NCBI GenBank assembly: GCA_027563145.1
Contig: CP071306.1
Coordinates: 558,001-622,000 of the forward strand
Reading direction: 5' to 3'
Length of the DNA: 64,000 nucleotides
DNA from: Halocatena halophila
GTDB taxonomy: Archaea; Halobacteriota; Halobacteria; Halobacteriales; Haloarculaceae
Part shown: positions 1 through 64,000 of the stretch, in pieces
Layout of the letters: each line of letters begins with the position of its first letter
Position numbering within the stretch: the first letter of the stretch is position 1
Made by a program: the position numbers and the translations under genes
The notes under the pieces: generated by a model
Told to the model about the DNA's origin: nothing
What the model saw: the letters and a program-made list of their open reading frames with translations, nothing else
The model's database searches: none

Positions 1-325
1 CCCCAGCACCGACTGCTGGACCGGAGACAGAAGCGACAGTTGGTTTTTCCATCGTCAGTAACTGTCTGGCGATCACGTTGAGCCCGTTTTCCAGCTCGTC
101 TCCAGCACCATCGGTTCCAGCACCGCCCGCGAGATCGATTCCAGAACAAAAGGCATTGTTTGCTCCCGTCACGACGACACACCGCACCGAATCATCGTGC
201 GCCAAATCGACGAGTGCATCAGCAAACTCCACACACGCCTCTCCCGTCAGTGAGTTCTTCCGTCCAGGGTGATCGATCGTCACCCACCCAGTCCCATCGT
301 CGTGCTCGACAGTAATTTCAGTCAC
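1..325 (-). CDS. Enoyl-CoA hydratase/isomerase (crotonase family), partial
   Basis: The gene is cut by the left edge, so only the N-terminal ~108 residues are seen. They read as a crotonase fold: an opening beta strand followed by WVTIDHPGRKNSLTG, then CVVVTGANNAFCSGIDL (the CoA-binding/oxyanion-hole loop), then EKPTVASVSGPAVGAG, the standard second oxyanion segment. The family hydrates or isomerises enoyl-CoA esters, usually in fatty-acid or amino-acid breakdown. I chose the GTG at 323-325 as start because it precedes the conserved TEITVEHDD strand; an ATG just upstream is out of frame. Substrate cannot be told from this fragment. Confidence 0.85.
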   Translation of the reverse strand, partial: MTEITVEHDDGTGWVTIDHPGRKNSLTGEACVEFADALVDLAHDDSVRCVVVTGANNAFCSGIDLAGGAGTDGAGDELENGLNVIARQLLTMEKPTVASVSGPAVGAG

Positions 326-380
326 ATAATCAACTTCGAACGGAGCACTGTAACTCCGTTGGGTCCGGTGAGACTTCGAT

Positions 381-1466
381 TCAGTCGACGGTCAAAACGG
401 GTTTGCTCTCGATCGGGATATCGTCTTCCGTTTCACTCGATCGGTAGATTGCGCTCATCACCTGCTGTGTGGTGAGTGCCTGATCGGGTGTCGCCAGACA
501 GTCGTCGTCACCGGTCGCGATCGCCTGGATGAACTGTTGTTGTTCCATCGCGTGAGGATCGTCGTCAGTGGTGCGAATCTCGCTGTCTGAGAAATGCGGT
601 GCCCCATCCCCAGCTGTTTCGTAAATCGTCAGCTCACCCGTGCTGAGATCGAGCGTCGCACCAGCCTGTGAGCCCCGGACCACAAAGGCGGAGTTCGAGG
701 GTCGATTGGCCGCCCACGCCACATCGAGTGCGATCGTCGGCCCGTCCGAACACCGAACGAACGCGTTTGCCGAGTCATCCACGTCGAACGGTCCGTCGCC
801 GCTCGTGCCGTGCATATCGAGATAGGTGTACTCCGATCGATCCCCAAATGTCGATCGCGTGATTCCCGAGACGGACGCAATCTCCGGAAAATCGAGGACA
901 TACAGCGCAAGATCGATCACGTGAGCTCCAATGTCCACAAGGGCACCACCGCCAGCCGCGTCTTCTCGCGTAAACCACGACCCCCGTCCAGGTATGCCTC
1001 GTCGCCTGAGGTAGTTCGCTTCGATGTGATAGAGATCACCAAACCGGCCGGCTTCGAGATAGCTCATAAGCACAGACACTGGTTCACTGACTCGATTATG
1101 GAATCCGACCCGGCAGAGTCGATCAGTCCCACGAGCGCGTTCGGCGATTCGCTCTGCGCTGTCGATGGTGTGTGCAAGCGGCTTTTCGATCAACACGTCG
1201 AGTCCAGAATCAAGTGCCCCAATAGCATACTCCTCGTGGAATCGATTCGGCGTGGTGATGATCACCGCATCAGCCATCGCGAACAACGGTTCGTGCGTAT
1301 CGTAGGCGGGAACGTCGAACTCTCGCTCGAATCGATCACGGGCGTCGCCAGCAACGTCCATTCCACCCACCAACGTTGCTCCGTTTTCAGTATCAGTTAA
1401 TCGCGTCGCGTGTGAGTGGCCAATCGATCCGAGTCCGACGATCCCTACTGAGACGGTTCCCACCAT
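381..1466 (-). CDS. Gfo/Idh/MocA-family NAD(P)-dependent oxidoreductase
   Basis: This 361-residue protein has an N-terminal Rossmann fold with GLGSIG at residues 11-16, the family EKP motif (about 94-96) whose Lys is catalytic, and a C-terminal GFO_IDH_MocA domain with the DIGAH...D signature (His about 182, Asp about 185). Members oxidise sugars or sugar alcohols such as glucose, xylose or inositol, or act on their derivatives; haloarchaeal xylose dehydrogenase belongs here. I used the ATG at 1464-1466, directly before the first beta strand, rather than an in-frame ATG nine codons upstream. It stands about 8 kb from the sugar-catabolic island, so a link to it is unproven. Confidence 0.88.
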   Translation of the reverse strand: MVGTVSVGIVGLGSIGHSHATRLTDTENGATLVGGMDVAGDARDRFEREFDVPAYDTHEPLFAMADAVIITTPNRFHEEYAIGALDSGLDVLIEKPLAHTIDSAERIAERARGTDRLCRVGFHNRVSEPVSVLMSYLEAGRFGDLYHIEANYLRRRGIPGRGSWFTREDAAGGGALVDIGAHVIDLALYVLDFPEIASVSGITRSTFGDRSEYTYLDMHGTSGDGPFDVDDSANAFVRCSDGPTIALDVAWAANRPSNSAFVVRGSQAGATLDLSTGELTIYETAGDGAPHFSDSEIRTTDDDPHAMEQQQFIQAIATGDDDCLATPDQALTTQQVMSAIYRSSETEDDIPIESKPVLTVD

Positions 1467-1508
1467 GTCAACTGTTACCTCATGTGTGAGCAATGCTAAT
1501 GAATATTG

Positions 1509-1910
1509 CTATCGAGGACTGGACTGGTTCAGCCGATTCACCTGAACGGCATCGATCGTCCGCAGAATCGTCGCATACCGTTCAAACGAAGAGCCACGAC
1601 TGATCGTGTCATTTGTCGTTCGCTCGACGACATCGGCCAGCGACAGTCGCGTGAGATCACGCTGTCTGAGTCCCTGTAGCAGTCGTCTGAACGACGCATC
1701 GGAAACCTCCTCGATCGGCTGATCGCCCTCCACTGCTGCACAGAGCCACGCCAACTCCCTTGAGGTCGTCGTCGCTGTGGGTTCCAATCGAGCCAGATAC
1801 CGAACGATCGTTCGTCGACGAACGGAGTTAATCGGGCTAAAAAACGAATCCGCATCCAGTAACGTCCGCAGCCGATCGACATGGTCGGTCGGATCGCGAC
1901 GCGGGGTCAT
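1509..1910 (-). CDS. Haloarchaeal winged-helix-like protein (DUF7344-like)
   Basis: A 133-residue soluble protein. The segment SPINSVRRRTIVRYLARL near residues 25-42 resembles the opening helix of the small haloarchaeal DUF7344 family, whose members are thought to carry a winged helix-turn-helix and often sit near sensory or regulatory genes. The rest is helical and charged, with no enzyme motif. It ends 42 bases upstream of the Gfo/Idh/MocA gene on the same strand and may be co-transcribed with it. The family call rests on one short stretch and could be wrong; that this is a real gene is likelier than the assignment. Confidence 0.6.
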   Translation of the reverse strand: MTPRRDPTDHVDRLRTLLDADSFFSPINSVRRRTIVRYLARLEPTATTTSRELAWLCAAVEGDQPIEEVSDASFRRLLQGLRQRDLTRLSLADVVERTTNDTISRGSSFERYATILRTIDAVQVNRLNQSSPR

Positions 1911-2204
1911 TGGTGCAGCCTCAATTTCGAACCCGCCACTTTCAGCAGTGTGACTTCAAAACAGAAACCGCAACGCTGTGGGCATTCATCCATAGGAAGA
2001 AAGCGGACCAGGACAACATATAATTTTTGTATGTTTATCTATTAGAAATTTATATGCGTCAGTATGTATCAATTAATAGCAAGGTGGGCAACGATAACCA
2101 CTTCTTACTGTCGGTTCATCGCGCCTACTCGATTGCGGATCGCCAGCTGCAATTGTGTGGGTGTGGCTAACTATCACACAGAATGACGAATTAGCTGGTG
2201 TCCT

Positions 2205-2585
2205 GTGACCACACTCACCAACACGCTCAGGAAGATCCAGACCGTCAGGCTTTCTGAGCCATCTCACCAGTCATCCCGGTTTGTCATCCAGATAACCGAC
2301 GCAATACGAGCCACTGGGCTCGGACCAGGATCACAATTTTACTTCGATCCCTCCTCTGTGGATGCCGTCGGACTCCTACTCGCATTTGGCGAACCACGGA
2401 GTGGTCCAGCGCAGGAATCACGGTTTACAGCCACTGTCGAGCGCTGTCAAATTGAAGATACACTCACCCTCACAGTCCCGAAGGCGGCACTCGACGCGCT
2501 CGGATATGAGACGGTCGATGCTGGAATCACCATCACGGTCTGGGCAGGCTCCCAGTTGCTCGGCTTTGGGTGTGACAATCAGTGA
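2205..2585 (+). CDS. Conserved haloarchaeal protein, possible tandem AbrB-like fold
   Basis: This 126-residue protein begins with a GTG codon. I see two similar halves: RFVIQITDAIRATGLGPGSQF at about 25-45 and LTLTVPKAALDALGYETVDAG at about 85-105. Both follow the pattern of SpoVT/AbrB swapped-hairpin proteins (strand, 'P/T-x-A-hydrophobic-x-x-x-G', strand). A single chain with two halves would form an AbrB-type dimer internally, which suggests DNA binding, but this is inference. No signal peptide or membrane segment is visible. The 294-base A+T-rich stretch before it (1911-2204) holds no gene I can support. Its stop overlaps the end of the pseudogene on the other strand. Confidence 0.6.
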   Translation: MTTLTNTLRKIQTVRLSEPSHQSSRFVIQITDAIRATGLGPGSQFYFDPSSVDAVGLLLAFGEPRSGPAQESRFTATVERCQIEDTLTLTVPKAALDALGYETVDAGITITVWAGSQLLGFGCDNQ

Positions 2586-3113
2586 ATCGGGCCGAACGGA
2601 AACGGTCTTGAGCGTAGTCGCTGGGTGGCTGTCTCACCAGCAGGCCACTGTACTCCACCGTCTCTCACGTCATCGTACCGGATTCCCTGATAGCGACCAC
2701 CAACTTCGGCGAGCTCAACAAACACCTCACGTGGATCTCGCTCGTAAACGAACCCGACGAGAGGATGTTTCCAGCCTCACTAAGTATTTCCCAGCCTTGT
2801 TTCACGCCTGCTGGGCTCTCGCGCTGTGGCTGTCGTAGCTGAATCCGTCGTTCCAGATTCGTGACTGTCCCTGTCGTTTCGGCCAGGTTGTGGCGGGGAA
2901 GATTATATCTGCACGTTCGACGGTTTCAGTGGTCGATTGGTCCACGACAAACAACGGCGTGCCACTGTCAATGGCAGGACGACAGTACCGACCGAAGGCA
3001 ACTGGCTGGCGTGCAACTGGATTCGCACCGACCACCAGTAGTGCATTACAGAGCCGAGCGCGATCATGCGTAAATTCGAACCACAGACGCCACTCAGTGG
3101 TACACCGTGGCAT
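2579..3113 (-). pseudogene. Decayed C-terminal part of a formate dehydrogenase-like molybdopterin oxidoreductase
   Basis: Read on the minus strand from 3113, one frame gives LLVVGANPVARQP...VVDQSTTETVERADIIFPATTW, the typical molybdopterin-binding region of FdhA/nitrate-reductase-like enzymes. That frame stops at 2802. A different frame then continues with VYERDPREVFVELAEVGGRYQGIRYDD and GGVQWPAGE, the matching 'PREVFDEI...Y.GI.Y......GLQWP' block of the same family, and ends at a TGA at 2579-2581. The order is correct and the frames differ, so this is a frameshifted remnant. The N-terminal [4Fe-4S] cysteines and most of the ~700-residue protein are absent upstream. Confidence 0.75.
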
Positions 3114-3206
3114 AGCTCCAGTGGACTGGCGAACCAGGCAAATTTAATTTCGATATGGTGAAATAGTATAAAAACCCAATAACTGACGGTCGGTTCCCGT
3201 CTCGAA

Positions 3207-3485
3207 TCACCCTTCGACGGTGTGGTACCGGTACTGTCGTGGGTCGTCCGGACAAACGTTACGAGTGACGATCCCCGCCTCACGGAGTCGTCCTAGCGCA
3301 TAGCGCGTCGTCCGCGATGAGAGCAACGTTCGTTTGCTGACCTCGCGAGTCGTCAATGGACGATTCGTCTCGTGTAAGACGCGATAAACGAGCTTTGCGC
3401 TTGGGGACTCGTCTCGGAGTCGTTCGGCGTGGTCGTGACACGGTGTTTTGCCTGTGTTAGGACACGACGTGTCTGTTGGTGACAT
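3207..3485 (-). CDS. Small winged helix-turn-helix (MarR/TrmB-like) regulator
   Basis: A 92-residue protein. Residues about 30-85 form a winged helix-turn-helix: LVYRVLHETNRPLTTREVSKRT (helices 1-2), SSRTTRYALGRLREAGIVTRN (recognition helix and turn), then a DDPRQYRYHTV wing. Such small haloarchaeal proteins act as transcriptional regulators; effector and target are unknown. I took the ATG at 3483-3485, which begins MSPTDTSCPN, instead of an in-frame ATG 27 codons upstream whose extension runs into rtcB. It lies 77 bases downstream of rtcB in the same direction. Confidence 0.75.
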   Translation of the reverse strand: MSPTDTSCPNTGKTPCHDHAERLRDESPSAKLVYRVLHETNRPLTTREVSKRTLLSSRTTRYALGRLREAGIVTRNVCPDDPRQYRYHTVEG

Positions 3486-3562
3486 GCCTTTCACCAGTTG
3501 GACGTTTTCAAACCACACTGATACCGGTTCCCATTCGACACAGTCGACTGTTCGACCGACAA

Positions 3563-4996
3563 TCACTCGATTGCCTTGAGGTTGTGAACCACTTCGAGAC
3601 GGTCGATGATCTCCGCTGTCGGTTCAATGGCCCGCTCAATTGCGTCAGCCGGCTTGTACGCCTGGGGTGCTTCATCGAGTACGTCTTCGACGATCGATTC
3701 GGAGTAGATTCCTTCCATCGCGCGTTCGAATTCCTCCATCGTTGTCGTTTTCGTGGCTTCGCGACGGCTCATGGTTCGTCCAGCACCGTGGGGGGCTGTC
3801 TGGAGATACGCATCGGTTCCTCGCCCCCGGGCGATGATCGATCCTTCGGCCATGTTGAACGGAACGACCAGTCGCTGGTTGTGGCGGGCCGGCGTGGCAC
3901 CCTTTCGGACGATAAGATCTTCGAAATCGATGTAGTTGTGAATCGATTCGATTCGGTCGGTCGGCTCCACATCAAGGGCATCACAGATTGCCGAGCACAT
4001 GAGCTGTCGGTTCCACCGGGCGTATTGCTGTCCGAACAGCATATCCACGTAGTAGCCGTGTGCCTCCTGTCCGATGAGCCAGTCGAGATCGGTGTTTCTC
4101 TCGGACGGCGAGAGATTCGTCAGCGTCTCGAACACCGCCTCCGGATTCTCAGCCTGCTCTCGGATTCGGTCCTTTCTGAGCGCAGATTTACCCATACCGC
4201 CAGTCATCCAGATAAACAGATCGCTGTCGCTGACCGACTCCGGATCGAAGCGGAGATACTCGTAATACTCCTCGGGAATCGACGATCGCACGGCTGCCCC
4301 GTTTCGTCTGTCAGTCGCCATCGACTGGTAGTGTTCGGCGATTGCTTTCCCGAGATACCGAGAGCCACTATGGACGACGATCCAGTAGGTGCCCGCAGAC
4401 TTGGCACGGGAAAACTCGACGAAATGATTGCCGCCCCCAAGCGTCCCAGCACTTCGGATCACGTGGCCCATGCCAGTCGAACGCCCACCGAGCACTCGCC
4501 CGCAGAGCGATTTGAAATACTGGCCGTCGTAGCCATCAAACTCGAACGATTGCGGGTCGATCGGTTCACCGAACTCGGCCTCGAAGCGGCGTGCAAACCG
4601 ATCGAACTGTCGATTCGCGCGCTCGAACGGAAACTCGTTCACGAAATGGACCGATTCATCGTACTCATGCACCGACCAGCCCATCGGCACCGCGTTGCGA
4701 ACCAGTCGCTCCCGTTCGGTGGCCTCACACGGGAGGGTCTCACCAATTTCCACCGCAGTGACTCCACAGCCCACGTCAACGCCCACGATGTTCGGAACGA
4801 TCCGTTCGCCCATCGGCATTGTAAATCCGACCGGACCACCGGCACCAGGATGACAGTCGGGCTGCATAACGATCGGCTGTGTGAACGCCGGATGATCGAC
4901 GAGTTCCTGGACCTGGTCGATGACGGCAGCTTCGAGCAGCGAAGGATCATCGCCAACGAATCGGGCTTCGGTGTAGGCACCCTGAATCGTCTGCAT
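3563..4996 (-). CDS. rtcB: RtcB-family RNA ligase
   Basis: RtcB joins RNA 2',3'-cyclic phosphate (or 3'-phosphate) ends to 5'-OH ends using GTP and Mn2+, and in archaea seals tRNA exons after intron removal. This 477-residue protein keeps the full active site: Asp74 and Cys77 in VGVDVGCGV, His191 in GGGNHF, His209 in VVHSGSR, His353 in SIHNY, and the guanylylated His403 in PHGAGRTMSR. The stretch between His209 and the conserved QEAHGYYVDML is long and unlike the commonest RtcB form, so it may be a paralogue rather than the main tRNA-splicing ligase. I started at the ATG (4996) before MQTIQGAY; the longer frame would overlap the upstream gene. Confidence 0.93.
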   Translation of the reverse strand: MQTIQGAYTEARFVGDDPSLLEAAVIDQVQELVDHPAFTQPIVMQPDCHPGAGGPVGFTMPMGERIVPNIVGVDVGCGVTAVEIGETLPCEATERERLVRNAVPMGWSVHEYDESVHFVNEFPFERANRQFDRFARRFEAEFGEPIDPQSFEFDGYDGQYFKSLCGRVLGGRSTGMGHVIRSAGTLGGGNHFVEFSRAKSAGTYWIVVHSGSRYLGKAIAEHYQSMATDRRNGAAVRSSIPEEYYEYLRFDPESVSDSDLFIWMTGGMGKSALRKDRIREQAENPEAVFETLTNLSPSERNTDLDWLIGQEAHGYYVDMLFGQQYARWNRQLMCSAICDALDVEPTDRIESIHNYIDFEDLIVRKGATPARHNQRLVVPFNMAEGSIIARGRGTDAYLQTAPHGAGRTMSRREATKTTTMEEFERAMEGIYSESIVEDVLDEAPQAYKPADAIERAIEPTAEIIDRLEVVHNLKAIE

Positions 4997-5060
4997 ATTG
5001 ATCCATTGCGGTGACCAGTTACTATCTCTTTCGTCAGTGTGGGAACAATCAGCACACGGT

Positions 5061-5570
5061 TCAGATCTGGACAGCTCCGGAAATGGCATCGATCGCGTAC
5101 GGCGAGACGATCACCGTCGCAGCCTGATACCAGACGATCGCCCCCACGAGGACGCCAATCGTCTTGCGGTCGTATCCGTGTGGTTTCCAGTCGATTCCGA
5201 ACGCACCCAATACGTATCTGATACCGGCGAACACGCACAACGGATAGCCGATAGCCAATCCAGCGGTTGCGACTCTCATCAACTGTTGGAGTTGATCGGG
5301 GTCGGCGATTTCGACCGCAAGGAGGGCTATGCCAGTCCCGAACAGTCCGATCTGTAGACCGCCAAAAAGCCACAGCCACACTAGATAGTTCACCGCGAGC
5401 GTTCTGGTGGGCCCCACCGCCCTGAACAGGGATCGGAAACGATTGCTCAGGAGAAACGGCGTCAAAAGCGCCGTGGCCGGAAGGCCAAGCAGGATGCCCA
5501 GCAATAGGACGCGAGCGATCCCGATCCCGATCGTCGGTGAGATAAATCCAGCGACAGACCAGCTGCTCAT
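5061..5570 (-). CDS. Multi-pass membrane protein of unknown function
   Basis: A 169-residue protein with four likely membrane helices: about 10-32 (IGIARVLLLGILLGLPATALL), 55-78 (YLVWLWLFGGLQIGLFGTGIA), 95-118 (ATAGLAIGYPLCVFAGIRYV) and 135-158 (IGVLVGAIVWYQAATVIV). No catalytic motif is visible and I do not recognise the family. I chose the ATG at 5568-5570 because it lies just before the first hydrophobic segment. It is upstream of rtcB on the same strand, 64 bases away, and could share its transcript. Confidence 0.7.
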   Translation of the reverse strand: MSSWSVAGFISPTIGIGIARVLLLGILLGLPATALLTPFLLSNRFRSLFRAVGPTRTLAVNYLVWLWLFGGLQIGLFGTGIALLAVEIADPDQLQQLMRVATAGLAIGYPLCVFAGIRYVLGAFGIDWKPHGYDRKTIGVLVGAIVWYQAATVIVSPYAIDAISGAVQI

Positions 5571-5746
5571 ACACCGATCGGTTTTATCCCGTCTACCAAA
5601 AACCATCCGGGTTGCCTGCTGCAGCCCATCAAAACAATTAATTTTTGATATGTACAAATTCACCTCAGTATTCTTTTAGAACTGGATTCGATCAGTAGGA
5701 AGGGGTATCATTATAGATGCGCCATAGAAACGATCAATTGCACCCT

Positions 5747-8047
5747 ATGAAGTTGATATCCGTTCTTGTAGCGGTGTGTGTGGTGAGTGGTGTAGTCGTT
5801 GCCACCACCAGTGTATCAGTTGAAGATACATCATTCACAACAGAATCATTTTCTGAAGACGAATCGGAGATAGGTGACGACGGTCGAGTAGTCCCTCCGA
5901 CGGCTGGAGACCGTCTGCAAAAGCAAAATCGTGGAATATCGACCGATCGACAGCTGCGTGACACCGAGGCGCGTGCACGAACGCTCCCACACGGGACGCT
6001 TTCGAACCATTCGGTCGATCGAACGACAGCGCCGAAAAATCCCCGCGTCTCACCCGAACAGTATCGCACGATGTCGGCCGGTGGCGAACCGACGGTCGGT
6101 ACCTCGAAAACGTTTCCGACGCTGAATCACAGCGAGAGCGCGTTCACGTATCGAAACTTTACGTTGCGGGCAGTGACCGAGAACAGTTCGGTGTGGGTTG
6201 CGAAGAATCTTTCATTTCCGACGAACGATTCGCGAGCCACACCGTCCGTGACTGACGACCAGGTCGAGTATCTCAGCCAGGCGTTCGAATCGACGATCTA
6301 TCCCTCGGATAAACGGCTGTTCGGTGCTCCGACGCCACGATTTGGAACAAACAGCTCACTCGCGGCGGATGGCCTGGTGTCTGAAAGCTACTATCAGTCA
6401 CCCGACAATGAGAGCCGGACAGTTATCCTTATAGACAATATACGCGACGAAAATTACTACAATGAGAGCTATCCAGTGTTTACGGCTGGATTCTACTCAC
6501 CAGTCATCCAGAACGAAACCGACCGGAACGTGGTGACGATCGACGCTGCAGAGTGGAACGAACGACTGGGTCCGATGAACGCCTCCTGGCGTCCCTCTGC
6601 AAACGAGACGAACGAGAGCGACAAAGAGGATGCCTTCGCCGTCGAGGGGACGCTCACCCACGAACTCCAGCATCTGATCCACAATGATCATGATAGTGAT
6701 GAAACGACCTGGATCAACGAAGGACTCTCCGATTACGCGGAGTATGCTGCGGGCTATGGACTCCCATCGGATCACATTCGGGCATTCGAACACCGACCGA
6801 ACAACTCACTCGTCGAGTGGGAAGATCAAGGTGATCAACACGTCCTGGCCGACTACGGCGGTGCAGCGTTGTTTCACGTCTATTTAGCCCAGCAGTACGG
6901 CGACGACGCAATCAAGCGGCTCATACGAGAGCAAGACAACGGGATCGAAGGCGTCGAGAGCGTCCTCGACGATACTGACCGACCCCTCTCGTTCTATCAA
7001 CTGTATCAGGATTTTGCTACCGCACTGGTGGTTGATTCTGCTAACACAACACATAGTTCGGACCGATACGGCTTCGATGGCGTCTCCGTGAACGTTTCGA
7101 CGTCGAACATCACAAACAGCACCGAAACGGCCGCATGGGGACTCCAGGCAACGACACTGGAGGATCTTGACGAGTCGCTTCTCAGAATCACGGCCAATGG
7201 AAGCCGATACCAGCCGGTGGCCTGGGAGACAACGACCCCGCCAACCGCCCCGAACGGCTCGAACGAGTCGGTACTCTGGAGTGGTTCGGGCCATCTCCGC
7301 GACGAAATGGCGATCATGCGCGTCGATCTACACGACACGAGAAATCCAGCGCTGTCGTTCGAGACGTTGTACGACATCGAGCAGGGCTGGGATGCCGGGG
7401 TAGTGCAGGTATCGACGGACGGTGGTGCAAGTTGGGAGTCGCTCTCGAATCAGAACACCACCGATCGACTGGCAGTTCCGGAGAGTGCCCATCCGGCAGT
7501 CAAACGCCACCAACCCGGCTTTACTGGCGACACGAACGGCCGCTGGGTGTCCGAATCGTTCGATCTCTCCCGGTATCAAAACCAGTCCGTGCTCGTCTCA
7601 TTTCGGTATCTCACTGACTGGGCCACCGCCGGAAACGACAGCGATCAACCCGGTACTGGATGGTATCTCAGAAACGTTCGCGTACCCGGGACCGGTGTGA
7701 CATATGCTGATAATTCGACGGATCCCTTCGTTGATCCGAGTGCGATCCGTGACCAACCGAGTCGCTATCAGTTCACAGCCATCGCGATCAACGACAGCGG
7801 ACCGGTGACTGTCGAGCAGTTCGGCACCACCACATTCACACGTGGTGAACCACGCGAATTGAATGCGCTCTTCGATCAACCACCGTATGACCGCGTCGTA
7901 GTGCTCGGCACCTGGGCAGCGAGGACGAACGAAACGGGAACCGTTCCATATTCCGTGGAGCTAACCCCGTTCAGCGACGTTATCGATCCGGCCGACGGTG
8001 ATACCATTGTGACCAATGGATCAGAACGCCGAAAATACGCTGGCTGA
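5747..8047 (+). CDS. Secreted HExxH zinc metalloprotease with C-terminal beta-sandwich region
   Basis: This ~766-residue exported protein begins with a Sec-type signal (MKLISVLVAVCVVSGVVVAT). The zinc site is HELQH at about residues 305-309, followed by WINEGLSDYAEY, whose Glu is the probable third ligand; this arrangement is that of gluzincins near the M6/M30 and immune-inhibitor-A group. The C-terminal third has a beta-rich stretch (VQVSTDGGASWESL, DLSRYQNQSVLVSFRY) typical of the MAM/jellyroll module attached to such proteases. By hand count the chain carries about 28 N-x-S/T sequons, as expected for a glycosylated surface or secreted protein. An ATG ten codons upstream is possible; TTATAG at 5711-5716 fits a leaderless start at 5747. 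Confidence 0.85.
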   Translation: MKLISVLVAVCVVSGVVVATTSVSVEDTSFTTESFSEDESEIGDDGRVVPPTAGDRLQKQNRGISTDRQLRDTEARARTLPHGTLSNHSVDRTTAPKNPRVSPEQYRTMSAGGEPTVGTSKTFPTLNHSESAFTYRNFTLRAVTENSSVWVAKNLSFPTNDSRATPSVTDDQVEYLSQAFESTIYPSDKRLFGAPTPRFGTNSSLAADGLVSESYYQSPDNESRTVILIDNIRDENYYNESYPVFTAGFYSPVIQNETDRNVVTIDAAEWNERLGPMNASWRPSANETNESDKEDAFAVEGTLTHELQHLIHNDHDSDETTWINEGLSDYAEYAAGYGLPSDHIRAFEHRPNNSLVEWEDQGDQHVLADYGGAALFHVYLAQQYGDDAIKRLIREQDNGIEGVESVLDDTDRPLSFYQLYQDFATALVVDSANTTHSSDRYGFDGVSVNVSTSNITNSTETAAWGLQATTLEDLDESLLRITANGSRYQPVAWETTTPPTAPNGSNESVLWSGSGHLRDEMAIMRVDLHDTRNPALSFETLYDIEQGWDAGVVQVSTDGGASWESLSNQNTTDRLAVPESAHPAVKRHQPGFTGDTNGRWVSESFDLSRYQNQSVLVSFRYLTDWATAGNDSDQPGTGWYLRNVRVPGTGVTYADNSTDPFVDPSAIRDQPSRYQFTAIAINDSGPVTVEQFGTTTFTRGEPRELNALFDQPPYDRVVVLGTWAARTNETGTVPYSVELTPFSDVIDPADGDTIVTNGSERRKYAG

Positions 8048-8058
8048 CCCAGAAACGG

Positions 8059-8499
8059 TCAGTCTCCCCTGGGCCAGAACGGTTCGCCACCAAACAGGAG
8101 ATTCGTCAACGCTGGCGATCCTGGACCAGACACCACTAGCGACAGCGCCATCGCCAGCAGTGCAACGGCGTACTCATATCCACCAACAGTGTAGGCAAAG
8201 CCCCGCGGAAGGTGGACGAGCACGATCGCACCGACCATATCGATTGCCACTGCGAGCGCCGCAAACCTGGTGAGAAAGCCAAGCACCAGCAGGATGCCTC
8301 CGCCGAATTCGACGAGACCGACGAGCCATGCCCAGACTGCTGGCCCTGGCAGGCCGTGGCTCGCGAGAAAGGTGGTAAACTCCGGAATTGGCTGCGGTAC
8401 CGGCCCAACGCCGAACAATTTTCCGACCCCGTGAACGAACAGAATCGATCCGAGGGTTACCCTGAGTATTGTCGATCCCCACTCCATGTTCCGTGTCAT
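8059..8499 (-). CDS. DoxX-family membrane protein
   Basis: A 146-residue protein with four predicted membrane helices and the DoxX family pattern: RVTLGSILFVHGVGKLFG at the N-terminus, LVGLVEFGGGILLVLGFLTRFAAL in the middle and a final hydrophobic helix. DoxX proteins are linked to quinone-dependent thiosulfate oxidation in some archaea and to redox or stress roles elsewhere; the substrate here is not known. It converges with the metalloprotease gene, the two stops being about 10 bases apart, so they are separate transcription units. Confidence 0.88.
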   Translation of the reverse strand: MTRNMEWGSTILRVTLGSILFVHGVGKLFGVGPVPQPIPEFTTFLASHGLPGPAVWAWLVGLVEFGGGILLVLGFLTRFAALAVAIDMVGAIVLVHLPRGFAYTVGGYEYAVALLAMALSLVVSGPGSPALTNLLFGGEPFWPRGD

Positions 8500-8633
8500 C
8501 GTGTGTGATACAACCAGAAACTGGGCAATAGTCCTTTGTTCGGCAATTCCTGAATTTAATGTAGATTGAAACTATCTTGGTAGAATTCTGGGTAGTGGGA
8601 AATAATATTAGGCATACTCAACCATACAATCGC

Positions 8634-9488
8634 ATGGACCGACGCGATGTGTTCACGACTGTCGATGGCCTCGAGATTCATCACACTGCGTGGGGCGACA
8701 ACTCGGCGTCACCTGTGGTGTGCGTCCACGGACTCTCTCGAAACGGTCGTGATTTTGATCCGATCGCTGCCGAGTTGGCCAGCACCTATCACGTTCTCTG
8801 TCCTGATCTGCCGGGGCGTGGATTGAGCGAGTGGTGCGAAGACACGAGCCGATACACCAATGCGTCGATGATCGAGCTTCTCATCACGTGGCTCGATACC
8901 CTGAACCTCGACTCTGTCCGCTGGATCGGTACGTCGATGGGAGCTGGCCTGGGGATGGCACTTGCTGGTGGTCCATTACATGATCGGATCACAAAGCTTG
9001 TGATCAACGATATGTGTCCGGATCCCGGTGCAGACGCAGAGGCTGCTGCGATCGAACGTATCGCCACCTACGTGGGAACTCCTCCGGTCGTCGATACGAT
9101 TTCGGCGTTCGAATCGTATCTCAGAGAAATCTACGGTGATCGCGTCAGTCCAATGACCGACGAGGAGTATCAGCGGATGGCCATCACATCGAGTCGGCGG
9201 ACGGACGACGGACGCGTTACCGCCAACTACGATCCATCGATCGTCGACGGCCTCAATCAGACAACAACCGAGGAATCCGGAGCCGACCCATGGACCGTAT
9301 ACGAATCTATCGACGCCGACATCTGTCTCGTGCAGGGGACCGAATCCGCCATTTGTCCGGATGCAACGTTCGAGCGAATGACAAGCGTTCACCCCGATTG
9401 CACCACCCTGCGTGTGCCGTGTGGTCACCACCCAGCACTCAACACCCCAGAACAGATATCTCCAATATCGAACTTTCTCGCCGATTGA
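8634..9488 (+). CDS. Alpha/beta-fold hydrolase
   Basis: A 284-residue single-domain hydrolase. It shows the oxyanion-hole HGLSRNGRDF, PDLPGRGLS, the nucleophile elbow WIGTSMGAG (Ser is catalytic) and a late His in PCGHHPALN. This pattern fits esterases, lactonases and C-C bond hydrolases of the abhydrolase-6 group, and the substrate cannot be deduced. I used the ATG at 8634 (MDRRDVFTTVDGLEIHH), which begins the first strand; an upstream GTG would add 19 residues without family similarity. Confidence 0.85.
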   Translation: MDRRDVFTTVDGLEIHHTAWGDNSASPVVCVHGLSRNGRDFDPIAAELASTYHVLCPDLPGRGLSEWCEDTSRYTNASMIELLITWLDTLNLDSVRWIGTSMGAGLGMALAGGPLHDRITKLVINDMCPDPGADAEAAAIERIATYVGTPPVVDTISAFESYLREIYGDRVSPMTDEEYQRMAITSSRRTDDGRVTANYDPSIVDGLNQTTTEESGADPWTVYESIDADICLVQGTESAICPDATFERMTSVHPDCTTLRVPCGHHPALNTPEQISPISNFLAD

Positions 9489-9909
9489 TCGCATTCGTGG
9501 TCAACAGACCGCACAAAGACCAATTCAGAAGAAAGCCAACCTGCTCCACTATCGGATGTATCTATTTAGAATGTATCATAGATAAATTATGAAAAATAAT
9601 AGATATGATTTTAATATTGGGATATCTCTCATATTTCTCGAGTTTTTCAATGAAATACGCCAAAAATTCTATAAAATAGCGTTCTTGGCCATATTTTTCG
9701 GATTAAAAATGCCCTCTTAAATCAAAGTGAGAGAGTATATTTCTATTCTACCCAATTATAAGATATATCAGTAATATTGTATACCATGCTGCAGACATCC
9801 ATATCGATGGATCGGTCCACGAGAAGCATTACACACGTACAACCGTAATACCACACTGGCCACGAACTGACGCCATCTAATAGATCTGTTTACGCCATCG
9901 AAACACAAC
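9489..9909. other. Very A+T-rich intergenic stretch
   Basis: This 421-base gap lies between the alpha/beta hydrolase and the 3' end of the IclR gene. Its middle (about 9560-9780) is markedly richer in A and T than the flanking genes, with runs such as ATTATGAAAAATAATAG and ATTATAAGATATATCAG. I see no supported open frame, structural RNA or repeat in it. It may hold terminators for the two flanking genes. Confidence 0.5.
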
Positions 9910-10662
9910 CTACAGTTCGGGGAGAAACCGCTTGACAGTGCTGATGAGAATCCCAGGAATGTCCTCTTCAAAGCGTTTGCTCTTGAGTCGATCACTCGTG
10001 CCCGCAACGTAGACCGCCCCGAGCACGGATCCATTCTGCGTGATCGGCACCGCAACAGCGCGTCGTGACGCCCGCTGTTCGCCACGCTCGAACGCGATCC
10101 CTCGCTCGGCAATCCGGTCGAGTTTCTCTCGGAGTGCGGACCGGTCGCTGAGGGTTCGGTCAGTCTTCTGGGGCAGCCCAGTCCCATCGAGAATCTCTCC
10201 AACGCGTTCGGACGATAACGACGCCAAAATCGCCTTACCCGGCGCACTGCAGTGAAGATACCGAGAATTGGGGAGCTGAACCTGTATCTGGCGAGCCGGT
10301 GTCGTTCGATAGAGATCAACAGCTAGCCCCTCGTGTTCGACCACCAGTCCTGCGGGCTGGTCGGTAACAGAAACGAGCTGGTCGATGTGGGGTCTTGCCG
10401 TCCGATACAGCGGATCAGTCGCACGCGCACGCTCGCCGAGATCCGCCAGCCGGAGCCCAAGTTCGTACTCTCGACCAGTTTTGTTCACGAATCCAACCTC
10501 ATACAGCGTGTTGAGATGCTTATACGCCGTGCTCTTTGGAATCGACAGCCGATTTGCCAACTCCGTCACCCCGACCGTTCCATCCGCTTCTGCCAGCGCC
10601 TCAAGCACTGACACACTCGTCTGCGTCGCATTCACCGTCCGTTGGGAGTCCGGCCCACTCAT
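9910..10662 (-). CDS. IclR-family transcriptional regulator
   Basis: A 250-residue regulator. The N-terminal winged helix-turn-helix (about 10-75) includes GVTELANRLSIPKSTAYKHL and LYEVGFV. The C-terminal IclR effector domain shows PAGLVVEHEG, SAPGKAILA, RGIAFERGEQ, and SRRAVAVPI...GSVLGAVYVAG. In haloarchaea IclR proteins control sugar-acid and pentose operons (for example XacR for xylose/arabinose). It is divergent from the enolase-superfamily gene that opens the catabolic island, so it is the probable local regulator. I took the ATG at 10660-10662 (MSGPDSQRTV) as start; three in-frame ATGs upstream overlap the intergenic palindrome. Confidence 0.9.
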   Translation of the reverse strand: MSGPDSQRTVNATQTSVSVLEALAEADGTVGVTELANRLSIPKSTAYKHLNTLYEVGFVNKTGREYELGLRLADLGERARATDPLYRTARPHIDQLVSVTDQPAGLVVEHEGLAVDLYRTTPARQIQVQLPNSRYLHCSAPGKAILASLSSERVGEILDGTGLPQKTDRTLSDRSALREKLDRIAERGIAFERGEQRASRRAVAVPITQNGSVLGAVYVAGTSDRLKSKRFEEDIPGILISTVKRFLPEL

Positions 10663-10686
10663 GTACATCAACAATACACTCGGACT

Positions 10687-10703
10687 CATAAACATTGTTT
10701 ATG
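10687..10703. promoter_or_regulatory. 7-3-7 palindrome, candidate IclR operator
   Basis: The sequence CATAAAC-ATT-GTTTATG is a perfect inverted repeat located between the divergent IclR and enolase-superfamily genes, 24 bases upstream of the chosen IclR start. IclR dimers bind palindromes of this kind. A close half-site, CATAAACAATG, occurs at 20470-20480 before the PIG-L deacetylase gene. Binding is inferred from position and symmetry only. Confidence 0.5.
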
Positions 10704-10781
10704 TGTGATGAACGACACCAAAATGCACTCCATTCGGTCTCCGGTTTCGCCAGGAACATTATCGGTCTATCGCCCCGACAG

Positions 10782-10788
10782 TTATATT
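10782..10788 (+). promoter_or_regulatory. TATA box for the enolase-superfamily gene
   Basis: TTATATT lies 24-30 bases upstream of the ATG at 10812. That spacing is the one expected for an archaeal TATA box driving a leaderless or nearly leaderless transcript, and it supports 10812 as the true start codon. Confidence 0.5.
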
Positions 10789-10811
10789 CGTGTTCGATCA
10801 ATCCACCGTAT

Positions 10812-11963
10812 ATGAACATCACCGGCTACGATCTGTATGAAGTTCCACCCCGATGGGTGTTTCTCGTCATCAGAACGGACGCGGGCATCACAGGTTGGGG
10901 AGAACCAATCGTTGAGGGGCGGGCAAAAACGGTCAGCACCGCGGTCAAAGAGCTGATGGACGGATATCTCCTCGGAAAAGATCCCCTCCAGATCGAAGAC
11001 CACTGGCAGGCGATGTATCGGAACAACTTCTATCGCGGTGGACCGATTCTCATGAGCGCAATTGCGGGCATCGATCAGGCACTGTGGGACATCAAGGGCA
11101 AACACCACGAACTTCCGGTGTACGAACTCCTCGGAGGGCCGTGTCGTGACCGCGTTCGTGTCTATCAGTGGGTTGGTGGCGATCGACCCGCAGAGATCGC
11201 TGGCGAGGCAGAACAGCTCGTCGATGCAGGATATACGGCGATCAAGATGGACGCAGTCGAACGGATGCGCCAGATCGATTCGCCGGCAGCGGTGCACACG
11301 GCGAGCGATCGTGTCGAGCACGTCCGCGAGGCAGTCGGCCCGGAGATCGACATTGTGGTCGATTTCCGCGGACGTGCCTCGACGCCAATGGCCAGTCGAC
11401 TGATCGACGCGATCGAACCGTTCGAACCGATGTTCGTCGAAGAGCCTGTGCTTCCCGAGTATAACGACAATCTGGACGCGCTTTCAAAAACGACGACCGT
11501 ACCGCTGGCAACAGGTGAGCGAATGTACTCCCGCTGGGATTTCAAACGGCTGTTCGACGACAGGGTGATCGACGTGGTACAACCAGATATCTCACACGCA
11601 GGAGGCATCACGGAGGTCAGAAAGATCGCCGCAATGGCCCATCCCTACGACGTGTCGGTAGCGCTGAACTGTCCGATCGGCCCGATTGCGCTTGCTGCTT
11701 CGCTCCAGGTGTGTGCGTCGATTCCGAATCTATTGATCCAGGACCACGGCTTTGGCATCTCCGGAGCCCGCACAGGTATCCCGTACGAGTATCTCGCCGA
11801 TCCAACCGCATTCGAATTCGATGATGGATTTCTTGAGTTGCTCTCGGAGCCCGGACTCGGGATCGAGATCGACGAATCAGTGGTCAAGGCAAAAGCCCAG
11901 CAGGATATCGACTGGCACAATCCGGTCTGGCGCCACGAGGATGGCTCCATCGCCGAGTGGTAA
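10812..11963 (+). CDS. Galactonate dehydratase-like enolase-superfamily protein with substituted catalytic histidines
   Basis: This 383-residue protein aligns along its length with E. coli D-galactonate dehydratase (DgoD), which turns D-galactonate into 2-keto-3-deoxygalactonate. The three Mg2+ ligands are kept: Asp184 (VVDFRGR), Glu210 (FVEEPV) and Glu236 (TGERMYS). The general base His185 and general acid His285 of DgoD correspond, with a one-residue offset, to Arg186 (DF-R-GRAS) and Asn286 (AL-N-CPIGP) here. The surrounding residues match closely, so the alignment is firm. Ordinary galactonate dehydration is therefore doubtful; the enzyme may act on another acid sugar or catalyse another reaction. 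It is first in the island, divergent from the IclR gene. Confidence 0.88.
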   Translation: MNITGYDLYEVPPRWVFLVIRTDAGITGWGEPIVEGRAKTVSTAVKELMDGYLLGKDPLQIEDHWQAMYRNNFYRGGPILMSAIAGIDQALWDIKGKHHELPVYELLGGPCRDRVRVYQWVGGDRPAEIAGEAEQLVDAGYTAIKMDAVERMRQIDSPAAVHTASDRVEHVREAVGPEIDIVVDFRGRASTPMASRLIDAIEPFEPMFVEEPVLPEYNDNLDALSKTTTVPLATGERMYSRWDFKRLFDDRVIDVVQPDISHAGGITEVRKIAAMAHPYDVSVALNCPIGPIALAASLQVCASIPNLLIQDHGFGISGARTGIPYEYLADPTAFEFDDGFLELLSEPGLGIEIDESVVKAKAQQDIDWHNPVWRHEDGSIAEW

Positions 11964-12030
11964 GCCAACGAGGGAAACTGGTGTGACTCGAAACTGATTT
12001 TATGGAGGACCGAATCGTGAGTGACACGGT

Positions 12031-13065
12031 ATGGATGACGAGTTGGACACTACCACCGACACGCTCGAAACCGGGACCAGCTACTTTGGGGTCCGAGACC
12101 CCACCCACGTCGAATCGGATCTCGACAGATTCGTGGACAACGGATTGACGAGCGTTCTGCACACGTTCAGTGAGGCGGATCTGGAGTACTATCGCGAAAC
12201 AATGGGCGAAATAGTCGCGGCGAGCCACGAACGCGGGCTCACGGTGTATATGAATCCCTGGGGCGTCGGTCGCGTCTTTGGTGGCGAGGCGTTCTCCGAG
12301 TTCATCGGTCGCAATCCCGAGGACTGTCAGGTGATGTCTACCGGTGAGCGTCTCCCGGCTGCGTGTTTCAACGCGCCAGGATTTCGTTCGTACATGCGTG
12401 ACTGGACGGAGGCTGCCGCGTCGGTCGGCGCTGACGTGCTGTTCTGGGATGAGCCCCACTGGTACATTCCCGAATGGCACGACGAGGAAGATTGCTACCC
12501 CGATGAAGCCTGGAGCTGTCGGTGTGAGCACTGTCAGGAACGCTTTTTCGAACAGTACGGCGAACCGATGGACGCTGCCCACACCGACCGCGTCGAACAG
12601 TTCCGTGAGAAATCACTGCTCTCGTTTCTGATCGAAATGATGCAAGTGAGCAGCGAAGCGGGCTGTTCGAACGCTGTCTGCCTGTTGCCGAGCGAAGACT
12701 CCAAACACGGTCTTCGAAACTGGGGTGATCTGGCAGAACGCCCAGAACTCGACGTGCTCGCAACGGATCCGTACTGGACGCTCCACGGCGATGGCTCCGT
12801 TGAGGAGTTCGTCTCATACTTCTCCGAGATGGTGGCTTCGCTCGCTCGAACACACGACTGCAACAGTCAGATCTGGATCCAGGGCTTTCGACTTTCGGAG
12901 GGTGCCGAGACGACCGAAGCGGTCCGTACCGCAACGCAGGCCGCAGTCGAATCAGACGTCGATAGCGTGTTCATGTGGGGTTATGACGCCTGTCGGACGA
13001 TCTCCTCGATCGCCTGTGAGGATCCAGACGCCGTCTGGAACACCTATCTGGAGACACTTCCATGA
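12031..13065 (+). CDS. Putative intracellular TIM-barrel, glycoside-hydrolase-like protein
   Basis: A 344-residue protein without signal peptide. Strand-helix periodicity and motifs suggest a (beta/alpha)8 barrel: GLTVYMNPWG (about 69-78), VGADVLFWDEPHWY (132-145), LDVLATDPYW and SQIWIQGF late in the chain. Glu141 in WDEPHW and the later Asp are placed like catalytic acids of clan GH-A, but I cannot match a numbered family. A Cys cluster (155, 163, 165, 168) follows the motif and could bind a metal. It sits 67 bases after the enolase-superfamily gene and 84 before the PLP enzyme, so it probably acts on the imported sugar. Confidence 0.7.
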   Translation: MDDELDTTTDTLETGTSYFGVRDPTHVESDLDRFVDNGLTSVLHTFSEADLEYYRETMGEIVAASHERGLTVYMNPWGVGRVFGGEAFSEFIGRNPEDCQVMSTGERLPAACFNAPGFRSYMRDWTEAAASVGADVLFWDEPHWYIPEWHDEEDCYPDEAWSCRCEHCQERFFEQYGEPMDAAHTDRVEQFREKSLLSFLIEMMQVSSEAGCSNAVCLLPSEDSKHGLRNWGDLAERPELDVLATDPYWTLHGDGSVEEFVSYFSEMVASLARTHDCNSQIWIQGFRLSEGAETTEAVRTATQAAVESDVDSVFMWGYDACRTISSIACEDPDAVWNTYLETLP

Positions 13066-13149
13066 GTCATCGAGACCAGTGGCATAACGGCATCCAACCG
13101 ACCATAAGAGTTTACTGAAAAACTAATAAATGATTGTCGAGGACCAAAC

Positions 13150-14394
13150 GTGAATTCACAGGACTCAATCTATCGAACGTACAACGTGTCGCCCGTGATC
13201 AACGCCGCTGGAACGAAAACACGGATCGGCGGGAGTCGTATCCGTCCGGAAGCCATCGATGCGATGGAGCGTGCAGCCGAGTCGTTCGTCGTGCTCTCGG
13301 AGCTACAATCCGCTGCGAGCGAGCGCATCAGTGAGCTTACCGGCGCTCAGGCCGGCTATGTGACTGCTGGTGCGAGTGCTGGACTGTTGTTATCTGCGGC
13401 CGCTGCAATTGCCGGCGACGATTTCGAGGTGATGGCGGAGCTGCCAGCCACCAAAGGCGTTGCCGACGAGATCATCATGCCACGCACCCACCGGACGGCG
13501 TACGATCACGCATTCACGGCAGCCGGTGCAACGATCGTGGACGTTGGAACGAACGACGTCGAGCTCGGAACTGGTGCTGCAACCGTCGAACCGTGGGAGC
13601 TCCGCGGTGCAATAACCGAACAGACGGCAGCAATCGGGTACGTCGAAAAATCCTACACCCAACCCCCACTGGCGGTCGTCACCGAGATTGCCCACGAACA
13701 CGACATCCCGGTAATCGTCGATGCGGCTGCGGAAATTCCACCGGTAGAAAACTTCGAGCGATTTATCGACGCCGGTGCGGATCTGGTGGTGTTCAGTGGC
13801 GGGAAAGCGATCCGTGGCCCACAGACCACAGGAATCGTCGCCGGACGATCGGATCTGATCGAGTCGATTGCGCTCCAGAATCTCGATATGCATATCGCGC
13901 GTGAAATCTGGGATGCCCCAGCGATCATCGACTCCGTCGCGCTCGAGGATGGTGTGCCACGCCATGGGATTGGCCGCTCGGCAAAGGTCGGAAAAGAAGA
14001 GCTCGCCGGGCTGCTCGCCGCGCTCGAGAGCTTCGTGACCGAAGACCAGGACGCCGTGTACGAAACGTGGATGGCTCGGTCGACGTATTTCGACCAGCAG
14101 CTGGGTGGGCTCGAGGGAATTGAAACGGCAATCGACACCTCTGGAGAATCTCGTGCACCGGTGGTCGAGATGTCGCTCGATCCAGCAGTCATCGGTCAGA
14201 ACGCAACAGAAATTGCCGCAGATCTTCGAAGCCAGGATCCTCGGCTCTTCGTAGGCAGTGATCGACTCACCGAAGATATGATCGTTCTCAACCCGATGTG
14301 TCTTACCGACGAAGAGGTCGAATACGTCCTCGAACGGCTCCTGGAAGCGATCACGCCCCAGTCCACGAGTAGTTTCGAGCCGTTTACGGAATAA
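13150..14394 (+). CDS. SelA/DgaE-like PLP-dependent enzyme (probable aminosugar-acid ammonia-lyase or related)
   Basis: This 414-residue protein has the fold-type-I PLP pattern of the SelA-like group: GAQAGYVTAGASAGLLLSAAA, the cofactor Asp in PVIVDAAAEIPP (Asp191) and the Schiff-base Lys219 in VVFSGGKAIRGPQT. Archaea of this class do not make selenocysteine by SelA, and this group includes D-glucosaminate-6-phosphate ammonia-lyase (DgaE), which gives a 2-keto-3-deoxy acid plus ammonia. With RidA and a deacetylase in the same island, action on an unphosphorylated aminosugar acid is a reasonable inference. Start is a GTG at 13150, followed at once by the conserved YRTYNVSPVINAAGT block. Confidence 0.82.
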   Translation: MNSQDSIYRTYNVSPVINAAGTKTRIGGSRIRPEAIDAMERAAESFVVLSELQSAASERISELTGAQAGYVTAGASAGLLLSAAAAIAGDDFEVMAELPATKGVADEIIMPRTHRTAYDHAFTAAGATIVDVGTNDVELGTGAATVEPWELRGAITEQTAAIGYVEKSYTQPPLAVVTEIAHEHDIPVIVDAAAEIPPVENFERFIDAGADLVVFSGGKAIRGPQTTGIVAGRSDLIESIALQNLDMHIAREIWDAPAIIDSVALEDGVPRHGIGRSAKVGKEELAGLLAALESFVTEDQDAVYETWMARSTYFDQQLGGLEGIETAIDTSGESRAPVVEMSLDPAVIGQNATEIAADLRSQDPRLFVGSDRLTEDMIVLNPMCLTDEEVEYVLERLLEAITPQSTSSFEPFTE

Positions 14395-14443
14395 CTGATT
14401 GTACGTTTGTGTCAGTTATATAGTGGTTCTATATGGAAAGTCA

Positions 14444-14452
14444 TATATAGTG
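14444..14452 (+). promoter_or_regulatory. TATA box upstream of the ABC importer operon
   Basis: TATATAGTG lies 23-31 bases before the ATG at 14475, the usual position for a leaderless haloarchaeal promoter. The same nonamer occurs 27 bases further upstream at 14417-14425, so there may be two start sites or a regulator site. This suggests the transporter has its own promoter rather than depending only on read-through. Confidence 0.45.
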
Positions 14453-14474
14453 TGTATTCTAACCGAAGCTGTAC

Positions 14475-15788
14475 ATGTTCGATGATGATTCATCGCAGCC
14501 GTCTCGCCGTGCATTTCTGAAGACGGCCGGTGTCACGACAGCCACGATGGCGCTCGCTGGCTGTTCGAACGTTCTGGGCCCGTCACAATCGACCGATTCG
14601 AAGTCCGTGACCATCAAAACCCGACACTATGGCACGGGTGAGATGGAAGAATATCTCGAAAAACACACCAAGCAGTTCGAAAAAGACGAGGGTATTACGG
14701 TCGAATACGAAATCATCGGCTGGGGAGATGGTCCTGACGCACAGAAACAGGATATGCGAACGCAGTCCGGGCCGGATGTCGACGAGATCCCATCGTCGTT
14801 CATTCCTGGGTATTCGGCACTGGATGGATTCCAGGACCTCAATCAGGTCAAAGTCGACATCAACACTGACGCCTTTTTCGACAATCCACTCGGCATCGGT
14901 AAATACAATGATAAATTCATCGGCATTCCGTGGTTCTGGGGCCCACGTGCGCACATCAGCTACATGCCCGAGCTCGAGAAAGCTGGCATCGATGCGCCGC
15001 CAAAAAGCTGGGACGAACTCGTCTCGAAGGGCAACGCCTACAACAAGGAAAACTCCGATAAGCATCTGTTTGGCATTCCAACACAGTCGAACGTCAGCCA
15101 GTTCTTCGCTGATTTCGTCTGGCAGAACGGCGGGGCGCTCCTCAACGACGATAACTCGAAAGCGACGTTCGACTCGTCCGAAGCAGTTGACGCGCTGAAC
15201 TTCTATAAGGACCTCCAGTCCACCCACTCGGTGATGCCCAAAGACACCGCCGAATGGGACGGTGAACAGCGCGATAGCCGCTTTTTGAACCACAAGATCC
15301 AGTCAACGTGGGCCTCGCTCGCAACGGTCGATAACTTCACGAGCAAGGAGTCGATCTCGAAAGAGGACATCAAGATCACGAAACCACCAGCCGGGCCAAA
15401 CGGCGACTCGGCGATCTTCTATGGGCTCGAACTCGTCGGCATTCACCCGTGGACCGACCATCCAGAAGAAGCCGCAAAGTGGCTGAACTACCTGGCCAAG
15501 CCGTCCGTGAACGCAGAAGTCGCACAGACGACCGGCTTTTTGCCGGCCGTCGAGAAATCGTTCGAACAGGATTCGTTCGACGACCCCGTCTGGCAGGGCT
15601 TTTACGACATCACGGAGATCGGCAAGACGTTCCCACAGGTCGAAAACTGGGGGAAAGTCGAGGACATCATGAACGGTGCCATCAAGGGCGTCCTTCAGGA
15701 TGCAGCGACCGGCAAGTGGAGCGACGGCGACACCAAAAAAGCGCTCAAAGACGCGGCCAAGCAGGCCAACAGCGAACTCGGCAACTAA
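14475..15788 (+). CDS. ABC sugar transporter, Tat-exported lipoprotein substrate-binding protein
   Basis: A 437-residue family-1 solute-binding protein. The N-terminus has a Tat motif (SRRAFLK, 10-16) and a lipobox LAGC with Cys30, so the protein is exported folded and anchored by lipid, as is usual in haloarchaea. The mature part shows the two-lobed family-1 pattern (VTIKTRHYG, DEIPSSFIPGYSALDGF, GIPWFWGPRAHISYM, NYLAKPSVNAEVAQTTGFLPA). It binds the sugar outside the membrane and delivers it to the two permeases that follow. Substrate class is carbohydrate (CUT1); the exact sugar is unknown, but the island suggests an amino or acid sugar. Confidence 0.92.
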   Translation: MFDDDSSQPSRRAFLKTAGVTTATMALAGCSNVLGPSQSTDSKSVTIKTRHYGTGEMEEYLEKHTKQFEKDEGITVEYEIIGWGDGPDAQKQDMRTQSGPDVDEIPSSFIPGYSALDGFQDLNQVKVDINTDAFFDNPLGIGKYNDKFIGIPWFWGPRAHISYMPELEKAGIDAPPKSWDELVSKGNAYNKENSDKHLFGIPTQSNVSQFFADFVWQNGGALLNDDNSKATFDSSEAVDALNFYKDLQSTHSVMPKDTAEWDGEQRDSRFLNHKIQSTWASLATVDNFTSKESISKEDIKITKPPAGPNGDSAIFYGLELVGIHPWTDHPEEAAKWLNYLAKPSVNAEVAQTTGFLPAVEKSFEQDSFDDPVWQGFYDITEIGKTFPQVENWGKVEDIMNGAIKGVLQDAATGKWSDGDTKKALKDAAKQANSELGN

Positions 15789-15916
15789 CGGCTCTCTCTC
15801 GAATCACCCTTCGGTCCATCCTTTTGGCTGCATACACGGGCGTAGCGTGGCATATTCTCCACCCACGTGTGAGAAAAACCGACAGTAAAATACGTACGGA
15901 ATTGAAACGAGCCAGT

Positions 15917-16894
15917 ATGTCGGCTTCGATAGAGCAATTCACACAGTCCCTTCGAGAACGGATGACCGTTCCATCACTGGGACTCGACGACGACTCCCGG
16001 TTTGCCTACTGGCTACTGTTGCCATCGATCGCGATGATGGCACTGATCCACTTCATCCCGATGGTGTGGGGATTCGTGATCAGCTTCATGGAGGTCAACG
16101 ACAGCACATTCATAGACTGGATGAGTGCCCCAATCTCCCCGCTCAAACAGTATGGTGCGATCTTCCAGCCTGATACCGCAGTGGGTGCCGAGTTCTGGAG
16201 CTCACTGGTTGAGACGTTTCTGTTCGCCTTTGGCACGACAATCGGCGTCTACGTGCTGGGGCTCACCACTGCCCTGTTGTTGAACAAATCCTTCCGTGGG
16301 AAGTTCACCGCACGAACGCTCGTGTTGATTCCGTATTTCGCACCGGCAGTTGCGACGATCTACATCTGGCGGATGATGTTCACGGCAGACACGGGCGTAG
16401 TCAATGAGCTACTCGTCTGGCTTGGTGTGATCAATTCAACCGATGAGGTTTTCTGGCTTATCGGGAACAACGCACTCATCTCGATGATTGTAGTCAACAT
16501 CTGGAAGAACTTCCCGTTCGCAGCGATCATGCTGTACGCAGGCCTGCAGTCAATTCCCGAACAGCTGTATGAAGCGGCCTCGATCGACGGAGCGAGCCGT
16601 TGGGCGACGTTCCGATACGTAACCCTCCCACAGCTCAAGCCGGTTACCGCCGTAATCATCCTGCTCATGATCGTCTGGTCGTTCATCAACTTCACCATCC
16701 CGTATCTGTTACTCGATAAAAACCCGGAGAATGGAGAGGTTCTCATGCTGTTCATCTACAACTTCGCGTTCCAGAACGGTGATTACTCGCTAGGAGCCGC
16801 CCTCTCGATCATTCTGCTCGTGATCTCAATGGTCATCTCCTATGGCTACTACCGAGCAACGATGCAGTCGTCCGTGCAAGGAGGTGCGGTCTAA
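15917..16894 (+). CDS. ABC sugar transporter permease 1 (MalF/UgpA-like)
   Basis: A 325-residue inner-membrane permease with about six membrane helices and the EAA loop (YEAASIDGASRWATFRYVTLP), which contacts the ATPase. I chose the ATG at 15917 (MSASIEQFTQ), about 40 residues before the first helix; the frame is open far upstream but that part overlaps the binding-protein gene and has no transporter similarity. Its stop shares a base with the next gene's ATG (TAATG at 16892-16896), so the two permeases are translationally coupled. Confidence 0.92.
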   Translation: MSASIEQFTQSLRERMTVPSLGLDDDSRFAYWLLLPSIAMMALIHFIPMVWGFVISFMEVNDSTFIDWMSAPISPLKQYGAIFQPDTAVGAEFWSSLVETFLFAFGTTIGVYVLGLTTALLLNKSFRGKFTARTLVLIPYFAPAVATIYIWRMMFTADTGVVNELLVWLGVINSTDEVFWLIGNNALISMIVVNIWKNFPFAAIMLYAGLQSIPEQLYEAASIDGASRWATFRYVTLPQLKPVTAVIILLMIVWSFINFTIPYLLLDKNPENGEVLMLFIYNFAFQNGDYSLGAALSIILLVISMVISYGYYRATMQSSVQGGAV

Positions 16895-17775
16895 TGGGCG
16901 GCTTCCCGTCGGAGTTCGAACTGTCCACGGACGCCAGAGATCACCTTATCGATGCGTTCCAGAAGTTTGTGCTTGGGCTCATACTCACGTTCACGCTCTT
17001 TCCGATCTTCATGATGATTGCGACCAGTCTGAAATCGGAATCAGAGCTCTACCGGGACGGGCTTCATCTTCTTCCTTCGACGCTCAACGTCCAGAATTAC
17101 GTTGACATGTGGGCCCGATTCGATCTGGTTGGGTTTTTCCTCAACAGTCTCATCATTGCTGGGACGACCACAGTTATCTGTTTGACCGTTGGAAGCCTTG
17201 CAGCGTACGCCTTTTCGCGGTATGAGTTCCCGGGCAAGGGACTGTTTGGACTGACGATACTCTCGACGCAGATGATCCCTGGCGTCCTGATTTTGATCCC
17301 GATCTTCATCCTGTATATCACCGTCCAGCGAGAGTTCGGGGTTCCAATGATCAATACGTATCACGGCATCATCTTCATCTACTCGACGTTCACCGTTCCG
17401 TTCGCAATTTGGATGCTGCGGGGCTACTTCGACACGATACCGGCTGCGCTTGAGGATGCCGCCCGGATCGACGGCTGTACGCGCTTACAAGCGCTCTATC
17501 GGATCGTCCTTCCGCTTGCCATGCCGGGAATCGCAGCCACTGGCATGTTCGTGTTCATTATCGCATTCAACGAGGTGCTGTTCGCCTCAGCGTTCGCAAA
17601 CGATGGCGTCACCCCGTTTGCCATCGGCATTCAGAAGTTCCAGACCAGCACGGGGACACACTGGACGGAGATGATGGCTGCTGCCACCGTCTCGTCTGTG
17701 CCACTGTTGTTGATCTTCGGTCTCTTCCAGAAACAGATCGTCTCGGGGCTCACCGCCGGTAGCGTGAAGCAATAA
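16894..17775 (+). CDS. ABC sugar transporter permease 2 (MalG/UgpE-like)
   Basis: A 293-residue permease with six membrane helices and the EAA-type loop LEDAARIDGCTRLQALYRIVLP. FTLFPIFMMIATSLKSESEL near the N-terminus is typical of the MalG partner of CUT1 importers. It forms the membrane channel together with permease 1 and is expected to be energised by the MalK-like ATPase encoded 65 bases downstream. Confidence 0.92.
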   Translation: MGGFPSEFELSTDARDHLIDAFQKFVLGLILTFTLFPIFMMIATSLKSESELYRDGLHLLPSTLNVQNYVDMWARFDLVGFFLNSLIIAGTTTVICLTVGSLAAYAFSRYEFPGKGLFGLTILSTQMIPGVLILIPIFILYITVQREFGVPMINTYHGIIFIYSTFTVPFAIWMLRGYFDTIPAALEDAARIDGCTRLQALYRIVLPLAMPGIAATGMFVFIIAFNEVLFASAFANDGVTPFAIGIQKFQTSTGTHWTEMMAAATVSSVPLLLIFGLFQKQIVSGLTAGSVKQ

Positions 17776-17840
17776 CCTTCAGGCGAGCCAGAGATATAGA
17801 CCAACTATTATATACGGGTGTTGCCAATAGACAAGCAGAA

Positions 17841-18962
17841 ATGGGAACTGTTGAACTGCAGCAGCTGCGAAAGCGATTTGGATCTGGGGACGACGCGGTC
17901 GTCGCCGTCGATGACCTCTCGCTCGAGCTCGAAGACGGGGAGTTTCTGGTGCTTGTTGGGCCATCGGGCTGTGGGAAATCGACAACGCTGCGAATGATCG
18001 CCGGACTCGAGAGCGCAACCGACGGAGATATCCGAATCGGTGAGGAGTCAGTCACGGACTTCGAACCCCGCGACAGGGACATTGCCATGGTGTTTCAGAA
18101 CTACGCGCTCTACCCACACATGACGGCGCGTGAGAACATGGCGTTCGGGCTGAAAATGAACTCCTCGCTGGACGAAGCGACGATCGACGACCGGGTCACC
18201 GACGTGGCACAGACGCTATCGATCGAGCCGTTGCTCGACGATACACCCAGTGAGCTCTCCGGTGGCCAACAACAGCGTGTCGCGCTCGGTCGGGCGATCG
18301 TCCGCGAACCCGCGGTGTTTCTGATGGATGAGCCGTTATCGAATCTCGACGCCAAGCTTCGCTCGCAGATGCGAACCGAACTCCAGGCACTGCAAGAGAC
18401 GCTCGACACCACCACCATCTACGTCACCCACGACCAGACCGAAGCGATGACGATGGGTGATCGAATCGCGATTCTGAACGAGGGCGAACTCCAGCAGGTC
18501 GGAACACCACTCGAGTGTTACAACACACCCGCCAACCAGTTCGTAGCCGGATTCATCGGCTCGCCTTCGATGAACTTTCTGGATGTTACTCACGACGCCG
18601 GGACGCTCACACACGAGGCGTTCACCTACGAACTCTCCGAGGCAACCACAGAGCTACTCGAAGACCAGACGGACTACGTCATGGGGATTCGACCAGAGGA
18701 TCTCGATCTTACACCCGACGGGGCGATCGATGCGGACGCAGAGGTGGTTGAGCCGCTTGGTGATCTCTCGCACGTCCACGCCCGGGTTGGAGAGACGCTC
18801 GTGACGGCGACCGTACCAGCAGGCACACAGCTCCCAGCTGGCGAATCACTGACGCTCTCAGTTCCCGAATCTCGACTTCACATTTTCGATCACTCAAGCG
18901 GCGAGGCAGTCAAAAACTCCGACGGTCCAACGCAGGAACAACCCCTGATTGCTGCGGAGTAA
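17841..18962 (+). CDS. ABC sugar transporter ATP-binding protein (MalK/UgpC-like)
   Basis: A 373-residue ATPase with Walker A GPSGCGKST (40-48), Q-loop FQNYALYPHM, signature LSGGQQQR (139-146), Walker B VFLMDEPLSNLD (about 159-170) and switch His in YVTHDQ. After about residue 240 comes a TOBE/MalK-type regulatory domain (MGIRPEDLDL, AEVVEPLGDLSHVHARVG). It powers the CUT1 importer. TTATATA at 17808-17814 lies about 30 bases before the ATG, so an internal promoter is possible. It converges with the glucose dehydrogenase-type gene, leaving four bases between stops. Confidence 0.93.
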   Translation: MGTVELQQLRKRFGSGDDAVVAVDDLSLELEDGEFLVLVGPSGCGKSTTLRMIAGLESATDGDIRIGEESVTDFEPRDRDIAMVFQNYALYPHMTARENMAFGLKMNSSLDEATIDDRVTDVAQTLSIEPLLDDTPSELSGGQQQRVALGRAIVREPAVFLMDEPLSNLDAKLRSQMRTELQALQETLDTTTIYVTHDQTEAMTMGDRIAILNEGELQQVGTPLECYNTPANQFVAGFIGSPSMNFLDVTHDAGTLTHEAFTYELSEATTELLEDQTDYVMGIRPEDLDLTPDGAIDADAEVVEPLGDLSHVHARVGETLVTATVPAGTQLPAGESLTLSVPESRLHIFDHSSGEAVKNSDGPTQEQPLIAAE

Positions 18963-18966
18963 CGCC

Positions 18967-20043
18967 TCAGCGCTCTCCGAATTCGATAACTGTTTTGATT
19001 CGATCGTCTCCGCCTGCAAACGCCTCCTCGATTGCTGTCGGTTCGAATACGTCCGTGATGAGCGCTTCGGGCAACCAGTCCGGATATGCCTGCAGTGTCT
19101 TGATTGCGCGCTCGTACTGGGCCACGTTGGAGTTGACACTCCCAAGAATCGCTTTATTCTGTAACACCAGTTCACTGTGAAGGGAGCCTCCGTCGATCTC
19201 AAACGACCAATCGTCAGGAAGCCCGAGCAACGCGGCCACACCGTTTGGCGCGAGCGCGTAAACCGATTCGAATGCGTGTTTTGCAAAGCCGGTTGCTTCA
19301 TACACGAAATCAACGGGTGGATGTGTGTCGGCGAACTCCCCAACCGGCGTTTCCCGCGAATCGACGTACGTACTCCCCAGTCGCTCGATGATCTCGATCG
19401 TCGGATCCGGTCGGTCTCGACGACCCAGACAGTACGTTCGCTCGAAGCCATTGTCGTGTAACATCGCGAGCGTCAGCAGACCGAGCGGTCCGTTGCCGAG
19501 CACGAACGCGCTGTCGGGCTGCCACTCGAACGCAGAGCGACTCGCCCGTGCGTGTTCGAGTGCTTTTTCGGCGTTGCTGATCGGTTCGACGAGAAAACCA
19601 TGCGCAGCGAGCTCATCGGGAATCCGAACGAGAAACTCCGGACGACTGGTGAAATACTCGGCCATATATCCATGAGCCCCAACGATCCCGCGCTCTACGT
19701 ACTCGTCTGCCGGTGCCATGTCCGGTTCTCCCCGATCGAACCACACTGGGGGCTGCTCGTATCGTCCGTTCGGTGGCCGACGAACCGTTGGGACGACGAG
19801 ATCGCCAGCAGAAAATGACGTTCCATTCGATTCTTCGACGACCGCTATGGCCTCGTGGCCGAGGATCTGGTAGTCACCGTCTGCCGGAAATCCGCCGTGT
19901 GAGCCATTGAGGACCTCAAAATCGGTGCCATCAATCCCGACGCGAAGCGTTCGCAACAGCAGTTCTTCAGGCCCCGGCTCTGGGGTCTCAAGGTCTCTCA
20001 GTGTTGGCGTCGTTGCGCCACGCTCAACGACGATCGCCTTCAT
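18967..20043 (-). CDS. Zinc-dependent glucose 1-dehydrogenase-type MDR enzyme
   Basis: A 358-residue medium-chain dehydrogenase closely resembling haloarchaeal glucose 1-dehydrogenase. It has the Zn ligand set Asp38 (GIDGTDFE), His63 and Glu64 (LGHEAIAV), the nucleotide loop LGNGPLGLLTL, and CLGRRDR after the second strand, whose two Arg suggest NADP+. The known enzyme oxidises glucose to gluconolactone at C1. In this island the same chemistry could turn a free amino sugar into its aldonic acid. It is transcribed opposite to the importer, from the gap before the PIG-L gene. Substrate is inferred. Confidence 0.9.
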   Translation of the reverse strand: MKAIVVERGATTPTLRDLETPEPGPEELLLRTLRVGIDGTDFEVLNGSHGGFPADGDYQILGHEAIAVVEESNGTSFSAGDLVVPTVRRPPNGRYEQPPVWFDRGEPDMAPADEYVERGIVGAHGYMAEYFTSRPEFLVRIPDELAAHGFLVEPISNAEKALEHARASRSAFEWQPDSAFVLGNGPLGLLTLAMLHDNGFERTYCLGRRDRPDPTIEIIERLGSTYVDSRETPVGEFADTHPPVDFVYEATGFAKHAFESVYALAPNGVAALLGLPDDWSFEIDGGSLHSELVLQNKAILGSVNSNVAQYERAIKTLQAYPDWLPEALITDVFEPTAIEEAFAGGDDRIKTVIEFGER

Positions 20044-20555
20044 CGGCGACCACCACGACAGTCGGTGATTACAGATCCGATGCTATCGGCAGCGTTGCTC
20101 GGAGCACCCATGGGAACTCGTTCTGGTGGGGAAGGTATGAATCTACCGACACGATTTCGATTCGCCAGAAAGACGCCTTGTTCGCGCTGAAATCACGCGA
20201 TCCACCGCGTTCGAACAGTCCGAATTCACGGGGAAATCATCAATCAGCAGATCGAGTGTTCACCGCTCGTGGACACTCCCACGGATAGCCACCCATTCAT
20301 GTTCCATCGACGACACGACCCGTCTGAAACAGTTACAGTACTGGTATATGATACAAATTAGGAGAAAGGCTGGTGGCTGATGACAATCAGAGGTCGCTGG
20401 TGATCTCCCGAGGTGGCTGGTGGACACTTATCCGACCTGAAGATCCTGATCTGAGCGCTGTTTCGTTGCCATAAACAATGAATTTGCAACTATCAGAACG
20501 TGGTAGTGAAACTGATCAAAAGGTATTTGTGTACAGTGTGCTGTTAGGAAGCTGT
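20044..20555. other. 512-base gap with possible decayed reading frame
   Basis: This gap separates two divergent genes, so promoters for both should lie here. On the minus strand 20069-20240 is open for ~57 codons and reads with protein-like composition (FPREFGLFERGGSRDF, then SYLPHQNEFPWVLRATL) to a TAA at 20069-20071. No start codon opens it, and an adjoining piece in another frame (MEHEWVAIRGSVHER, about 20260-20300) precedes it. It may be a frameshifted gene relic of unknown family. The rest shows only the regulatory repeat near 20465-20490. Confidence 0.35.
20465..20490. promoter_or_regulatory. Inverted repeat containing an IclR-palindrome half-site
   Basis: GTTGC at 20465-20469 and GCAAC at 20486-20490 form an inverted repeat around CATAAACAATG (20470-20480). 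The first eight bases of that core match the half-site of the palindrome next to the IclR gene. It lies about 66-90 bases before the PIG-L start, a plausible operator position. Regulation by the IclR protein is inferred. Confidence 0.4.
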
Positions 20556-21269
20556 ATGCATTTGTTAGCCATCGTGGCCCACCCGGACGACGCCGACATT
20601 TTTTGTGGTGGGACGTTAGCGAAGCACGCAGACCGCGGTGACACCGTTACGATCGCCCATATGACACGCGGAGAGTTCGGTGGGTTCGGTGAAACCACCG
20701 AGTCGGAGGTGGCAACCACACGCGAGAACGAAGCACAGAAAGCGGGGGCTGAGCTCAACGCAGATGAAGTTGCGTTTCTGGGATTTGCGGACGGTCGGAT
20801 TACACACACCTACGAAAACCGGGTACGGATCGTGAATGCCATTCGCCAGTACGACCCAGACCTGATTCTTACACATTTCCGCGACGACTTGCACCCAGAC
20901 CACAAGGCTACAGCACGGCTGGTGACAGACGCATACTACATGGCGTCGATCGAGCTGTTCGAAAGCGAATACGAACCGTGTGATCCGGAGAACGTGCTGT
21001 TTTTCGGCAAGCCAACTTCTTCGTTCGAGCCCTCGCTGTTCGTGGATATCTCCGAGTACACCGACCAGAAGCGGCGTGCTATCGAACAGCACGAATCGCA
21101 GATCGAGTTTCTCACAGAGCATGGGGGCATCGATTCGGAGTTCGACAATCTGCTCGATGGAATTGCCGCAGAGGACACCGTCCGTGGCAAACGTGTGGGC
21201 GTAGGGGCGGCCGAAGGATTTGCTACACTTCACGAAACTGCCCAGGAGTATCTGACTGTAGATCGGTAG
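20556..21269 (+). CDS. PIG-L/LmbE-family deacetylase
   Basis: A 237-residue member of the PIG-L family, zinc enzymes that remove acetyl groups from N-acetylglucosamine and related amino sugars. The metal motif AHPDD is at residues 8-12, and the third-ligand region appears as HFRDDLHPDHKAT. I started at the ATG at 20556 because MHLLAIVAHPDD is the standard family opening; an ATG 26 codons upstream overlaps the inverted repeat. It runs 57 bases ahead of ridA in the same direction. In the island it would supply the free amino group on which the PLP enzyme acts. The true substrate is unknown. Confidence 0.9.
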   Translation: MHLLAIVAHPDDADIFCGGTLAKHADRGDTVTIAHMTRGEFGGFGETTESEVATTRENEAQKAGAELNADEVAFLGFADGRITHTYENRVRIVNAIRQYDPDLILTHFRDDLHPDHKATARLVTDAYYMASIELFESEYEPCDPENVLFFGKPTSSFEPSLFVDISEYTDQKRRAIEQHESQIEFLTEHGGIDSEFDNLLDGIAAEDTVRGKRVGVGAAEGFATLHETAQEYLTVDR

Positions 21270-21326
21270 CGTTTTGAAAGCACAGTGTCGTTGCAGAACT
21301 GCTGTACTGACAGCGCCATCCAATCC

Positions 21327-21707
21327 ATGGAAGAAATATCGACTGACGACGCACCAGCAAGCATTGGGCCGTTCTCACAGGGAATCATCGACGGCGAGAC
21401 GATTTACGTCTCCGGACAGGGACCCGTTGATCCAGAAACCGGTGATATCGTCGGCGATACCCCCGCCGAACAGACACGACGGACGCTCGAAAACGTCGAA
21501 GCCGTACTCGAAGCTGCCGGAAGTACTCTCGATGATGTCGTAAAGGCAACCGTGTTCGTTAAAGACATGCGCTACTATGATGCGGTTAACGAAGTGTACG
21601 GCGAGCACATGTCGGAGCCGTATCCGGCACGGAGCGCGGTTGAAGTGGTTAAGCTCCCCGTCGATATCGATGTGGAAATCGAAGTGATCGCATCGCTCGC
21701 CGAATGA
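21327..21707 (+). CDS. ridA: RidA-family enamine/imine deaminase
   Basis: A 126-residue RidA (YjgF/YER057c/UK114) protein with SIGPFSQGI, VYVSGQGP-like IYVSGQGPVDP, the ENVEAVLEAAGSTLDDVVK helix and the catalytic Arg in YPARSAVEV. RidA hydrolyses reactive enamine/imine intermediates released by PLP-dependent dehydratases and ammonia-lyases. Its presence after the PIG-L gene, in an island with a SelA/DgaE-like PLP enzyme, supports a deaminating step on an amino sugar acid. Start is the ATG at 21327, since upstream in-frame sequence lacks family similarity. Confidence 0.92.
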   Translation: MEEISTDDAPASIGPFSQGIIDGETIYVSGQGPVDPETGDIVGDTPAEQTRRTLENVEAVLEAAGSTLDDVVKATVFVKDMRYYDAVNEVYGEHMSEPYPARSAVEVVKLPVDIDVEIEVIASLAE

Positions 21708-22015
21708 TCGATCGAAAATCTCCCGTCCCAAAGGAACGGGGAAACATAAATAACGGAATTTTAAGTATAACAGCATTTCTTCTCTGAATCCCATATTGCC
21801 GTGTTTTTGCTCAATAATTACCCAGGTATAAAGTAGTATCCAGGATTTTAATTTATTTTTGTAAAATTTCACACGTTCGGAGGTAGTTCTGAGATAGTGA
21901 TTCAACTATTTCTGTCCAAAACGGAAAGGAAGTGTAATTCTAAAGGCAACTATTTATAGAGCATCGGAATGGAACTAGTACGGAACAGAAATGAACTGCG
22001 ATCCAGAGCGTACAG
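21708..22015. other. A+T-rich intergenic stretch
   Basis: This 308-base gap separates ridA from the convergent phosphodiesterase-like gene. It is A+T-rich with T-runs (for example TTTTAATTTATTTTTG near 21845) that would serve as terminators for both genes. I see no gene or repeat in it. Confidence 0.45.
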
Positions 22016-23560
22016 TTAGCTCATATATCCCAGCTGCTCGAGCCTGTCTGTCACCTTCTCCGACTGGCCGGGATCATATCTATCATCGAGCGCAAGCGGT
22101 TCTCGTTGGTCGAATTCCGGCTGATTCACCAGCACATCAAGAACCTCTCCACGCATATCGGACGGAACGTCGCACTCGAACGTCGCGAGCAGCGTCGGTG
22201 CCACGTCGAGAATGCTGATCCGATCGATTTCGCCACGGTCGTCGAAATCCGGTCCAGCGGCCACGAATATCCCATTGGGCGTGTTTTCGGCTGCCCACCG
22301 ATCCGGTCCGGTCTGAACGTTTCCGCCACCCATACCATCGTTGACGTGGACGCCCGGTCGCTGATCAACGACGACCTGTGGTCCCTCATCAGTGAAGGGG
22401 CCAGAGTACACCGCACTCCCGCGAACGACGCGCGTGAACAGTGGTCCGTCCGAATCACGTACCGACTCGAGATCAGCAATTAGCTCCTCGGCGACGGCAT
22501 CGACATCGAACGCGGGATTAATGTAGATCGGTCCTTGCGAGCTTGCGACTGCCTTCGTGCGGTCGAGATCGATGGCGTCGAGTTTCCTGGCCCGTTTGAT
22601 TCCCGCGCTCTGCGGGACGAGTTGCTGGATCCGTTCTGGGACGATTGCCGCGAGCGGATCGACGAGCCCGGCACGTTTTGCAAGCGCAAGGACGTTTTCT
22701 CTGTTGATGCCCAGGGGTCGCAGGAAATCTTCGACGGTTTGGGTGCGTTGTTGGTAACCGTGTTCGGCGAGCCACTCGTTGATGTAAAACTCGGTAGTAG
22801 TCGGGGCGCTGCCGTGATCGGAGACGATCACCAGATTCACGTCATCGAGGGCTTTGAGTCGACCAATCCACTCATCGACGAGTGTCCATGCTCGCTTGCT
22901 GGGTTCCTCGTCCCAGAAAAAGTGATGGAGGACATTCAGATAGAACAGGGTGACGTGAACGAGATCGAGCTCTTTGCGTTCGAACAGGTCGAGAGCGACG
23001 GCAAACCGCTGTTCGAGCACGTCGAGGATCGCCTCAACCTCTTCGCCTCGTTCTTCGTTCGATGAGATCAGCGGGTCGGGATGGACCTCGTACTCGTGCT
23101 CGCGTTCGAGCGTCGTGGCCAGTGCTTCGGGATGCGTGTAGCCAGAATCGATCGATCGATACTCGCCCTCAACGGTTCCCGGACCGCCACAGACGAGTGG
23201 TCCATCGATCTCCCGTGGCGGATACATCGTTGGCATGTTGACGACGCCCGTCGTATACCCCTCATCGTTCAAATAATCCCACAGCTCTGCCGTTCGGTAA
23301 TCGCGACTGTCGATCGTACTGATTTCGCCGGCCTCAAGGTCGACACGCTCGAACCAGTAGACGCCAAATCCACCGGGATCCTTTCCTGAAGAATAACACT
23401 TCCAGTTCGGAAACGTAACCGGCGGAAGACAGCTGTTGTGGCCGGCCCAGACGCCTTCCTCGCGAAGGGCCCGAAGATTGGGAAGCTCTCCCGACGCGAT
23501 CCAGGGCTCAAGCAGCCGCCAGCTCGCACCGTCGAGACCCACGACAAACGTTCGGCTCAT
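22016..23560 (-). CDS. Alkaline-phosphatase-superfamily phosphodiesterase/nucleotide pyrophosphatase-like protein
   Basis: A 514-residue type-I phosphodiesterase-like enzyme without signal peptide. Metal ligands fit the superfamily: Asp10 in VVGLDGASW, Thr49 as the nucleophile in PPVTFPNW, and the VIVSDHGSAP block. Haloarchaea often carry these genes beside glycosyltransferases and sulfatase-like genes in surface-glycan clusters, where they may act on phosphodiester-linked sugars or lipids. Here it heads the glycan locus together with a flippase-like gene 39 bases upstream on the same strand. I took MSRTFVVG at 23560 as the start, four codons inside the longest frame. Confidence 0.85.
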   Translation of the reverse strand: MSRTFVVGLDGASWRLLEPWIASGELPNLRALREEGVWAGHNSCLPPVTFPNWKCYSSGKDPGGFGVYWFERVDLEAGEISTIDSRDYRTAELWDYLNDEGYTTGVVNMPTMYPPREIDGPLVCGGPGTVEGEYRSIDSGYTHPEALATTLEREHEYEVHPDPLISSNEERGEEVEAILDVLEQRFAVALDLFERKELDLVHVTLFYLNVLHHFFWDEEPSKRAWTLVDEWIGRLKALDDVNLVIVSDHGSAPTTTEFYINEWLAEHGYQQRTQTVEDFLRPLGINRENVLALAKRAGLVDPLAAIVPERIQQLVPQSAGIKRARKLDAIDLDRTKAVASSQGPIYINPAFDVDAVAEELIADLESVRDSDGPLFTRVVRGSAVYSGPFTDEGPQVVVDQRPGVHVNDGMGGGNVQTGPDRWAAENTPNGIFVAAGPDFDDRGEIDRISILDVAPTLLATFECDVPSDMRGEVLDVLVNQPEFDQREPLALDDRYDPGQSEKVTDRLEQLGYMS

Positions 23561-23599
23561 ATTCACATCCACCCGATTGCTGGTGAAAGCTTTTGTTTT

Positions 23600-24625
23600 T
23601 CACTGCGACGTGTCGCTCAGGATCGCGGACAGATTGAGACGACTGAGCGGTATCCATCCCGCCAGCGAGGGTAGATACACGCCGAGGAAGCGATCGGCGA
23701 CGATCACCGGCGCAATCACTCCCTGGGGGACGCCAAGCGCAACGAAGACCAGCGTTGCCGACGCTTCTGCGACGCCGATTCCCCCTGGTGTCAATGGTAG
23801 CAACGTCACGCTGTAGGCTGTCACAAGGACGACAGAGAGTGCCACTGGCGAAAACGGCTCGCCGAAAACGGACAACAACAGCCACACCCTGAGTGCTGGA
23901 AACACCATTCGAGAGCCGACCCAGCCGCCAACATACCGTGCGATGACTCCGGGCTCACCGAGCAACGATCTGAACGTCTCAGTGACCCCGTTGCTAAACG
24001 CCGGAATCTGTTCGGACAGTCGCTTGAGGACACGATCGATCGGTCCAATACGACTTGCAACGGAAAAAATTGGAGCACAGAGTGCAACCAGCGCGTCAAA
24101 CCGCCAGCCTGCAAGCAATGATCCCACGCCTACAAGAAGATACAACCCAATCGACCCCGCGAGGACGACGAGCAGGCCGGGAGAAAACGCATCCAGAAAC
24201 CAGACTAATCCAGCCAGTGCGATGAATCCGTTACAGACGGCATACAACGCGGTATGAACGCCCGTAATCGAGGTTACTGTGCCCCAGTCGTGACCCGTAA
24301 AATGACGCAGCACGACCGGGGCGGCAGATCGACCTGACAGCCGTGAGGGAAGCAGCTGGTTGATGTAGTTCGTGATCAGAGTCGTCCGAATTGCCGTCGA
24401 AAAGGGCGTCGGCTCGATGGCGTTGCAAAGGACGCTCCACATGGAAAACCGACAGAACGTTTCGCCGATCGAGACAACCACAAGAAGCACGACGATCGTT
24501 GGGTCCAGTCCGGCCAGCAGCTGCCGGACGTGCTCCCAGTCGGCACTCGAGAGTAGCCACCCGAGCGTGGCCAGTCCAATCCCATACTGGAGGGCTTTGC
24601 CGAGCTGGTGCCGGCTGATTTCCAT
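23600..24625 (-). CDS. Flippase-like membrane protein (LPG synthase TM/UPF0104 family)
   Basis: A 341-residue protein with about eight membrane helices and the family signatures NYINQLLPSRLSGRSAAPVVL and SVTLLPLTPGGIGVAEASA. These proteins share the membrane domain of lysylphosphatidylglycerol synthase and are thought to move lipids or lipid-linked sugars across the membrane, without the aminoacyl transferase domain. It lies between two alkaline-phosphatase-superfamily genes and probably belongs to the glycan export pathway. It is divergent from the second phosphatase-like gene, 102 bases away. Confidence 0.85.
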   Translation of the reverse strand: MEISRHQLGKALQYGIGLATLGWLLSSADWEHVRQLLAGLDPTIVVLLVVVSIGETFCRFSMWSVLCNAIEPTPFSTAIRTTLITNYINQLLPSRLSGRSAAPVVLRHFTGHDWGTVTSITGVHTALYAVCNGFIALAGLVWFLDAFSPGLLVVLAGSIGLYLLVGVGSLLAGWRFDALVALCAPIFSVASRIGPIDRVLKRLSEQIPAFSNGVTETFRSLLGEPGVIARYVGGWVGSRMVFPALRVWLLLSVFGEPFSPVALSVVLVTAYSVTLLPLTPGGIGVAEASATLVFVALGVPQGVIAPVIVADRFLGVYLPSLAGWIPLSRLNLSAILSDTSQ

Positions 24626-24727
24626 TGGTCGTGTGAACGATCAGATGCGCAAGGATACCTGCGTTGTGGTTTCGGACGCCCGACGGATCGCAAGGGGTAT
24701 CATTTTCGGGCCGAGCACTCATACATA

Positions 24728-25879
24728 ATGAACGACATCGTCCTCGTGACGGCCGACTCCGTTCGGTACGACCACGTCGATTCGATGGAGTTCGTCTCCT
24801 CGTTCGATCCCACCGTCGCCGTTACGGGTGCACACTACACCCGACCGAGTTTGAGCGCACTCCACAGTTCGAGTCTGCTGTCAGCGATCGAGTCACGCGT
24901 TGTCGGGACGACGATCGCCAGAGAGCTCTCTGGAGCCGGCTACACCACGATCGGGCTTGCACCCACGCCACAGACGGATCCTGCGTTCGGCTTCGACACC
25001 GGCTTCGACACGTTCGAAACGTTCAGCGACGGCGGGGGAGACAATCCCCTGAAAAACAGAAACAGTCGCCTCCGGGAATTCCTCGGCGGGTTTGACTCCG
25101 TTCGGCGACTCTATCGTCGGCTCGTCCCGATGGAGGCGGTGCTTGATGGGATCCCCTCCGACGAAGAAGTGATCGACATGGCGATCAAGCGGTTCAACGA
25201 AGCTGCTTCCCCACGATTTCTCTGGGTGCATCTGATGGAAAGCCACCGCCCCTACGGCACAGGCGACAACGCACTGGATAAAGAGCTAGACCGGCGCGCC
25301 GGTGCGGCCGGCAACGACGGCTTCCTTCGGTCGGTCTCGGTCTCCGAATCGGAGATACAGACAATCAAAGCAACGTATCGGGATGCGCTTGGCCGCGTTG
25401 ACACCCAGATCGAGCGATTGCTATCCGAGATCGATGGCGATCCATCGTTCGTGTTCACCGCCGATCACGGCGACGAGTTCGGCGAAGAGGGGTATTTCTA
25501 CCACCAGGGATTCCGTCGGCGGGTGGCCGACACACTCATCGAGGTTCCGGTGGTCACGGATGGGTTCGACCTCGATCGACCGGTGCGAACGAGCCTGCTC
25601 GACGTTGGTCCAACGATTCTCGAACACGCAGACTGTGCGGTTCCAGACTCATTCCACGGCCGGTCGATCGCTGAAGGAGGCTCTGAGACGCTCATCACGA
25701 TTGCTCCGTGGCACGAGGAGGCGACGCTATCGGTCCAGGACGAGACGAAAAAAATCGTGGCAGAAGACGCGTCCGTTTCGCTCGGCAGCGAGCACGGTGA
25801 ATCGACCGCAGAGCGAGCGGACGTTCCCGACGAGATCGAACAGCGGCTACGAAATCTTGGGTACACCGACGCCGGGTGA
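24728..25879 (+). CDS. Sulfatase-like hydrolase/transferase with Thr at the nucleophile site
   Basis: A 383-residue alkaline-phosphatase-superfamily protein resembling sulfatases: Asp10 in VTADSVR, WVHLMESHRPYG, and FTADHGDEFGEEGYFYHQG. In true sulfatases a Cys or Ser in C/S-x-P-x-R becomes formylglycine. Here the aligned segment is YTRPSLSAL, with Thr38 in that place, as in phosphotransferases such as phosphoethanolamine transferases. Phosphodiester transfer or hydrolysis is therefore likelier than sulfate ester cleavage. The ATG at 24728 opens the first beta strand. It belongs to the surface-glycan locus. Confidence 0.83.
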   Translation: MNDIVLVTADSVRYDHVDSMEFVSSFDPTVAVTGAHYTRPSLSALHSSSLLSAIESRVVGTTIARELSGAGYTTIGLAPTPQTDPAFGFDTGFDTFETFSDGGGDNPLKNRNSRLREFLGGFDSVRRLYRRLVPMEAVLDGIPSDEEVIDMAIKRFNEAASPRFLWVHLMESHRPYGTGDNALDKELDRRAGAAGNDGFLRSVSVSESEIQTIKATYRDALGRVDTQIERLLSEIDGDPSFVFTADHGDEFGEEGYFYHQGFRRRVADTLIEVPVVTDGFDLDRPVRTSLLDVGPTILEHADCAVPDSFHGRSIAEGGSETLITIAPWHEEATLSVQDETKKIVAEDASVSLGSEHGESTAERADVPDEIEQRLRNLGYTDAG

Positions 25880-25885
25880 ACTACC

Positions 25886-26189
25886 TCACTCTACCGCTCG
25901 CCTGACGGCTCGCGCTTGAGGGCGTTTCCGGTTGATCGCCAAGAGCTTAGCTCTTATCAGCTCGCCAGAAGCCTGCAGCTTCTGGCTACCCGTCAGATAT
26001 GATCTGGCGACCGCACTCCAGTCCCGATCGGCAGTGAACCCACACGATGGACAGGAGCAGGCCCCACAGCTGTGTATCGGTTTTTACACCACAGACAACG
26101 CACTCCCTGGTAGTGTTCCGTGGATCAACGGGGATGAAATGCGTTCGTTCCTGCTCGCCGCTTCGTCGCTCGCTGAGGAAGCTTAGCGC
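25886..26189 (-). pseudogene. Decayed C-terminus of an IS200/IS605-type TnpB
   Basis: On the minus strand one frame gives RTHFIPVDPRNTTRECVVCG, the first half of the TnpB zinc ribbon; after KTDTQLW a different frame continues CPSCGFTADRDWSAVARSYL, the second half with its CxxC and the RuvC-III Asp in DRDW. The two join across a frameshift and the rest of TnpB is missing, so this is a relic of an IS200/IS605 (IS1341-type) element. TnpB is an RNA-guided nuclease whose guide RNA overlaps the 3' end of its gene. The relic begins inside the 3' end of the deacetylase gene. Confidence 0.8.
25941..25986 (-). repeat. Two hairpins at the TnpB relic's 3' end
   Basis: AAGAGCT-T-AGCTCTT (25941-25955) is a perfect 7-base stem, and 25964-25986 has a perfect 9-base stem (GCCAGAAGC/GCTTCTGGC) around CTGCA. 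They lie immediately past the zinc-ribbon remnant in the sense direction of TnpB, where IS605-family elements carry their right-end hairpins and the omega-RNA scaffold. They are best read as remains of that end. Confidence 0.55.
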
Positions 26190-26199
26190 TTCAATTAAG

Positions 26200-27018
26200 C
26201 TAATCATCGAGTAGCGAATGCATCGAGACGAACGAAAACCGCGATTCGAGGAGTCGTGTCACCGCACGGCGCATCCACGAACCAGTGCGAACGTACACCC
26301 GACGAGGAACGCCTTCTACGGCAGGGAGATCGACCAGTTCCCAGGGATGGACATACAACACTGGCGTGATTCCACGGCGAGCCAACAGTCGCATGCCATA
26401 GAGGGTGTAGCGCACGCCAAAAAATCGTATCCACGTGCCGGTCAGTGGCAGGGAAAGCCCAGGCATCACTGCAATCGGGAGTTCGGTAATCGATGATGGT
26501 GCTCCCTCTGTGAACACCGATGCCGGTCCGGGACGGACACGCCGATGGCTACCGCCGTACCAGCCGGGAATCGACCGACACGGTGCAATACTCGAGTCGT
26601 AGGTGTACCCGGCACGATCGAGCGTCCGAAAGTGGCCGTCACCGATCGCAAACGACGGTGCCCTGAATCCAATAACGTCGGTGCCAGCCACTGCTGAGAG
26701 TGTTTCACGTGCGCGTTCTACCTCCCTGTGGTGGTCGTCGGACGACAGTTCGTCGAGATGTGCGTGTGTTTGTGTATGAGAGCCGACCTCATGGCCAGCA
26801 CTGACGATCCGCTCGATGAGCCCTGGGTGGGTTTTTGCGATCTCACCGACGACGAACACCGTGCTCGTCACGTCCCCAGATTCAAATGCATCTAGCAAAA
26901 ACGACATTCCCTCGGTGCCGACCGCTGAGCTGTCCACGGATCCCCGCGCTCCCCGATAGGCAGGAGTGTGCTGAAACCACTCACAATCGACCGACAGCAC
27001 CGCAGTCGCCTGACTCAT
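26200..27018 (-). CDS. Polysaccharide deacetylase (NodB/CE4 family)
   Basis: A 272-residue CE4 deacetylase. The catalytic base and metal Asp appear in VLSVDCEWF, the His ligands in VGSHTQTHAHLDEL (SHxxxH), then GFRAPSFAIGDGH with its Arg, and a late HPWEL. The family removes N- or O-acetyl groups from surface polysaccharides. No signal peptide is visible, so it may act on lipid-linked precursors in the cytoplasm, as others in haloarchaeal glycan loci are thought to do. I chose the ATG at 27016-27018 (MSQATAVLSVD) directly before the first strand. Confidence 0.88.
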   Translation of the reverse strand: MSQATAVLSVDCEWFQHTPAYRGARGSVDSSAVGTEGMSFLLDAFESGDVTSTVFVVGEIAKTHPGLIERIVSAGHEVGSHTQTHAHLDELSSDDHHREVERARETLSAVAGTDVIGFRAPSFAIGDGHFRTLDRAGYTYDSSIAPCRSIPGWYGGSHRRVRPGPASVFTEGAPSSITELPIAVMPGLSLPLTGTWIRFFGVRYTLYGMRLLARRGITPVLYVHPWELVDLPAVEGVPRRVYVRTGSWMRRAVTRLLESRFSFVSMHSLLDD

Positions 27019-27152
27019 TCGTTGGGGTGGTGTCAGACCTCCGGACCGATGAAGCTGTCTGTTGGACAATCACCCAGTGGCCAAATCACACCACGTATTC
27101 GTCTGCAATTCACAATATATTTATCACTACACCGGGATAGTCGCGATATCCA

Positions 27153-28241
27153 ATGTGGTCGGCTTCAGTCGCGACAGAGATACTCGCTAGTAATCCAGTT
27201 GTCCTTGCAGCAGGGCTCGACAGCGTCGCACTGACTGGTGTGTTGATAACGCTTGGTCTTGGCATTTTCTTCTGGGGATTCGAACGCTATCGCACTACCT
27301 TCGCAAAGCCCGAGTTCATTCTCTCGATCTGTATCTCTATGGGCGTAGTGATATTGGCCGTCGCCCCCAGCGTGTTCGATCAGGTCGGAGATTTACTCGC
27401 TATCGAACGGCGACCGTTTGCCATCTCGCTGATTGCGAACGTGACGCTGGTCTGTCTGGTGCTTGCGTTGTTCGCAAGAACGCGGGCGAACCAACAATCT
27501 GTATCAACACTGACTAGAAACCTCACTATAAATCAGGCAGCTGATATGGTCGCGACAGAACGGAGCGTCTACGTCGTCATTCCGGCGTACAACGAGGCCG
27601 CATCAATTCGCTCGGTCGTCGAATCGATTCCCGATACCGTGGCGGACTATTCGATCCAGCCAGTGGTCGTCTCCGATGGCTCCTCCGACGGAACGGTTGA
27701 CGTGATCGACGACACGAACGCGATCGTCGTCGACCATCCCGTGAATCAGGGCCAGGGTGGCGCACTCAAAACCGGCTTTTCGATCGCACAGCAGCATGGT
27801 TGCGATATCGTCGTCACGATGGACGCAGACGGACAACACCCCATTGATGAGCTACCAAAGCTTCTCGAGCCCGTCATCGAAAACAAAGCAGACTACGTGG
27901 TCGGATCGCGCTACATTGGGGTTGACGAATCGAACAACAGCGCGACCCGGCAGGTTGGCATCCGTGCGTTCACCTGGCTAATCAACGTGATGACAAAAGC
28001 GGACGTGACCGACTGCACCAACGGCTACCGCGCCATTCGAGCGACTGACCTCCGGAAGATGACGCTCTCCGAAGAGCGATTCAGCGCGCCAGAGCTGCTC
28101 ATCGAAGCTCGCAAGAACGATCTCCGGATCAAAGAGGTGCCGATCACGATCGAAGAACGCGTCGCTGGCACGACGAAAAAGCCCAAACTCGGCTATGCGA
28201 TGGGGCTCACGCGTGCGATATTTGTCACGTGGCTCCGCTAA
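27153..28241 (+). CDS. Glycosyltransferase family 2 fused to a DUF2304-like membrane domain
   Basis: This 362-residue protein starts with about three membrane helices (25-110) whose pattern FWGFERYRTTFAKPEFILSI matches DUF2304, normally a separate ~115-residue protein beside polyprenyl-phosphate glycosyltransferases. From about 140 a GT2 domain follows: YVVIPAYNEAASI, VSDGSSDGT, NQGQGGALKTGF, TMDADGQHP, VVGSRYIG. The GT2 part resembles dolichyl-phosphate sugar synthases, which charge the lipid carrier for N-glycosylation or glycan assembly. No C-terminal membrane anchor is present, so the N-terminal domain probably tethers the enzyme. The next gene is a membrane glycosyltransferase that could use its product. 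Confidence 0.88.
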   Translation: MWSASVATEILASNPVVLAAGLDSVALTGVLITLGLGIFFWGFERYRTTFAKPEFILSICISMGVVILAVAPSVFDQVGDLLAIERRPFAISLIANVTLVCLVLALFARTRANQQSVSTLTRNLTINQAADMVATERSVYVVIPAYNEAASIRSVVESIPDTVADYSIQPVVVSDGSSDGTVDVIDDTNAIVVDHPVNQGQGGALKTGFSIAQQHGCDIVVTMDADGQHPIDELPKLLEPVIENKADYVVGSRYIGVDESNNSATRQVGIRAFTWLINVMTKADVTDCTNGYRAIRATDLRKMTLSEERFSAPELLIEARKNDLRIKEVPITIEERVAGTTKKPKLGYAMGLTRAIFVTWLR

Positions 28242-28286
28242 ACTCCGAATAGACATATATTTATTTCCAATCTAACGATTTCCACT

Positions 28287-30146
28287 ATGTTCCGATCAGT
28301 GATTACCGACGGGATTCGCCACTGCGTCCGTCGGTTCCGGGACGATCTCGACCGGGACAGCTATCTTCCAGTGCTGTTGGTGTGTGCAGCCATCATCTGT
28401 GGCTTCTGGTTTTTTCATCTGATCCCGAATTTTGCGACACAGGATGAACACGCGCGGCTGCTCGATGTGTTTCCGTTGCTCGGCGGGCTTGTAACCGATC
28501 CGAGTCTTCGTGCAGTTTCGAACGGGATAACACAGGGTCGTCTCTACGGAGCCACCCTGTATCTCAATCTACTGGCGTTGGTACCAGCGATCGCCTACGC
28601 GGTACTCACCGGACAAGCAGACATCTTTGAGCCGTTTTATCAACCCGATCACACGATCAACACCTGGGCAGGTGACACCGACCTCTGGTGGCTCTGGCAT
28701 TCAACACCCGAGTGGGTCTGGAGTTCGAGTCTGTTGTTGCTGCGGTTGTTTTCAGTGGTGTTCGCGGTTGGAGCCGTCTATCTGTGCTATCGGATCGGTA
28801 CGGAGCTTCGCAATCGATTCACCGGACGGCTTGCCGGTACACTGTTGGCGCTCACGTTTGGTTTCGTCGTTACGGCACACGAGGGTGGCGAAGACGTGCC
28901 GATGGTCTGTCTGTTGTTGCTCACGGTCTATCTGTCCCTCCGATATGTCTCGACCGGTGATCGGCGCTACATCCTCGCCGGCTGTGTGAGCGGGGGCGTC
29001 GTGATCGGACTCAAATTGACAGGAGGGATCGCAGTGGTTGCACTGGGTGTGGCGCTGGTCGTCCGGGGATACCGTGACCGGTCATCGGACGACCGTCTCA
29101 TGGAGACTGTACAGCCTCGGCTAATGCTTGCGTGTCTGACGCTGGGGGCCGTCGTGGTAATTCTTGGGTATCCCTCCGTGTTGTTTTCCGGGCCAGAGGC
29201 GTTTATTGACCGAATTACGCGGGGAACGACGAACAAAAGCGGTTCGACCGGTGGACGCGTGGCCCCCAGTTGGTGGTGGATCGTGCGGGGATACGCAAGT
29301 GGCTATGGCCTCCCACTCCTGATTGGATCGATCGGGGGCCTGGTTGGGCTCGGTCCATTGTTGTTCCGCCGGGATCGGTCATTCGACGGGCTCGTCGTCC
29401 TCACCAGTACGTTGGCGGCCTGTTTCGTCCTGATTTCGTGGTGGTCGTACGTACGCGTTCATCATCTGCTCCCGACCATGGTGCTGTTGTTGGTAGTGCT
29501 TGCCGTGGTGCTCGAAGACCTCGTTAGCCGGACAAATTGGAGCGGCCGGGCGGTCGTCGCGGTGTTGCTGGTGAGTAGTGCGCTATATACGGGCGTCGGG
29601 ACGATGGGATACGTCGATCAGCCACGCGAGCAAGCTGCCAACTGGCTCGCCAAGGAAGCTGCGCCAACGGATGCCGTCGAAGTGTACGAACGGGACATGC
29701 AGGATTCGGCCGTCCCCCACGGGATGACGACCAGCCACTACCGCCACCGGTATCCAAACGGGACGCTCGCCCACGCAGACCAGCCCAAACGTCAGTGGCA
29801 ACGAAACCTCAAACAGCGGTGTCCAGCGTACGTCCTACTCACCTGGGATGACCTTCGGCATCTTGCACGCCCAGAACAGACACCGAACGCAAAATCGAGC
29901 GACACGCCGTTTGCCAGACACGTCGCTGCGCTCGTTTCGACCAACGATGGCGAGTATACAGCCTACGAACCGGTGAGATCGTTCGGAGCGACCCCGACGT
30001 GGCTGAACGGCACACAGCCGGTTGGACTTCCAGAACTACTTCGCGTCGGTATCGTTCCACGGACGGTTCAGTACGGCGACGAACAGGATCTCGGGCCAGA
30101 AGGATACGTGCTGATCATTGAACGAACACAGCCCTGTACTGTGTGA
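28287..30146 (+). CDS. Multi-pass membrane glycosyltransferase (ArnT/PMT-like, GT39/GT83 type)
   Basis: A 619-residue protein with roughly ten membrane helices in the first 420 residues and a soluble C-terminal domain facing outside. The loop after helix 1 contains PNFATQDEHARLLD, whose acidic residues are placed like the catalytic Asp/Glu of PMT/ArnT enzymes; SLRYVSTGDRRYILAGCVSGG is the usual family repeat. Such enzymes transfer sugars from a polyprenyl-phosphate donor to extracellular targets. It is 45 bases downstream of the GT2 gene and probably uses its lipid-linked product. Acceptor and sugar are unknown. Confidence 0.85.
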   Translation: MFRSVITDGIRHCVRRFRDDLDRDSYLPVLLVCAAIICGFWFFHLIPNFATQDEHARLLDVFPLLGGLVTDPSLRAVSNGITQGRLYGATLYLNLLALVPAIAYAVLTGQADIFEPFYQPDHTINTWAGDTDLWWLWHSTPEWVWSSSLLLLRLFSVVFAVGAVYLCYRIGTELRNRFTGRLAGTLLALTFGFVVTAHEGGEDVPMVCLLLLTVYLSLRYVSTGDRRYILAGCVSGGVVIGLKLTGGIAVVALGVALVVRGYRDRSSDDRLMETVQPRLMLACLTLGAVVVILGYPSVLFSGPEAFIDRITRGTTNKSGSTGGRVAPSWWWIVRGYASGYGLPLLIGSIGGLVGLGPLLFRRDRSFDGLVVLTSTLAACFVLISWWSYVRVHHLLPTMVLLLVVLAVVLEDLVSRTNWSGRAVVAVLLVSSALYTGVGTMGYVDQPREQAANWLAKEAAPTDAVEVYERDMQDSAVPHGMTTSHYRHRYPNGTLAHADQPKRQWQRNLKQRCPAYVLLTWDDLRHLARPEQTPNAKSSDTPFARHVAALVSTNDGEYTAYEPVRSFGATPTWLNGTQPVGLPELLRVGIVPRTVQYGDEQDLGPEGYVLIIERTQPCTV

Positions 30147-30152
30147 GCAAAT

Positions 30153-31385
30153 TTACGAGAAACCGAGCGCGTTCGTCACCGACAGCAACCCACTACCGGC
30201 CTCACTCCGCGAAAGCCCAATATCCTCGGTCGTTTCTAGCAGTCGATCCTTGGCAGTTTGGGCGGAGTAGCCCGATGCAAGCAACAGACCGCCGGCCGCT
30301 CCAACGTGTGGCGCAGCCATCGACGTTCCAGAGAGGGTTTTGTACGAAGCAACGCTCGTGGTGTATGTCGACCGGATCGATTGACCTGGTGCAACGATAT
30401 CCGTGTTGGGTCCACGCGCAGAGAACGACGCGAACGAGTCGTCTGTCGTTGTCGCACCCACACCAATCACCATTGAATAGGCAGCTGGATAGCGAACACA
30501 GTTCGAACACGGCCCATTGTTGCCCGTTGCCGCCACGAGCAGGGTGTCGTTCTCGAATGCGTGCTGACACGCGTCTTTCACCACGTTGGAGGGCCGGGCC
30601 CCACCGAGACTGAGATTGGCCACGTCCCAGCCCTGTTCGACAACATGGTTGATCCCGGCAGCGATATCGGACGTCGAACCAACGCCAAACGATCCGAGCA
30701 CACGAACCGCATGCAGCGTCGCCGACGGAGCGACGCCAACGATCCCGCTGTCGTCGTTCGAGCCAGCAGTGATGCCAGCAATGTGTGTCCCGTGACCGAC
30801 GGTGTCGTGCCAGGCTGGTCGGTCCGAATTGAGCGGGCCGAATACGCCGGTTCCAAGCGACTCAGTAGAGCCACTGCCATCCGAAAGTAGTCCGAGCGAG
30901 GACGTAAACGACACACCCTTTCCAACGTTCGCTCGCAGATCGGGATGTGTCGAATCGATGCCGCTGTCGAGTATCGCAATGTCGACATCTCCGGCGTCGA
31001 TCGTTGCGGTTCGTTCAGGGGTAGCACCCACCCGATCAACTCCCCAGGGTGTCGTCTGAGAGAGTGGCCGGTAGGTCCGATCGAACTCTACGTACCGGAT
31101 CGAAGGATGCTCTCGGAGTCGGTCGAGGAGACCATTGGAAAGATCCGTGAGCGAGACCGTCAACGCATCAAACGAATACTCGTGGACAACGTCGTGGGCC
31201 AGTCCTGTGGCGTGGCGATAGCCATTCGAGCCCGAATATCCTATCGTAACGGGAACGAGTTCGTCGGTTGATTCTGACACCCGTTCTCCGATCGGTCCGA
31301 GGAGGCCCAGTCCTCCCATTGATCGCAAGAGTGTGCGGCGATTCGTTGCTGGCGAAGCTGTGTCTGATTGTCGTGGATCGTTCAT
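30153..31385 (-). CDS. Halolysin-like subtilisin serine protease (S8)
   Basis: A 410-residue secreted protease. A Tat-like signal (TNRRTLLRSMGGLGLLG, 14-30) is followed by an inhibitor-like prosequence (to about 110) and a mature S8 domain opening with QTTPWGVDRVGA. The triad is Asp140 (ILDSGID), His198 (GHGTH) and Ser355 (SGTSMAAPH), with the oxyanion Asn in ATGNNG. Cys293 and Cys296 (GPCSNC) could form a disulfide. It degrades proteins outside the cell. It ends six bases from the stop of the convergent glycosyltransferase gene. A paralogue lies at 54300-55436. Confidence 0.93.
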   Translation of the reverse strand: MNDPRQSDTASPATNRRTLLRSMGGLGLLGPIGERVSESTDELVPVTIGYSGSNGYRHATGLAHDVVHEYSFDALTVSLTDLSNGLLDRLREHPSIRYVEFDRTYRPLSQTTPWGVDRVGATPERTATIDAGDVDIAILDSGIDSTHPDLRANVGKGVSFTSSLGLLSDGSGSTESLGTGVFGPLNSDRPAWHDTVGHGTHIAGITAGSNDDSGIVGVAPSATLHAVRVLGSFGVGSTSDIAAGINHVVEQGWDVANLSLGGARPSNVVKDACQHAFENDTLLVAATGNNGPCSNCVRYPAAYSMVIGVGATTTDDSFASFSARGPNTDIVAPGQSIRSTYTTSVASYKTLSGTSMAAPHVGAAGGLLLASGYSAQTAKDRLLETTEDIGLSRSEAGSGLLSVTNALGFS

Positions 31386-31414
31386 TTTGATACTATAATT
31401 GGATGGTTATCGTC

Positions 31415-31714
31415 TTATTCCAGGCCGGTGAGAACAGTGGTCTCGCTCCGTGCAGAGGTACGTGCTGGCAAATGGTGGACGGGAACGGACCCGCTGAGCT
31501 CCGATAATCGAAATACGGTGTCCGAAAGTACACCCAGAGTGCCGTTGACCGCAACTTCGATGTCGTCGAAGATGATGCCGTTGTTGGCACAACGCACGTG
31601 GAGCGAATCATTACTAATTGTTCTTCTTTCTCCATCCACCCTGGCGGTTGCCACCAGCATATGCGTGATACACACAATAAATGATATAGCAACAACCGTT
31701 ATAGGTGATGGCAT
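31415..31714 (-). CDS. Small membrane-anchored hypothetical protein
   Basis: A 99-residue protein that opens with a hydrophobic helix (ITVVAISFIVCITHMLVATA) and continues into a beta-rich external part (NNGIIFDDIEVAVNGTLGV). This layout recalls FlaF/FlaG-like or pilin-like secreted beta proteins, but no hallmark is present. It ends 29 bases before the halolysin start on the same strand and could share its transcript. I chose the second ATG, directly before the hydrophobic helix. I do not recognise a family and it may not be a true gene. Confidence 0.4.
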   Translation of the reverse strand: MPSPITVVAISFIVCITHMLVATARVDGERRTISNDSLHVRCANNGIIFDDIEVAVNGTLGVLSDTVFRLSELSGSVPVHHLPARTSARSETTVLTGLE

Positions 31715-31972
31715 ATGACAGTAATTGTGTGGGATAGAAGGCACATTAATCTTTGGGTATCCTCATCATACTGTCTTCCATTAAAGCGGTTTGAAGGCCA
31801 GCAAAGTGGCATATAGAGCAAGATAGTACTTCCGAATCAACGAACTCTGTTTAGTACTATCAAGAATGCTATGGAACTTTTATCGAGGAACGTTCATGCT
31901 ATCATTCGGAACACTGATATCACTCACAGTAAACTGAAAAAGCGTATGAATTCGAATGAAGGTGGCCGGTAG

Positions 31973-32074
31973 TCAGTCCGCGCCGTGCGAGGGAGCAAAC
32001 CCACACCGTCCACACATCCACGACTGATACTCCTGTTGTAGCGTCCCATCACAGCTGGGGCAACGGTATTCCAT
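31973..32074 (-). CDS. 33-residue zinc-ribbon microprotein
   Basis: The minus strand encodes a 33-residue protein that starts MEYRCPSCDG and contains WMCGRCGFAPS. Two CxxC knuckles separated by 14 residues form a complete rubredoxin-like zinc ribbon. Haloarchaea encode many such one-domain zinc 'micro-proteins', some needed for biofilm formation or stress response. It stands alone in the 544-base gap between 31745 and 32288; nothing else in that gap looks coding. The ATG is at 32072-32074 and the TGA at 31973-31975. Confidence 0.7.
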   Translation of the reverse strand: MEYRCPSCDGTLQQEYQSWMCGRCGFAPSHGAD

Positions 32075-32288
32075 GCGTCATCCTCTACTATCGACGATTA
32101 CTTATAGATTTATTCGACGTTTATCGAAGATCACTGAGCTTACAGTTTTCTGTAACCGTGTACGTCCACGTTGTGTACATCTCGATTGGCCGAGTGTACG
32201 CACCGAAGACGTATCGTTCGACGTGTTTTCTCTGGCAGAAGTGAGCGATGACCACAACATTTATTTTCAGCGTGTTCACAGGGAATAG

Positions 32289-32981
32289 TTGATGATATTC
32301 GATGGGAGCGTTCAGGGGTCTGCTGCCCTCATAGACGCGCTTGACCGTCTGAAACAGCAGGGGAGTGTGTTACTCGTCGTGGGGGAGCTTTCGCGCGGGA
32401 GTCATCAGCTGGCGTGCCAGCATCTGATGGGAGATCAGAGCATGCACCGACACCGGCTGTTCGTTTCGAGCGACGGTACCAGTTCGGTACAGCAGTCGGC
32501 CATTTCTGACAGTTCTCACCACCGTGATTACATTATCGATTACCTCACAGACACTGACGCCGAGGTCGAGTGTCCGTTGAGCAGTCCGGATCCCGCGGGC
32601 GTCCCGCATTCGACCGCGACGTGCCCATCGACACTGATCGGTGAGGTAGTCCGAACGCTTCGCGAGATAGAGCGCGCCGCACAGCCTTTCACGGCGGGAG
32701 AAGTGCGCGTCTGTGTTGATTCTCTCGAGACGTTGATCGAAACGTACGGTCGACAGACGGCACTCCGGCTGGTCAGATACGTGACCGAGGCAGCCCAGAG
32801 ACGGACCGGGATCATTCACCTCCATCTGCCCGTCGACCGGGACGATCCGTTGACACGGCTGTTTGAGCCCCTCTCCGATGCAGTCATCGAACTCAGGGCT
32901 GCTGATACACAACCACAGCAGCGCTGGCACCTGATGAACGAAGGAATTCAATCGGACTGGACGAGCGTCGCCGTGAAGTGA
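32289..32981 (+). CDS. Haloarchaeal DUF7504-like protein (RecA/KaiC-like fold without P-loop)
   Basis: A 230-residue protein. The segment LKQQGSVLLVVGELSRGSHQLACQHLMGD resembles the opening of haloarchaeal DUF7504 proteins, where a KaiC-like strand-loop-helix occurs without the GxxxxGK[ST] nucleotide-binding loop. The middle part (RVCVDSLETLIETYG, RLVRYVTEAAQRRTGIIHLHL) fits a RecA-like core strand with Asp and the following helix. It is probably regulatory and may sense a partner rather than hydrolyse ATP. CATTTATTTT about 30 bases upstream could be its TATA region; an ATG one codon later is equally possible. Confidence 0.65.
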   Translation: MMIFDGSVQGSAALIDALDRLKQQGSVLLVVGELSRGSHQLACQHLMGDQSMHRHRLFVSSDGTSSVQQSAISDSSHHRDYIIDYLTDTDAEVECPLSSPDPAGVPHSTATCPSTLIGEVVRTLREIERAAQPFTAGEVRVCVDSLETLIETYGRQTALRLVRYVTEAAQRRTGIIHLHLPVDRDDPLTRLFEPLSDAVIELRAADTQPQQRWHLMNEGIQSDWTSVAVK

Positions 32982-32985
32982 TGGA

Positions 32986-34260
32986 TCACTCGAGTGCGCT
33001 GGCCGTCCGGAACAGTCGCCCTTCACCAAATGCAGGAGCAATGAGCTGTAATCCGACTGGCCGACCGTCGGCCTCGCCGATCGGCACCGAAATAGCCGGC
33101 ACGTTGGCGAGATTTACGGGCACAGTGTTCGCATCGATCTGATACAGCGCCAGCGGATCATCGAGATTCTCACCGATTTTGGGAGCAAGCACTGGCATCG
33201 TAGGGCTTGCGAGCACGTCTGCCTGGGTAAACGCCTCCGTAAAGTCAGATTTCACCCACGCCCGTGCGTCCTGTGCCTTCTTGTAGTATTTGTCGTGATA
33301 GCCCGCAGAGAGCGCGTACGTACCAAGGAGAATGCGTCGTTTGACTTCCTCGCCAAAGCCCTCGTTTCGAGTGCTTGCGAATGCCTCGTTCCAGTCGCCA
33401 TCGTAGCCCCCCGAAACCCCGTATCGGACGCCGTCGAATCTGGCCAGATTCGAGGAGGCCTCAGACATGGCAATGACGTAGTATGCAGCAAGTGCGTGTT
33501 CGATCGACTCAAGTTCGATCTCGACGATGGATGCTCCCTGCGCTCTGAGGTCATCGATCGCCGCCTCGAAGCGGGTCTGTACTCGCTCATCGGAGCCCTC
33601 GGTCAGGTTTCTCAACACGCCAACCGTCGTCCCCGAGACGTCTCCGTCGATTGTGTCGACGTAGCTGCCTTCGAGGTCGGCAGTTCGTGTCGTACCGTCG
33701 TGTTCGTCGGGTCCGGCGATAACATCAAGCAGCCGAGCGGTTGATTCGACAGTCGGCCCGATCGGTCCGATCTGCTCTAGGCTGTTTGCGTACGCGATCA
33801 GCCCATACCGTGAGACGAGTCCGTATGTGGGCTTTAGCCCGACGACGCCACAGAACGCCGCGGGATTCCGAATCGAGCCACCAGTGTCCGAGCCAAGCGC
33901 AAGATCTGCCGCGCCGGCTGCGACAGCTGCCGCACTCCCGCCCGAGGAGCCGCCGGCGACGTGTCCGGGTGCCCGGGGATTCTCCGTCGGATCGAACGCA
34001 GACGTTTCGGTCGTGCCACCCATGCCGAACTCGTCCATGTTCGCCTTGCCCACGATCGTAGCGCCCGCATCAAGTACACGACGCACGACGGTGGCATCGT
34101 ATGGCGGCTCATACGATTCGAGCATGGCCGATCCACAGGTGGTCCGAACGTCCTTCGTGGAGATGTTATCTTTCACCGCGACGGTCGCTCCGGAGAGCAC
34201 TCCCTCACCGTCGCCCTCGATCGTGGCGTCCGTGATAAACGCGTTATACTCCGAACTCAT
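32986..34260 (-). CDS. gatA: Asp-tRNA(Asn)/Glu-tRNA(Gln) amidotransferase subunit A
   Basis: GatA hydrolyses glutamine and passes ammonia to GatB, which amidates Glu-tRNA(Gln) or Asp-tRNA(Asn). This 424-residue protein has the amidase-signature triad: Lys30 in VAVKDN, the cis-Ser near 105 in AGGSSGGSAAAV, and Ser129 in SDTGGSIRNPA. It is shorter at the N-terminus than bacterial GatA, as usual in haloarchaea. It overlaps gatC by four bases (ATGA), so the pair is translationally coupled. No gatB occurs in the window. Confidence 0.95.
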   Translation of the reverse strand: MSSEYNAFITDATIEGDGEGVLSGATVAVKDNISTKDVRTTCGSAMLESYEPPYDATVVRRVLDAGATIVGKANMDEFGMGGTTETSAFDPTENPRAPGHVAGGSSGGSAAAVAAGAADLALGSDTGGSIRNPAAFCGVVGLKPTYGLVSRYGLIAYANSLEQIGPIGPTVESTARLLDVIAGPDEHDGTTRTADLEGSYVDTIDGDVSGTTVGVLRNLTEGSDERVQTRFEAAIDDLRAQGASIVEIELESIEHALAAYYVIAMSEASSNLARFDGVRYGVSGGYDGDWNEAFASTRNEGFGEEVKRRILLGTYALSAGYHDKYYKKAQDARAWVKSDFTEAFTQADVLASPTMPVLAPKIGENLDDPLALYQIDANTVPVNLANVPAISVPIGEADGRPVGLQLIAPAFGEGRLFRTASALE

Positions 34261-34535
34261 GACACCCGCGGTCCTTTGAAGTAATCGTCGTCGGTCTCCG
34301 GGGCGTTTTTGAGGGCTGTCGCCTGCGAAAGGGACTCGTGTGGCTCATCAGAGCGCATCACGTTCACCAGTTCCTCGTCTGCATCGACGGCTGGGACCTC
34401 GTCGAGCGAGTCGAAATACTCGAGAATTTCGGCGAACTGTTCTTCGAACAGCTCGATTTCTGCGTCCTCGAGGTCGATTCGCGCGAGATCCGCCACGTGA
34501 CGAACGTCGTCGGCGTTGACGGTCTCTGTAGTCAT
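34257..34535 (-). CDS. gatC: Asp-tRNA(Asn)/Glu-tRNA(Gln) amidotransferase subunit C
   Basis: A 92-residue GatC with the typical start DDVRHVADLARIDL and the FAEILEYFDSLDEV helix, followed by an extended tail (EPHESLSQATALKNAPETDDDYFKGP) that wraps between GatA and GatB. It stabilises the GatCAB complex. It is first in the two-gene unit and overlaps gatA by four bases. Confidence 0.93.
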   Translation of the reverse strand: MTTETVNADDVRHVADLARIDLEDAEIELFEEQFAEILEYFDSLDEVPAVDADEELVNVMRSDEPHESLSQATALKNAPETDDDYFKGPRVS

Positions 34536-34583
34536 ATTCGCCCACAGTTCGGGGGGCCCACTAAGCGTTTCGAAACCGCAGAC

Positions 34584-35291
34584 TCACAAAAGCCCGCCAC
34601 CAACGCTCGCCAGCATGTCTCTGGCCGCGTATTTGACGCGCCGAGTTACCGCTTCGCTGGCCTGTTGGACGCTGATATGCCACGGCGTTCGCTTTCCGAC
34701 GACGGTCGTATTGCCGTTGGCGATCGCCGTTAGAATGCTGTCACTGTTTGGGTCAGTACTGGCGACGTGAGTGACTGCCTGTCCAACCATTTCGGCGATG
34801 TGCGCGTCGCTGCCGGCAGTCATCGGGAGCTCTCTGAGACAGGCAAACCGCTTTGCTTTCCGGTTTGAGCGTCCAGTCACCAATCGAGAGTTATACACTT
34901 CGATGGCATCAGTCCGTTCGAGCAGATCGGTAGAGATGTTGGGCGCGACGCCGTGTCTGGCGGCCTGAAATGGATGGGGAACGACCGCAATGCCACCGAG
35001 ATCGTGAATCCGCTCGATCGTCTCTTCGAACGGGCGTCCGGCACGGATTCGTTGTTCGATACCGAGTCCGAGCACGTGTCCGGCACGGCTGGTGATCTCG
35101 AGGCCTGGAATCCCGATCAGTCCGTACTCGGGCGCTCGTTCCATCGCCCGCAGACTGCCGTCGATCTCGTCGTGGTCCGTGATTGCAATCGCATCGAGGC
35201 CGACCGACGCCGCCTGCTCAAGCAGCAGCTCGATCGAATCGTGGCCATCGTAAGAGTGCTCAGAGTGAGAGTGTAGCTCGACCGATAGCAC
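34584..35291 (-). CDS. PHP-domain phosphoesterase
   Basis: A 235-residue PHP protein. The metal-binding motifs are seen as ELHSHSEHSYDG (HxH), ITDHDEIDG, and later GIAVVPHPF and GSDAH. PHP proteins of this size are phosphoesterases acting on nucleoside or sugar phosphates (for example 3',5'-bisphosphate nucleotides); the substrate is not evident. The last 25 residues are an extra helix. It lies 48 bases upstream of gatC on the same strand and is divergent from purL. Confidence 0.88.
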   Translation of the reverse strand: MLSVELHSHSEHSYDGHDSIELLLEQAASVGLDAIAITDHDEIDGSLRAMERAPEYGLIGIPGLEITSRAGHVLGLGIEQRIRAGRPFEETIERIHDLGGIAVVPHPFQAARHGVAPNISTDLLERTDAIEVYNSRLVTGRSNRKAKRFACLRELPMTAGSDAHIAEMVGQAVTHVASTDPNSDSILTAIANGNTTVVGKRTPWHISVQQASEAVTRRVKYAARDMLASVGGGLL

Positions 35292-35406
35292 AGCCGGACG
35301 TTAGTCGCAGCTACCAAAAGCGATACGATACGTTTGCGTGGGTTGGCCAGGCGTCCCACACACCGGATGGAAAGGACTTTCACCCGGCTTTCCCGACTCA
35401 CGAACG

Positions 35407-37563
35407 ATGAGTCTCAGTCCGTCGGATTATCAACTCGTCGTTTCTGAAATCGATCGCGATCCGACACCTGCAGAGGAGGCGCTGTTCGAGAATCTCTGGA
35501 GTGAGCACTGTGCGTATCGGTCGTCGTGGCCGCTGTTATCAGCGTTCGACAGCGACGGTCCCCAGGTCGTCATCGGTCCCGGCGATGACGCCGGTGTCGT
35601 CGAGCTTTCGGAAGACGTGTATCTGACGCTCGGCATCGAGAGCCACAATCATCCGTCCTACGTCGATCCGTACGACGGTGCCGCAACTGGCGTCGGTGGA
35701 ATTGTCCGTGATACGCTCTCGATGGGGGCGTATCCCATCGCGTTGACCGACAGTCTGTATTTCGGTTCGTTCGACCAGGAGCATCCACAGTATCTGTTCG
35801 AGGGGGTCGTCGAGGGGATCGCCGATTACGGCAACTCCATCGGCGTGCCGACGGTTGGAGGCAGCGTTGCCTTTCATCCGTCCTACGAAGGGAATCCGCT
35901 GGTCAACGTCGCCTGTGTCGGCCTCGTTACCGACGATCGGCTCGTCACCGCGGAGGCCCAGGAACCTGGCAACGCCCTGGTGATCGTCGGGAACGCCACT
36001 GGTCGTGATGGACTCGGTGGTGCGAGCTTCGCCAGCGAGGACCTGGGTGACGATGCCGCTACGGAGGACCGGCCCGCCGTCCAGGTTGGTGATCCGTACG
36101 CCGAGAAACTGCTCATCGAAGCCAACGAGCAGTTCATTGATGAGGGGTTGATCGAATCGGCCCGCGATCTTGGCGCGGCCGGGCTCGGTGGCGCATCGAG
36201 CGAGCTGGTTGCAAAGGGAGGATACGGCGCGGAGATCGAGCTCACGAACGTTCACCAGCGCGAGCCGAACATGAACGCACTCGAGATTCTCCTCGCCGAA
36301 TCCCAGGAGCGCATCTGCTATGAGGTCGCCCCGGAGAACGTCGAGCGCGTCGCCGAGATCGCAGACCGATTCGATCTGGGCTGTTCGGCCATCGGGACGG
36401 TCACCGAGGGGAATTACGTCTGCACATTCGAGGGCGAAACCGTCGTCGACGTGTCAGCCACGTTCCTCGGGGATGGTGCTCCCACGGAGGTGCTAGAGAG
36501 CACGGAACCCACAACACCCACAGAGCCGTCACTTCCTGAGATATCACTCCGAGAGGCGTTCGAGTCGGTGCTTTCGAGTCCGAACACGGCGAAAAAGCGC
36601 TGGGTGTATCGACAGTATGACCACGAAGTCGGCAACCGAACGCTGGTTCGCCCCGGCGACGACAGCGCCGTGCTGGCGATCGATGCGTGCGACGACGAGA
36701 CTGGCATTGCCATTTCCGCGGGTGCCGATCCCAACTGGACCGAGGCCGATCCGTATCTGGGCGCAACGGCCGTCGGGCTCGAGGTGGCAACGAATCTCGC
36801 GAGCAAAGGCGCAACGCCGCTCGCCGCCGTCGACTGTCTCAACGGTGGGAATCCGGAGAAGCCAGACGTGTACGGCGGCTTCAAGGGGATCATCGACGGA
36901 CTCGCAGAGAGCTGTTCGGAACTGTCCATTCCGGTCGTTGGCGGCAACGTCTCGCTCTACAACGATTCCTCGTCGGGACCGATCGCGCCAACGCCCACGA
37001 TCTGTATGGTTGGCGTGACTGACGGATTCGAGACGCCACCCGCGGGCCTGCCAGCCAACACCGAGACAGCGAGTCTCTGTGTCGTCGGAGATCCCACGAT
37101 TGCGGGCACAGCACGCGGCGCACTCGGTGGTTCTGAGTATCTCGCACAGCTCGGTGGAGAAGACACCTTCCCCGATCCATCCGAAGGGACCGATCCTGGA
37201 GCGTTTATCGAGACGCTCTCAGAGGTCGCCACCGAAGCACACGTCCAGGCCGTTCACGACGTGAGCCACGGCGGCCTTGCAGTGGCGCTAGCTGAGATGG
37301 TGACTGACGAGCGCGGAATTTCGGCAACGATTGGGGGACCCGCTCACGAACGACTGTTCAACGAGCGCGCCGGTCGGACCGTCGTTGCGACGACCGATCC
37401 CGACGCCGTCACCGATGCGTTCGACGGTGTCGCTCCAGTTGCGACAGTCGGCGAAACAACCGACGATGGAGCGCTTACCGTGCACACCGACGCCGACGAA
37501 CTCGTCTACGACGCGACGACGATTTCCGATCTTCGGAACGTTCTCGAAGCCGAACTCGAGTGA
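35407..37563 (+). CDS. purL: Phosphoribosylformylglycinamidine synthase subunit II
   Basis: PurL makes FGAM from FGAR, ATP and ammonia supplied by PurQ in purine synthesis. This 718-residue protein has the small-PurL layout of two AIR-synthase-like halves: [11 protein letters not shown] and [23 protein letters not shown] (ATP site) in the first half, and [27 protein letters not shown] plus [11 protein letters not shown] in the second. I used the ATG at 35407 (MSLSPSDYQ); a GTG 23 codons upstream would add unrelated sequence. It appears as a single gene; purS and purQ are not next to it. Confidence 0.95.
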
Positions 37564-37676
37564 GTCCGCAGCGTCGGTGATTTGTGGTCGATTTTTCACT
37601 CCTACTGAATCTATTCGAGCGAAGCTCCCCCGCTAACCGACGACATCGCGGCAGATCCGGATAAACCAGAGTTAAG

Positions 37677-37684
37677 TTTATAAT
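37677..37684 (+). promoter_or_regulatory. TATA box of the DUF4212/SSS symporter operon
   Basis: TTTATAAT is centred about 27 bases before the ATG at 37708. This is the expected position for transcription starting at or next to that ATG, which opens a short reading frame before the DUF4212 gene. Confidence 0.5.
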
Positions 37685-37707
37685 CCCTTACTTCTATGGT
37701 CAGTATC

Positions 37708-37803
37708 ATGTTGGAGGGTAGCAATTGGTTTGTGAGGAACACGCACAAACAGTCCGGTGGGACTGCGGTGTCCGACCTGCGGTCTCGGGGGTGGTATCAG
37801 TGA
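37708..37803 (+). CDS. Possible 31-residue leader peptide coupled to the DUF4212 gene
   Basis: From the ATG at 37708 a frame of 31 codons (MLEGSNWFVRN... ending RGWYQ) stops at a TGA that overlaps the GTG start proposed for the DUF4212 subunit (GTGA at 37800-37803). With a TATA box 27 bases upstream of this ATG, the transcript would be leaderless and would begin with this short frame, so the symporter subunit may be translated by termination-reinitiation. Alternatively the DUF4212 gene starts elsewhere and the frame is incidental. No similarity was recognised. Confidence 0.35.
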   Translation: MLEGSNWFVRNTHKQSGGTAVSDLRSRGWYQ

Positions 37804-38105
37804 CTGACGGCCGGCCGGATGGGGGGACAAGCGATGACGGTGAACTATCCCTGGATGACCCTCGGTTGGAGGAGTACTGGCGGCGAAACGTCCGCCTGAT
37901 TCTCGGACTGTTCGCCGTCTGGTTTGGGGTTTCGTTGCTGGCGGGGATTTTGCTGGCCGGCCCGTTGACCGAGATTCAGCTCGGAAACATTCCGGTCGCG
38001 TTCTGGTTCGCACAGCAGGGTTCGATCATCGTGTTCGTCGTGCTGATATTCGTCTACGCCTGGCGAATGAATGCGCTTGATCGTGAATTCGGGGTGGAAG
38101 ACTGA
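37800..38105 (+). CDS. DUF4212 sodium/substrate symporter small subunit
   Basis: A protein of about 101 residues with two membrane helices (RLILGLFAVWFGVSLLAGILLAG and FAQQGSIIVFVVLIFVYAWRMNALDREFG). The preceding LDDPRLEEYWRRNVRL and the spacing match DUF4212, the small subunit of two-part sodium:solute symporters. I selected the GTG at 37800; an in-frame GTG at 37725 would add 25 residues. Its stop overlaps the ATG of the large subunit. Confidence 0.88.
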   Translation: MTDGRPDGGTSDDGELSLDDPRLEEYWRRNVRLILGLFAVWFGVSLLAGILLAGPLTEIQLGNIPVAFWFAQQGSIIVFVVLIFVYAWRMNALDREFGVED

Positions 38106-39877
38106 TGATAGGAGCTGTCCCAACCGTTGCGCAGCTGGGCTGGGGGGTCGATAGATGGAGTCTGGTTCTCATCGTGGGAACGTTGATCGTCTACTTCGGT
38201 ATCGCAATCCTGATGCACGTTACCGATACGGACGACTTCTACGTTGCCGGGCGAACGATTCCAGCATCGGTGAACGGCATGTCGGTTGCGGCCGACTGGA
38301 TGTCTGCGGCGTCGTTCATCTCCATGTCGGGGCTGGTTGCGACGCTCGGATTCGATGGCACCATCTATCTAATGGGCTGGACTGGCGGGTACGTCGTGCT
38401 TGCCCTGTTGATCGCGCCGTATCTCCGCAAGTACGGGAAGTACACGATTCCAGATTTTATCGGTGATCGCTACTACTCGAACACGGCCCGTGGCGTCGCA
38501 GCGGTGGCGACACTGTTCGTTTCGTTGACCTACATCGCAGGACAGATGCGCGGTGTGGGAATCGTCATGAGTCGGTTTCTGGGTCTACCCATCACACAGG
38601 GCATTCTCGTTGCGCTGGCTATTGTTGCGGCGATCGGCGTCCTGGGTGGAATGAAGGCAATCACGTGGACACAGGCGGTACAGTACGTGGTGTTGATCAT
38701 CGCGTTTTTGATCGTGACGGTGGCGATTTCGCTGAATCTCACCGGCAACCCGTTCCCACAGGGCGCACTGATCACCAGCCAGATCTCGGAACGACTGGCA
38801 CAGCTCCAGACCGACGTCCAGATGGGCAGGTATTTCATGCCGTTCACGGAGTACTCCCAGCTCAACGTATTTGCCATCGCGTTGACGTTGATGATCGGAA
38901 CAGCAGGATTGCCCCACGTCATCATGCGATTCTACACGGTTCCGAGCGCGTCTGAAGCCAGACTCTCTGCGGGGTATGCGCTGTTTTTCATCGCCCTGTT
39001 GTATCTCAGCGTGCCGGTGCTGGCGATTTTCGCGAAGTTCAACCTCATCAGCACACTCCATGGCGAATCCGTGGCCACTGCACAGCAGATACCATGGGTC
39101 AGTCGCTGGATGGAGACTGGATTGCTCACAATCACCGACAGCAACGGTGATGGCATTATCCAGATGAGTCAGGGATTAACCGCCTCGGCCAGCGAGGTGT
39201 TCGTTGATCCAGATATTATCGTGCTCTCAACCCCAGAGGTGGCCGGACTGGCACCGATCGTCATCGGGCTGGTTGCTGCCGGCGGGATGGCGGCGGCGCT
39301 GTCGACCGCCGACGGACTGTTGATCGCCATGTCGAGTGCCGTGAGCCACGACATCTACTACAAAATCTTCCGCCCGGAAGCAACCCAGCGCGAGCGTCTC
39401 ATCGTCGCCAGGGTTGTGATCCTCATTGCGGCCGTCGTTGCGGCGTATCTCGGCATCAATCCGCCCGGATTCGTCGGTGAGGTGGTGGCGATAGCGTTCG
39501 GCCTCGCAGCTGCCAGTCTATTCCCGCCAATCTTGTTGGGCATCTTCGATCAACGGATGAACAAAGAGGGTGCGATCGCCGGACTGGTCGTCGGGCTGAG
39601 TTTCACGCTCGTGCTTGTCGCATTGATGCGCGCGAACGTGGTGCTCGGACTCGAAGAGCCGTTCCTTGAGCTGTTCCTCGGTGTTAACGCGCTCGGCGTC
39701 GGGCTGTATGGAGCAATCCTGAACTTCGCTGTGGCGCTCACCGTTTCACGGTTTACGCCCGCTCCGCCGACGGCAATCCAGGAGATGGTCCAGGAGGTTC
39801 GTCTGCCACGCGGCTCACGCACCGTCGCGACCGACGAGCCCGTTCAGGCTGATGGTGGCGAACCACCGGTGGAGTAA
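38105..39877 (+). CDS. Sodium:solute symporter (SSS family, VC_2705-type) large subunit
   Basis: A 590-residue transporter with about 13 membrane helices. Family features include FYVAGRTIPASVNGMSVAADWMSAASFISMSG, GYVVLALLIAPYLRKYGKYTIPDFIGDRYY and GLVAAGGMAAALSTADGLLIAMSSAVSHD (sodium site region). The VC_2705 group is paired with DUF4212 proteins and includes likely carboxylate carriers such as acetate; the substrate here is unproven. It overlaps the small subunit by one base, so the two are coupled. Confidence 0.92.
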   Translation: MIGAVPTVAQLGWGVDRWSLVLIVGTLIVYFGIAILMHVTDTDDFYVAGRTIPASVNGMSVAADWMSAASFISMSGLVATLGFDGTIYLMGWTGGYVVLALLIAPYLRKYGKYTIPDFIGDRYYSNTARGVAAVATLFVSLTYIAGQMRGVGIVMSRFLGLPITQGILVALAIVAAIGVLGGMKAITWTQAVQYVVLIIAFLIVTVAISLNLTGNPFPQGALITSQISERLAQLQTDVQMGRYFMPFTEYSQLNVFAIALTLMIGTAGLPHVIMRFYTVPSASEARLSAGYALFFIALLYLSVPVLAIFAKFNLISTLHGESVATAQQIPWVSRWMETGLLTITDSNGDGIIQMSQGLTASASEVFVDPDIIVLSTPEVAGLAPIVIGLVAAGGMAAALSTADGLLIAMSSAVSHDIYYKIFRPEATQRERLIVARVVILIAAVVAAYLGINPPGFVGEVVAIAFGLAAASLFPPILLGIFDQRMNKEGAIAGLVVGLSFTLVLVALMRANVVLGLEEPFLELFLGVNALGVGLYGAILNFAVALTVSRFTPAPPTAIQEMVQEVRLPRGSRTVATDEPVQADGGEPPVE

Positions 39878-39883
39878 CGATCG

Positions 39884-40333
39884 ATGTTGCCAACCGCAAC
39901 GTCGGTCTCCCGACCCGACACGCGAACGCTTGCCTTGCTGGCGGTCCGGAGAGCCTTCGGTGTGGCGATCGTCCTCTATGCGTTCTACCTCGGGCTATTC
40001 ATGCTGGGACAGTATCCGTTTCTCACCCCCGTTGGCGTGCTCACGATCCTCGGTGTCGTGCTCCTGGGAACAGCGTTTGGGGTGGGATTCTCTACGATGT
40101 CGCCGTTGCCGGCCGATCGTGGGCTTCCGAGAGTGATTCGGACCGTCCTGCTGTCGGTTCCAGCGCTCGGGATTGGGGCGATCATCCAGGTGCTACTCGA
40201 AGGCGCGCGCGCTGATATGGCGATTTTTGCTATCTTCGCGCTTGCCGCGTGGCTCGGCTCAACGTTTATTCGGGAGGAAGAGACCACAACAGCCGGCGAA
40301 GAGGAGTCGAGTACCACCGGGCTGTTCACCTGA
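39884..40333 (+). CDS. Haloarchaeal membrane protein of unknown function
   Basis: A 149-residue protein with four predicted membrane helices and an acidic cytoplasmic tail (EEETTTAGEEESS). It begins six bases after the symporter stop and is probably co-transcribed with it, so an accessory role is possible. I recognise no motif. Confidence 0.7.
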   Translation: MLPTATSVSRPDTRTLALLAVRRAFGVAIVLYAFYLGLFMLGQYPFLTPVGVLTILGVVLLGTAFGVGFSTMSPLPADRGLPRVIRTVLLSVPALGIGAIIQVLLEGARADMAIFAIFALAAWLGSTFIREEETTTAGEEESSTTGLFT

Positions 40334-40424
40334 CCCACAGCGCAGTAGTAACATCGGTTGAACGCCGCGTTCACTTTCACTCCGGATGGCGAGCAGTTAT
40401 TTTGACTCTCTTCCCGGGTATAAT

Positions 40425-40850
40425 ATGGCCGATGCTGACGATTCGACACCGCAGACGCATTGTAAGGGAACAGATTTCGTCTTCTACACCGTCGACGACA
40501 TTGAGGCTGGCGTGCAGTTCTACCGCGACACGCTGGGGTTGTCTCTCGAACTCCACAACGAGGAGATGGGCTGGGCAGAGTTCGCAGCACCGCCGACAAC
40601 GTTTGCGATCGGCGAGGAAAATGACCGAATGCCGTTTACGCCCGGAGCCGACAGTGCGGGAATTGCCTTTGCTGTCGATGATCTCAAGGCGACGGCCGAA
40701 CGGCTACGTGACGATGGCGTTCCCGTTCGAATGGAGCCGGTCGAAAGCCAGGTGTGTCAGATGGTTGTGATCGAGGATCCAGCCGGCAACGGTGTCGTGC
40801 TCCACGAACGCAACGACGGCACACATGGGCGCAGAGATCCGTTTCCCTGA
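40425..40850 (+). CDS. VOC-superfamily (glyoxalase/bleomycin-resistance fold) protein
   Basis: A 141-residue protein with one VOC module: GTDFVFYTVDDIEAGVQFYRDTLGL, the central GWAEFAAPPTTFAIG strand pair, AGIAFAVDDLKATAERLRDDGV, and VVIEDPAGNGVVLHE with the usual metal Glu. Members are metal enzymes (lyases, dioxygenases) or resistance proteins; the reaction is unknown. I used the ATG at 40425 (MADADDSTPQ). Confidence 0.88.
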   Translation: MADADDSTPQTHCKGTDFVFYTVDDIEAGVQFYRDTLGLSLELHNEEMGWAEFAAPPTTFAIGEENDRMPFTPGADSAGIAFAVDDLKATAERLRDDGVPVRMEPVESQVCQMVVIEDPAGNGVVLHERNDGTHGRRDPFP

Positions 40851-40985
40851 ACTGCTCTGAAGCGACGTGATCCGAACATCAGAGCGCCGGACAGCTGATT
40901 GCTGGTGGCACTGGAGTGCGCTGTTCGTGACCAGATGAGCCCGGCCGGAAAGTGATTTTTCCCTAAACGCATTGTAATCACAAAG

Positions 40986-41864
40986 ATGATTGTGCATGCA
41001 GACAAGTTTCATCTAACAGTGCCAACGCTCCGACGAATCACGACCTATCCAATCAAAGCCCTCGATCCGCACGAGCGAACGGTAGGCCAGATCACACCGG
41101 GCGGGGTGATCGAACACGATCGTGAGTACGCAATCCTTGCGAAGGACGCCACAGAACCCTACGACCCAGAAACGGAGTCCGCTTCAAGCGGTGACTACAT
41201 TAATGGAAAGCGAACCGATGCCGTCCACCGGGTGCGCTCACAGTTTGATCCCGAGGCTCGCACACTCACGCTCCGCGTTCAGGGTGAGACAGAGTCACAT
41301 ACGTTCGATCTCGACGACCGACGGGAGTTAAACCGGTGGCTGACCGACTATTTCGACCACCCGGCAAGCGTTCGTCAGTATTCGGCTGCTGGTCACCACG
41401 ATCTTCATAAACACGACATCTCGGGACCATCAGTGATCAGTACCGCAACGCTTCGAACGGTTGCATCCTGGTACCCCAAAATTGGCATAGACAGCATCCG
41501 TCGCCGGTTTCGCGCAAATCTTGAAATTGGCGGTGTTCCACCCTTTTGGGAAGACCGACTCATCGCTGACCACGGCCAGGCGGTGTCCTTTCGTATCGGA
41601 GCAGTCAGACTGGTCGGCGTTGAACCGTGTGAGCGCTGTGTCGTTCCGGCACGTGATCCCGATACGGGAGCAAAAGACGAGGACTTTGCTCGAACATTCA
41701 CTCGAAAGCGCAGAGAAACCCGTCCCGAGTGGCTTGAGAGTGACCGATTCGACAATTACTTCCGTTTAATGACAGTAACGAACGTTCCACAGAGCGAGTG
41801 GGGAAAGACAGTTCGCGTCGGTGACGACGTTTCTATTATCGAAGCGCACGCGTACGAGCAGTGA
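40986..41864 (+). CDS. MOSC domain-containing protein
   Basis: A 292-residue protein with an N-terminal MOSC beta-barrel (LRRITTYPIKALDPHE) and a C-terminal MOSC domain containing the conserved Cys pair in GVEPCERCVVPARDPDTG. The family is thought to transfer sulfur to or from molybdenum cofactor or to reduce N-hydroxylated compounds. The second Cys is the usual catalytic one. It lies alone between the VOC gene and a convergent small gene, without other molybdenum genes apart from the decayed one near 3 kb. Confidence 0.85.
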   Translation: MIVHADKFHLTVPTLRRITTYPIKALDPHERTVGQITPGGVIEHDREYAILAKDATEPYDPETESASSGDYINGKRTDAVHRVRSQFDPEARTLTLRVQGETESHTFDLDDRRELNRWLTDYFDHPASVRQYSAAGHHDLHKHDISGPSVISTATLRTVASWYPKIGIDSIRRRFRANLEIGGVPPFWEDRLIADHGQAVSFRIGAVRLVGVEPCERCVVPARDPDTGAKDEDFARTFTRKRRETRPEWLESDRFDNYFRLMTVTNVPQSEWGKTVRVGDDVSIIEAHAYEQ

Positions 41865-41868
41865 GTAT

Positions 41869-42021
41869 TTAGAGTCCGATTGCAGCCAGCGGAATGCCAA
41901 AGACGACTGCCATCCCGACGATTGCGATGATCGTCCCAACGGTGACGTTACGCATCGTGTATTCATCCTGTGGGGCAGTTTGGCGGACGAGTTCGTAATC
42001 AGCGTCGTCGTGTTCGACCAT
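41869..42021 (-). CDS. 50-residue single-helix membrane protein
   Basis: A 50-residue protein: an acidic start (MVEHDDADYELVRQ), DEYTMRNVTVG, then one membrane helix (TIIAIVGMAVVFGIPLAAIGL). Small proteins of this pattern are conserved in haloarchaea, with unknown function. The ATG at 42019-42021 is preferred; a longer upstream frame lacks similar character and would reach into the hisF start. Confidence 0.65.
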   Translation of the reverse strand: MVEHDDADYELVRQTAPQDEYTMRNVTVGTIIAIVGMAVVFGIPLAAIGL

Positions 42022-42107
42022 GATGTACGGTGAGTGACGCCGCCACTTTGACGTATCGATTGCCAAAGGAGGGCAGTTTAAAGCGAGCGGCCAGCTAGAC
42101 CCACACA

Positions 42108-42923
42108 ATGACCTTGACCAAGCGGGTCATCCCGTGCATCGACGTCGATCTCGATGAGTCCGGAGAGCCGGCGGTGTACACCGGCGTCAACTTCGAGGAG
42201 CTGAAATATACGGGTGATCCGGTCGAGATGGCAAAGCGATACAACGAGGCGGGTGCCGACGAGTTCGTCTTTCTGGATATCACGGCAAGCGCTGACGGGC
42301 GCGAAACGATGTTAGAAACGGTCTCCCGGGTTGCAGACGAGGTGTTTATCCCACTCACCGTTGGTGGCGGAATTCGAACCCGCGAGGATGTCAAAGAGAC
42401 CCTCCGCGCTGGAGCGGATAAAGTGTCGATCAACACCGGTGCACTCGAACGACCAGCACTGATCACGGACGCCGCCAGCGCCTTTGGTAGCCAGTGTGTC
42501 GTCATCAGCATCGACGCAAAGCGCCGATACGACGAGCGGGGTGAACAGTACGAACGAATCGATGGCGAATCGTGCTGGTTCGAGTGTACGATCAAAGGCG
42601 GTCGAGAAGGAACGGGCGTCGATGTCATCGAATGGGCAGCTGATGCCCACCAACGCGGTGCTGGAGAACTGTTCGTCAACTCGATCGACGCCGACGGCAC
42701 AAAAGATGGCTACGACATACCGCTCACTCGTGCGGTCTGTGATGTGACACCCACCCCAGTGATCGCCTCATCGGGCTGTGGTGGCCCAGAAGATATGTAC
42801 GAGGTGTTTACCGACGCGGGCGCTGACGCCGCGCTTGCCGCTTCGATCTTTCACTTCGATGAGTACTCGATCGACGACGTAAAAGCATACCTTGCTGATA
42901 ACGGCGTTCCGGTCAGATACTGA
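42108..42923 (+). CDS. hisF: Imidazole glycerol phosphate synthase subunit HisF
   Basis: HisF joins PRFAR with ammonia from HisH to make imidazole-glycerol phosphate and AICAR in histidine synthesis. This 271-residue half-barrel protein starts with TKRVIPCIDVDLDE (active-site Asp), has FLDITASADGR, TVGGGIRTREDV, KVSINTGA, VISIDAKRR (second catalytic Asp), GAGELFVNSIDADGT and VIASSGCGG. It converges with cdc48 with no intergenic space. hisC is 19 kb away, so the histidine genes are dispersed. Confidence 0.96.
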   Translation: MTLTKRVIPCIDVDLDESGEPAVYTGVNFEELKYTGDPVEMAKRYNEAGADEFVFLDITASADGRETMLETVSRVADEVFIPLTVGGGIRTREDVKETLRAGADKVSINTGALERPALITDAASAFGSQCVVISIDAKRRYDERGEQYERIDGESCWFECTIKGGREGTGVDVIEWAADAHQRGAGELFVNSIDADGTKDGYDIPLTRAVCDVTPTPVIASSGCGGPEDMYEVFTDAGADAALAASIFHFDEYSIDDVKAYLADNGVPVRY

Positions 42924-45185
42924 TCACTGAAAGGTTCTGCTGACCGGCTCTTCTTCGCGTGGCTCGCTGGCCTTGTTGAATCGCTCTTCGATCTGTTCGT
43001 ACTGCGATCTGACCTCCTGGTCGACGCTTGGCTGAATCTCTTCGAGTGCGCGCTCGAAATGATCCATCGTAATCCGGACGTTCGAGACCGAGCTTTCGAT
43101 CTCTTCGGGGTCGACGCGGCCGATGAACTCTCGTGTTGCGATCATGGCTGCCTCGCGACAGACCGCCTCAATGTCTGCTCCAACGTAGCCGTCGGTCTGT
43201 GCCGCGAGTTCATCCCGGTCGATTGCATCGGCCAGGGGCTTATCGCGGGTGTGTACCTCGAAGATTGCCTTGCGCGCTTTTGCGTCGGGAACGGGCACGT
43301 GGATGTGCCGATCGAGGCGGCCAGGACGGAGCAAGGCGTTGTCGATGAGATCCGGACGGTTCGTGGCGGCGATGATCACCACGTCGTCTAGCTCTTCGAC
43401 GCCATCGAGCTCGGTCAACAGCTGGGAGACGACGCGTTCGCCGACGCCCGAGTCCGTCATGCGCTGGCCACGCTCACCGGCAATCGAGTCGATTTCATCG
43501 AAGAACACCACTGTTGGTGCGTTCTCGCGAGCCTTCGAAAACACGTCACGAATCCCCTTCTCAGACTCGCCGACGTACTTGTTGAGCAGCTCTGGACCCT
43601 TGATCGAGATGAAGTTGCTGTTGGCCTCGTTGGCAATTGCTTTTGCGAGCATCGTCTTGCCAGTTCCCGGCGGGCCATAAAGCATCACGCCGGTTGCCGG
43701 TGCCATATCCATCGCCGAGAACACCTCCGGATACTCGACTGGCCACTGAATTGTCTCTCGAAGCCGGTCTTTGGTGTCTTCGAGACCGCCGACGCTGTCC
43801 CAGGTGACATCCGGAACCTCGACGAACACTTCACGCAGGGCAGACGGTTCGATGCCGCGCAACGCCTGCTTGAAGTCATCATCGGTGACACGCAACTGCT
43901 CTAAGATCTCGCTGTCGATCTCGTCGCTTTCGAGATCAAGCTCGGGGCGAATCCGTCGTAGCGCCATCATCGCACCCTCTTTTGCGAGCGATTCCAGATC
44001 TGCCCCCACAAAGCCGTGGGTGCTCTCGGCGTAGGTGGTGAGATCAACGTCGTCGGTCAACGGCATGCCACGCGTGTGGACCTGTAAGATCTCTTTGCGT
44101 CCCTCCTGGTCTGGGACGCCGACCTCGATCTCGCGGTCGAACCGTCCACCACGGCGCAGCGCGGGATCGAGTGCATCGACGCGGTTGGTCGCACCGATCA
44201 CCGTCACCTGCCCTCGTTCTTCGAGCCCGTCCATCAACGAAAGCAGCTGTGCGACGACGCGCCGCTCAACATCACCGGTCGTCTCCCCGCGTTTGGGTGC
44301 AATGGCGTCAAGCTCATCGATAAAGACGATCGCCGGTGCGTTCTCCGAGGCCTCTTCGAACACCTCGCGGAGTTGCTCTTCGGATTCGCCGTAGAACTTC
44401 GACATGATCTCCGGGCCGGAGATATTGGTGAAATAGGCGTCAATCTCGTTGGCAACAGCCTTGGCCATGAGCGTTTTCCCGGTGCCCGGAGGTCCGTGGA
44501 GCAACACCCCCTTGGGTGGGTCGATACCGAGCTGTCGGAACAGCTCTGGATGTCGCATCGGGAGCTCGATCATCTCCCTGACCTGTTCGAGTTCGGAATC
44601 GAGACCACCGATGTCTTCGTAGGTGATCGATGGCGTCTCCTGGCCAGTTTCGGTCCCCGATACGATCTGTTCGGCGGGTTTTTCGCTCACCTGCATCTCC
44701 GTCGTGTCCGTGATGACCACGGTTCCATCAGGTGACGTGTCTGCAATTTTCAGCGGAATACGCTGGCCGGACATGCTCGAGAGCGGCCCCAGCCCGAACG
44801 AAATCGGAACCGTCTGCCCGGTAGTGACTGCGTGACCGCTCAGCTGATCACGAATCAGTGAGCCGAGATCACCCTGAATCCGAAGTGACTGTGGCAGCGC
44901 AACGGTCACGCGTTTTGCCGGATTCACGTCTGCTTTTTCGACCTCGACGGCGTCGTCGATCCCCGCACCAACTTCCTGGCGGAGACGCCCATCGACCCGG
45001 ATGATTCCCTTGCCCTGGTCCTCGGGGTAGCCCGGCCACACGCGGGCAACCGCTCTCCCCTCACCGGAGCTAATAACGATGTAATCGCCGTTTTCTAAAT
45101 CGAGCTCGGCCATTGCGGCGCGGTCTACCGCCGCAAGTCCCCTCCCAGCGTCCTTTTGCTTAAGAAACTTGACAGTGAGTTTCAT
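42924..45185 (-). CDS. cdc48: CDC48/VCP-family AAA+ ATPase
   Basis: A 753-residue unfoldase with an N-domain (about 1-180; [26 protein letters not shown]-like region) and two AAA modules. D1 contains [27 protein letters not shown] and [21 protein letters not shown]2 contains [26 protein letters not shown] and [23 protein letters not shown]48 extracts and unfolds proteins for the proteasome in archaea. Its start overlaps the upstream small gene by four bases, so the two are coupled. Confidence 0.95.
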
Positions 45186-45418
45186 CTGTCCACCTCTACA
45201 CCAACGACTCCATTTTTCATAAACGCTCGTGCCTCTCCATCGGGCAGTTCAAACTCGAATTGCTCACCACCAACGACGACAATCGCCGTGCTTTCGACCA
45301 CGTCGATCGACGGCGCGGCGTTCGCACCACAATCCATCACCAGCACTGTCGTGCCGTCGTCGTAGTCGTACCGAGTGAGACCTCCCACATCATCGGTAAC
45401 GAGTTGTTCCTCTTTCAT
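45182..45418 (-). CDS. Small haloarchaeal protein coupled to cdc48 (DUF7127-like)
   Basis: A 78-residue, strongly acidic, beta-rich protein ([47 protein letters not shown]). I believe it belongs to a haloarchaeal family (DUF7127) with an Hsp20-like strand pattern that often precedes CDC48 genes. Its four-base overlap with cdc48 implies coupled translation, and it may be an adaptor or stability partner. The function is not established. Confidence 0.7.
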
Positions 45419-45442
45419 GCTAACTCAAGGTTAGTTGCAATA

Positions 45443-45450
45443 CTATATAA
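45443..45450 (-). promoter_or_regulatory. TATA box of the DUF7127-like/cdc48 operon
   Basis: On the minus strand TTATATAG lies 25-32 bases upstream of the ATG at 45418, the standard distance for a leaderless transcript. Between them CTAACCTTGAGTTAG forms an imperfect inverted repeat that could be an operator. Confidence 0.5.
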
Positions 45451-45570
45451 GTCTTTGGTGGTTTTCGGGCGTCTGTATTAAAGTTCCGCAAGAACGGTGG
45501 AAATGCGGTTCCATCCACTCGATGACGTGCATCGGGGTGTATTTAGGGTATTCGCTTCCAATTGGCTGGT

Positions 45571-46350
45571 ATGAAAACGGTTGCACACCACGGACGGACG
45601 ACAGCGTATCGCCAGCCAGCGGGAGGATCTGACGAGCCGATCGTCTACGTCCACGGAAGCGGCGGAACCCACCAGCTCTGGGTCAACCAGTACGCCACCA
45701 ACTCGGCGAGTCGATCGGCCGTAGCTCTCGACTTGAGTGGCCACGGCAAAAGCGATCCCATCGACACACCAGCCGGAGAAGCGACCCTCTCGGCCTACGC
45801 TGACGATCTTGAGGCTGTCGTTAACACAGTAGACGGCAAGTACGTTGTTGGTAACTCACTCGGTGGGGCGGTGGTGTTGTGGAGCGCACTCGAGCGGAAT
45901 CTGGACGTTGATGGGTTAGTCCTCTGTGGAACGGGCGCAAAACTTGGCGTTGCAGACCCACTGAAAGAGGCGCTCACTACTGATCTGTCGTCTGCCACCG
46001 AGTTGCTCCATGGCGTTGATCTGTTGTTTCACGATGCGTCCGACGACGTGATAGCACAGTCACGACAGGCGATGGAAACGACGGGTCTCGACGTCCTACG
46101 GCGGGATTTTCTGACGTGCGACGCGTTCGACGTTCGGGATCGACTGGATGCAATTACGACCCCAGCACTGGCTTTGACGGGTGTCCACGATCAGTTAACG
46201 CCAGTTCGGTTCCACGAGTATCTCGCTGAGGAGTTTCCCGACTGCGAGTTGGCGACGATCGACGACGCCGCACATCTCTCCATGCTCGAACGACCCGATG
46301 CGTTTGCGAGTGCGCTCGAGTCATTTTTCGATGGGCTCGAGGGTCAGTAG
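45571..46350 (+). CDS. Alpha/beta-fold hydrolase
   Basis: A 259-residue hydrolase: oxyanion segment YVHGSGGTHQLW, LDLSGHGKSD, nucleophile VGNSLGGAVVL (Ser catalytic), Asp in LTGVHDQLTP and His in DDAAHLSMLERP. The full triad is visible. Substrate is unknown. It overlaps the convergent panB gene by seven bases at the 3' ends. Start is the ATG at 45571, just before KTVAHHGRTTAY. Confidence 0.87.
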   Translation: MKTVAHHGRTTAYRQPAGGSDEPIVYVHGSGGTHQLWVNQYATNSASRSAVALDLSGHGKSDPIDTPAGEATLSAYADDLEAVVNTVDGKYVVGNSLGGAVVLWSALERNLDVDGLVLCGTGAKLGVADPLKEALTTDLSSATELLHGVDLLFHDASDDVIAQSRQAMETTGLDVLRRDFLTCDAFDVRDRLDAITTPALALTGVHDQLTPVRFHEYLAEEFPDCELATIDDAAHLSMLERPDAFASALESFFDGLEGQ

Positions 46351-47156
46351 AGTTCGTCGAGATCGGACTCCGTGTGGCTGTGTTGTGCTTCGGGGAAGGT
46401 ACCGTCCTTGACGGCTCCAACGTAGGATGAAAGGGCATCGTCTAGTTCGCTTGCCACGTCACCGAACGGTTTGGCAAATGGTGGTGTTCGCTCGCTGAGA
46501 CCGACCACATCGTGGAACACCAGCACCTGTCCATCACAGTCCCGTCCAGCACCGATTCCGATCGTGGGAATTGAGAGCGTTTCTGTGAGATGGGCACCCA
46601 GATTTTCGGGCACGTGTTCGAGCACCAGTGCGAACGCACCGGCCTCCTCGTGCGCGCTGGCAAGTGCTTCGATCTCGGCTGCGGCCTCATTGGTTGTGCC
46701 CTGTCTGGTAAAGCCACCCAGTTGCTTGACTCGCTGTGGTGTCAGTCCCAGATGGGCCATAACTGGGATTCCGAGATCGACCAGGCGTTCGGTCAGCTCC
46801 ACCGTATGGGGGCCACATTCGAGTTTCACGGCGTCGGCTCCGGCTTCCTCGAGCATTCGCCCACAGTTGCGTATGCTCTCCGATTTGTCTACACCAACGG
46901 AGAGAAACGGCATGTCGGCGACGACGAGCACGTCTGACGTTGCCCGGGAGACGGCTGCCGTGTGTTCGGCCATCGAATCGACGGAGACCGGCAGCGTTGT
47001 CTCGTGACCGAGAACGACGTTGCCAATGCTATCACCGACGAGAATGATGTCCACGCCCGCGTCTTCGACAAAACGAGCGGTGGGTGCGTCGTAGGCCGTG
47101 AGCATCGTGATCGGCTCACTGCCAGCCATCGACCGAATCTCTGTCACTGACGACAT
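46344..47156 (-). CDS. panB: 3-methyl-2-oxobutanoate hydroxymethyltransferase
   Basis: PanB transfers a hydroxymethyl group from methylene-tetrahydrofolate (or an archaeal pterin) to ketoisovalerate in the pantothenate/CoA pathway. This 270-residue barrel has MLTAYDAPTARFVEDAG, ILVGDSIGNVVLGHETT (Mg ligand Asp), ADMPFLSVG, AVKLECG, HLGLTPQ and the catalytic region VLEHVPENLG. Full length for the family. It is a single gene here. Confidence 0.95.
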   Translation of the reverse strand: MSSVTEIRSMAGSEPITMLTAYDAPTARFVEDAGVDIILVGDSIGNVVLGHETTLPVSVDSMAEHTAAVSRATSDVLVVADMPFLSVGVDKSESIRNCGRMLEEAGADAVKLECGPHTVELTERLVDLGIPVMAHLGLTPQRVKQLGGFTRQGTTNEAAAEIEALASAHEEAGAFALVLEHVPENLGAHLTETLSIPTIGIGAGRDCDGQVLVFHDVVGLSERTPPFAKPFGDVASELDDALSSYVGAVKDGTFPEAQHSHTESDLDELY

Positions 47157-47203
47157 GTGTTGTTGTCAGTGCCGGATCGGGTAAACGTGATCGGTCACGG
47201 TTG

Positions 47204-47911
47204 TCACTCCTTCCATTCGCCGTACTCGTGTTCTCGGAACTCGCCTTTGGCAAGGCGCTTTCTGGGCCAGAACGTAATGATGGCGAGCAACAGATAGTAG
47301 GCGGCCACGATGAACAGAACCAGATTTCCCGGGATGCTCCCGAAGGCAGCGGTCTCGACCCAGTCCTGATTTGAAAGGGCGGTGAGTTTGAACAGCCATG
47401 CCCCGAGTAACAGGATGAACAGCGGATAGTAGACGCGTCGGAGCCGTCTGGCGAGGGCCTCGGCGAACGGCACTTTCTTCGCCGGGTGGCGGTAGTCTTT
47501 GCTGAGCTGTCGGCGCCAGTCCCGGTGTTCGACGCCCTGTGACGGATCGAGCGCATTCGCGAACAGGTTCTGCTGGAGCATTCGTGCACGCGCTCGAAAG
47601 ACGTCGTAGTCCTGGTATCGTCGCGCTTCGATGCCGACGAAAACGCTGATGACGATGATGCCGGCGATGATGATCTCATCGCGTCCCTCCGTCGAGAAAG
47701 CATACACCAGAATAGCAGAGATGATCGTCACTGCCCAGTTGATCGTCTCGTCGAGTCGGCTTCGCCACGTCGTTACCCGACTCATCTCACCCCGATAGAA
47801 GTGTGCCACGACCGATCCGAGCCCAACGCTTTTATCAACCATCTCACGGCCAATTTCGCGCTCTGATTTTGCCTCTGGATCGAACGGCTCGTCGTCGTCA
47901 TCACCGGCCAT
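47204..47911 (-). CDS. DUF2270 membrane protein
   Basis: A 235-residue protein with an acidic start, the conserved block VAHFYRGEMSRVTTWRSRLDETINWAV, about four membrane helices, and the RRYQDYDVFRARARMLQQNLFA segment typical of DUF2270. The function is unknown. I chose MAGDDDDEPFD at 47911; an in-frame ATG 25 codons upstream gives a less typical N-terminus. Confidence 0.82.
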   Translation of the reverse strand: MAGDDDDEPFDPEAKSEREIGREMVDKSVGLGSVVAHFYRGEMSRVTTWRSRLDETINWAVTIISAILVYAFSTEGRDEIIIAGIIVISVFVGIEARRYQDYDVFRARARMLQQNLFANALDPSQGVEHRDWRRQLSKDYRHPAKKVPFAEALARRLRRVYYPLFILLLGAWLFKLTALSNQDWVETAAFGSIPGNLVLFIVAAYYLLLAIITFWPRKRLAKGEFREHEYGEWKE

Positions 47912-48009
47912 ATCCACCCGATTCGCCAGCCAGCCACATATGTCCGCGGTCGGGGCCTGAACGAGGCGTTTATTCGTTCGAATCACTCACTCCGACCAAC
48001 GGGAGATGC

Positions 48010-48243
48010 ATGCCTGAGCACATCGGAACGACGGATCCTGAGGGGGTAGATTTCGGCTGGGTAATGCAGATGACGTTCGTGCTCACGATCGTGATCGGCG
48101 CGCCAGTGGTTGCCCTGTTGGGGCTCTGGGTTGGTGGTCTCACGACCTGGATGGACAAACTGGAGTTCGCCGTCCGTGTTGGGTCTGTGGTCTGGATCAT
48201 CACGGCCGGAGGGCTGTACGCGTATGCGCGCCGACGGCACTAG
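48010..48243 (+). CDS. DUF5822 small membrane protein
   Basis: A 77-residue protein with two membrane helices (MQMTFVLTIVIGAPVVALLGLWV and FAVRVGSVVWIITAGGLYAYARRR) after a short polar start. The pattern matches the haloarchaeal DUF5822 family; no function is known. It overlaps the convergent HAD gene by four bases. Confidence 0.72.
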   Translation: MPEHIGTTDPEGVDFGWVMQMTFVLTIVIGAPVVALLGLWVGGLTTWMDKLEFAVRVGSVVWIITAGGLYAYARRRH

Positions 48244-48755
48244 ACGTACTCGAATGCCGTACCTGCGCGCTGTGCCGTCCGTTCGTCCCGTGGCGAATCA
48301 CCAATGAACACGGTCTGCGCCGGTGATCCTCCGATCCGATCGATTGCCGTGAGAAGCCCCTCGGGATCGGGCTTTTCCGTCGAAACCGTATCCCGACCGA
48401 CAACCGTATCGACGTGGTCGGCCAGCGAGTGGCGCTCAAGTGCGATCTCACACGCGCGCTGGCAGTTCAAAGAGCAGACGGCAACCGGCACCGACTGTGG
48501 CAGTTCGGAAGCCGTCTCGAGCAACCGCGAATTTCGAGCGCCAGCACGCTCGTGTTCGCTCACGATCGCCTCTAGCGTCGGACGGTGGCCTGTGGCATCG
48601 GCTACCTCGAACAGACTCCAGAGATCTGTCTTCGGCGGATCGATCCCTGCTGCACGGAGCGCAGCGAGTCCATCATTTGCTGTGGCTTCCCAGTCGACTG
48701 CGAGTTCGACCAGCGTCCCATCCAGATCGTAGACGATCGCGTCGTATGCACTCAT
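48240..48755 (-). CDS. HAD-superfamily hydrolase
   Basis: A 171-residue HAD protein with motif I YDLDGTLVEL (nucleophile Asp and acid Asp), motif II around VAVCSLNCQ, and motif IV FIGDSPRDERTA. The cap is a short helical insert (NDGLAALRAAG to SRLLETA). It is probably a phosphoglycolate-phosphatase-like phosphatase of unknown substrate. It lies 26 bases after the NUDIX gene on the same strand. Confidence 0.87.
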   Translation of the reverse strand: MSAYDAIVYDLDGTLVELAVDWEATANDGLAALRAAGIDPPKTDLWSLFEVADATGHRPTLEAIVSEHERAGARNSRLLETASELPQSVPVAVCSLNCQRACEIALERHSLADHVDTVVGRDTVSTEKPDPEGLLTAIDRIGGSPAQTVFIGDSPRDERTAQRAGTAFEYV

Positions 48756-48781
48756 TGACAGTCATTCGGGGCGCGTGATCC

Positions 48782-49255
48782 TTAGCTGGATTGATCGCTC
48801 GATGCCGTCTCGATCGCTTCACAGCCGATCGTTTTTGTGTCCTCATCCAGCGTGCTCGTTTTGAGTGCCCTCCGATCGTACCAGGACCAGGCAGAGGCCG
48901 GTGTTTCACCCGGCGCGGGATCGATCGCACGGGAGTCGACTGTAGCATAAAAAATCAGATCGACGTGCTGGTGGCCGACGACGCCGTCGTGTACGTTCAC
49001 GTCGTAGAGTCGCGTGTGGCGTGGCTGGGGAAGCGTTCGTCCGGCCCCTTTGATCGGCTCGGTTGCATCGAGTAGCGTCGGCTCAAGACCCATCTCTTCG
49101 GTAACCTCGCGCAGTCCGGCCTCGTGGGGGAGTTCATCCCGATCGATGTGACCGCCCGGCGGCAAGCGTTTTCCGAGCCGTTCGTGATCGTGGAGGGCAA
49201 TTGCGCCGTCGTTGACAACGTAGACGGTAGCGGTGAAATGTCGCGTCGTTTCCAT
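48782..49255 (-). CDS. NUDIX hydrolase
   Basis: A 157-residue NUDIX protein. The full box GGHIDRDELPHEAG-LREVTEEMG is present (G-x5-E-x7-R-E-U-x-E-E-x-G), giving Mg2+-dependent cleavage of a nucleoside diphosphate linked to another moiety. The substrate is not evident. It lies 40 bases after the acyl-CoA dehydrogenase stop and may be read with it. Confidence 0.9.
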   Translation of the reverse strand: METTRHFTATVYVVNDGAIALHDHERLGKRLPPGGHIDRDELPHEAGLREVTEEMGLEPTLLDATEPIKGAGRTLPQPRHTRLYDVNVHDGVVGHQHVDLIFYATVDSRAIDPAPGETPASAWSWYDRRALKTSTLDEDTKTIGCEAIETASSDQSS

Positions 49256-49294
49256 GGGAAGTCTTACAACGAAAACGACTTCTGTGCTGTGTTT

Positions 49295-50422
49295 TTACCC
49301 CTCGTCGAGGACGCCACGCGCGATCACCGTTTGCTGAATCTGTGAGGTCCCCTCGTAGATCGTCGTGATGCGAGCGTCGCGGTAGAGCCGTTCAACGTCG
49401 AACTCCGTGGTGTAGCCGTAGCCGCCGTGGAGCTGGAGCGCATCGTTCGTCACGTCCATCGCGTTCTCACTCGCGACGTATTTCGCCGTGCTGGCCGCAG
49501 TTGGAGTGTCAGCCGACGGATCCCGTCTCGTTCGTGCCGCATGCCGTGTGAGACGTCTCCCGGCTTCAGTTTTCGCGTGCATGCGAGCAATCGTGTGACG
49601 AACGGACTGGATATCCGCGATCGGTCCACCAAACTGCTCGCGTTCGCTGACGTACGATTTGGCCGCATCGAGTGCTGACTGGGCGAGTCCAACCGACTGT
49701 GAGGCAATCGCGATCCGACCACCGGTCAGAATCGAAAGTGCAGCGCGCAGTCCTTCTCCTTCGGGAGTGAGACGGTTTTCGACCGGAATTTCTACGTCAT
49801 CGAACGACAGGGGCGTCGTATCGCTGGCTCGCAGGCCGAGTTTCGTTTCAGGGGGTCCGACCGAGAGACCGGGTGTCTCCTTTGGGATGACAAACTGCGT
49901 GATCTCCTCGGGGCCAGTTTTCGCAAACAACACGACAACGTCCGAGCGCTCGCCGTTGGTGATCCACTGTTTGTCCCCGTTGATGACGTACCGATCTCCC
50001 TCACGTTCGGCCGTGGTCGCCATCTCTGCGGGATTCGATCCCGCTCCGGTTTCGGAGAGGGCAAACGCGCCCACCGGACGCCCACCAGCCATCTCCGGGA
50101 GCCAGCGCTCTTTTTGTTCCTCACTTCCGAACGAGGCGATACATGAGGTCGCAAGACAGTGAACTGATACCGCCGTCGCCACCGCGAGCGTTCCGTAGGC
50201 CAACTCCTCGTTGACGATCGAATACGTCACCGGATCGGTGTCGAATCCGCCGTACTCCTCCGGGACGGTCATGCCAAGGAGATCGAGCTCGCCGAGTGCA
50301 TCCCAGATTGCCTCGGGGAACTGTTCGGTGGCGTCGGCCTCGCTCGCAACCGGTTGAATCTCTTCGAGAGCGAACTCGTGGACGAGATCCTGAATCGCCG
50401 CTTGCTCGTCGGTTAACTGCAT
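49295..50422 (-). CDS. Acyl-CoA dehydrogenase
   Basis: A 375-residue FAD enzyme that introduces a double bond between C2 and C3 of an acyl-CoA. It has FALSETGAGSNPAEM and WITNGERSDVVVLFAKTG (FAD contacts), LGLRASDTTPLSF, and the C-terminal LYRDARITTIYEGTSQIQ with the catalytic Glu. I used the ATG at 50420-50422 (MQLTDEQAAIQ), the normal family opening. Chain length preference is unknown. Confidence 0.94.
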   Translation of the reverse strand: MQLTDEQAAIQDLVHEFALEEIQPVASEADATEQFPEAIWDALGELDLLGMTVPEEYGGFDTDPVTYSIVNEELAYGTLAVATAVSVHCLATSCIASFGSEEQKERWLPEMAGGRPVGAFALSETGAGSNPAEMATTAEREGDRYVINGDKQWITNGERSDVVVLFAKTGPEEITQFVIPKETPGLSVGPPETKLGLRASDTTPLSFDDVEIPVENRLTPEGEGLRAALSILTGGRIAIASQSVGLAQSALDAAKSYVSEREQFGGPIADIQSVRHTIARMHAKTEAGRRLTRHAARTRRDPSADTPTAASTAKYVASENAMDVTNDALQLHGGYGYTTEFDVERLYRDARITTIYEGTSQIQQTVIARGVLDEG

Positions 50423-50472
50423 ACCTGGGTCTGGCGACCCGGGAACAAAATTTGTACGTTCCAAACCGCTTT

Positions 50473-50757
50473 TTACGATGCAGCCTGGAACGCGTCGCGG
50501 AAGTTCTCGGATTTCTGCTGGACGTTTCGGGCGGCTTCACCCAGCACGTCGAGTGGATCGATCGCTTCGTCCGTTTTGATCGTCAAGATCGGATCGGTCT
50601 GTCCGCCGGACTGTTCGGGGTTGAGATCGTACGTTGCAGCCTGGACGGTATCGAGCTCTAGCAATGCTCCTTTCAACACGTTCATGAACGTGTGATCCTC
50701 GCCGGCGATCTCGATGGATAGTTCTGTCGACTCTTTATCGATGACCCGGAGTTCCAT
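50473..50757 (-). CDS. rpoL: DNA-directed RNA polymerase subunit L
   Basis: A 94-residue RpoL, the partner of RpoD that together form the alpha-like assembly platform of archaeal RNA polymerase. The conserved core [27 protein letters not shown] is intact. I selected the ATG at 50757 ([13 protein letters not shown]), the standard start; upstream in-frame sequence overlaps the CPBP gene. It precedes the acyl-CoA dehydrogenase by 50 bases. Confidence 0.95.
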
Positions 50758-50807
50758 ACGGATACGAGGACGAACGGCTGTTTCAACGTTTCGGAGCACG
50801 AACGCCA

Positions 50808-51578
50808 TTACCAGATCCACAGTGTCCCAACGAACGCTGCCTCCGATGAAAATTTCATCGAGAGATAGCTCAACCACAGCAACGTAGCGTTGTAGAACCC
50901 GTGAATGATCGAAGGGACGACGATGTTGCCGGTCCGTTCGTACGCCGTTCCGAGAACGAGTGCCGGGACGAGCAACAGCCCGATAGAGAGAACTCGCTGG
51001 AGCGGCGCTCCCGTGAGCGAATAAAAGTGCACGGAGGCAAAGATCAGCGAACTGAGTCCAATAGCACTTACTGGTCCGAATCGTTCGCGCAGAGTGCCCT
51101 GAACGATGCCCCTGAAAACAAGCTCCTCGCTCGGTCCGACCACGAGAATCATCAGCGGGATCAACAGGGTGACGATCGTGGGATCCGATGCGATCACTCC
51201 TCCGATTTTATTCTGTGCGGGCAACACTCCGACGCCGAACACGACAACGATCGAGACGACGACAACGCCGACAAGCGTCCCGAACCAGCCACCGATGATC
51301 CATAATCCACCCCTGATGTCGGGGCGGGAAATGCCGAGCCAGTCGGTTGAAAGCCCTCGCCAGCGAAGAAACAGCATACAGGCACCGAGGAAAATGACTC
51401 CTTGCTGAATGCCAATCGAGAGCAACACGCCACCCCACCGGGGGACCGAGAGCGACGCGACGGTCATTGTTCGGTCGATACCGTACATCACTATCCTGGA
51501 GAGGATTATCACAGAGACGGCGACGCTACTCGCCAGGGCGAACACACGAAGTCGATCGTCGAACTGGAGGCGATTCAT
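50808..51578 (-). CDS. CPBP-family intramembrane metalloprotease
   Basis: A 256-residue membrane protein with about seven helices and the CPBP (Abi) motifs: [15 protein letters not shown] (EExxxR), LIFASVHF (FxxxH) and IIHGFYN (HxxxN). These are Rce1-like prenyl or peptide proteases in the membrane. The ATG at 51578 precedes the first helix. It lies 55 bases after serS and 50 before rpoL in the same direction. Confidence 0.88.
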
Positions 51579-51633
51579 GGTTGTAGATGAGCTGTGCGGG
51601 GCACACAATATAACCCCTAGAACTTCGAACGGC

Positions 51634-52995
51634 CTACGGACGGTCGCCGTCGCCGAGTGCGCTCTCACCAACCTGCGTGCGTCCCTCGATTCTGTCCATC
51701 CCATTCAGATATGGCCGGAGCGCGTCCGGGACGGTGACGGTCCCATCGTCGTTCTGGTAGTATTCGAGGATCGCGACCATCACGCGAGGCAGCGCGAGGC
51801 CCGAAGCGTTGAGCGTGTGGAGATACTCGGCGCTCTCGTGGCGCTCGGGTCGGTATCGCAGCCCAGCGCGGCGCGCCTGGTACTCCTCGAAGTTCGAGAC
51901 GCTTGAAACTTCGAGCCATCTGCCGCCCTCCTCGGGGCCATCCGCCATGTCATCGCCAGGAGCCCACACCTCGATGTCGACCTGTTTGGCCTGTTTATCA
52001 CCAATATCTCCGGCACAGATCTCGAGAATCCGATATGGAAGTCCGAGTGTGCGTAACACCGCCTCGGCTTCTGCGAGCAGTCCGTCGAACCGCTCGTAGC
52101 TCCGGTCGGGCTCAACGAAGTTGACGAGCTCGACCTTGTTGAACTGGTGGACGCGGACGATACCTCGGGTTTCAGTTCCGTGCTCGCCGGCTTCTCGCCT
52201 GAAGTTCGGTGTGTACGCCTGATGTTTCAGCGGAAGATCATCTCTGAGTAGAATGTCGTCCGCATACATGTTGGTGACCGGAACCTCCGCCGTTGGGCAG
52301 AGCCAGAGATCTTCGTCCTCGATTTTGTAGGCGTCCTCGGCGAATTTTGGCAGCTGACCGGTGCCGGTCATCGATTGTGAATTGACGGGAATCGGCGGGA
52401 ACACGTCGACGTATCCCTGCTCGCGGTGAACGTCGAGCATGAACTGGACCAGCGCGTGCTCGAGTTGTGCGCCTGCTCCAACGAGGAAGTAAAATCCTCC
52501 ACCCGTCGTTTTTGCCCCCCTGGCCTCATCGATGATTCCAAGCTGCTCGCCGAGTTCGTAGTGTGGGACCACCGTCTCTGGGAGCGGTCTGGTGGTATCG
52601 AATCCCTCTCGTCTGATCTGGACGTTGTCTGACTCGTCAGTGCCAGGAGGAACGCTCTCGTGGAGGATCTGTGGCAACTCCAACAGCGCGGTTTCGAGCT
52701 CGGCTTCGAGCTCATCTGCGCGCGTTTCCACCGTTTCTAGCTCTGCTTTGAGCTCCTGGGATCGATCGATCGCTTCCTGGGCCGCTTCGTCCTCACCCTC
52801 GCGTTTGAGCGTCCCGATCCGTTCGCTCACCTCATTGCGCTCGTGGCGGAGTTCGTCGCCACGCGCTTTGTGCTCGCGCCACTCCGTATCGATGGTCAAA
52901 ATTCTATCCAGATCGATCTCGTCGGTCATCCCTCGTCGTTCGAGCGTCTCTCGAACCACGTCCGCGTTGTCACGGACGAACTGCCTCGATAACAT
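51634..52995 (-). CDS. serS: Seryl-tRNA synthetase
   Basis: A 453-residue class-II synthetase of the common (bacterial-type) form. A coiled-coil tRNA-binding arm occupies about 30-105, then motif 2 TPNFRREAGEHGTETRGIVRVHQFNKVEL and motif 3 GLALPRVMVAILEYYQ near the C-terminus; VSSVSNFEEYQARR is the serine-site block. It charges tRNA(Ser). It is the only tRNA synthetase here. Confidence 0.96.
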   Translation of the reverse strand: MLSRQFVRDNADVVRETLERRGMTDEIDLDRILTIDTEWREHKARGDELRHERNEVSERIGTLKREGEDEAAQEAIDRSQELKAELETVETRADELEAELETALLELPQILHESVPPGTDESDNVQIRREGFDTTRPLPETVVPHYELGEQLGIIDEARGAKTTGGGFYFLVGAGAQLEHALVQFMLDVHREQGYVDVFPPIPVNSQSMTGTGQLPKFAEDAYKIEDEDLWLCPTAEVPVTNMYADDILLRDDLPLKHQAYTPNFRREAGEHGTETRGIVRVHQFNKVELVNFVEPDRSYERFDGLLAEAEAVLRTLGLPYRILEICAGDIGDKQAKQVDIEVWAPGDDMADGPEEGGRWLEVSSVSNFEEYQARRAGLRYRPERHESAEYLHTLNASGLALPRVMVAILEYYQNDDGTVTVPDALRPYLNGMDRIEGRTQVGESALGDGDRP

Positions 52996-53095
52996 GCCCT
53001 GCCTTTCTGGGGGGCTGGACTAAGGCGTATCGCATCCACGGTGAATCCTCACAGTGTGACGGAACACTTTTGGACGGTCGTGGAAATCTCCGGGT

Positions 53096-54001
53096 ATGGT
53101 TACTGGTGAGCTGTTCTCCGTCAACATTGGCAGCTGTTCTGAGCTCCATTATGTCGATACCGGGATGTTCGACACCGCAGAATACGGTGCGGTGTATCTG
53201 CTCACCGGCGAACGGATCGCGATCATCGACACCGGAATCGGAAAGCGCCCAGAGCTGATACTCGATGCGCTCGATACGCTTGGCTACCAGCCAGCAGACG
53301 TTGATGTTATCGCCCCGACGCACGTTCATCTCGACCACGCCGGTGGTGCCGGACAGCTCGCAAAAGCGTGTCCGAACGCCACGGTGTACGTTCATGAGCT
53401 GGGTGCCCGCCACCTCATCGACCCCGAGCGGCTGATTGCGGGCACGAAAGCGGCCGTTGGAGACCAGTGGGAGTATTATGGTGATATTGTCCCGGTTCCG
53501 GAAGACCGCGTCGAGGAGTGCGCTGACGGTGACGTGATCGATCTCGGCGACCATGAGCTTCGCGTCCATCACATGCCCGGCCATGCCCCACACCAGGTCA
53601 TATTCGAGGATCCAGCAAACGACGCCGTGTTCACCGCGGATGCCGCAGGAATTTACGTTCCGGGTCTCGATCGGGTTCGCGAAACGTCGCCGCCGCCAGA
53701 TTTCGATCTCGAGCGATGTCTCGAAGACATCGAGCGGATTGGCGAGCTCGACCCAGAAGTGTTGTGCTATGCACACTTCGGTCCGGCGCGAACGGCCGAC
53801 CGACTGTCGGCGTACGAAACGGTGCTATCGGAGTGGGTTGGGTCGGTTCGACGGCGTCGCAGTCGGCTTGGCAACGACGCTGCCGTGATAGCGTCGTTCG
53901 TCGAAGAGCTGTCAATTGACGAACAGTGGGGCAAAGCGAAGGCCGTTGGGGAGACGAAAATGAACGTTCGTGGCGTCTTTCAGTATCTAGATGACACATG
54001 A
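53096..54001 (+). CDS. Metallo-beta-lactamase-fold hydrolase
   Basis: A 301-residue MBL-fold protein with the metal motif THVHLDHAGG (His76, His78, Asp80, His81), then HHMPGHAPHQ, FTADAAGIYVPG (bridging Asp) and YAHFGPAR (last His). This is the two-metal glyoxalase-II-like group; the extra helical C-terminus (about 245-301) is common in haloarchaeal members. The substrate is unknown. It is divergent from serS by about 100 bases. Confidence 0.9.
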   Translation: MVTGELFSVNIGSCSELHYVDTGMFDTAEYGAVYLLTGERIAIIDTGIGKRPELILDALDTLGYQPADVDVIAPTHVHLDHAGGAGQLAKACPNATVYVHELGARHLIDPERLIAGTKAAVGDQWEYYGDIVPVPEDRVEECADGDVIDLGDHELRVHHMPGHAPHQVIFEDPANDAVFTADAAGIYVPGLDRVRETSPPPDFDLERCLEDIERIGELDPEVLCYAHFGPARTADRLSAYETVLSEWVGSVRRRRSRLGNDAAVIASFVEELSIDEQWGKAKAVGETKMNVRGVFQYLDDT

Positions 54002-54086
54002 TTGGATCATTGAGCGCCAGAAAACGGTACGATCGTGATCGTATGCACCTGAAAGCTTATTCCGTCGTTCGTAATATTATCGTGCA

Positions 54087-54260
54087 ATGAATTGGACTCC
54101 AGGTGGCGTACTCATCGCGTTGTCCGGGGACCACAGTACCGAGTGTGGTCCGTTCGCCTGTCAACACTGTGGAGCGCGGTTCGATCTTGACCGACAGGTG
54201 TGTCCACAGTGTGATGGTCACTGCATCGAGCGGACGGAGTGGCCGGAACTCACGAAATAA
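54087..54260 (+). CDS. 57-residue zinc-ribbon microprotein
   Basis: A 57-residue protein with FACQHCGARFD and VCPQCDGHC, two CxxC knuckles separated by 10 residues that make a complete zinc ribbon, plus an upstream Cys (TECGPF) and a terminal Cys-Ile. It follows the MBL gene by 85 bases. Haloarchaeal zinc microproteins of this size often act in regulation or protein interaction; the role here is unknown. The stop is TAA at 54258-54260. Confidence 0.72.
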   Translation: MNWTPGGVLIALSGDHSTECGPFACQHCGARFDLDRQVCPQCDGHCIERTEWPELTK

Positions 54261-54299
54261 CGAACGGGGACGTCGATTCAAAACGGGGAGGTGTCTCTC

Positions 54300-55436
54300 C
54301 TACGACGACAGTCCAAGCGCGCTCGCCACGTCGAGGAGCCCTGCACCCTGTTCGGTTTCTGAAAGTCCGATATTTTCGGCGGTGCCACGGAGCTTCGAAC
54401 GCGCCTCGGTGTTCGTGTAGCCAGCCGCCATCAGCTGTCCGGCGGCACCCGCCACATGTGGACAGGCCATTGACGTTCCGCTCAGGGTGTCGTATCCGCC
54501 ACCATCGTATGTGGAGTAGATCTCCGCACCCGGTGCTGCGATCTCGATCTCGGGACCGGTCGAGGAAAACTCCGCGATGTTGTCCGCATCGTTTGTTGCG
54601 CTGACCGCCATCGCATCCGGCCCTGCTGCCGGATGGCTCACACAGTCGGTACACGGTCCGCTGTTGCCGGCGGCGGCAACGACGAAAACGCCGTTCGAGT
54701 GTGCGTAGGACACCGCGTCCGCGACAGCAGCGGACTGACTCCCACCGAGGCTCAGACTGGCCACGTCCCAGCCCTGGTCTGCGGTGTATTCGATGCCAGC
54801 TGCGATATCCGAGTACGATCCCGAACCGTAGAAGTTCAGCACTTTCACTGCGTGGAGCGTGGCGTTCGAGCTCACGCCAACCACGCCCTCGGTGTTGTCC
54901 ACTGCGTTTGCGATCCCCGCACAGTGGGTGCCGTGTCCGTTGTCGTCGCCCCAGGGTTCAGCACAGCCCCACCAACAGCTCGCCACCGCGTGACCTGCAC
55001 CCAGATTCGCCTGCAGATCCGGGTGTGTTGCATCGATGCCCGTGTCGATGATCGCAATATCAGCTCCGTCTCCGGTGTAGCCGTTGTCCTGTGCGATGTC
55101 TGCATCAACGCGATCGACGCCCCACGGCGTCGATTGAGCGATTGCGTGCATCTCGCCGTTCTGTTCTACATAACGAATGTCCGGGCGGTTTTGGATCCCG
55201 GAGAGTGCCTGTTTTGGCAGCTGGAGGGTCACTGCGTCGAACGCAAACTCTCGAACGGTCTTACTGGCCGCCGATTGTGCTGCACGTCGTCCACGCGCCG
55301 ATTTGTAGCCGACGTTCACCTCAAGAGTTTTCTTGGTTTTTGCTGTCGTTACTGTGCTCGTCCCGACCAGTGCCGTCGTCGCGCCGATCGCCTTCAATAG
55401 TCGCCGTCGGGTTGGATTACCATTCCGCTCTCGCAT
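54300..55436 (-). CDS. Halolysin-like subtilisin serine protease (S8), second copy
   Basis: A 378-residue secreted protease. It has a Tat motif (TRRRLLK, 9-15), a prosequence to about 100, and a mature domain opening QSTPWGVDRVDA. The triad is Asp131 (IIDTGID), His168 (GHGTH) and Ser322 (SGTSMACPH). The mature domain closely follows the copy at 30153-31385, including the GPCTDCVSHPAA loop. Extra Cys residues (CWWGC, about 154-158) are not found in the first copy. An ATG four codons upstream is also possible. Confidence 0.93.
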   Translation of the reverse strand: MRERNGNPTRRRLLKAIGATTALVGTSTVTTAKTKKTLEVNVGYKSARGRRAAQSAASKTVREFAFDAVTLQLPKQALSGIQNRPDIRYVEQNGEMHAIAQSTPWGVDRVDADIAQDNGYTGDGADIAIIDTGIDATHPDLQANLGAGHAVASCWWGCAEPWGDDNGHGTHCAGIANAVDNTEGVVGVSSNATLHAVKVLNFYGSGSYSDIAAGIEYTADQGWDVASLSLGGSQSAAVADAVSYAHSNGVFVVAAAGNSGPCTDCVSHPAAGPDAMAVSATNDADNIAEFSSTGPEIEIAAPGAEIYSTYDGGGYDTLSGTSMACPHVAGAAGQLMAAGYTNTEARSKLRGTAENIGLSETEQGAGLLDVASALGLSS

Positions 55437-55703
55437 ACCCACATACACAATACAAGTACTATCATTAATTATTTTCTATTAATAACTAATAAAATATATT
55501 TTATTGCGTTAGTGATATTTATTGCTTCCTATTTTGTTGAAAATATCACTCTATAGAAGAACATTTATCCGACAATATGGATGTCGTTCACGCATTGTGA
55601 GATCGTCACATGGGGCGCACTGACTGACCATTTCCGAACCCATCGGGTAAGACAATTACCATATGATGGATAAGATGCTTCTACATGTCAGCGCTCATGC
55701 GAT

Positions 55704-56075
55704 GGCTTCCAGTTACTCATCACTTTATTATACTCTGGTTACTGCGTCGCAGCGATAGCCCTTCGAGTCATCCCACTCATCTATCTCTCGTTGGTGGCAC
55801 TGAGTGGATCTATGGCCACACTCAGCCAGCCAGCCATTGCGATGCTCTCGCGAGCACGAGAATCAGCCCCAGATCGGGCTGCACTCCGTGTGACTGGCTC
55901 GCCTGCGTCGCTGGCGAGTGCGCTACAGACGGTAGATGAAACGATTGCACACCGGCCCCCACCGATCTCCGTGCGGCCACAACACTTTCAGCGCAGTCAA
56001 TTCTGCCGCCCGATCCCATTGATCCACCAGCTAACGAAGTCAACAGCAGAGCGGATCAAGAAACTGGATCAGTAG
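55704..56075 (+). pseudogene. C-terminal relic of an M48-family (HtpX-like) peptidase
   Basis: From about 55704 an open frame reads VIPLIYLSLVALSGS, then MLSRARESAPDRAALRVTG, SPASLASALQTVD, and LTKSTAERIKKLDQ before TAG. This matches the end of HtpX/M48 peptidases: 'SR.RE..AD..A...TG.P..L..AL..L' and the terminal 'HP.T..RI..L'. The HExxH part and everything before it are missing: the frame meets a TAA at 55671-55673. The A+T-rich 55449-55703 holds no recognisable remainder. It is probably a truncated gene. Confidence 0.65.
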
Positions 56076-56076
56076 C

Positions 56077-57210
56077 TCAATCTGCCGCGGGCTCCCCGCT
56101 GGATCGGCGCGATCGGAGTCTAGACCGGAGTAACGCCACAAACGGTATGTGACTCCCATCGGGGTCAATCACCCGTCCGTTTACCAACCCGAGATACACC
56201 ACCAGCGAGAGACCATAGACCACTGGAGCGATGAGAAGCTGATACAGCACGGTCGAAGAGAGCTCAATCCCAATGATCGGAACCAGACCAGTCTGTACTG
56301 CTTGCACCGCGTGGTACACCGGAAGGTGGACGAGATACACGCCACCTGCGTGTGTTCCAAGCCTCGGCAGGATCGTCCCTTTGCCCAGCTCTGGTGTGGC
56401 GAGGGCGAACGCAAAGATGAAAAACACCAGTGGTGCCGTCGACATCGTGAACTCCGTGAAGTAGATTTCCTGGCCAAAAACGAGTCCATTGGCGTGATAG
56501 GCGATCAGATACTGCTCGAGCAACTGCAACAGCAAAAAGACACAGATCCCACCGAGATAGCGCCGTCGGTTGGCCACAGTGGGCGAAAAATCCGATTTGC
56601 GAAGGTGAAACCCGAGCGCCACGTAGAAAAAGCCAAAGAACAGCGCATCCTGGGTCTGCAGCCCGATATCGAAGACCATCGGATAGTTGCGACTGATGAT
56701 ACCGACACAGTGGATGAGTGTTGCGACAAAAAGCACGTAGCGTTGTTTTCCAATCGCAACGAACGCCGAAACGAAACAGAGTGAATAGAGAAGTCCCAGA
56801 AGAAACCACAGGTGTATCGCGATGGAATCACCGTAGTAGAACAGTTCGAGGAGTGAACTCTGTCCGATCGGTTGGGCGAAGACCGTATTCCAGACTGGCT
56901 GACCGTGAACGACAGCAAGGAGTGCCGAGATGGTCAGTGCAAAGATGATTCCGAAACTGTACAGTGAACTCAGCTTTCGGACGGAGTATTTCGCATACTC
57001 CCGGACGGTATCGGGATCGACGCTTTTGGCGAAGAAATATCCAGAAGCGACAAAGAAAAACGGCACGTCGAACTGACCGATCGTATCCAGCAGGAAAAAG
57101 ACGGTCGTGCCATACGAATCAAAGCCAAGAAACGGTGTAACGTGTGCAATGACAACAAAAAATATCGCGACGGCGCGAAGGCTATCGATACTATAGAGTC
57201 GGTTCGCCAT
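56077..57210 (-). CDS. Acyltransferase 3 (OafA/YrhL-like) membrane protein
   Basis: A 377-residue membrane protein with about ten helices and the acyltransferase-3 pattern: RLYSIDSLRAVAIFFVVIAHVTPF (with the catalytic His), FFFVASGYFFAKS, and HLWFLLGLLYSL. The family O-acetylates or succinylates sugars on surface glycans and polysaccharides. It stands apart from the glycan locus at 22-30 kb. TAATATAAT at 57230-57238 is well placed as its TATA box. Confidence 0.88.
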   Translation of the reverse strand: MANRLYSIDSLRAVAIFFVVIAHVTPFLGFDSYGTTVFFLLDTIGQFDVPFFFVASGYFFAKSVDPDTVREYAKYSVRKLSSLYSFGIIFALTISALLAVVHGQPVWNTVFAQPIGQSSLLELFYYGDSIAIHLWFLLGLLYSLCFVSAFVAIGKQRYVLFVATLIHCVGIISRNYPMVFDIGLQTQDALFFGFFYVALGFHLRKSDFSPTVANRRRYLGGICVFLLLQLLEQYLIAYHANGLVFGQEIYFTEFTMSTAPLVFFIFAFALATPELGKGTILPRLGTHAGGVYLVHLPVYHAVQAVQTGLVPIIGIELSSTVLYQLLIAPVVYGLSLVVYLGLVNGRVIDPDGSHIPFVALLRSRLRSRRSSGEPAAD

Positions 57211-57391
57211 TGGAGTTCCTTGCTCGGCCTAATATAATACCGTTATCAAAGTCAGCGATACCGTTCCAGCTACGGACCGTTCCATTTCGACGTTCTCAAA
57301 AATGGATTCGCAGGAGATTCATTTAGTCCACAAAAAACAAATCGTCGCATATGAGGACTCTCGAAGGAGCCGACGAGACAGCCTCTACAGT

Positions 57392-58534
57392 TTACAGTCG
57401 GTTGAGCTTGCGCAACAGTTGGCCTTCGTACTGCTCGTCGCTTCGCGTGCCTTTCAGTTCGAGCACGTTGCGTTCGAGTCGGTCGAGTGCCACCCGGAAC
57501 GCAGAATCCGCACCGTAGCCCTCACCAGTGCCGGCCACGCTGCCACGGTTCGTCCGCAGGCGGATCTGACAGTTGATAAGTGGTGTTCCCCGGAGTTTCT
57601 CCTTGTGTTTCTGGAACCGGACGTGAGCGTGCTGAACGCTCATCCGCTGGTACTTCTCGGCGACCTGCTCGATGCTCTGGCGGATCTCCTCGCGGCTGAG
57701 CGTATCGAGCAGGGATATATTCGTGATCTGTACGTCGAGATACTCCTCCTCAGTGAACGTCAGCGCACGAAGCACGTCGGTCTTGGTCACCACTCCCTCA
57801 ACAAACGATGAGTCGGCGGTCTCCGTGACGATGAGTCCACCGTAATCGAACTTGAGCATCCGTTCGACTGCCTCCTGAACGGATTCGCTCGCCGTGATCG
57901 TCTCAACCGGACTCGCCATCACGTCGTACACCGGGATATCGAGCACCCGTTCGCTGTCGCCTGCTCGGTCACCGTGCGTTGGTTTATCCATGTCACGAAC
58001 AGCAACATCGATGATGTCGTGCGTGGTGACAATCCCGGTGAGCTGGTTGGTTTCGTTGACGACCGGCAGCCGAGAGATGCCGTTTTCTCGGAGAAGATTG
58101 ATGACTCTCCCGATATTCGTGTCTTCAGTGACGGTCACCGGTGAATCGGAGTAGATCTGCTCGATTGTAAGCACGTCCAAATTGTCGAGAACAGCCTCTA
58201 AAATGCCGTTTGCGGTTACCATTCCCCAGAGATCGTCGTGTTCGAACACCGGTGCCACCTTCGTGCCACCCTCAACGAGCATGCGCGCAACATCACGAAC
58301 GTCGCTCCCGCGATCGATCTTTGGCGCGGATTGCACGAGGGCTTGCACTTTCGTGCTGTCTTCGACGTGGGATTGTAACAGTAACTGCTCTGTTACGATG
58401 CCACGATAGCCACCGTCGTTCGTGACGATAACACCTTTCGGGTTGTCACGCTCGAAAATGGCACGAACCTTCGAGACAGTCTCCGAAGCGTCGACTTCGA
58501 CCGTATCACGGGTCGCGATATCTGCGATGTCCAT
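57392..58534 (-). CDS. Four-CBS-domain protein with HPF/S30AE-like C-terminal domain
   Basis: A 380-residue protein. CBS repeats lie at about 1-58 (TRDTVEVDASETVSKV), 65-118 (KIDRGSDVRDVARML), 130-182 (SDSPVTVTEDTNIGRVINLL) and 205-262 (MASPVETITASESVQEAVERML); they normally bind adenine nucleotides. From about 270 the pattern SVQHAHVRFQKHKEKL...INCQIRLRTNRGSVAGTGEGYGADSAFRVALDRLERNV resembles the ribosome hibernation factor HPF/S30AE fold. A nucleotide sensor joined to a ribosome-binding domain would suit energy-dependent translation control. The HPF part is a pattern call. Confidence 0.82.
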   Translation of the reverse strand: MDIADIATRDTVEVDASETVSKVRAIFERDNPKGVIVTNDGGYRGIVTEQLLLQSHVEDSTKVQALVQSAPKIDRGSDVRDVARMLVEGGTKVAPVFEHDDLWGMVTANGILEAVLDNLDVLTIEQIYSDSPVTVTEDTNIGRVINLLRENGISRLPVVNETNQLTGIVTTHDIIDVAVRDMDKPTHGDRAGDSERVLDIPVYDVMASPVETITASESVQEAVERMLKFDYGGLIVTETADSSFVEGVVTKTDVLRALTFTEEEYLDVQITNISLLDTLSREEIRQSIEQVAEKYQRMSVQHAHVRFQKHKEKLRGTPLINCQIRLRTNRGSVAGTGEGYGADSAFRVALDRLERNVLELKGTRSDEQYEGQLLRKLNRL

Positions 58535-58621
58535 GGTGGCCTCCACAAACAGGTTCGGTGTGAACGACTATCAAAGTTGTCGCGAAACGTATTCCCGTGA
58601 CGGGCCCGTGGTAGAACGGAG

Positions 58622-59170
58622 CTACTGAAAACCGTGATCGATGCCATCTTCTTCGATGACATCCTCGATATCCGACTCAAGGAGACGCTCTGCCTCTTCG
58701 AACGTGGTAGAGAGCTCGTCCAGTTGCTCCGGTCTGTCGTACTGATCGTATGCCATCGGTCCGTAGGCTGGTGAATCCAGCGCACCCATCACGTCTTCGA
58801 ACAGCGCATCGGGCGTCGTCGGAGCCGAGGCATGGGTTTCGATCACCGTTTCGAGCTGTTCTGCGGTTCGTTCGGCCTCGCTCTCGTCCTCGATCGGACG
58901 CTGGACGCCGAATCGAGCGGTTGCGTCGGTCGGAAACAGTGGCTCGAGGTCGTCGTCAATCCGTCGTGCGACCTTTGAGCCAACGCCTTTCACTTCGAAG
59001 GGGTTTTTCGCGTACGTTTTTAGCTGAAACACACCCCGATCCGGATGGCCGAGATACAGATCTTCTCCGACGCCTCGTTTGCGATCACCGGCAACTGCGC
59101 GCCAGTCTTCGGGCGTGGCTGTAGATTCGACGACATCGGTCAGAATGTCCTGCCAATCACGAATACGCAT
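58622..59170 (-). CDS. Conserved haloarchaeal protein of unknown function
   Basis: A 182-residue, very acidic, helical protein (MRIRDWQDILTDVVESTATPEDWRAVAG...). FEVKGVGSKVARRIDDDLEPLF near 55-80 is a possible helix-hairpin-like stretch, but no motif is decisive. It is 39 bases upstream of nothing on its own strand and lies between the CBS gene and tpiA, all on the minus strand. I do not recognise a family. Confidence 0.68.
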   Translation of the reverse strand: MRIRDWQDILTDVVESTATPEDWRAVAGDRKRGVGEDLYLGHPDRGVFQLKTYAKNPFEVKGVGSKVARRIDDDLEPLFPTDATARFGVQRPIEDESEAERTAEQLETVIETHASAPTTPDALFEDVMGALDSPAYGPMAYDQYDRPEQLDELSTTFEEAERLLESDIEDVIEEDGIDHGFQ

Positions 59171-59209
59171 TGACGTGACGTACGCAATCCCATTTAAAGA
59201 GCGTATCGG

Positions 59210-59860
59210 CTAGGGATGAACGCCGGCAACCAGCTCGGTGAGTGCACTGGCGGGATCATCGGCGAGTGCGACACCACTTGCCAACAGGACGCCTTCGCTG
59301 CCGAGTTCGCTGGCGGCGGCCACATCGTCACCCGAAGAGATGCCCGCACCGCAGAGGACGGCCACGCCATCGTCGATTGCTGTGGCACCAGCAACCGCAT
59401 CGCGCACGATCTCTGGATCGGCCTGGCTCACTGGCGTGCCCGATCCAATCAACTCTGGTGGCTCGATGGCAACTGCCGTGGGCGAAAGCGCCGTAACCGC
59501 GCTGATCTGGGCGGGGTTGTTGGCACAGACGATCGTCTCAAGACCCGCTGCTTTGGCGCGATCGATCGCGCCATCGATCTCTGCGAGGGTGAGCCTGCGC
59601 TCTGAATGGTTGAGGAGCGTGCCTGTTGCCCCCGCAGTGGCGACCGACGCTGGCCGTACGTGGCCAGTGTGGCTTCCGGCGTCGATCGGATCAACGTGCT
59701 GAGCCCACGTTTCGACGCCGTGGTCGGCGACGGCTGCGATGTCGGTCGACTGGGGCGCAACGGCGAGTCGGGCGTCCGTGTCGTCGGCCACGTCACCGAC
59801 GGCAGTCGCCACGGCAATCGGATCACAGTCGTACGCCTTCAGGTTAACGACGATGAACAT
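59210..59860 (-). CDS. tpiA: Triosephosphate isomerase (archaeal type)
   Basis: A 216-residue TIM of the short archaeal form, which interconverts dihydroxyacetone phosphate and glyceraldehyde 3-phosphate. It has the N-terminal VVNLKAYD (catalytic Lys), LNHSERR (catalytic His), [12 protein letters not shown] (catalytic Glu) and the phosphate-binding [13 protein letters not shown] and [11 protein letters not shown] loops. It is full length. It is 39 bases upstream of the unknown acidic gene on the same strand. Confidence 0.95.
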
Positions 59861-60362
59861 ATCGGAGCAGGGACGCCAGGAGGGAAATAGCTGGCCGTTC
59901 GCAACGGCTTACTTGTGTTGAGATGCGGAGGCCCCTTTCTGGACGGAGTGGCGAATCGAACGGAGTAGGGATGGGAGGAGCCGACACCACCACACGGAAG
60001 ACCGTTTTCAGGCAGTCCTACCCTCCAACGTTTACGTAATATCACCAGCTTACGTGAGAGGTAGTGGAATACCGTCGTACTGCGTCAGCAAGCTCGACGT
60101 GGCTCAGGACGACGATGTGTCCCTCCACAAGACGATCGAGCAATTCAAACACTGCGCGAACACCGCGAGCGACTGGTGTTGGCATGGCGACGTTGACGAA
60201 CCGCGTAGCGATTCGTTTGCCAACCAGAACCGCTGTGCAGTTCTGGTGACAATGAACGTGAGTGGAGACCTCCCTGCCTCGGTTAAGACATAGAATGGGA
60301 GTCCACGCGAAAGTCCTCCCCGCAACGAGCGAAGTCAGCAGACTGACCGAAGCAGAGAAGGG
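59861..60362. other. 502-base gap holding a TnpB N-terminal relic
   Basis: The gap lies between tpiA and the aMBF1 gene. Its first 200 bases carry the tpiA promoter region and nothing else that I can support. The part from 60064 contains the transposon relic listed separately, and after it GTCAG-CAGA-CTGAC (60333-60346) is a short hairpin that may be the element's end. Confidence 0.4.
60064..60293 (+). pseudogene. Decayed N-terminus of an IS1341-type TnpB
   Basis: The GTG at 60064 gives VEYRRTA, and after a frame change CVSKLDVAQDDDVSLHKTIEQF and CANTASDWCWHGD follow to a TAG at 60291-60293. This matches the start of haloarchaeal OrfB/TnpB proteins ('YRRTAVCKLDV...LH.TIE.....CN.A.D..W..G'). 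About 60 residues survive, with a frameshift inside them; the RuvC and zinc-ribbon parts are gone. It is a dead IS200/IS605-family remnant, separate from the C-terminal relic near 26 kb. Confidence 0.7.
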
Positions 60363-60884
60363 TTATTTGCGTTTGACGACGTCACCAAGCGTGTAGTTGC
60401 CGGTTGAGCCACCGCCTTCCCACTCGTTTTCCTCGGAGTCGCCCGATGCAGAGAGTGTGATGTCGAGTTTGCGCTCGAGTTTTTCCTGCACGTCATCGCT
60501 AGGAAGTACGTCGCCGTGTTCGAGTTTGCTGATCAGACTGGCTTTTTCGTTGAGCTGATCGGCGAGTTCTTCCTGTGAAAGCCCAGCCGACTCACGGGCA
60601 GATCGGATCCGGTCGTCGTAATCCTGAGCGACTTCGTCCATCTCGTCGAACATATCCGTCCGACGCGAGCGACTGCTCGACCCACTACTGCTCGACCCAC
60701 TGGTCTTCGATGACGAGGAGTCACTCGATCCCGTCGAGTATTTCGTGGACGTGCTCGAGGAAGAGGTCGTCTGAACCTCCGTGCCGAAGTCCGTACAATC
60801 GTTACACACATCGATCTGTGCCCCTTCGATACGGACCGTCGTCAGGGACCCCACCTCCTTTCCACACATCTCACATTGAGGCAT
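60363..60884 (-). CDS. Archaeal multiprotein bridging factor 1
   Basis: A 173-residue aMBF1. The N-terminal zinc ribbon is CEMCGKEVG...CNDC (residues 4-31), followed by a long Ser/Thr-rich linker (about 38-72) and the classical HTH_3 domain from IRSARESAGLSQEELADQLNEKASLISKLEHG. aMBF1 associates with the small ribosomal subunit in archaea and probably acts in translation rather than transcription. I used the ATG at 60882-60884 (MPQCEMCGKEVG). The Ser-rich linker is longer than in non-halophiles. Confidence 0.92.
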   Translation of the reverse strand: MPQCEMCGKEVGSLTTVRIEGAQIDVCNDCTDFGTEVQTTSSSSTSTKYSTGSSDSSSSKTSGSSSSGSSSRSRRTDMFDEMDEVAQDYDDRIRSARESAGLSQEELADQLNEKASLISKLEHGDVLPSDDVQEKLERKLDITLSASGDSEENEWEGGGSTGNYTLGDVVKRK

Positions 60885-60949
60885 ACCAGAATCTTTGCTA
60901 CCGTTGGGTATAAATGGTACGCCGGGCGATCCGTGGGCGCGAGATATTC

Positions 60950-61558
60950 TCACTCCAATGCGACCAGGGCGTGGTAGAACCGCTGGAGCGCTGTGAGGTG
61001 TCCAACGACAGTCAACAGAATCAACAGCCAGCCGAACACGGTGAACCCAGCGATAGGGTCCGTGAGGACGGTCGTGAGGACGCCCCCAACACCGACGAGC
61101 GCAAGGCGGTCTGCACGACCGACAAGACCACCATAGACGCGGTCAAGTCCGACTGCTTGCGCCTGTGTTCCCAGATACGAGGTCATCAACACGCCAGTGA
61201 CCGCCGTGAGCCCGAGCCAGTACTGCCCACAGCCCGCAGCAACGCCGACGATAACGAGAATGTCGGCGTATCGATCGATGACATGATCGATGAGATCGCC
61301 GGCAGGCGAGGTGGTGTTTCGCTCGCGAGCAATTGCTCCATCGAGGAGATCGAGCCAGCCGTTGGCGAACACCAACAGCGCACCAAGCAGCCCAAGCGCC
61401 GGTGTCGTAGCCACACCACTGAACGCCAGCGCGGCCCCTCCAGCAACGACGAGCGCAATGACACTGACGGCGTTGGGCGTCAGCCCAATCGATATCGAGG
61501 CTGCCACCAGTGGCGAAAGCAGTCGTTCGGTGATGGGGCGGAGCTGATCTAGGGTCAT
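60950..61558 (-). CDS. CDP-alcohol phosphatidyltransferase
   Basis: A 202-residue membrane enzyme with about six helices. The full CDP-OH motif is seen: Asp70-LL-Asp73-Gly74-AI-Ala77-Arg78, then Gly87, Asp91 and Asp95. It joins a polar alcohol phosphate (glycerol, inositol or serine type) to CDP-archaeol. The precise head group is not clear; glycerol or inositol phosphate is likely. It overlaps the adenylate kinase gene by four bases. Confidence 0.92.
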   Translation of the reverse strand: MTLDQLRPITERLLSPLVAASISIGLTPNAVSVIALVVAGGAALAFSGVATTPALGLLGALLVFANGWLDLLDGAIARERNTTSPAGDLIDHVIDRYADILVIVGVAAGCGQYWLGLTAVTGVLMTSYLGTQAQAVGLDRVYGGLVGRADRLALVGVGGVLTTVLTDPIAGFTVFGWLLILLTVVGHLTALQRFYHALVALE

Positions 61559-62055
61559 AGATACGAGGTGTAATCAACGGTGCCGACGCCCGGTTCGCGG
61601 TCGCCCGACAGGACGCGTTCGATCTCCGTGGCCACTTCTGATGGGGAAGTGTCGGTTGTTTCGATTTCATACACCGACGCAGGCCCGTGTCGCTCGACTG
61701 TTTCCGAGAGGATCACGTCGAGCGCTTCTGCCTCTGCGTTTTCGGCGCGTGAAGCGCGAGACTCGTCTCGCTCTTTCAATCGCTCAACCAGCGCTTCGGG
61801 CGCACAGCGCAACACAACGACGCAATCGGCCGCAAAGTGGTGTGCGAGATGGGATTCTACGATCGTCGGCGAGTGCTCATCGAGCCACGCTTCGATCGCC
61901 TCGAAATCTGCAATGTGGCTGTCGCGTTCGTCGTCAGTTTTCGTGTATAACGACTCGGATTCGATAACCTCATTGAGATGAACCACATCGTCGTCGAGCT
62001 GGGCAGTGGCAGTCGTCTTTCCCGTTCCAGGGGTGCCTGTTATCGCGAGTTTCAT
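61555..62055 (-). CDS. Adenylate kinase family protein (AK6/Fap7-like)
   Basis: A 166-residue P-loop kinase. It opens MKLAITGTPGTGKTT (Walker A, 7-15), has VIESESLYTKTDDERDSH, and VVVLRCAPEALVERLKERD, the pattern of AK6. AK6 and Fap7 proteins have adenylate kinase/ATPase activity and, in archaea and eukaryotes, help mature the small ribosomal subunit. Start is the ATG at 62055; it overlaps hisC by four bases and the CDP-alcohol gene by four, forming a tightly packed operon. Confidence 0.92.
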   Translation of the reverse strand: MKLAITGTPGTGKTTATAQLDDDVVHLNEVIESESLYTKTDDERDSHIADFEAIEAWLDEHSPTIVESHLAHHFAADCVVVLRCAPEALVERLKERDESRASRAENAEAEALDVILSETVERHGPASVYEIETTDTSPSEVATEIERVLSGDREPGVGTVDYTSYL

Positions 62056-63119
62056 ACGATGTCGTTGAGGACGTCTACGACGCGTTTCGTTTCTAGTTCT
62101 GTGCCACAGGTGATGCGCACACAATCTTCGAGTCCGAAGCTCGTACAATCGCGGATGATGACGCCCCGCTCTTTGCACTCCTGTGCGACCGCGCTTCCAT
62201 CGCCGACGGCCGCAAGGACGAAGTTCCCCCCGCTCTCGAACGTCTGGGCTTCGAGGTGGTCGTGCATGTACGACCGAGACCAGCGGGCGAGATCGACGGT
62301 TCGTTCGACGTGACGCTGGTCGTCCAGCGCGGCAAGTCCTGCTCGACAGGCGAGCAAACTCGCGGCGAACGGCGTTGTCACCTTCGAGTAGGCATCCGCC
62401 CACCCTGCGGGCGCGACGAGATAGCCGAGCCGGAGCCCTGCCAGGCCGTGATCCTTCGAGAACGTTCGTAACACTGCGATGTCGTCGCGGCGTTCGAGCA
62501 ACTCGATTGCGCTGGGAGCTTCGGTGAACGAAGCGTAGGCCTCATCGACGAGCAAGAGCGTTCGCTCGTCGGTTTGCTCTGCAATCGTAGAAAGCTCTGC
62601 GTGTGATAGTTCGCTCCCAGTCGGGTTGTGCGGTGAGGTGAGATAGATGATCCGCTCGCCGTCGTAGGCATCGAGCACGGTCGATGCAGTCTGTTCGAAA
62701 TCCCGGTTGCGATCCAGACTGTAGGTAGCCACCGTTGCGTGGTGATAGCGAGCGCTCATCGGATAGTAAGCAAACCCCGGATCAGGTACCAGCACTCGAT
62801 CTCCAGGGTCGATAAACGCACGAGCGAGATAATCGAGCGCGCCATCGCCGCCGTTGGCGAGCCAGATCTGCTCGAATTCCACGTTCCAGTGGCTGGCAAT
62901 GGCCTCCCGTAGGTCGGTATGAGCGGCTTTGGGATAATCGTTGATCTCCGTGGCCCCCGCTTCGATCGCGTCGACGGCGGCCGGATTCGGGCCGAGCGGA
63001 TTTTCATTTGAGGAGAGTGTGACCAGCTCATCGGGCGTGACCCCGAGCTCGCGAGCCACCTCCTCGATCCCCCGTCCAGCCCGATAGACGCTGTGTGAAC
63101 TGAGATCCCGAGGCTGCAT
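62052..63119 (-). CDS. hisC: Histidinol-phosphate aminotransferase
   Basis: A 355-residue PLP aminotransferase that makes histidinol phosphate from imidazole-acetol phosphate. It has LSSNENPLGPNPAA, DYPKAAHTDLREAIA, LTSPHNPTGS, VDEAYASF and the PLP Lys in RTFSKDHGLAGLRLGY. The ATG at 63117-63119 (MQPRDLSSHSVYR) gives the normal start. It leads the operon with the adenylate kinase and the CDP-alcohol enzyme through four-base overlaps. Confidence 0.93.
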   Translation of the reverse strand: MQPRDLSSHSVYRAGRGIEEVARELGVTPDELVTLSSNENPLGPNPAAVDAIEAGATEINDYPKAAHTDLREAIASHWNVEFEQIWLANGGDGALDYLARAFIDPGDRVLVPDPGFAYYPMSARYHHATVATYSLDRNRDFEQTASTVLDAYDGERIIYLTSPHNPTGSELSHAELSTIAEQTDERTLLLVDEAYASFTEAPSAIELLERRDDIAVLRTFSKDHGLAGLRLGYLVAPAGWADAYSKVTTPFAASLLACRAGLAALDDQRHVERTVDLARWSRSYMHDHLEAQTFESGGNFVLAAVGDGSAVAQECKERGVIIRDCTSFGLEDCVRITCGTELETKRVVDVLNDIV

Positions 63120-63207
63120 GAGTAGTATGTGAACGCTGCAGACGGTCGCTCTTAAACGTGCCCACACGAGTCGAAGGGAGCATTTCCCAATCCGCCAGGG
63201 TATCTAT

Positions 63208-64000
63208 TCATCTCCTAACGTCGGGGTCGTACACCTGCGTGAGAACGATCGCGACACCGAGCGCGGCCAGACCAGCGCCGAACGCAAACGGCGTTACGTA
63301 GCCAAACCGAACCAACACCCCGGAGGAAAGTGGACCCAGCGCAGTCCCGAGACCGAAGGTCATCGTCAACAGTGAGAGCTGTGAGCCCGAGTGTCCTTCG
63401 AGCGCGAAATCGCCAGCAAGCGCAAGCGCCGGAGCAAACACCATCGCCCCAGCAATCCCCTGGAAGAATCTAGCACCGACCATCGCGAGTGAGGTCGTGA
63501 TGTATCCCTGAACCAGCGTCGCAGGAACGAGCAACATCATTCCCAGGAGAATGAACGGGCGGCGACCGACGCGATCGCTCGCATATCCTATCGGCGTCTG
63601 TAACAGTACCTGCGCGACGACGAACGCGGCAAACTGGATACCAAACATCGCTGGGGTCTGCTGAAGCCGTCGGTTGACGTGGGGCTCGATCGTCGAGAGC
63701 AAGGCGATCGAGATGGCCATAAACAGAGAAACGATCGCCAACGCGAAGATTGGATCCAGCCGCGTCGGTCCATCCGAAAACACGTCCACGTGGAACTCCT
63801 CGGTGCTCGGAGACGTTTCTGGGCTGTCATCGACGAACACGGTAACCAGCACGAGACTGGCGAAAATAGCCATCCCAGCGACGGCAAACGCCAGGTGAAA
63901 CCCATCAACCGTCAGTCCGCCGAGCCGAAACGTTCGGACGTGGATAATCGATCCAGAGACGATCGGTCCGAGGCCGAATCCGACGAGTCGAAACGTGTTG
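63208..64000 (-). CDS. MFS transporter, partial
   Basis: The minus strand is open from the right edge to a stop at 63208; about 263 residues of the C-terminal part are present and the N-terminus lies outside the window. Membrane helices are clear (AFAVAGMAIFASLVLVTVF, IFALAIVSLFMAISIALL, FGIQFAAFVVAQVLLQTPIGYASDRVGRRPFILLGM), and the DRVGRRP loop is the major-facilitator signature between helices. It is probably a drug or metabolite exporter; the substrate is unknown. Confidence 0.88.
   Translation of the reverse strand, partial: NTFRLVGFGLGPIVSGSIIHVRTFRLGGLTVDGFHLAFAVAGMAIFASLVLVTVFVDDSPETSPSTEEFHVDVFSDGPTRLDPIFALAIVSLFMAISIALLSTIEPHVNRRLQQTPAMFGIQFAAFVVAQVLLQTPIGYASDRVGRRPFILLGMMLLVPATLVQGYITTSLAMVGARFFQGIAGAMVFAPALALAGDFALEGHSGSQLSLLTMTFGLGTALGPLSSGVLVRFGYVTPFAFGAGLAALGVAIVLTQVYDPDVRR

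Follow-up and report, generated by a model that had tools for sequence, protein, structure and literature searches.

A gene island at positions 9910–21707 of the window (the whole 64,000-nucleotide stretch of the Halocatena halophila genome that was analyzed) is likely to serve the uptake and the oxidative, non-phosphorylated breakdown of a chitin-derived amino sugar. The outline of such a pathway has already been proposed; two of the island's proteins, which databases misname or leave without a name, seem to have been remodeled for new chemistry.

Each reaction given here, and the order of the reactions, is one that we infer. GH18 chitinases encoded elsewhere in the genome would release small chito-oligosaccharides, which the CUT1 ABC system would import. 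The PIG-L protein would take off the N-acetyl groups, and a GH42/GlmA-like protein would split or otherwise process the deacetylated saccharide. Glucose dehydrogenase (GDH) would oxidize glucosamine at C1 to glucosaminate. From this unphosphorylated acid the PLP enzyme (DGA) would eliminate water to give an enamine/imine, which RidA would hydrolyze to 2-keto-3-deoxygluconate and ammonia. The last steps would fall to a kinase and an aldolase encoded elsewhere. The DgoD-like protein (GAD*) would probably act on an amino-sugar acid within the same pathway. The preliminary description had already arrived at amino-sugar chemistry, the oxidative order, the pairing of an ammonia-lyase with RidA and a non-phosphorylated substrate; we retain these elements as a reading of the sequence and revise other points.

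Gene content and conserved linkage

Profile scans (Pfam and NCBIfam) and open reading frames placed every gene of the preliminary description in the span given for it: the IclR regulator, the CUT1-type importer, the SelA/DgaE-like PLP enzyme, GDH, PIG-L and RidA (Table 1). Its list had omitted the DgoD-like gene and the unnamed GH42-like gene of the same span. The IclR gene is divergent from the operon and also holds an internal ATG at 10668. The GAD* frame opens at a TTG at 10695, and the ATG at 10812 is its likely start; permease 1 lies in a long frame from 15449, with a likely start at 15917. Both permeases are named from conserved clusters and an annotated Halosolutus relative.

Table 1. 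Features of the island, in window coordinates
Feature	Positions	Strand	Basis
IclR-family regulator	9910–10695	-	IclR_C 74 bits, HTH_IclR 53 bits
DgoD-like enolase-superfamily protein (GAD*)	10812–11963	+	NF010624 583 bits, cut-off 311
Unnamed GH42/GlmA-like (beta/alpha)8 protein (UNK), 344 aa, putative cytoplasmic glucosaminidase-like	12031–13065	+	
SelA/DgaE-like PLP enzyme (DGA), putative non-phosphorylated D-glucosaminate ammonia-lyase	13150–14394	+	PLP Lys219
Tat-type solute-binding protein (SBP_bac_1)	14475–15788	+	Pfam match; TAT signal model TIGR01409
ABC permease 1 (PERM1)	15917–16894	+	Conserved cluster; relative annotated sugar ABC transporter permease
ABC permease 2 (PERM2)	16894–17775	+	Conserved cluster; relative annotated carbohydrate ABC transporter permease
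UgpC/MalK-type ABC ATPase	17841–18962	+	NF008653 458 bits, cut-off 432
Glucose dehydrogenase (GDH), putative glucosamine C1 dehydrogenase	18967–20043	-	Glu_dehyd_C 294 bits; 2b5v E 2e-134
PIG-L/CE14-type de-N-acetylase	20478–21269	+	PF02585 114 bits; likely start 20556
RidA-type enamine/imine deaminase	21285–21707	+	TIGR00004 153 bits, cut-off 106; likely start 21327

The neighborhood comparison across Halobacteria suggested by the preliminary description upheld the linkage of PIG-L, RidA and the PLP enzyme. The loci were taken from the best 80 of 330 DGA relatives, picked by DGA similarity and not at random; of the 62 counted, 10 comprise under 20 kb of sequence, and the set of 61 used for linkage leaves out the window's twin (L033) and a close relative (L097). 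With minima of 50% identity and half of the query covered as the threshold, RidA was present in 32 of the 61 loci, PIG-L in 28, GDH and the ATPase in 24 each, the DgoD-like gene in 23, permease 2 in 22, permease 1 in 17 and the unnamed GH42-like gene in 7. The solute-binding protein and IclR gave 0/61 at this threshold, and 22/61 and 31/61, respectively, at E ≤ 1e-10. None of the 26 control frames from the rest of the window matched any of the 61 loci at the 50% threshold; under E ≤ 1e-10, 22 still had no match, and the other four were found in 13, 2, 1 and 1 loci. Because the island genes recur in DGA loci and the controls do not at the same threshold, the linkage exceeds chance. PIG-L is absent from 26/62 loci, and 8/62 hold none of the tested partners.

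For co-occurrence, we count as DGA genomes the 88 whose match reaches about 411 bits; the overall tally of 337 of 391 genomes with a DGA match consists mostly of short, weak matches. The co-occurrence p values make no correction for shared ancestry and serve as description only, and the tree took in 5 of the 17 non-haloarchaeal relatives.

The matches of the PIG-L protein include the diacetylchitobiose deacetylases 8bgn and 8bgo and the malate-GlcNAc deacetylase 6p2t. Its HPDD and HPDH motifs, presumably the metal site, are kept in 38/38 relatives, and we regard it as a putative de-N-acetylase of GlcNAc or diacetylchitobiose. The structure 2b5v, matched by GDH, is the Haloferax mediterranei glucose dehydrogenase.

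The PLP enzyme and its substrate

DGA misses both DgaE models, with 215 bits against a cut-off of 385 (TIGR01437) and 199 bits against 600 (NF047797). The nearest characterized lyase is a 6-phosphate enzyme, and DGA has its fold and PLP lysine in common with the Salmonella enzyme (PMC9529869). The phosphate site of the latter, with its basic residues, is established by docking only. This docked arginine cluster is missing from the haloarchaeal enzymes: Arg and Lys are absent from positions 301, 332 and 346 in 57 of 64, seven have a single such residue, and the position of Arg332 is Gly in all 64. Since these residues are lost and kinase relatives are rare in DGA loci, the comparison argues that haloarchaeal DGA may act on a non-phosphorylated substrate, before rather than after phosphorylation.

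The alternative is that glucosaminate is phosphorylated first and that DGA is a DgaE-type glucosaminate-6-phosphate ammonia-lyase yielding KDPG. This is the published prediction for Natrarchaeobius (PMC12343721, in the sections consulted); the nearest characterized lyase fits it, and the genome encodes one ROK and four near-full-length PfkB kinases. However, relatives of these kinases occur in only 2/62 DGA loci (L050 and L078), the docked arginines are lost and the DgaE cut-offs are missed by a wide span of bits. The KDPG aldolase family PF01081, the only aldolase family searched, was not found in the genome assembly (94.6% complete), and a Haloferax volcanii control matched. We regard prior phosphorylation as unlikely. 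The same search does not uphold the semi-phosphorylated Entner–Doudoroff breakdown that the preliminary description had placed downstream.

A second difference concerns the histidine that protonates the enamine. At the His162/His163 positions of the Salmonella enzyme, all 64 haloarchaeal DGAs lack a histidine, with a gap facing His163. In the pairwise alignment with that enzyme a Tyr of DGA lies opposite His163, and 5/64 haloarchaeal sequences have a His elsewhere in the loop. The Salmonella H163A variant is described as retaining activity while releasing the enamine (PMC9529869, in part). The presence of RidA would be explained by the missing histidine. The PARSA motif of RidA is kept in 34/35 relatives. 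We take its Arg to be catalytic.

Two divergent proteins beside the lyase

GAD* passes the cut-off of the DgoD equivalog model, and its Halosolutus relative is annotated dgoD. It matches the solved DgoD relative 3RR1 with 430 bits and has the metal-ligand acids in common with it. The canonical DgoD group has two His (in the DFHGR and HCPLG motifs) and one Asn; GAD* instead has R186, N286 and D147. The histidines, which we take to be catalytic residues, are replaced in 30/30 genomes read (31 rows, the window's GAD* being counted twice), with protein sequences examined for 30 of the 40 pattern matches. Because the search pattern itself fixes N286, this residue is an independent observation only in a set of 26 rows that was found without the pattern. 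D147 stands in place of the Asn in 26/26 rows including the window, and the metal-ligand acids and Lys145 are likewise kept in 26/26. The canonical group has His in 28/29 sequences at the first position and, by the pattern, in 29/29 at the second; one of its 30 loci was dropped (a 121-aa frame). A DgoD paralog in the same genome, at C1:63710, keeps both histidines. No support for their catalytic role was found in the consulted parts of PMC2781113 and PMC1431709 or in literature listings.

A pattern search of 391 genomes found GAD* in 40, all of them DGA genomes, and a reversed control pattern gave one match in each of two genomes. In 38/40, GAD* lies within 15 kb of DGA; the exceptions are G276 and G073, where GAD* and one DGA copy are near contig ends. 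The missing histidines and this confinement are new with respect to the open-licence literature searched. GAD* is probably a member of the amino-sugar pathway, acting on an amino-sugar acid and no longer a standard galactonate dehydratase.

On its annotation, GAD* could instead belong to an ordinary sugar island, in which GDH and a galactonate dehydratase form a De Ley–Doudoroff/Entner–Doudoroff branch for a neutral sugar, with PIG-L and RidA as passengers. The equivalog score and the dgoD name fit such a branch, but the loss of both histidines next to a paralog that keeps them, the confinement to DGA genomes and the recurring linkage of PIG-L and RidA make it very improbable.

The protein encoded next to GAD* had no match at E ≤ 0.001 in Pfam or NCBIfam, and its family is present in 28 of 391 haloarchaeal genomes, all DGA genomes bar one that has DGA fragments only. 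Its predicted model is a (beta/alpha)8 fold, a GH42/GlmA-like barrel. In the 28-row alignment, where neither the second G383 copy nor the G073 fragment is included, Asp140-Glu141 is kept in 28/28 rows at the end of strand 4 (model strand 136–140). Glu141 has the place of the acid/base Glu of clan GH-A glycoside hydrolases (GH35/GH42, GlmA type), and the pair corresponds to that which reads the C2 amine in GlmA (PMC6566704, as far as consulted). Gln284, also in 28/28 rows, comes after strand 278–283 and has the expected place, at the end of strand 7, of the nucleophile Glu, a position judged from strand order and not from residue superposition. We describe the protein, on the model, as a predicted GH42/GlmA-like barrel with an amine-binding Asp-Glu pair and without the usual nucleophile. 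A GH20-like substrate-assisted mechanism was considered for the adjacent acids and may still apply, although the GlmA precedent accounts for them better.

The GH42 link rests on the predicted structure and on one member of the 10 scanned, whose 22.1 bits lie slightly above the GH42 cut-off of 21; another scan matched GH42 in 2/28 members. Foldseek alone ranked beta-amylases at the top for the model. A PDB sequence search with the family profile gave nothing significant (best E 0.18), and one with a divergent member gave an unrelated best match at E 0.075 and an N-acetyl-glucosaminidase at E 0.86.

Both proteins lack expected catalytic residues, and they may be catalytically dead sensors or scaffolds, a reading that is compatible with the pathway proposed here. 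We find it doubtful, given that GAD* keeps its metal-ligand acids and Lys145, that the Asp-Glu pair of the barrel is invariant and that both families keep to DGA genomes, with the one exception given above. More tentatively, it is possible that the unphosphorylated glucosamine pathway is complete in haloarchaea and that both proteins were reshaped to suit the C2 amine. GAD*, with an Asp gained and the DgoD histidines gone, would then work next to the PLP lyase, converting an amino-sugar acid by a reaction not described so far, and the barrel would be a single-domain GH42-like glucosaminidase or phosphorylase without the usual nucleophile, founding a new glycosidase family.

Chitin context and known pathways

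The genome encodes two tandem GH18 proteins with CBM5/12 domains and a third, marginal GH18 match. GH18 genes adjoin the island and the unnamed gene in Halosolutus; elsewhere the unnamed gene is adjoined by a CBM5/12 protein followed by a GH18 protein (L159), or by GH9 (L154). Among the DGA loci, a GH3 cluster occurs in 14/62 and a GH20 cluster in 5/62 (the GH3, GH20, SIS and amidohydrolase clusters are each named from one representative). The NagB family PF01182 had no match in the genome, and 9/14 controls matched. Because of this glycosidase and CBM5/12 context and the lack of a NagB match, we propose a substrate derived from chitin. The same enzyme logic would serve a different N-acetylated sugar, such as GalNAc, ManNAc or the sugars of S-layer or biofilm glycans: the specificity of GDH and PIG-L cannot be told from sequence, and GH3, GH20 and GH9 swap in and out of loci. 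Set against this, GH18 and CBM5/12 proteins are present in the genome, GH18 genes lie beside relatives, and one carrier is a chitin/GlcNAc specialist (PMC12343721, in part); we consider another sugar improbable.

The preliminary description knew of no haloarchaeal equivalent, a statement now out of date. A route from GlcNAc through GlcN to glucosaminate, followed by a DgaE-like lyase, was predicted for Natrarchaeobius in 2025, with clusters near chitinases that hold the same gene set as the island (GDH, IclR, a RutC-family protein, CE14, the DgaE-like lyase, ‘GAD’ and an ABC importer). That prediction runs through glucosaminate-6-phosphate and an unknown kinase, whereas we read the island as non-phosphorylated. 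In the sections consulted, the RutC-family protein is called a transcription repressor, ‘GAD’ is given no step and the GH42-like family is not mentioned (PMC12343721).

The marine oxidative route mentioned in the preliminary description is real: in the ong pathway (2022), deacetylation is followed by the conversion of glucosaminate, still unphosphorylated, to KDG through deamination. What it has in common with the island is limited to RidA and the chemistry; the enzyme families as stated differ, OngB being of the D-aminoacylase family and OngC a fold-type III PLP enzyme, against PIG-L and a SelA/DgaE-like enzyme here. The ong substrate enters already LPMO-oxidized through an SSS transporter; OngD is a RidA protein needed for growth, its role being given as unknown (PMC9537276, in the parts consulted). 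The chitinolytic pathway of Thermococcus and Pyrococcus combines the deacetylase Dac, a relative of the island PIG-L, with the glucosaminidase GlmA, which has a GH-A-like barrel and the Asp-Glu pair in common with the unnamed protein (PMC6566704, in part). The latter differs in being a single 344-aa domain with Gln at the expected nucleophile, and the island would send the product through oxidation.

The island bears on how haloarchaea may use the nitrogen and carbon of chitin, an abundant polymer. Through the analysis, what had been predicted in outline becomes a pathway whose residues are named and which can be tested. It shows that a protein automatically filed as galactonate dehydratase lacks the expected residues and occurs, in the sampled genomes, only alongside the amino-sugar lyase, and it points to an unnamed glycosidase-like family among haloarchaea.

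Gene content and linkage across haloarchaea

The source genome is haloarchaeal (3.75 Mb in 5 contigs, 94.6% complete). Every gene that the preliminary description listed for the island was found, but its reasoning had left out the DgoD-like and unnamed genes. The genes that follow the island, named by reading the sequence, do not recur near DGA, the SelA/DgaE-like PLP enzyme, in the fetched DGA loci.

Features of the island and of related loci (forward run in gene order; plain positions are those of the window)
Feature	Position	Strand
IclR regulator	within 9910-21707	divergent from forward run
DgoD-like enzyme	10812-11963	+
Unnamed 344-aa protein (GH42/GlmA-like)	12031-13065	+
DGA	13150-14394	+
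Tat-type solute-binding protein, two permeases, UgpC/MalK-type ATPase		+
Glucose dehydrogenase	within 9910-21707	reverse
PIG-L, RidA	within 9910-21707	forward
Phosphodiesterase/phosphatase-like, membrane and sulfatase-like proteins	22016-25879	
Canonical DgoD paralog, own genome	C1:63710	
DGA remnants beside GH42-like gene	L165:4728-5096; G337:C23:181488-181765	
SIS protein, Haloarcula	L082:17226-18281	
Lactonase-family gene, Halosolutus	L233:14893-15954	

Loci were fetched around the best 80 of 330 DGA relatives. Sixty-three are haloarchaeal by title; the near-twin of the window (L033) and one close relative (L097) were set aside, which leaves 61 for counting. With a threshold of 50% identity over half of the query, RidA recurs in 32/61 loci, PIG-L in 28, glucose dehydrogenase and the ATPase in 24 each, the DgoD-like gene in 23, the two permeases in 17 and 22, and the unnamed gene in 7. 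The solute-binding protein and IclR score 0/61 at this threshold and 22/61 and 31/61, respectively, at E<=1e-10. All 26 control genes, picked by us from the window outside the island, score 0/61 at the stricter threshold; four match at E<=1e-10 (13, 2, 1 and 1 loci). The conserved linkage of PIG-L, RidA and DGA that the preliminary description called for is seen among haloarchaeal DGA loci. Gene order varies among Natrialba, Natrinema, Haloferax, Haloarcula and Natrarchaeobius while content is mostly retained, which points to selection on function.

Seventeen DGA relatives (L093-L112 without L097, L099 and L107; 39-48% identity) come from Chloroflexota, Thermomicrobiota and Bauldia, among others. 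In the same comparison as the controls, PIG-L, RidA, glucose dehydrogenase and the DgoD-like gene were not found near DGA in these loci, some of which are short; a separate comparison gave one weak 26% glucose dehydrogenase match (L094).

The DgoD-like enzyme

The DgoD-like protein scores above the equivalog cut-off for galactonate dehydratase, and the relative in Halosolutus is annotated dgoD. In 26/26 rows found without a search pattern, the window included, DFHGR is replaced by DFRGR, and HCPLG by NCPLG, NCPIG or NCPVG. A second set has D147, R186 and N286 in 30/30 genomes, where N286 comes from the search pattern. Canonical haloarchaeal relatives carry N (28/29), H (28/29) and H (29/29, the last by search pattern) at these positions. 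The canonical paralog in the window's own genome is 62% identical to the DgoD-like enzyme; canonical residues are also seen in the solved relative 3rr1. The DgoD-like enzyme retains Lys145 and the metal-ligand acids; the Asp expected to pair with the lost histidine is V, A or N in 6/26 rows. In canonical DgoD the two histidines are taken to be catalytic.

The N-type motif is present in 40/391 genomes. DGA occurs in 40/40 of these versus 48/351 others, and the two genes lie within 15 kb in 38/40. Because of this co-occurrence and proximity, we conclude that the DgoD-like enzyme works together with DGA. In the DGA tree, 25/26 rows with a linked DgoD-like gene cluster together in a group of 30 rows (98/95). 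The enzyme may offer a second route to the 2-imino acid, epimerise C2, handle a lactone or have a role other than catalysis. The Asn-to-Asp change resembles, purely as an analogy, the amine-reading change of GlmA.

Chitin context, probable amino-sugar substrate and a possible alternative exit

GH3 and GH20 clusters, each named from one scanned representative, occur in 14/62 and 5/62 DGA loci. On a Halosolutus gelatinilyticus plasmid, GH18 genes adjoin both the island and the unnamed gene. In L159 a CBM5/12 + PKD protein and then a GH18 + CBM5/12 protein come after the unnamed gene; in L154 that gene adjoins a GH9 enzyme and is preceded by a family-5 solute-binding transporter. On a contig other than that of the island, the window's own genome encodes two tandem GH18 + CBM5/12 + PKD proteins; the genome also gave a third GH18 match, which is marginal. 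These chitinases are assumed to be secreted; one GH18 protein starts with a twin-arginine-like stretch, as judged by eye. GH20, the NagB-type family PF01182 and the PF01081 aldolase gave no match in this 94.6% complete genome, which has four near-full-length PfkB kinases and one ROK kinase.

At L165 and G337, short DGA remnants adjoin a GH42-like gene, as if a DGA copy had decayed there. Four Haloarcula loci (L080-L083) have a GlmS-C-terminal/NagB-II-like SIS protein inside the island (only L082 scanned, with every NCBIfam score below its cut-off), hinting at a second, phosphorylated amino-sugar exit. In a DGA side clade (L079, L084, L086 and L088) the PIG-L relative is more divergent (31-38% identical), and two of the four loci also carry GH20. 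The clade has an Amidohydro_3 protein as well (L084 being the one locus scanned), which may be similar to OngB, the D-aminoacylase-type enzyme of the marine pathway. The Halosolutus lactonase-family gene follows glucose dehydrogenase and is possibly a glucosaminolactone hydrolase; no counterpart was seen in the window's island.

Relation to known pathways

The outline matches the published Natrarchaeobius prediction, which comprises a deacetylase, glucose dehydrogenase, DgaE-like lyase, IclR, RutC/RidA, an ABC importer and chitinases (PMC12343721). The bacterial ong pathway shows deacetylation and deamination without phosphate, with enzyme families other than those of the island (PMC9537276). 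The present analysis adds to the published outline evidence that supports an unphosphorylated step, a controlled survey of how widely the island recurs in haloarchaea, the finding that a 'galactonate dehydratase' has lost canonical histidines, and the GH42/GlmA-like family.
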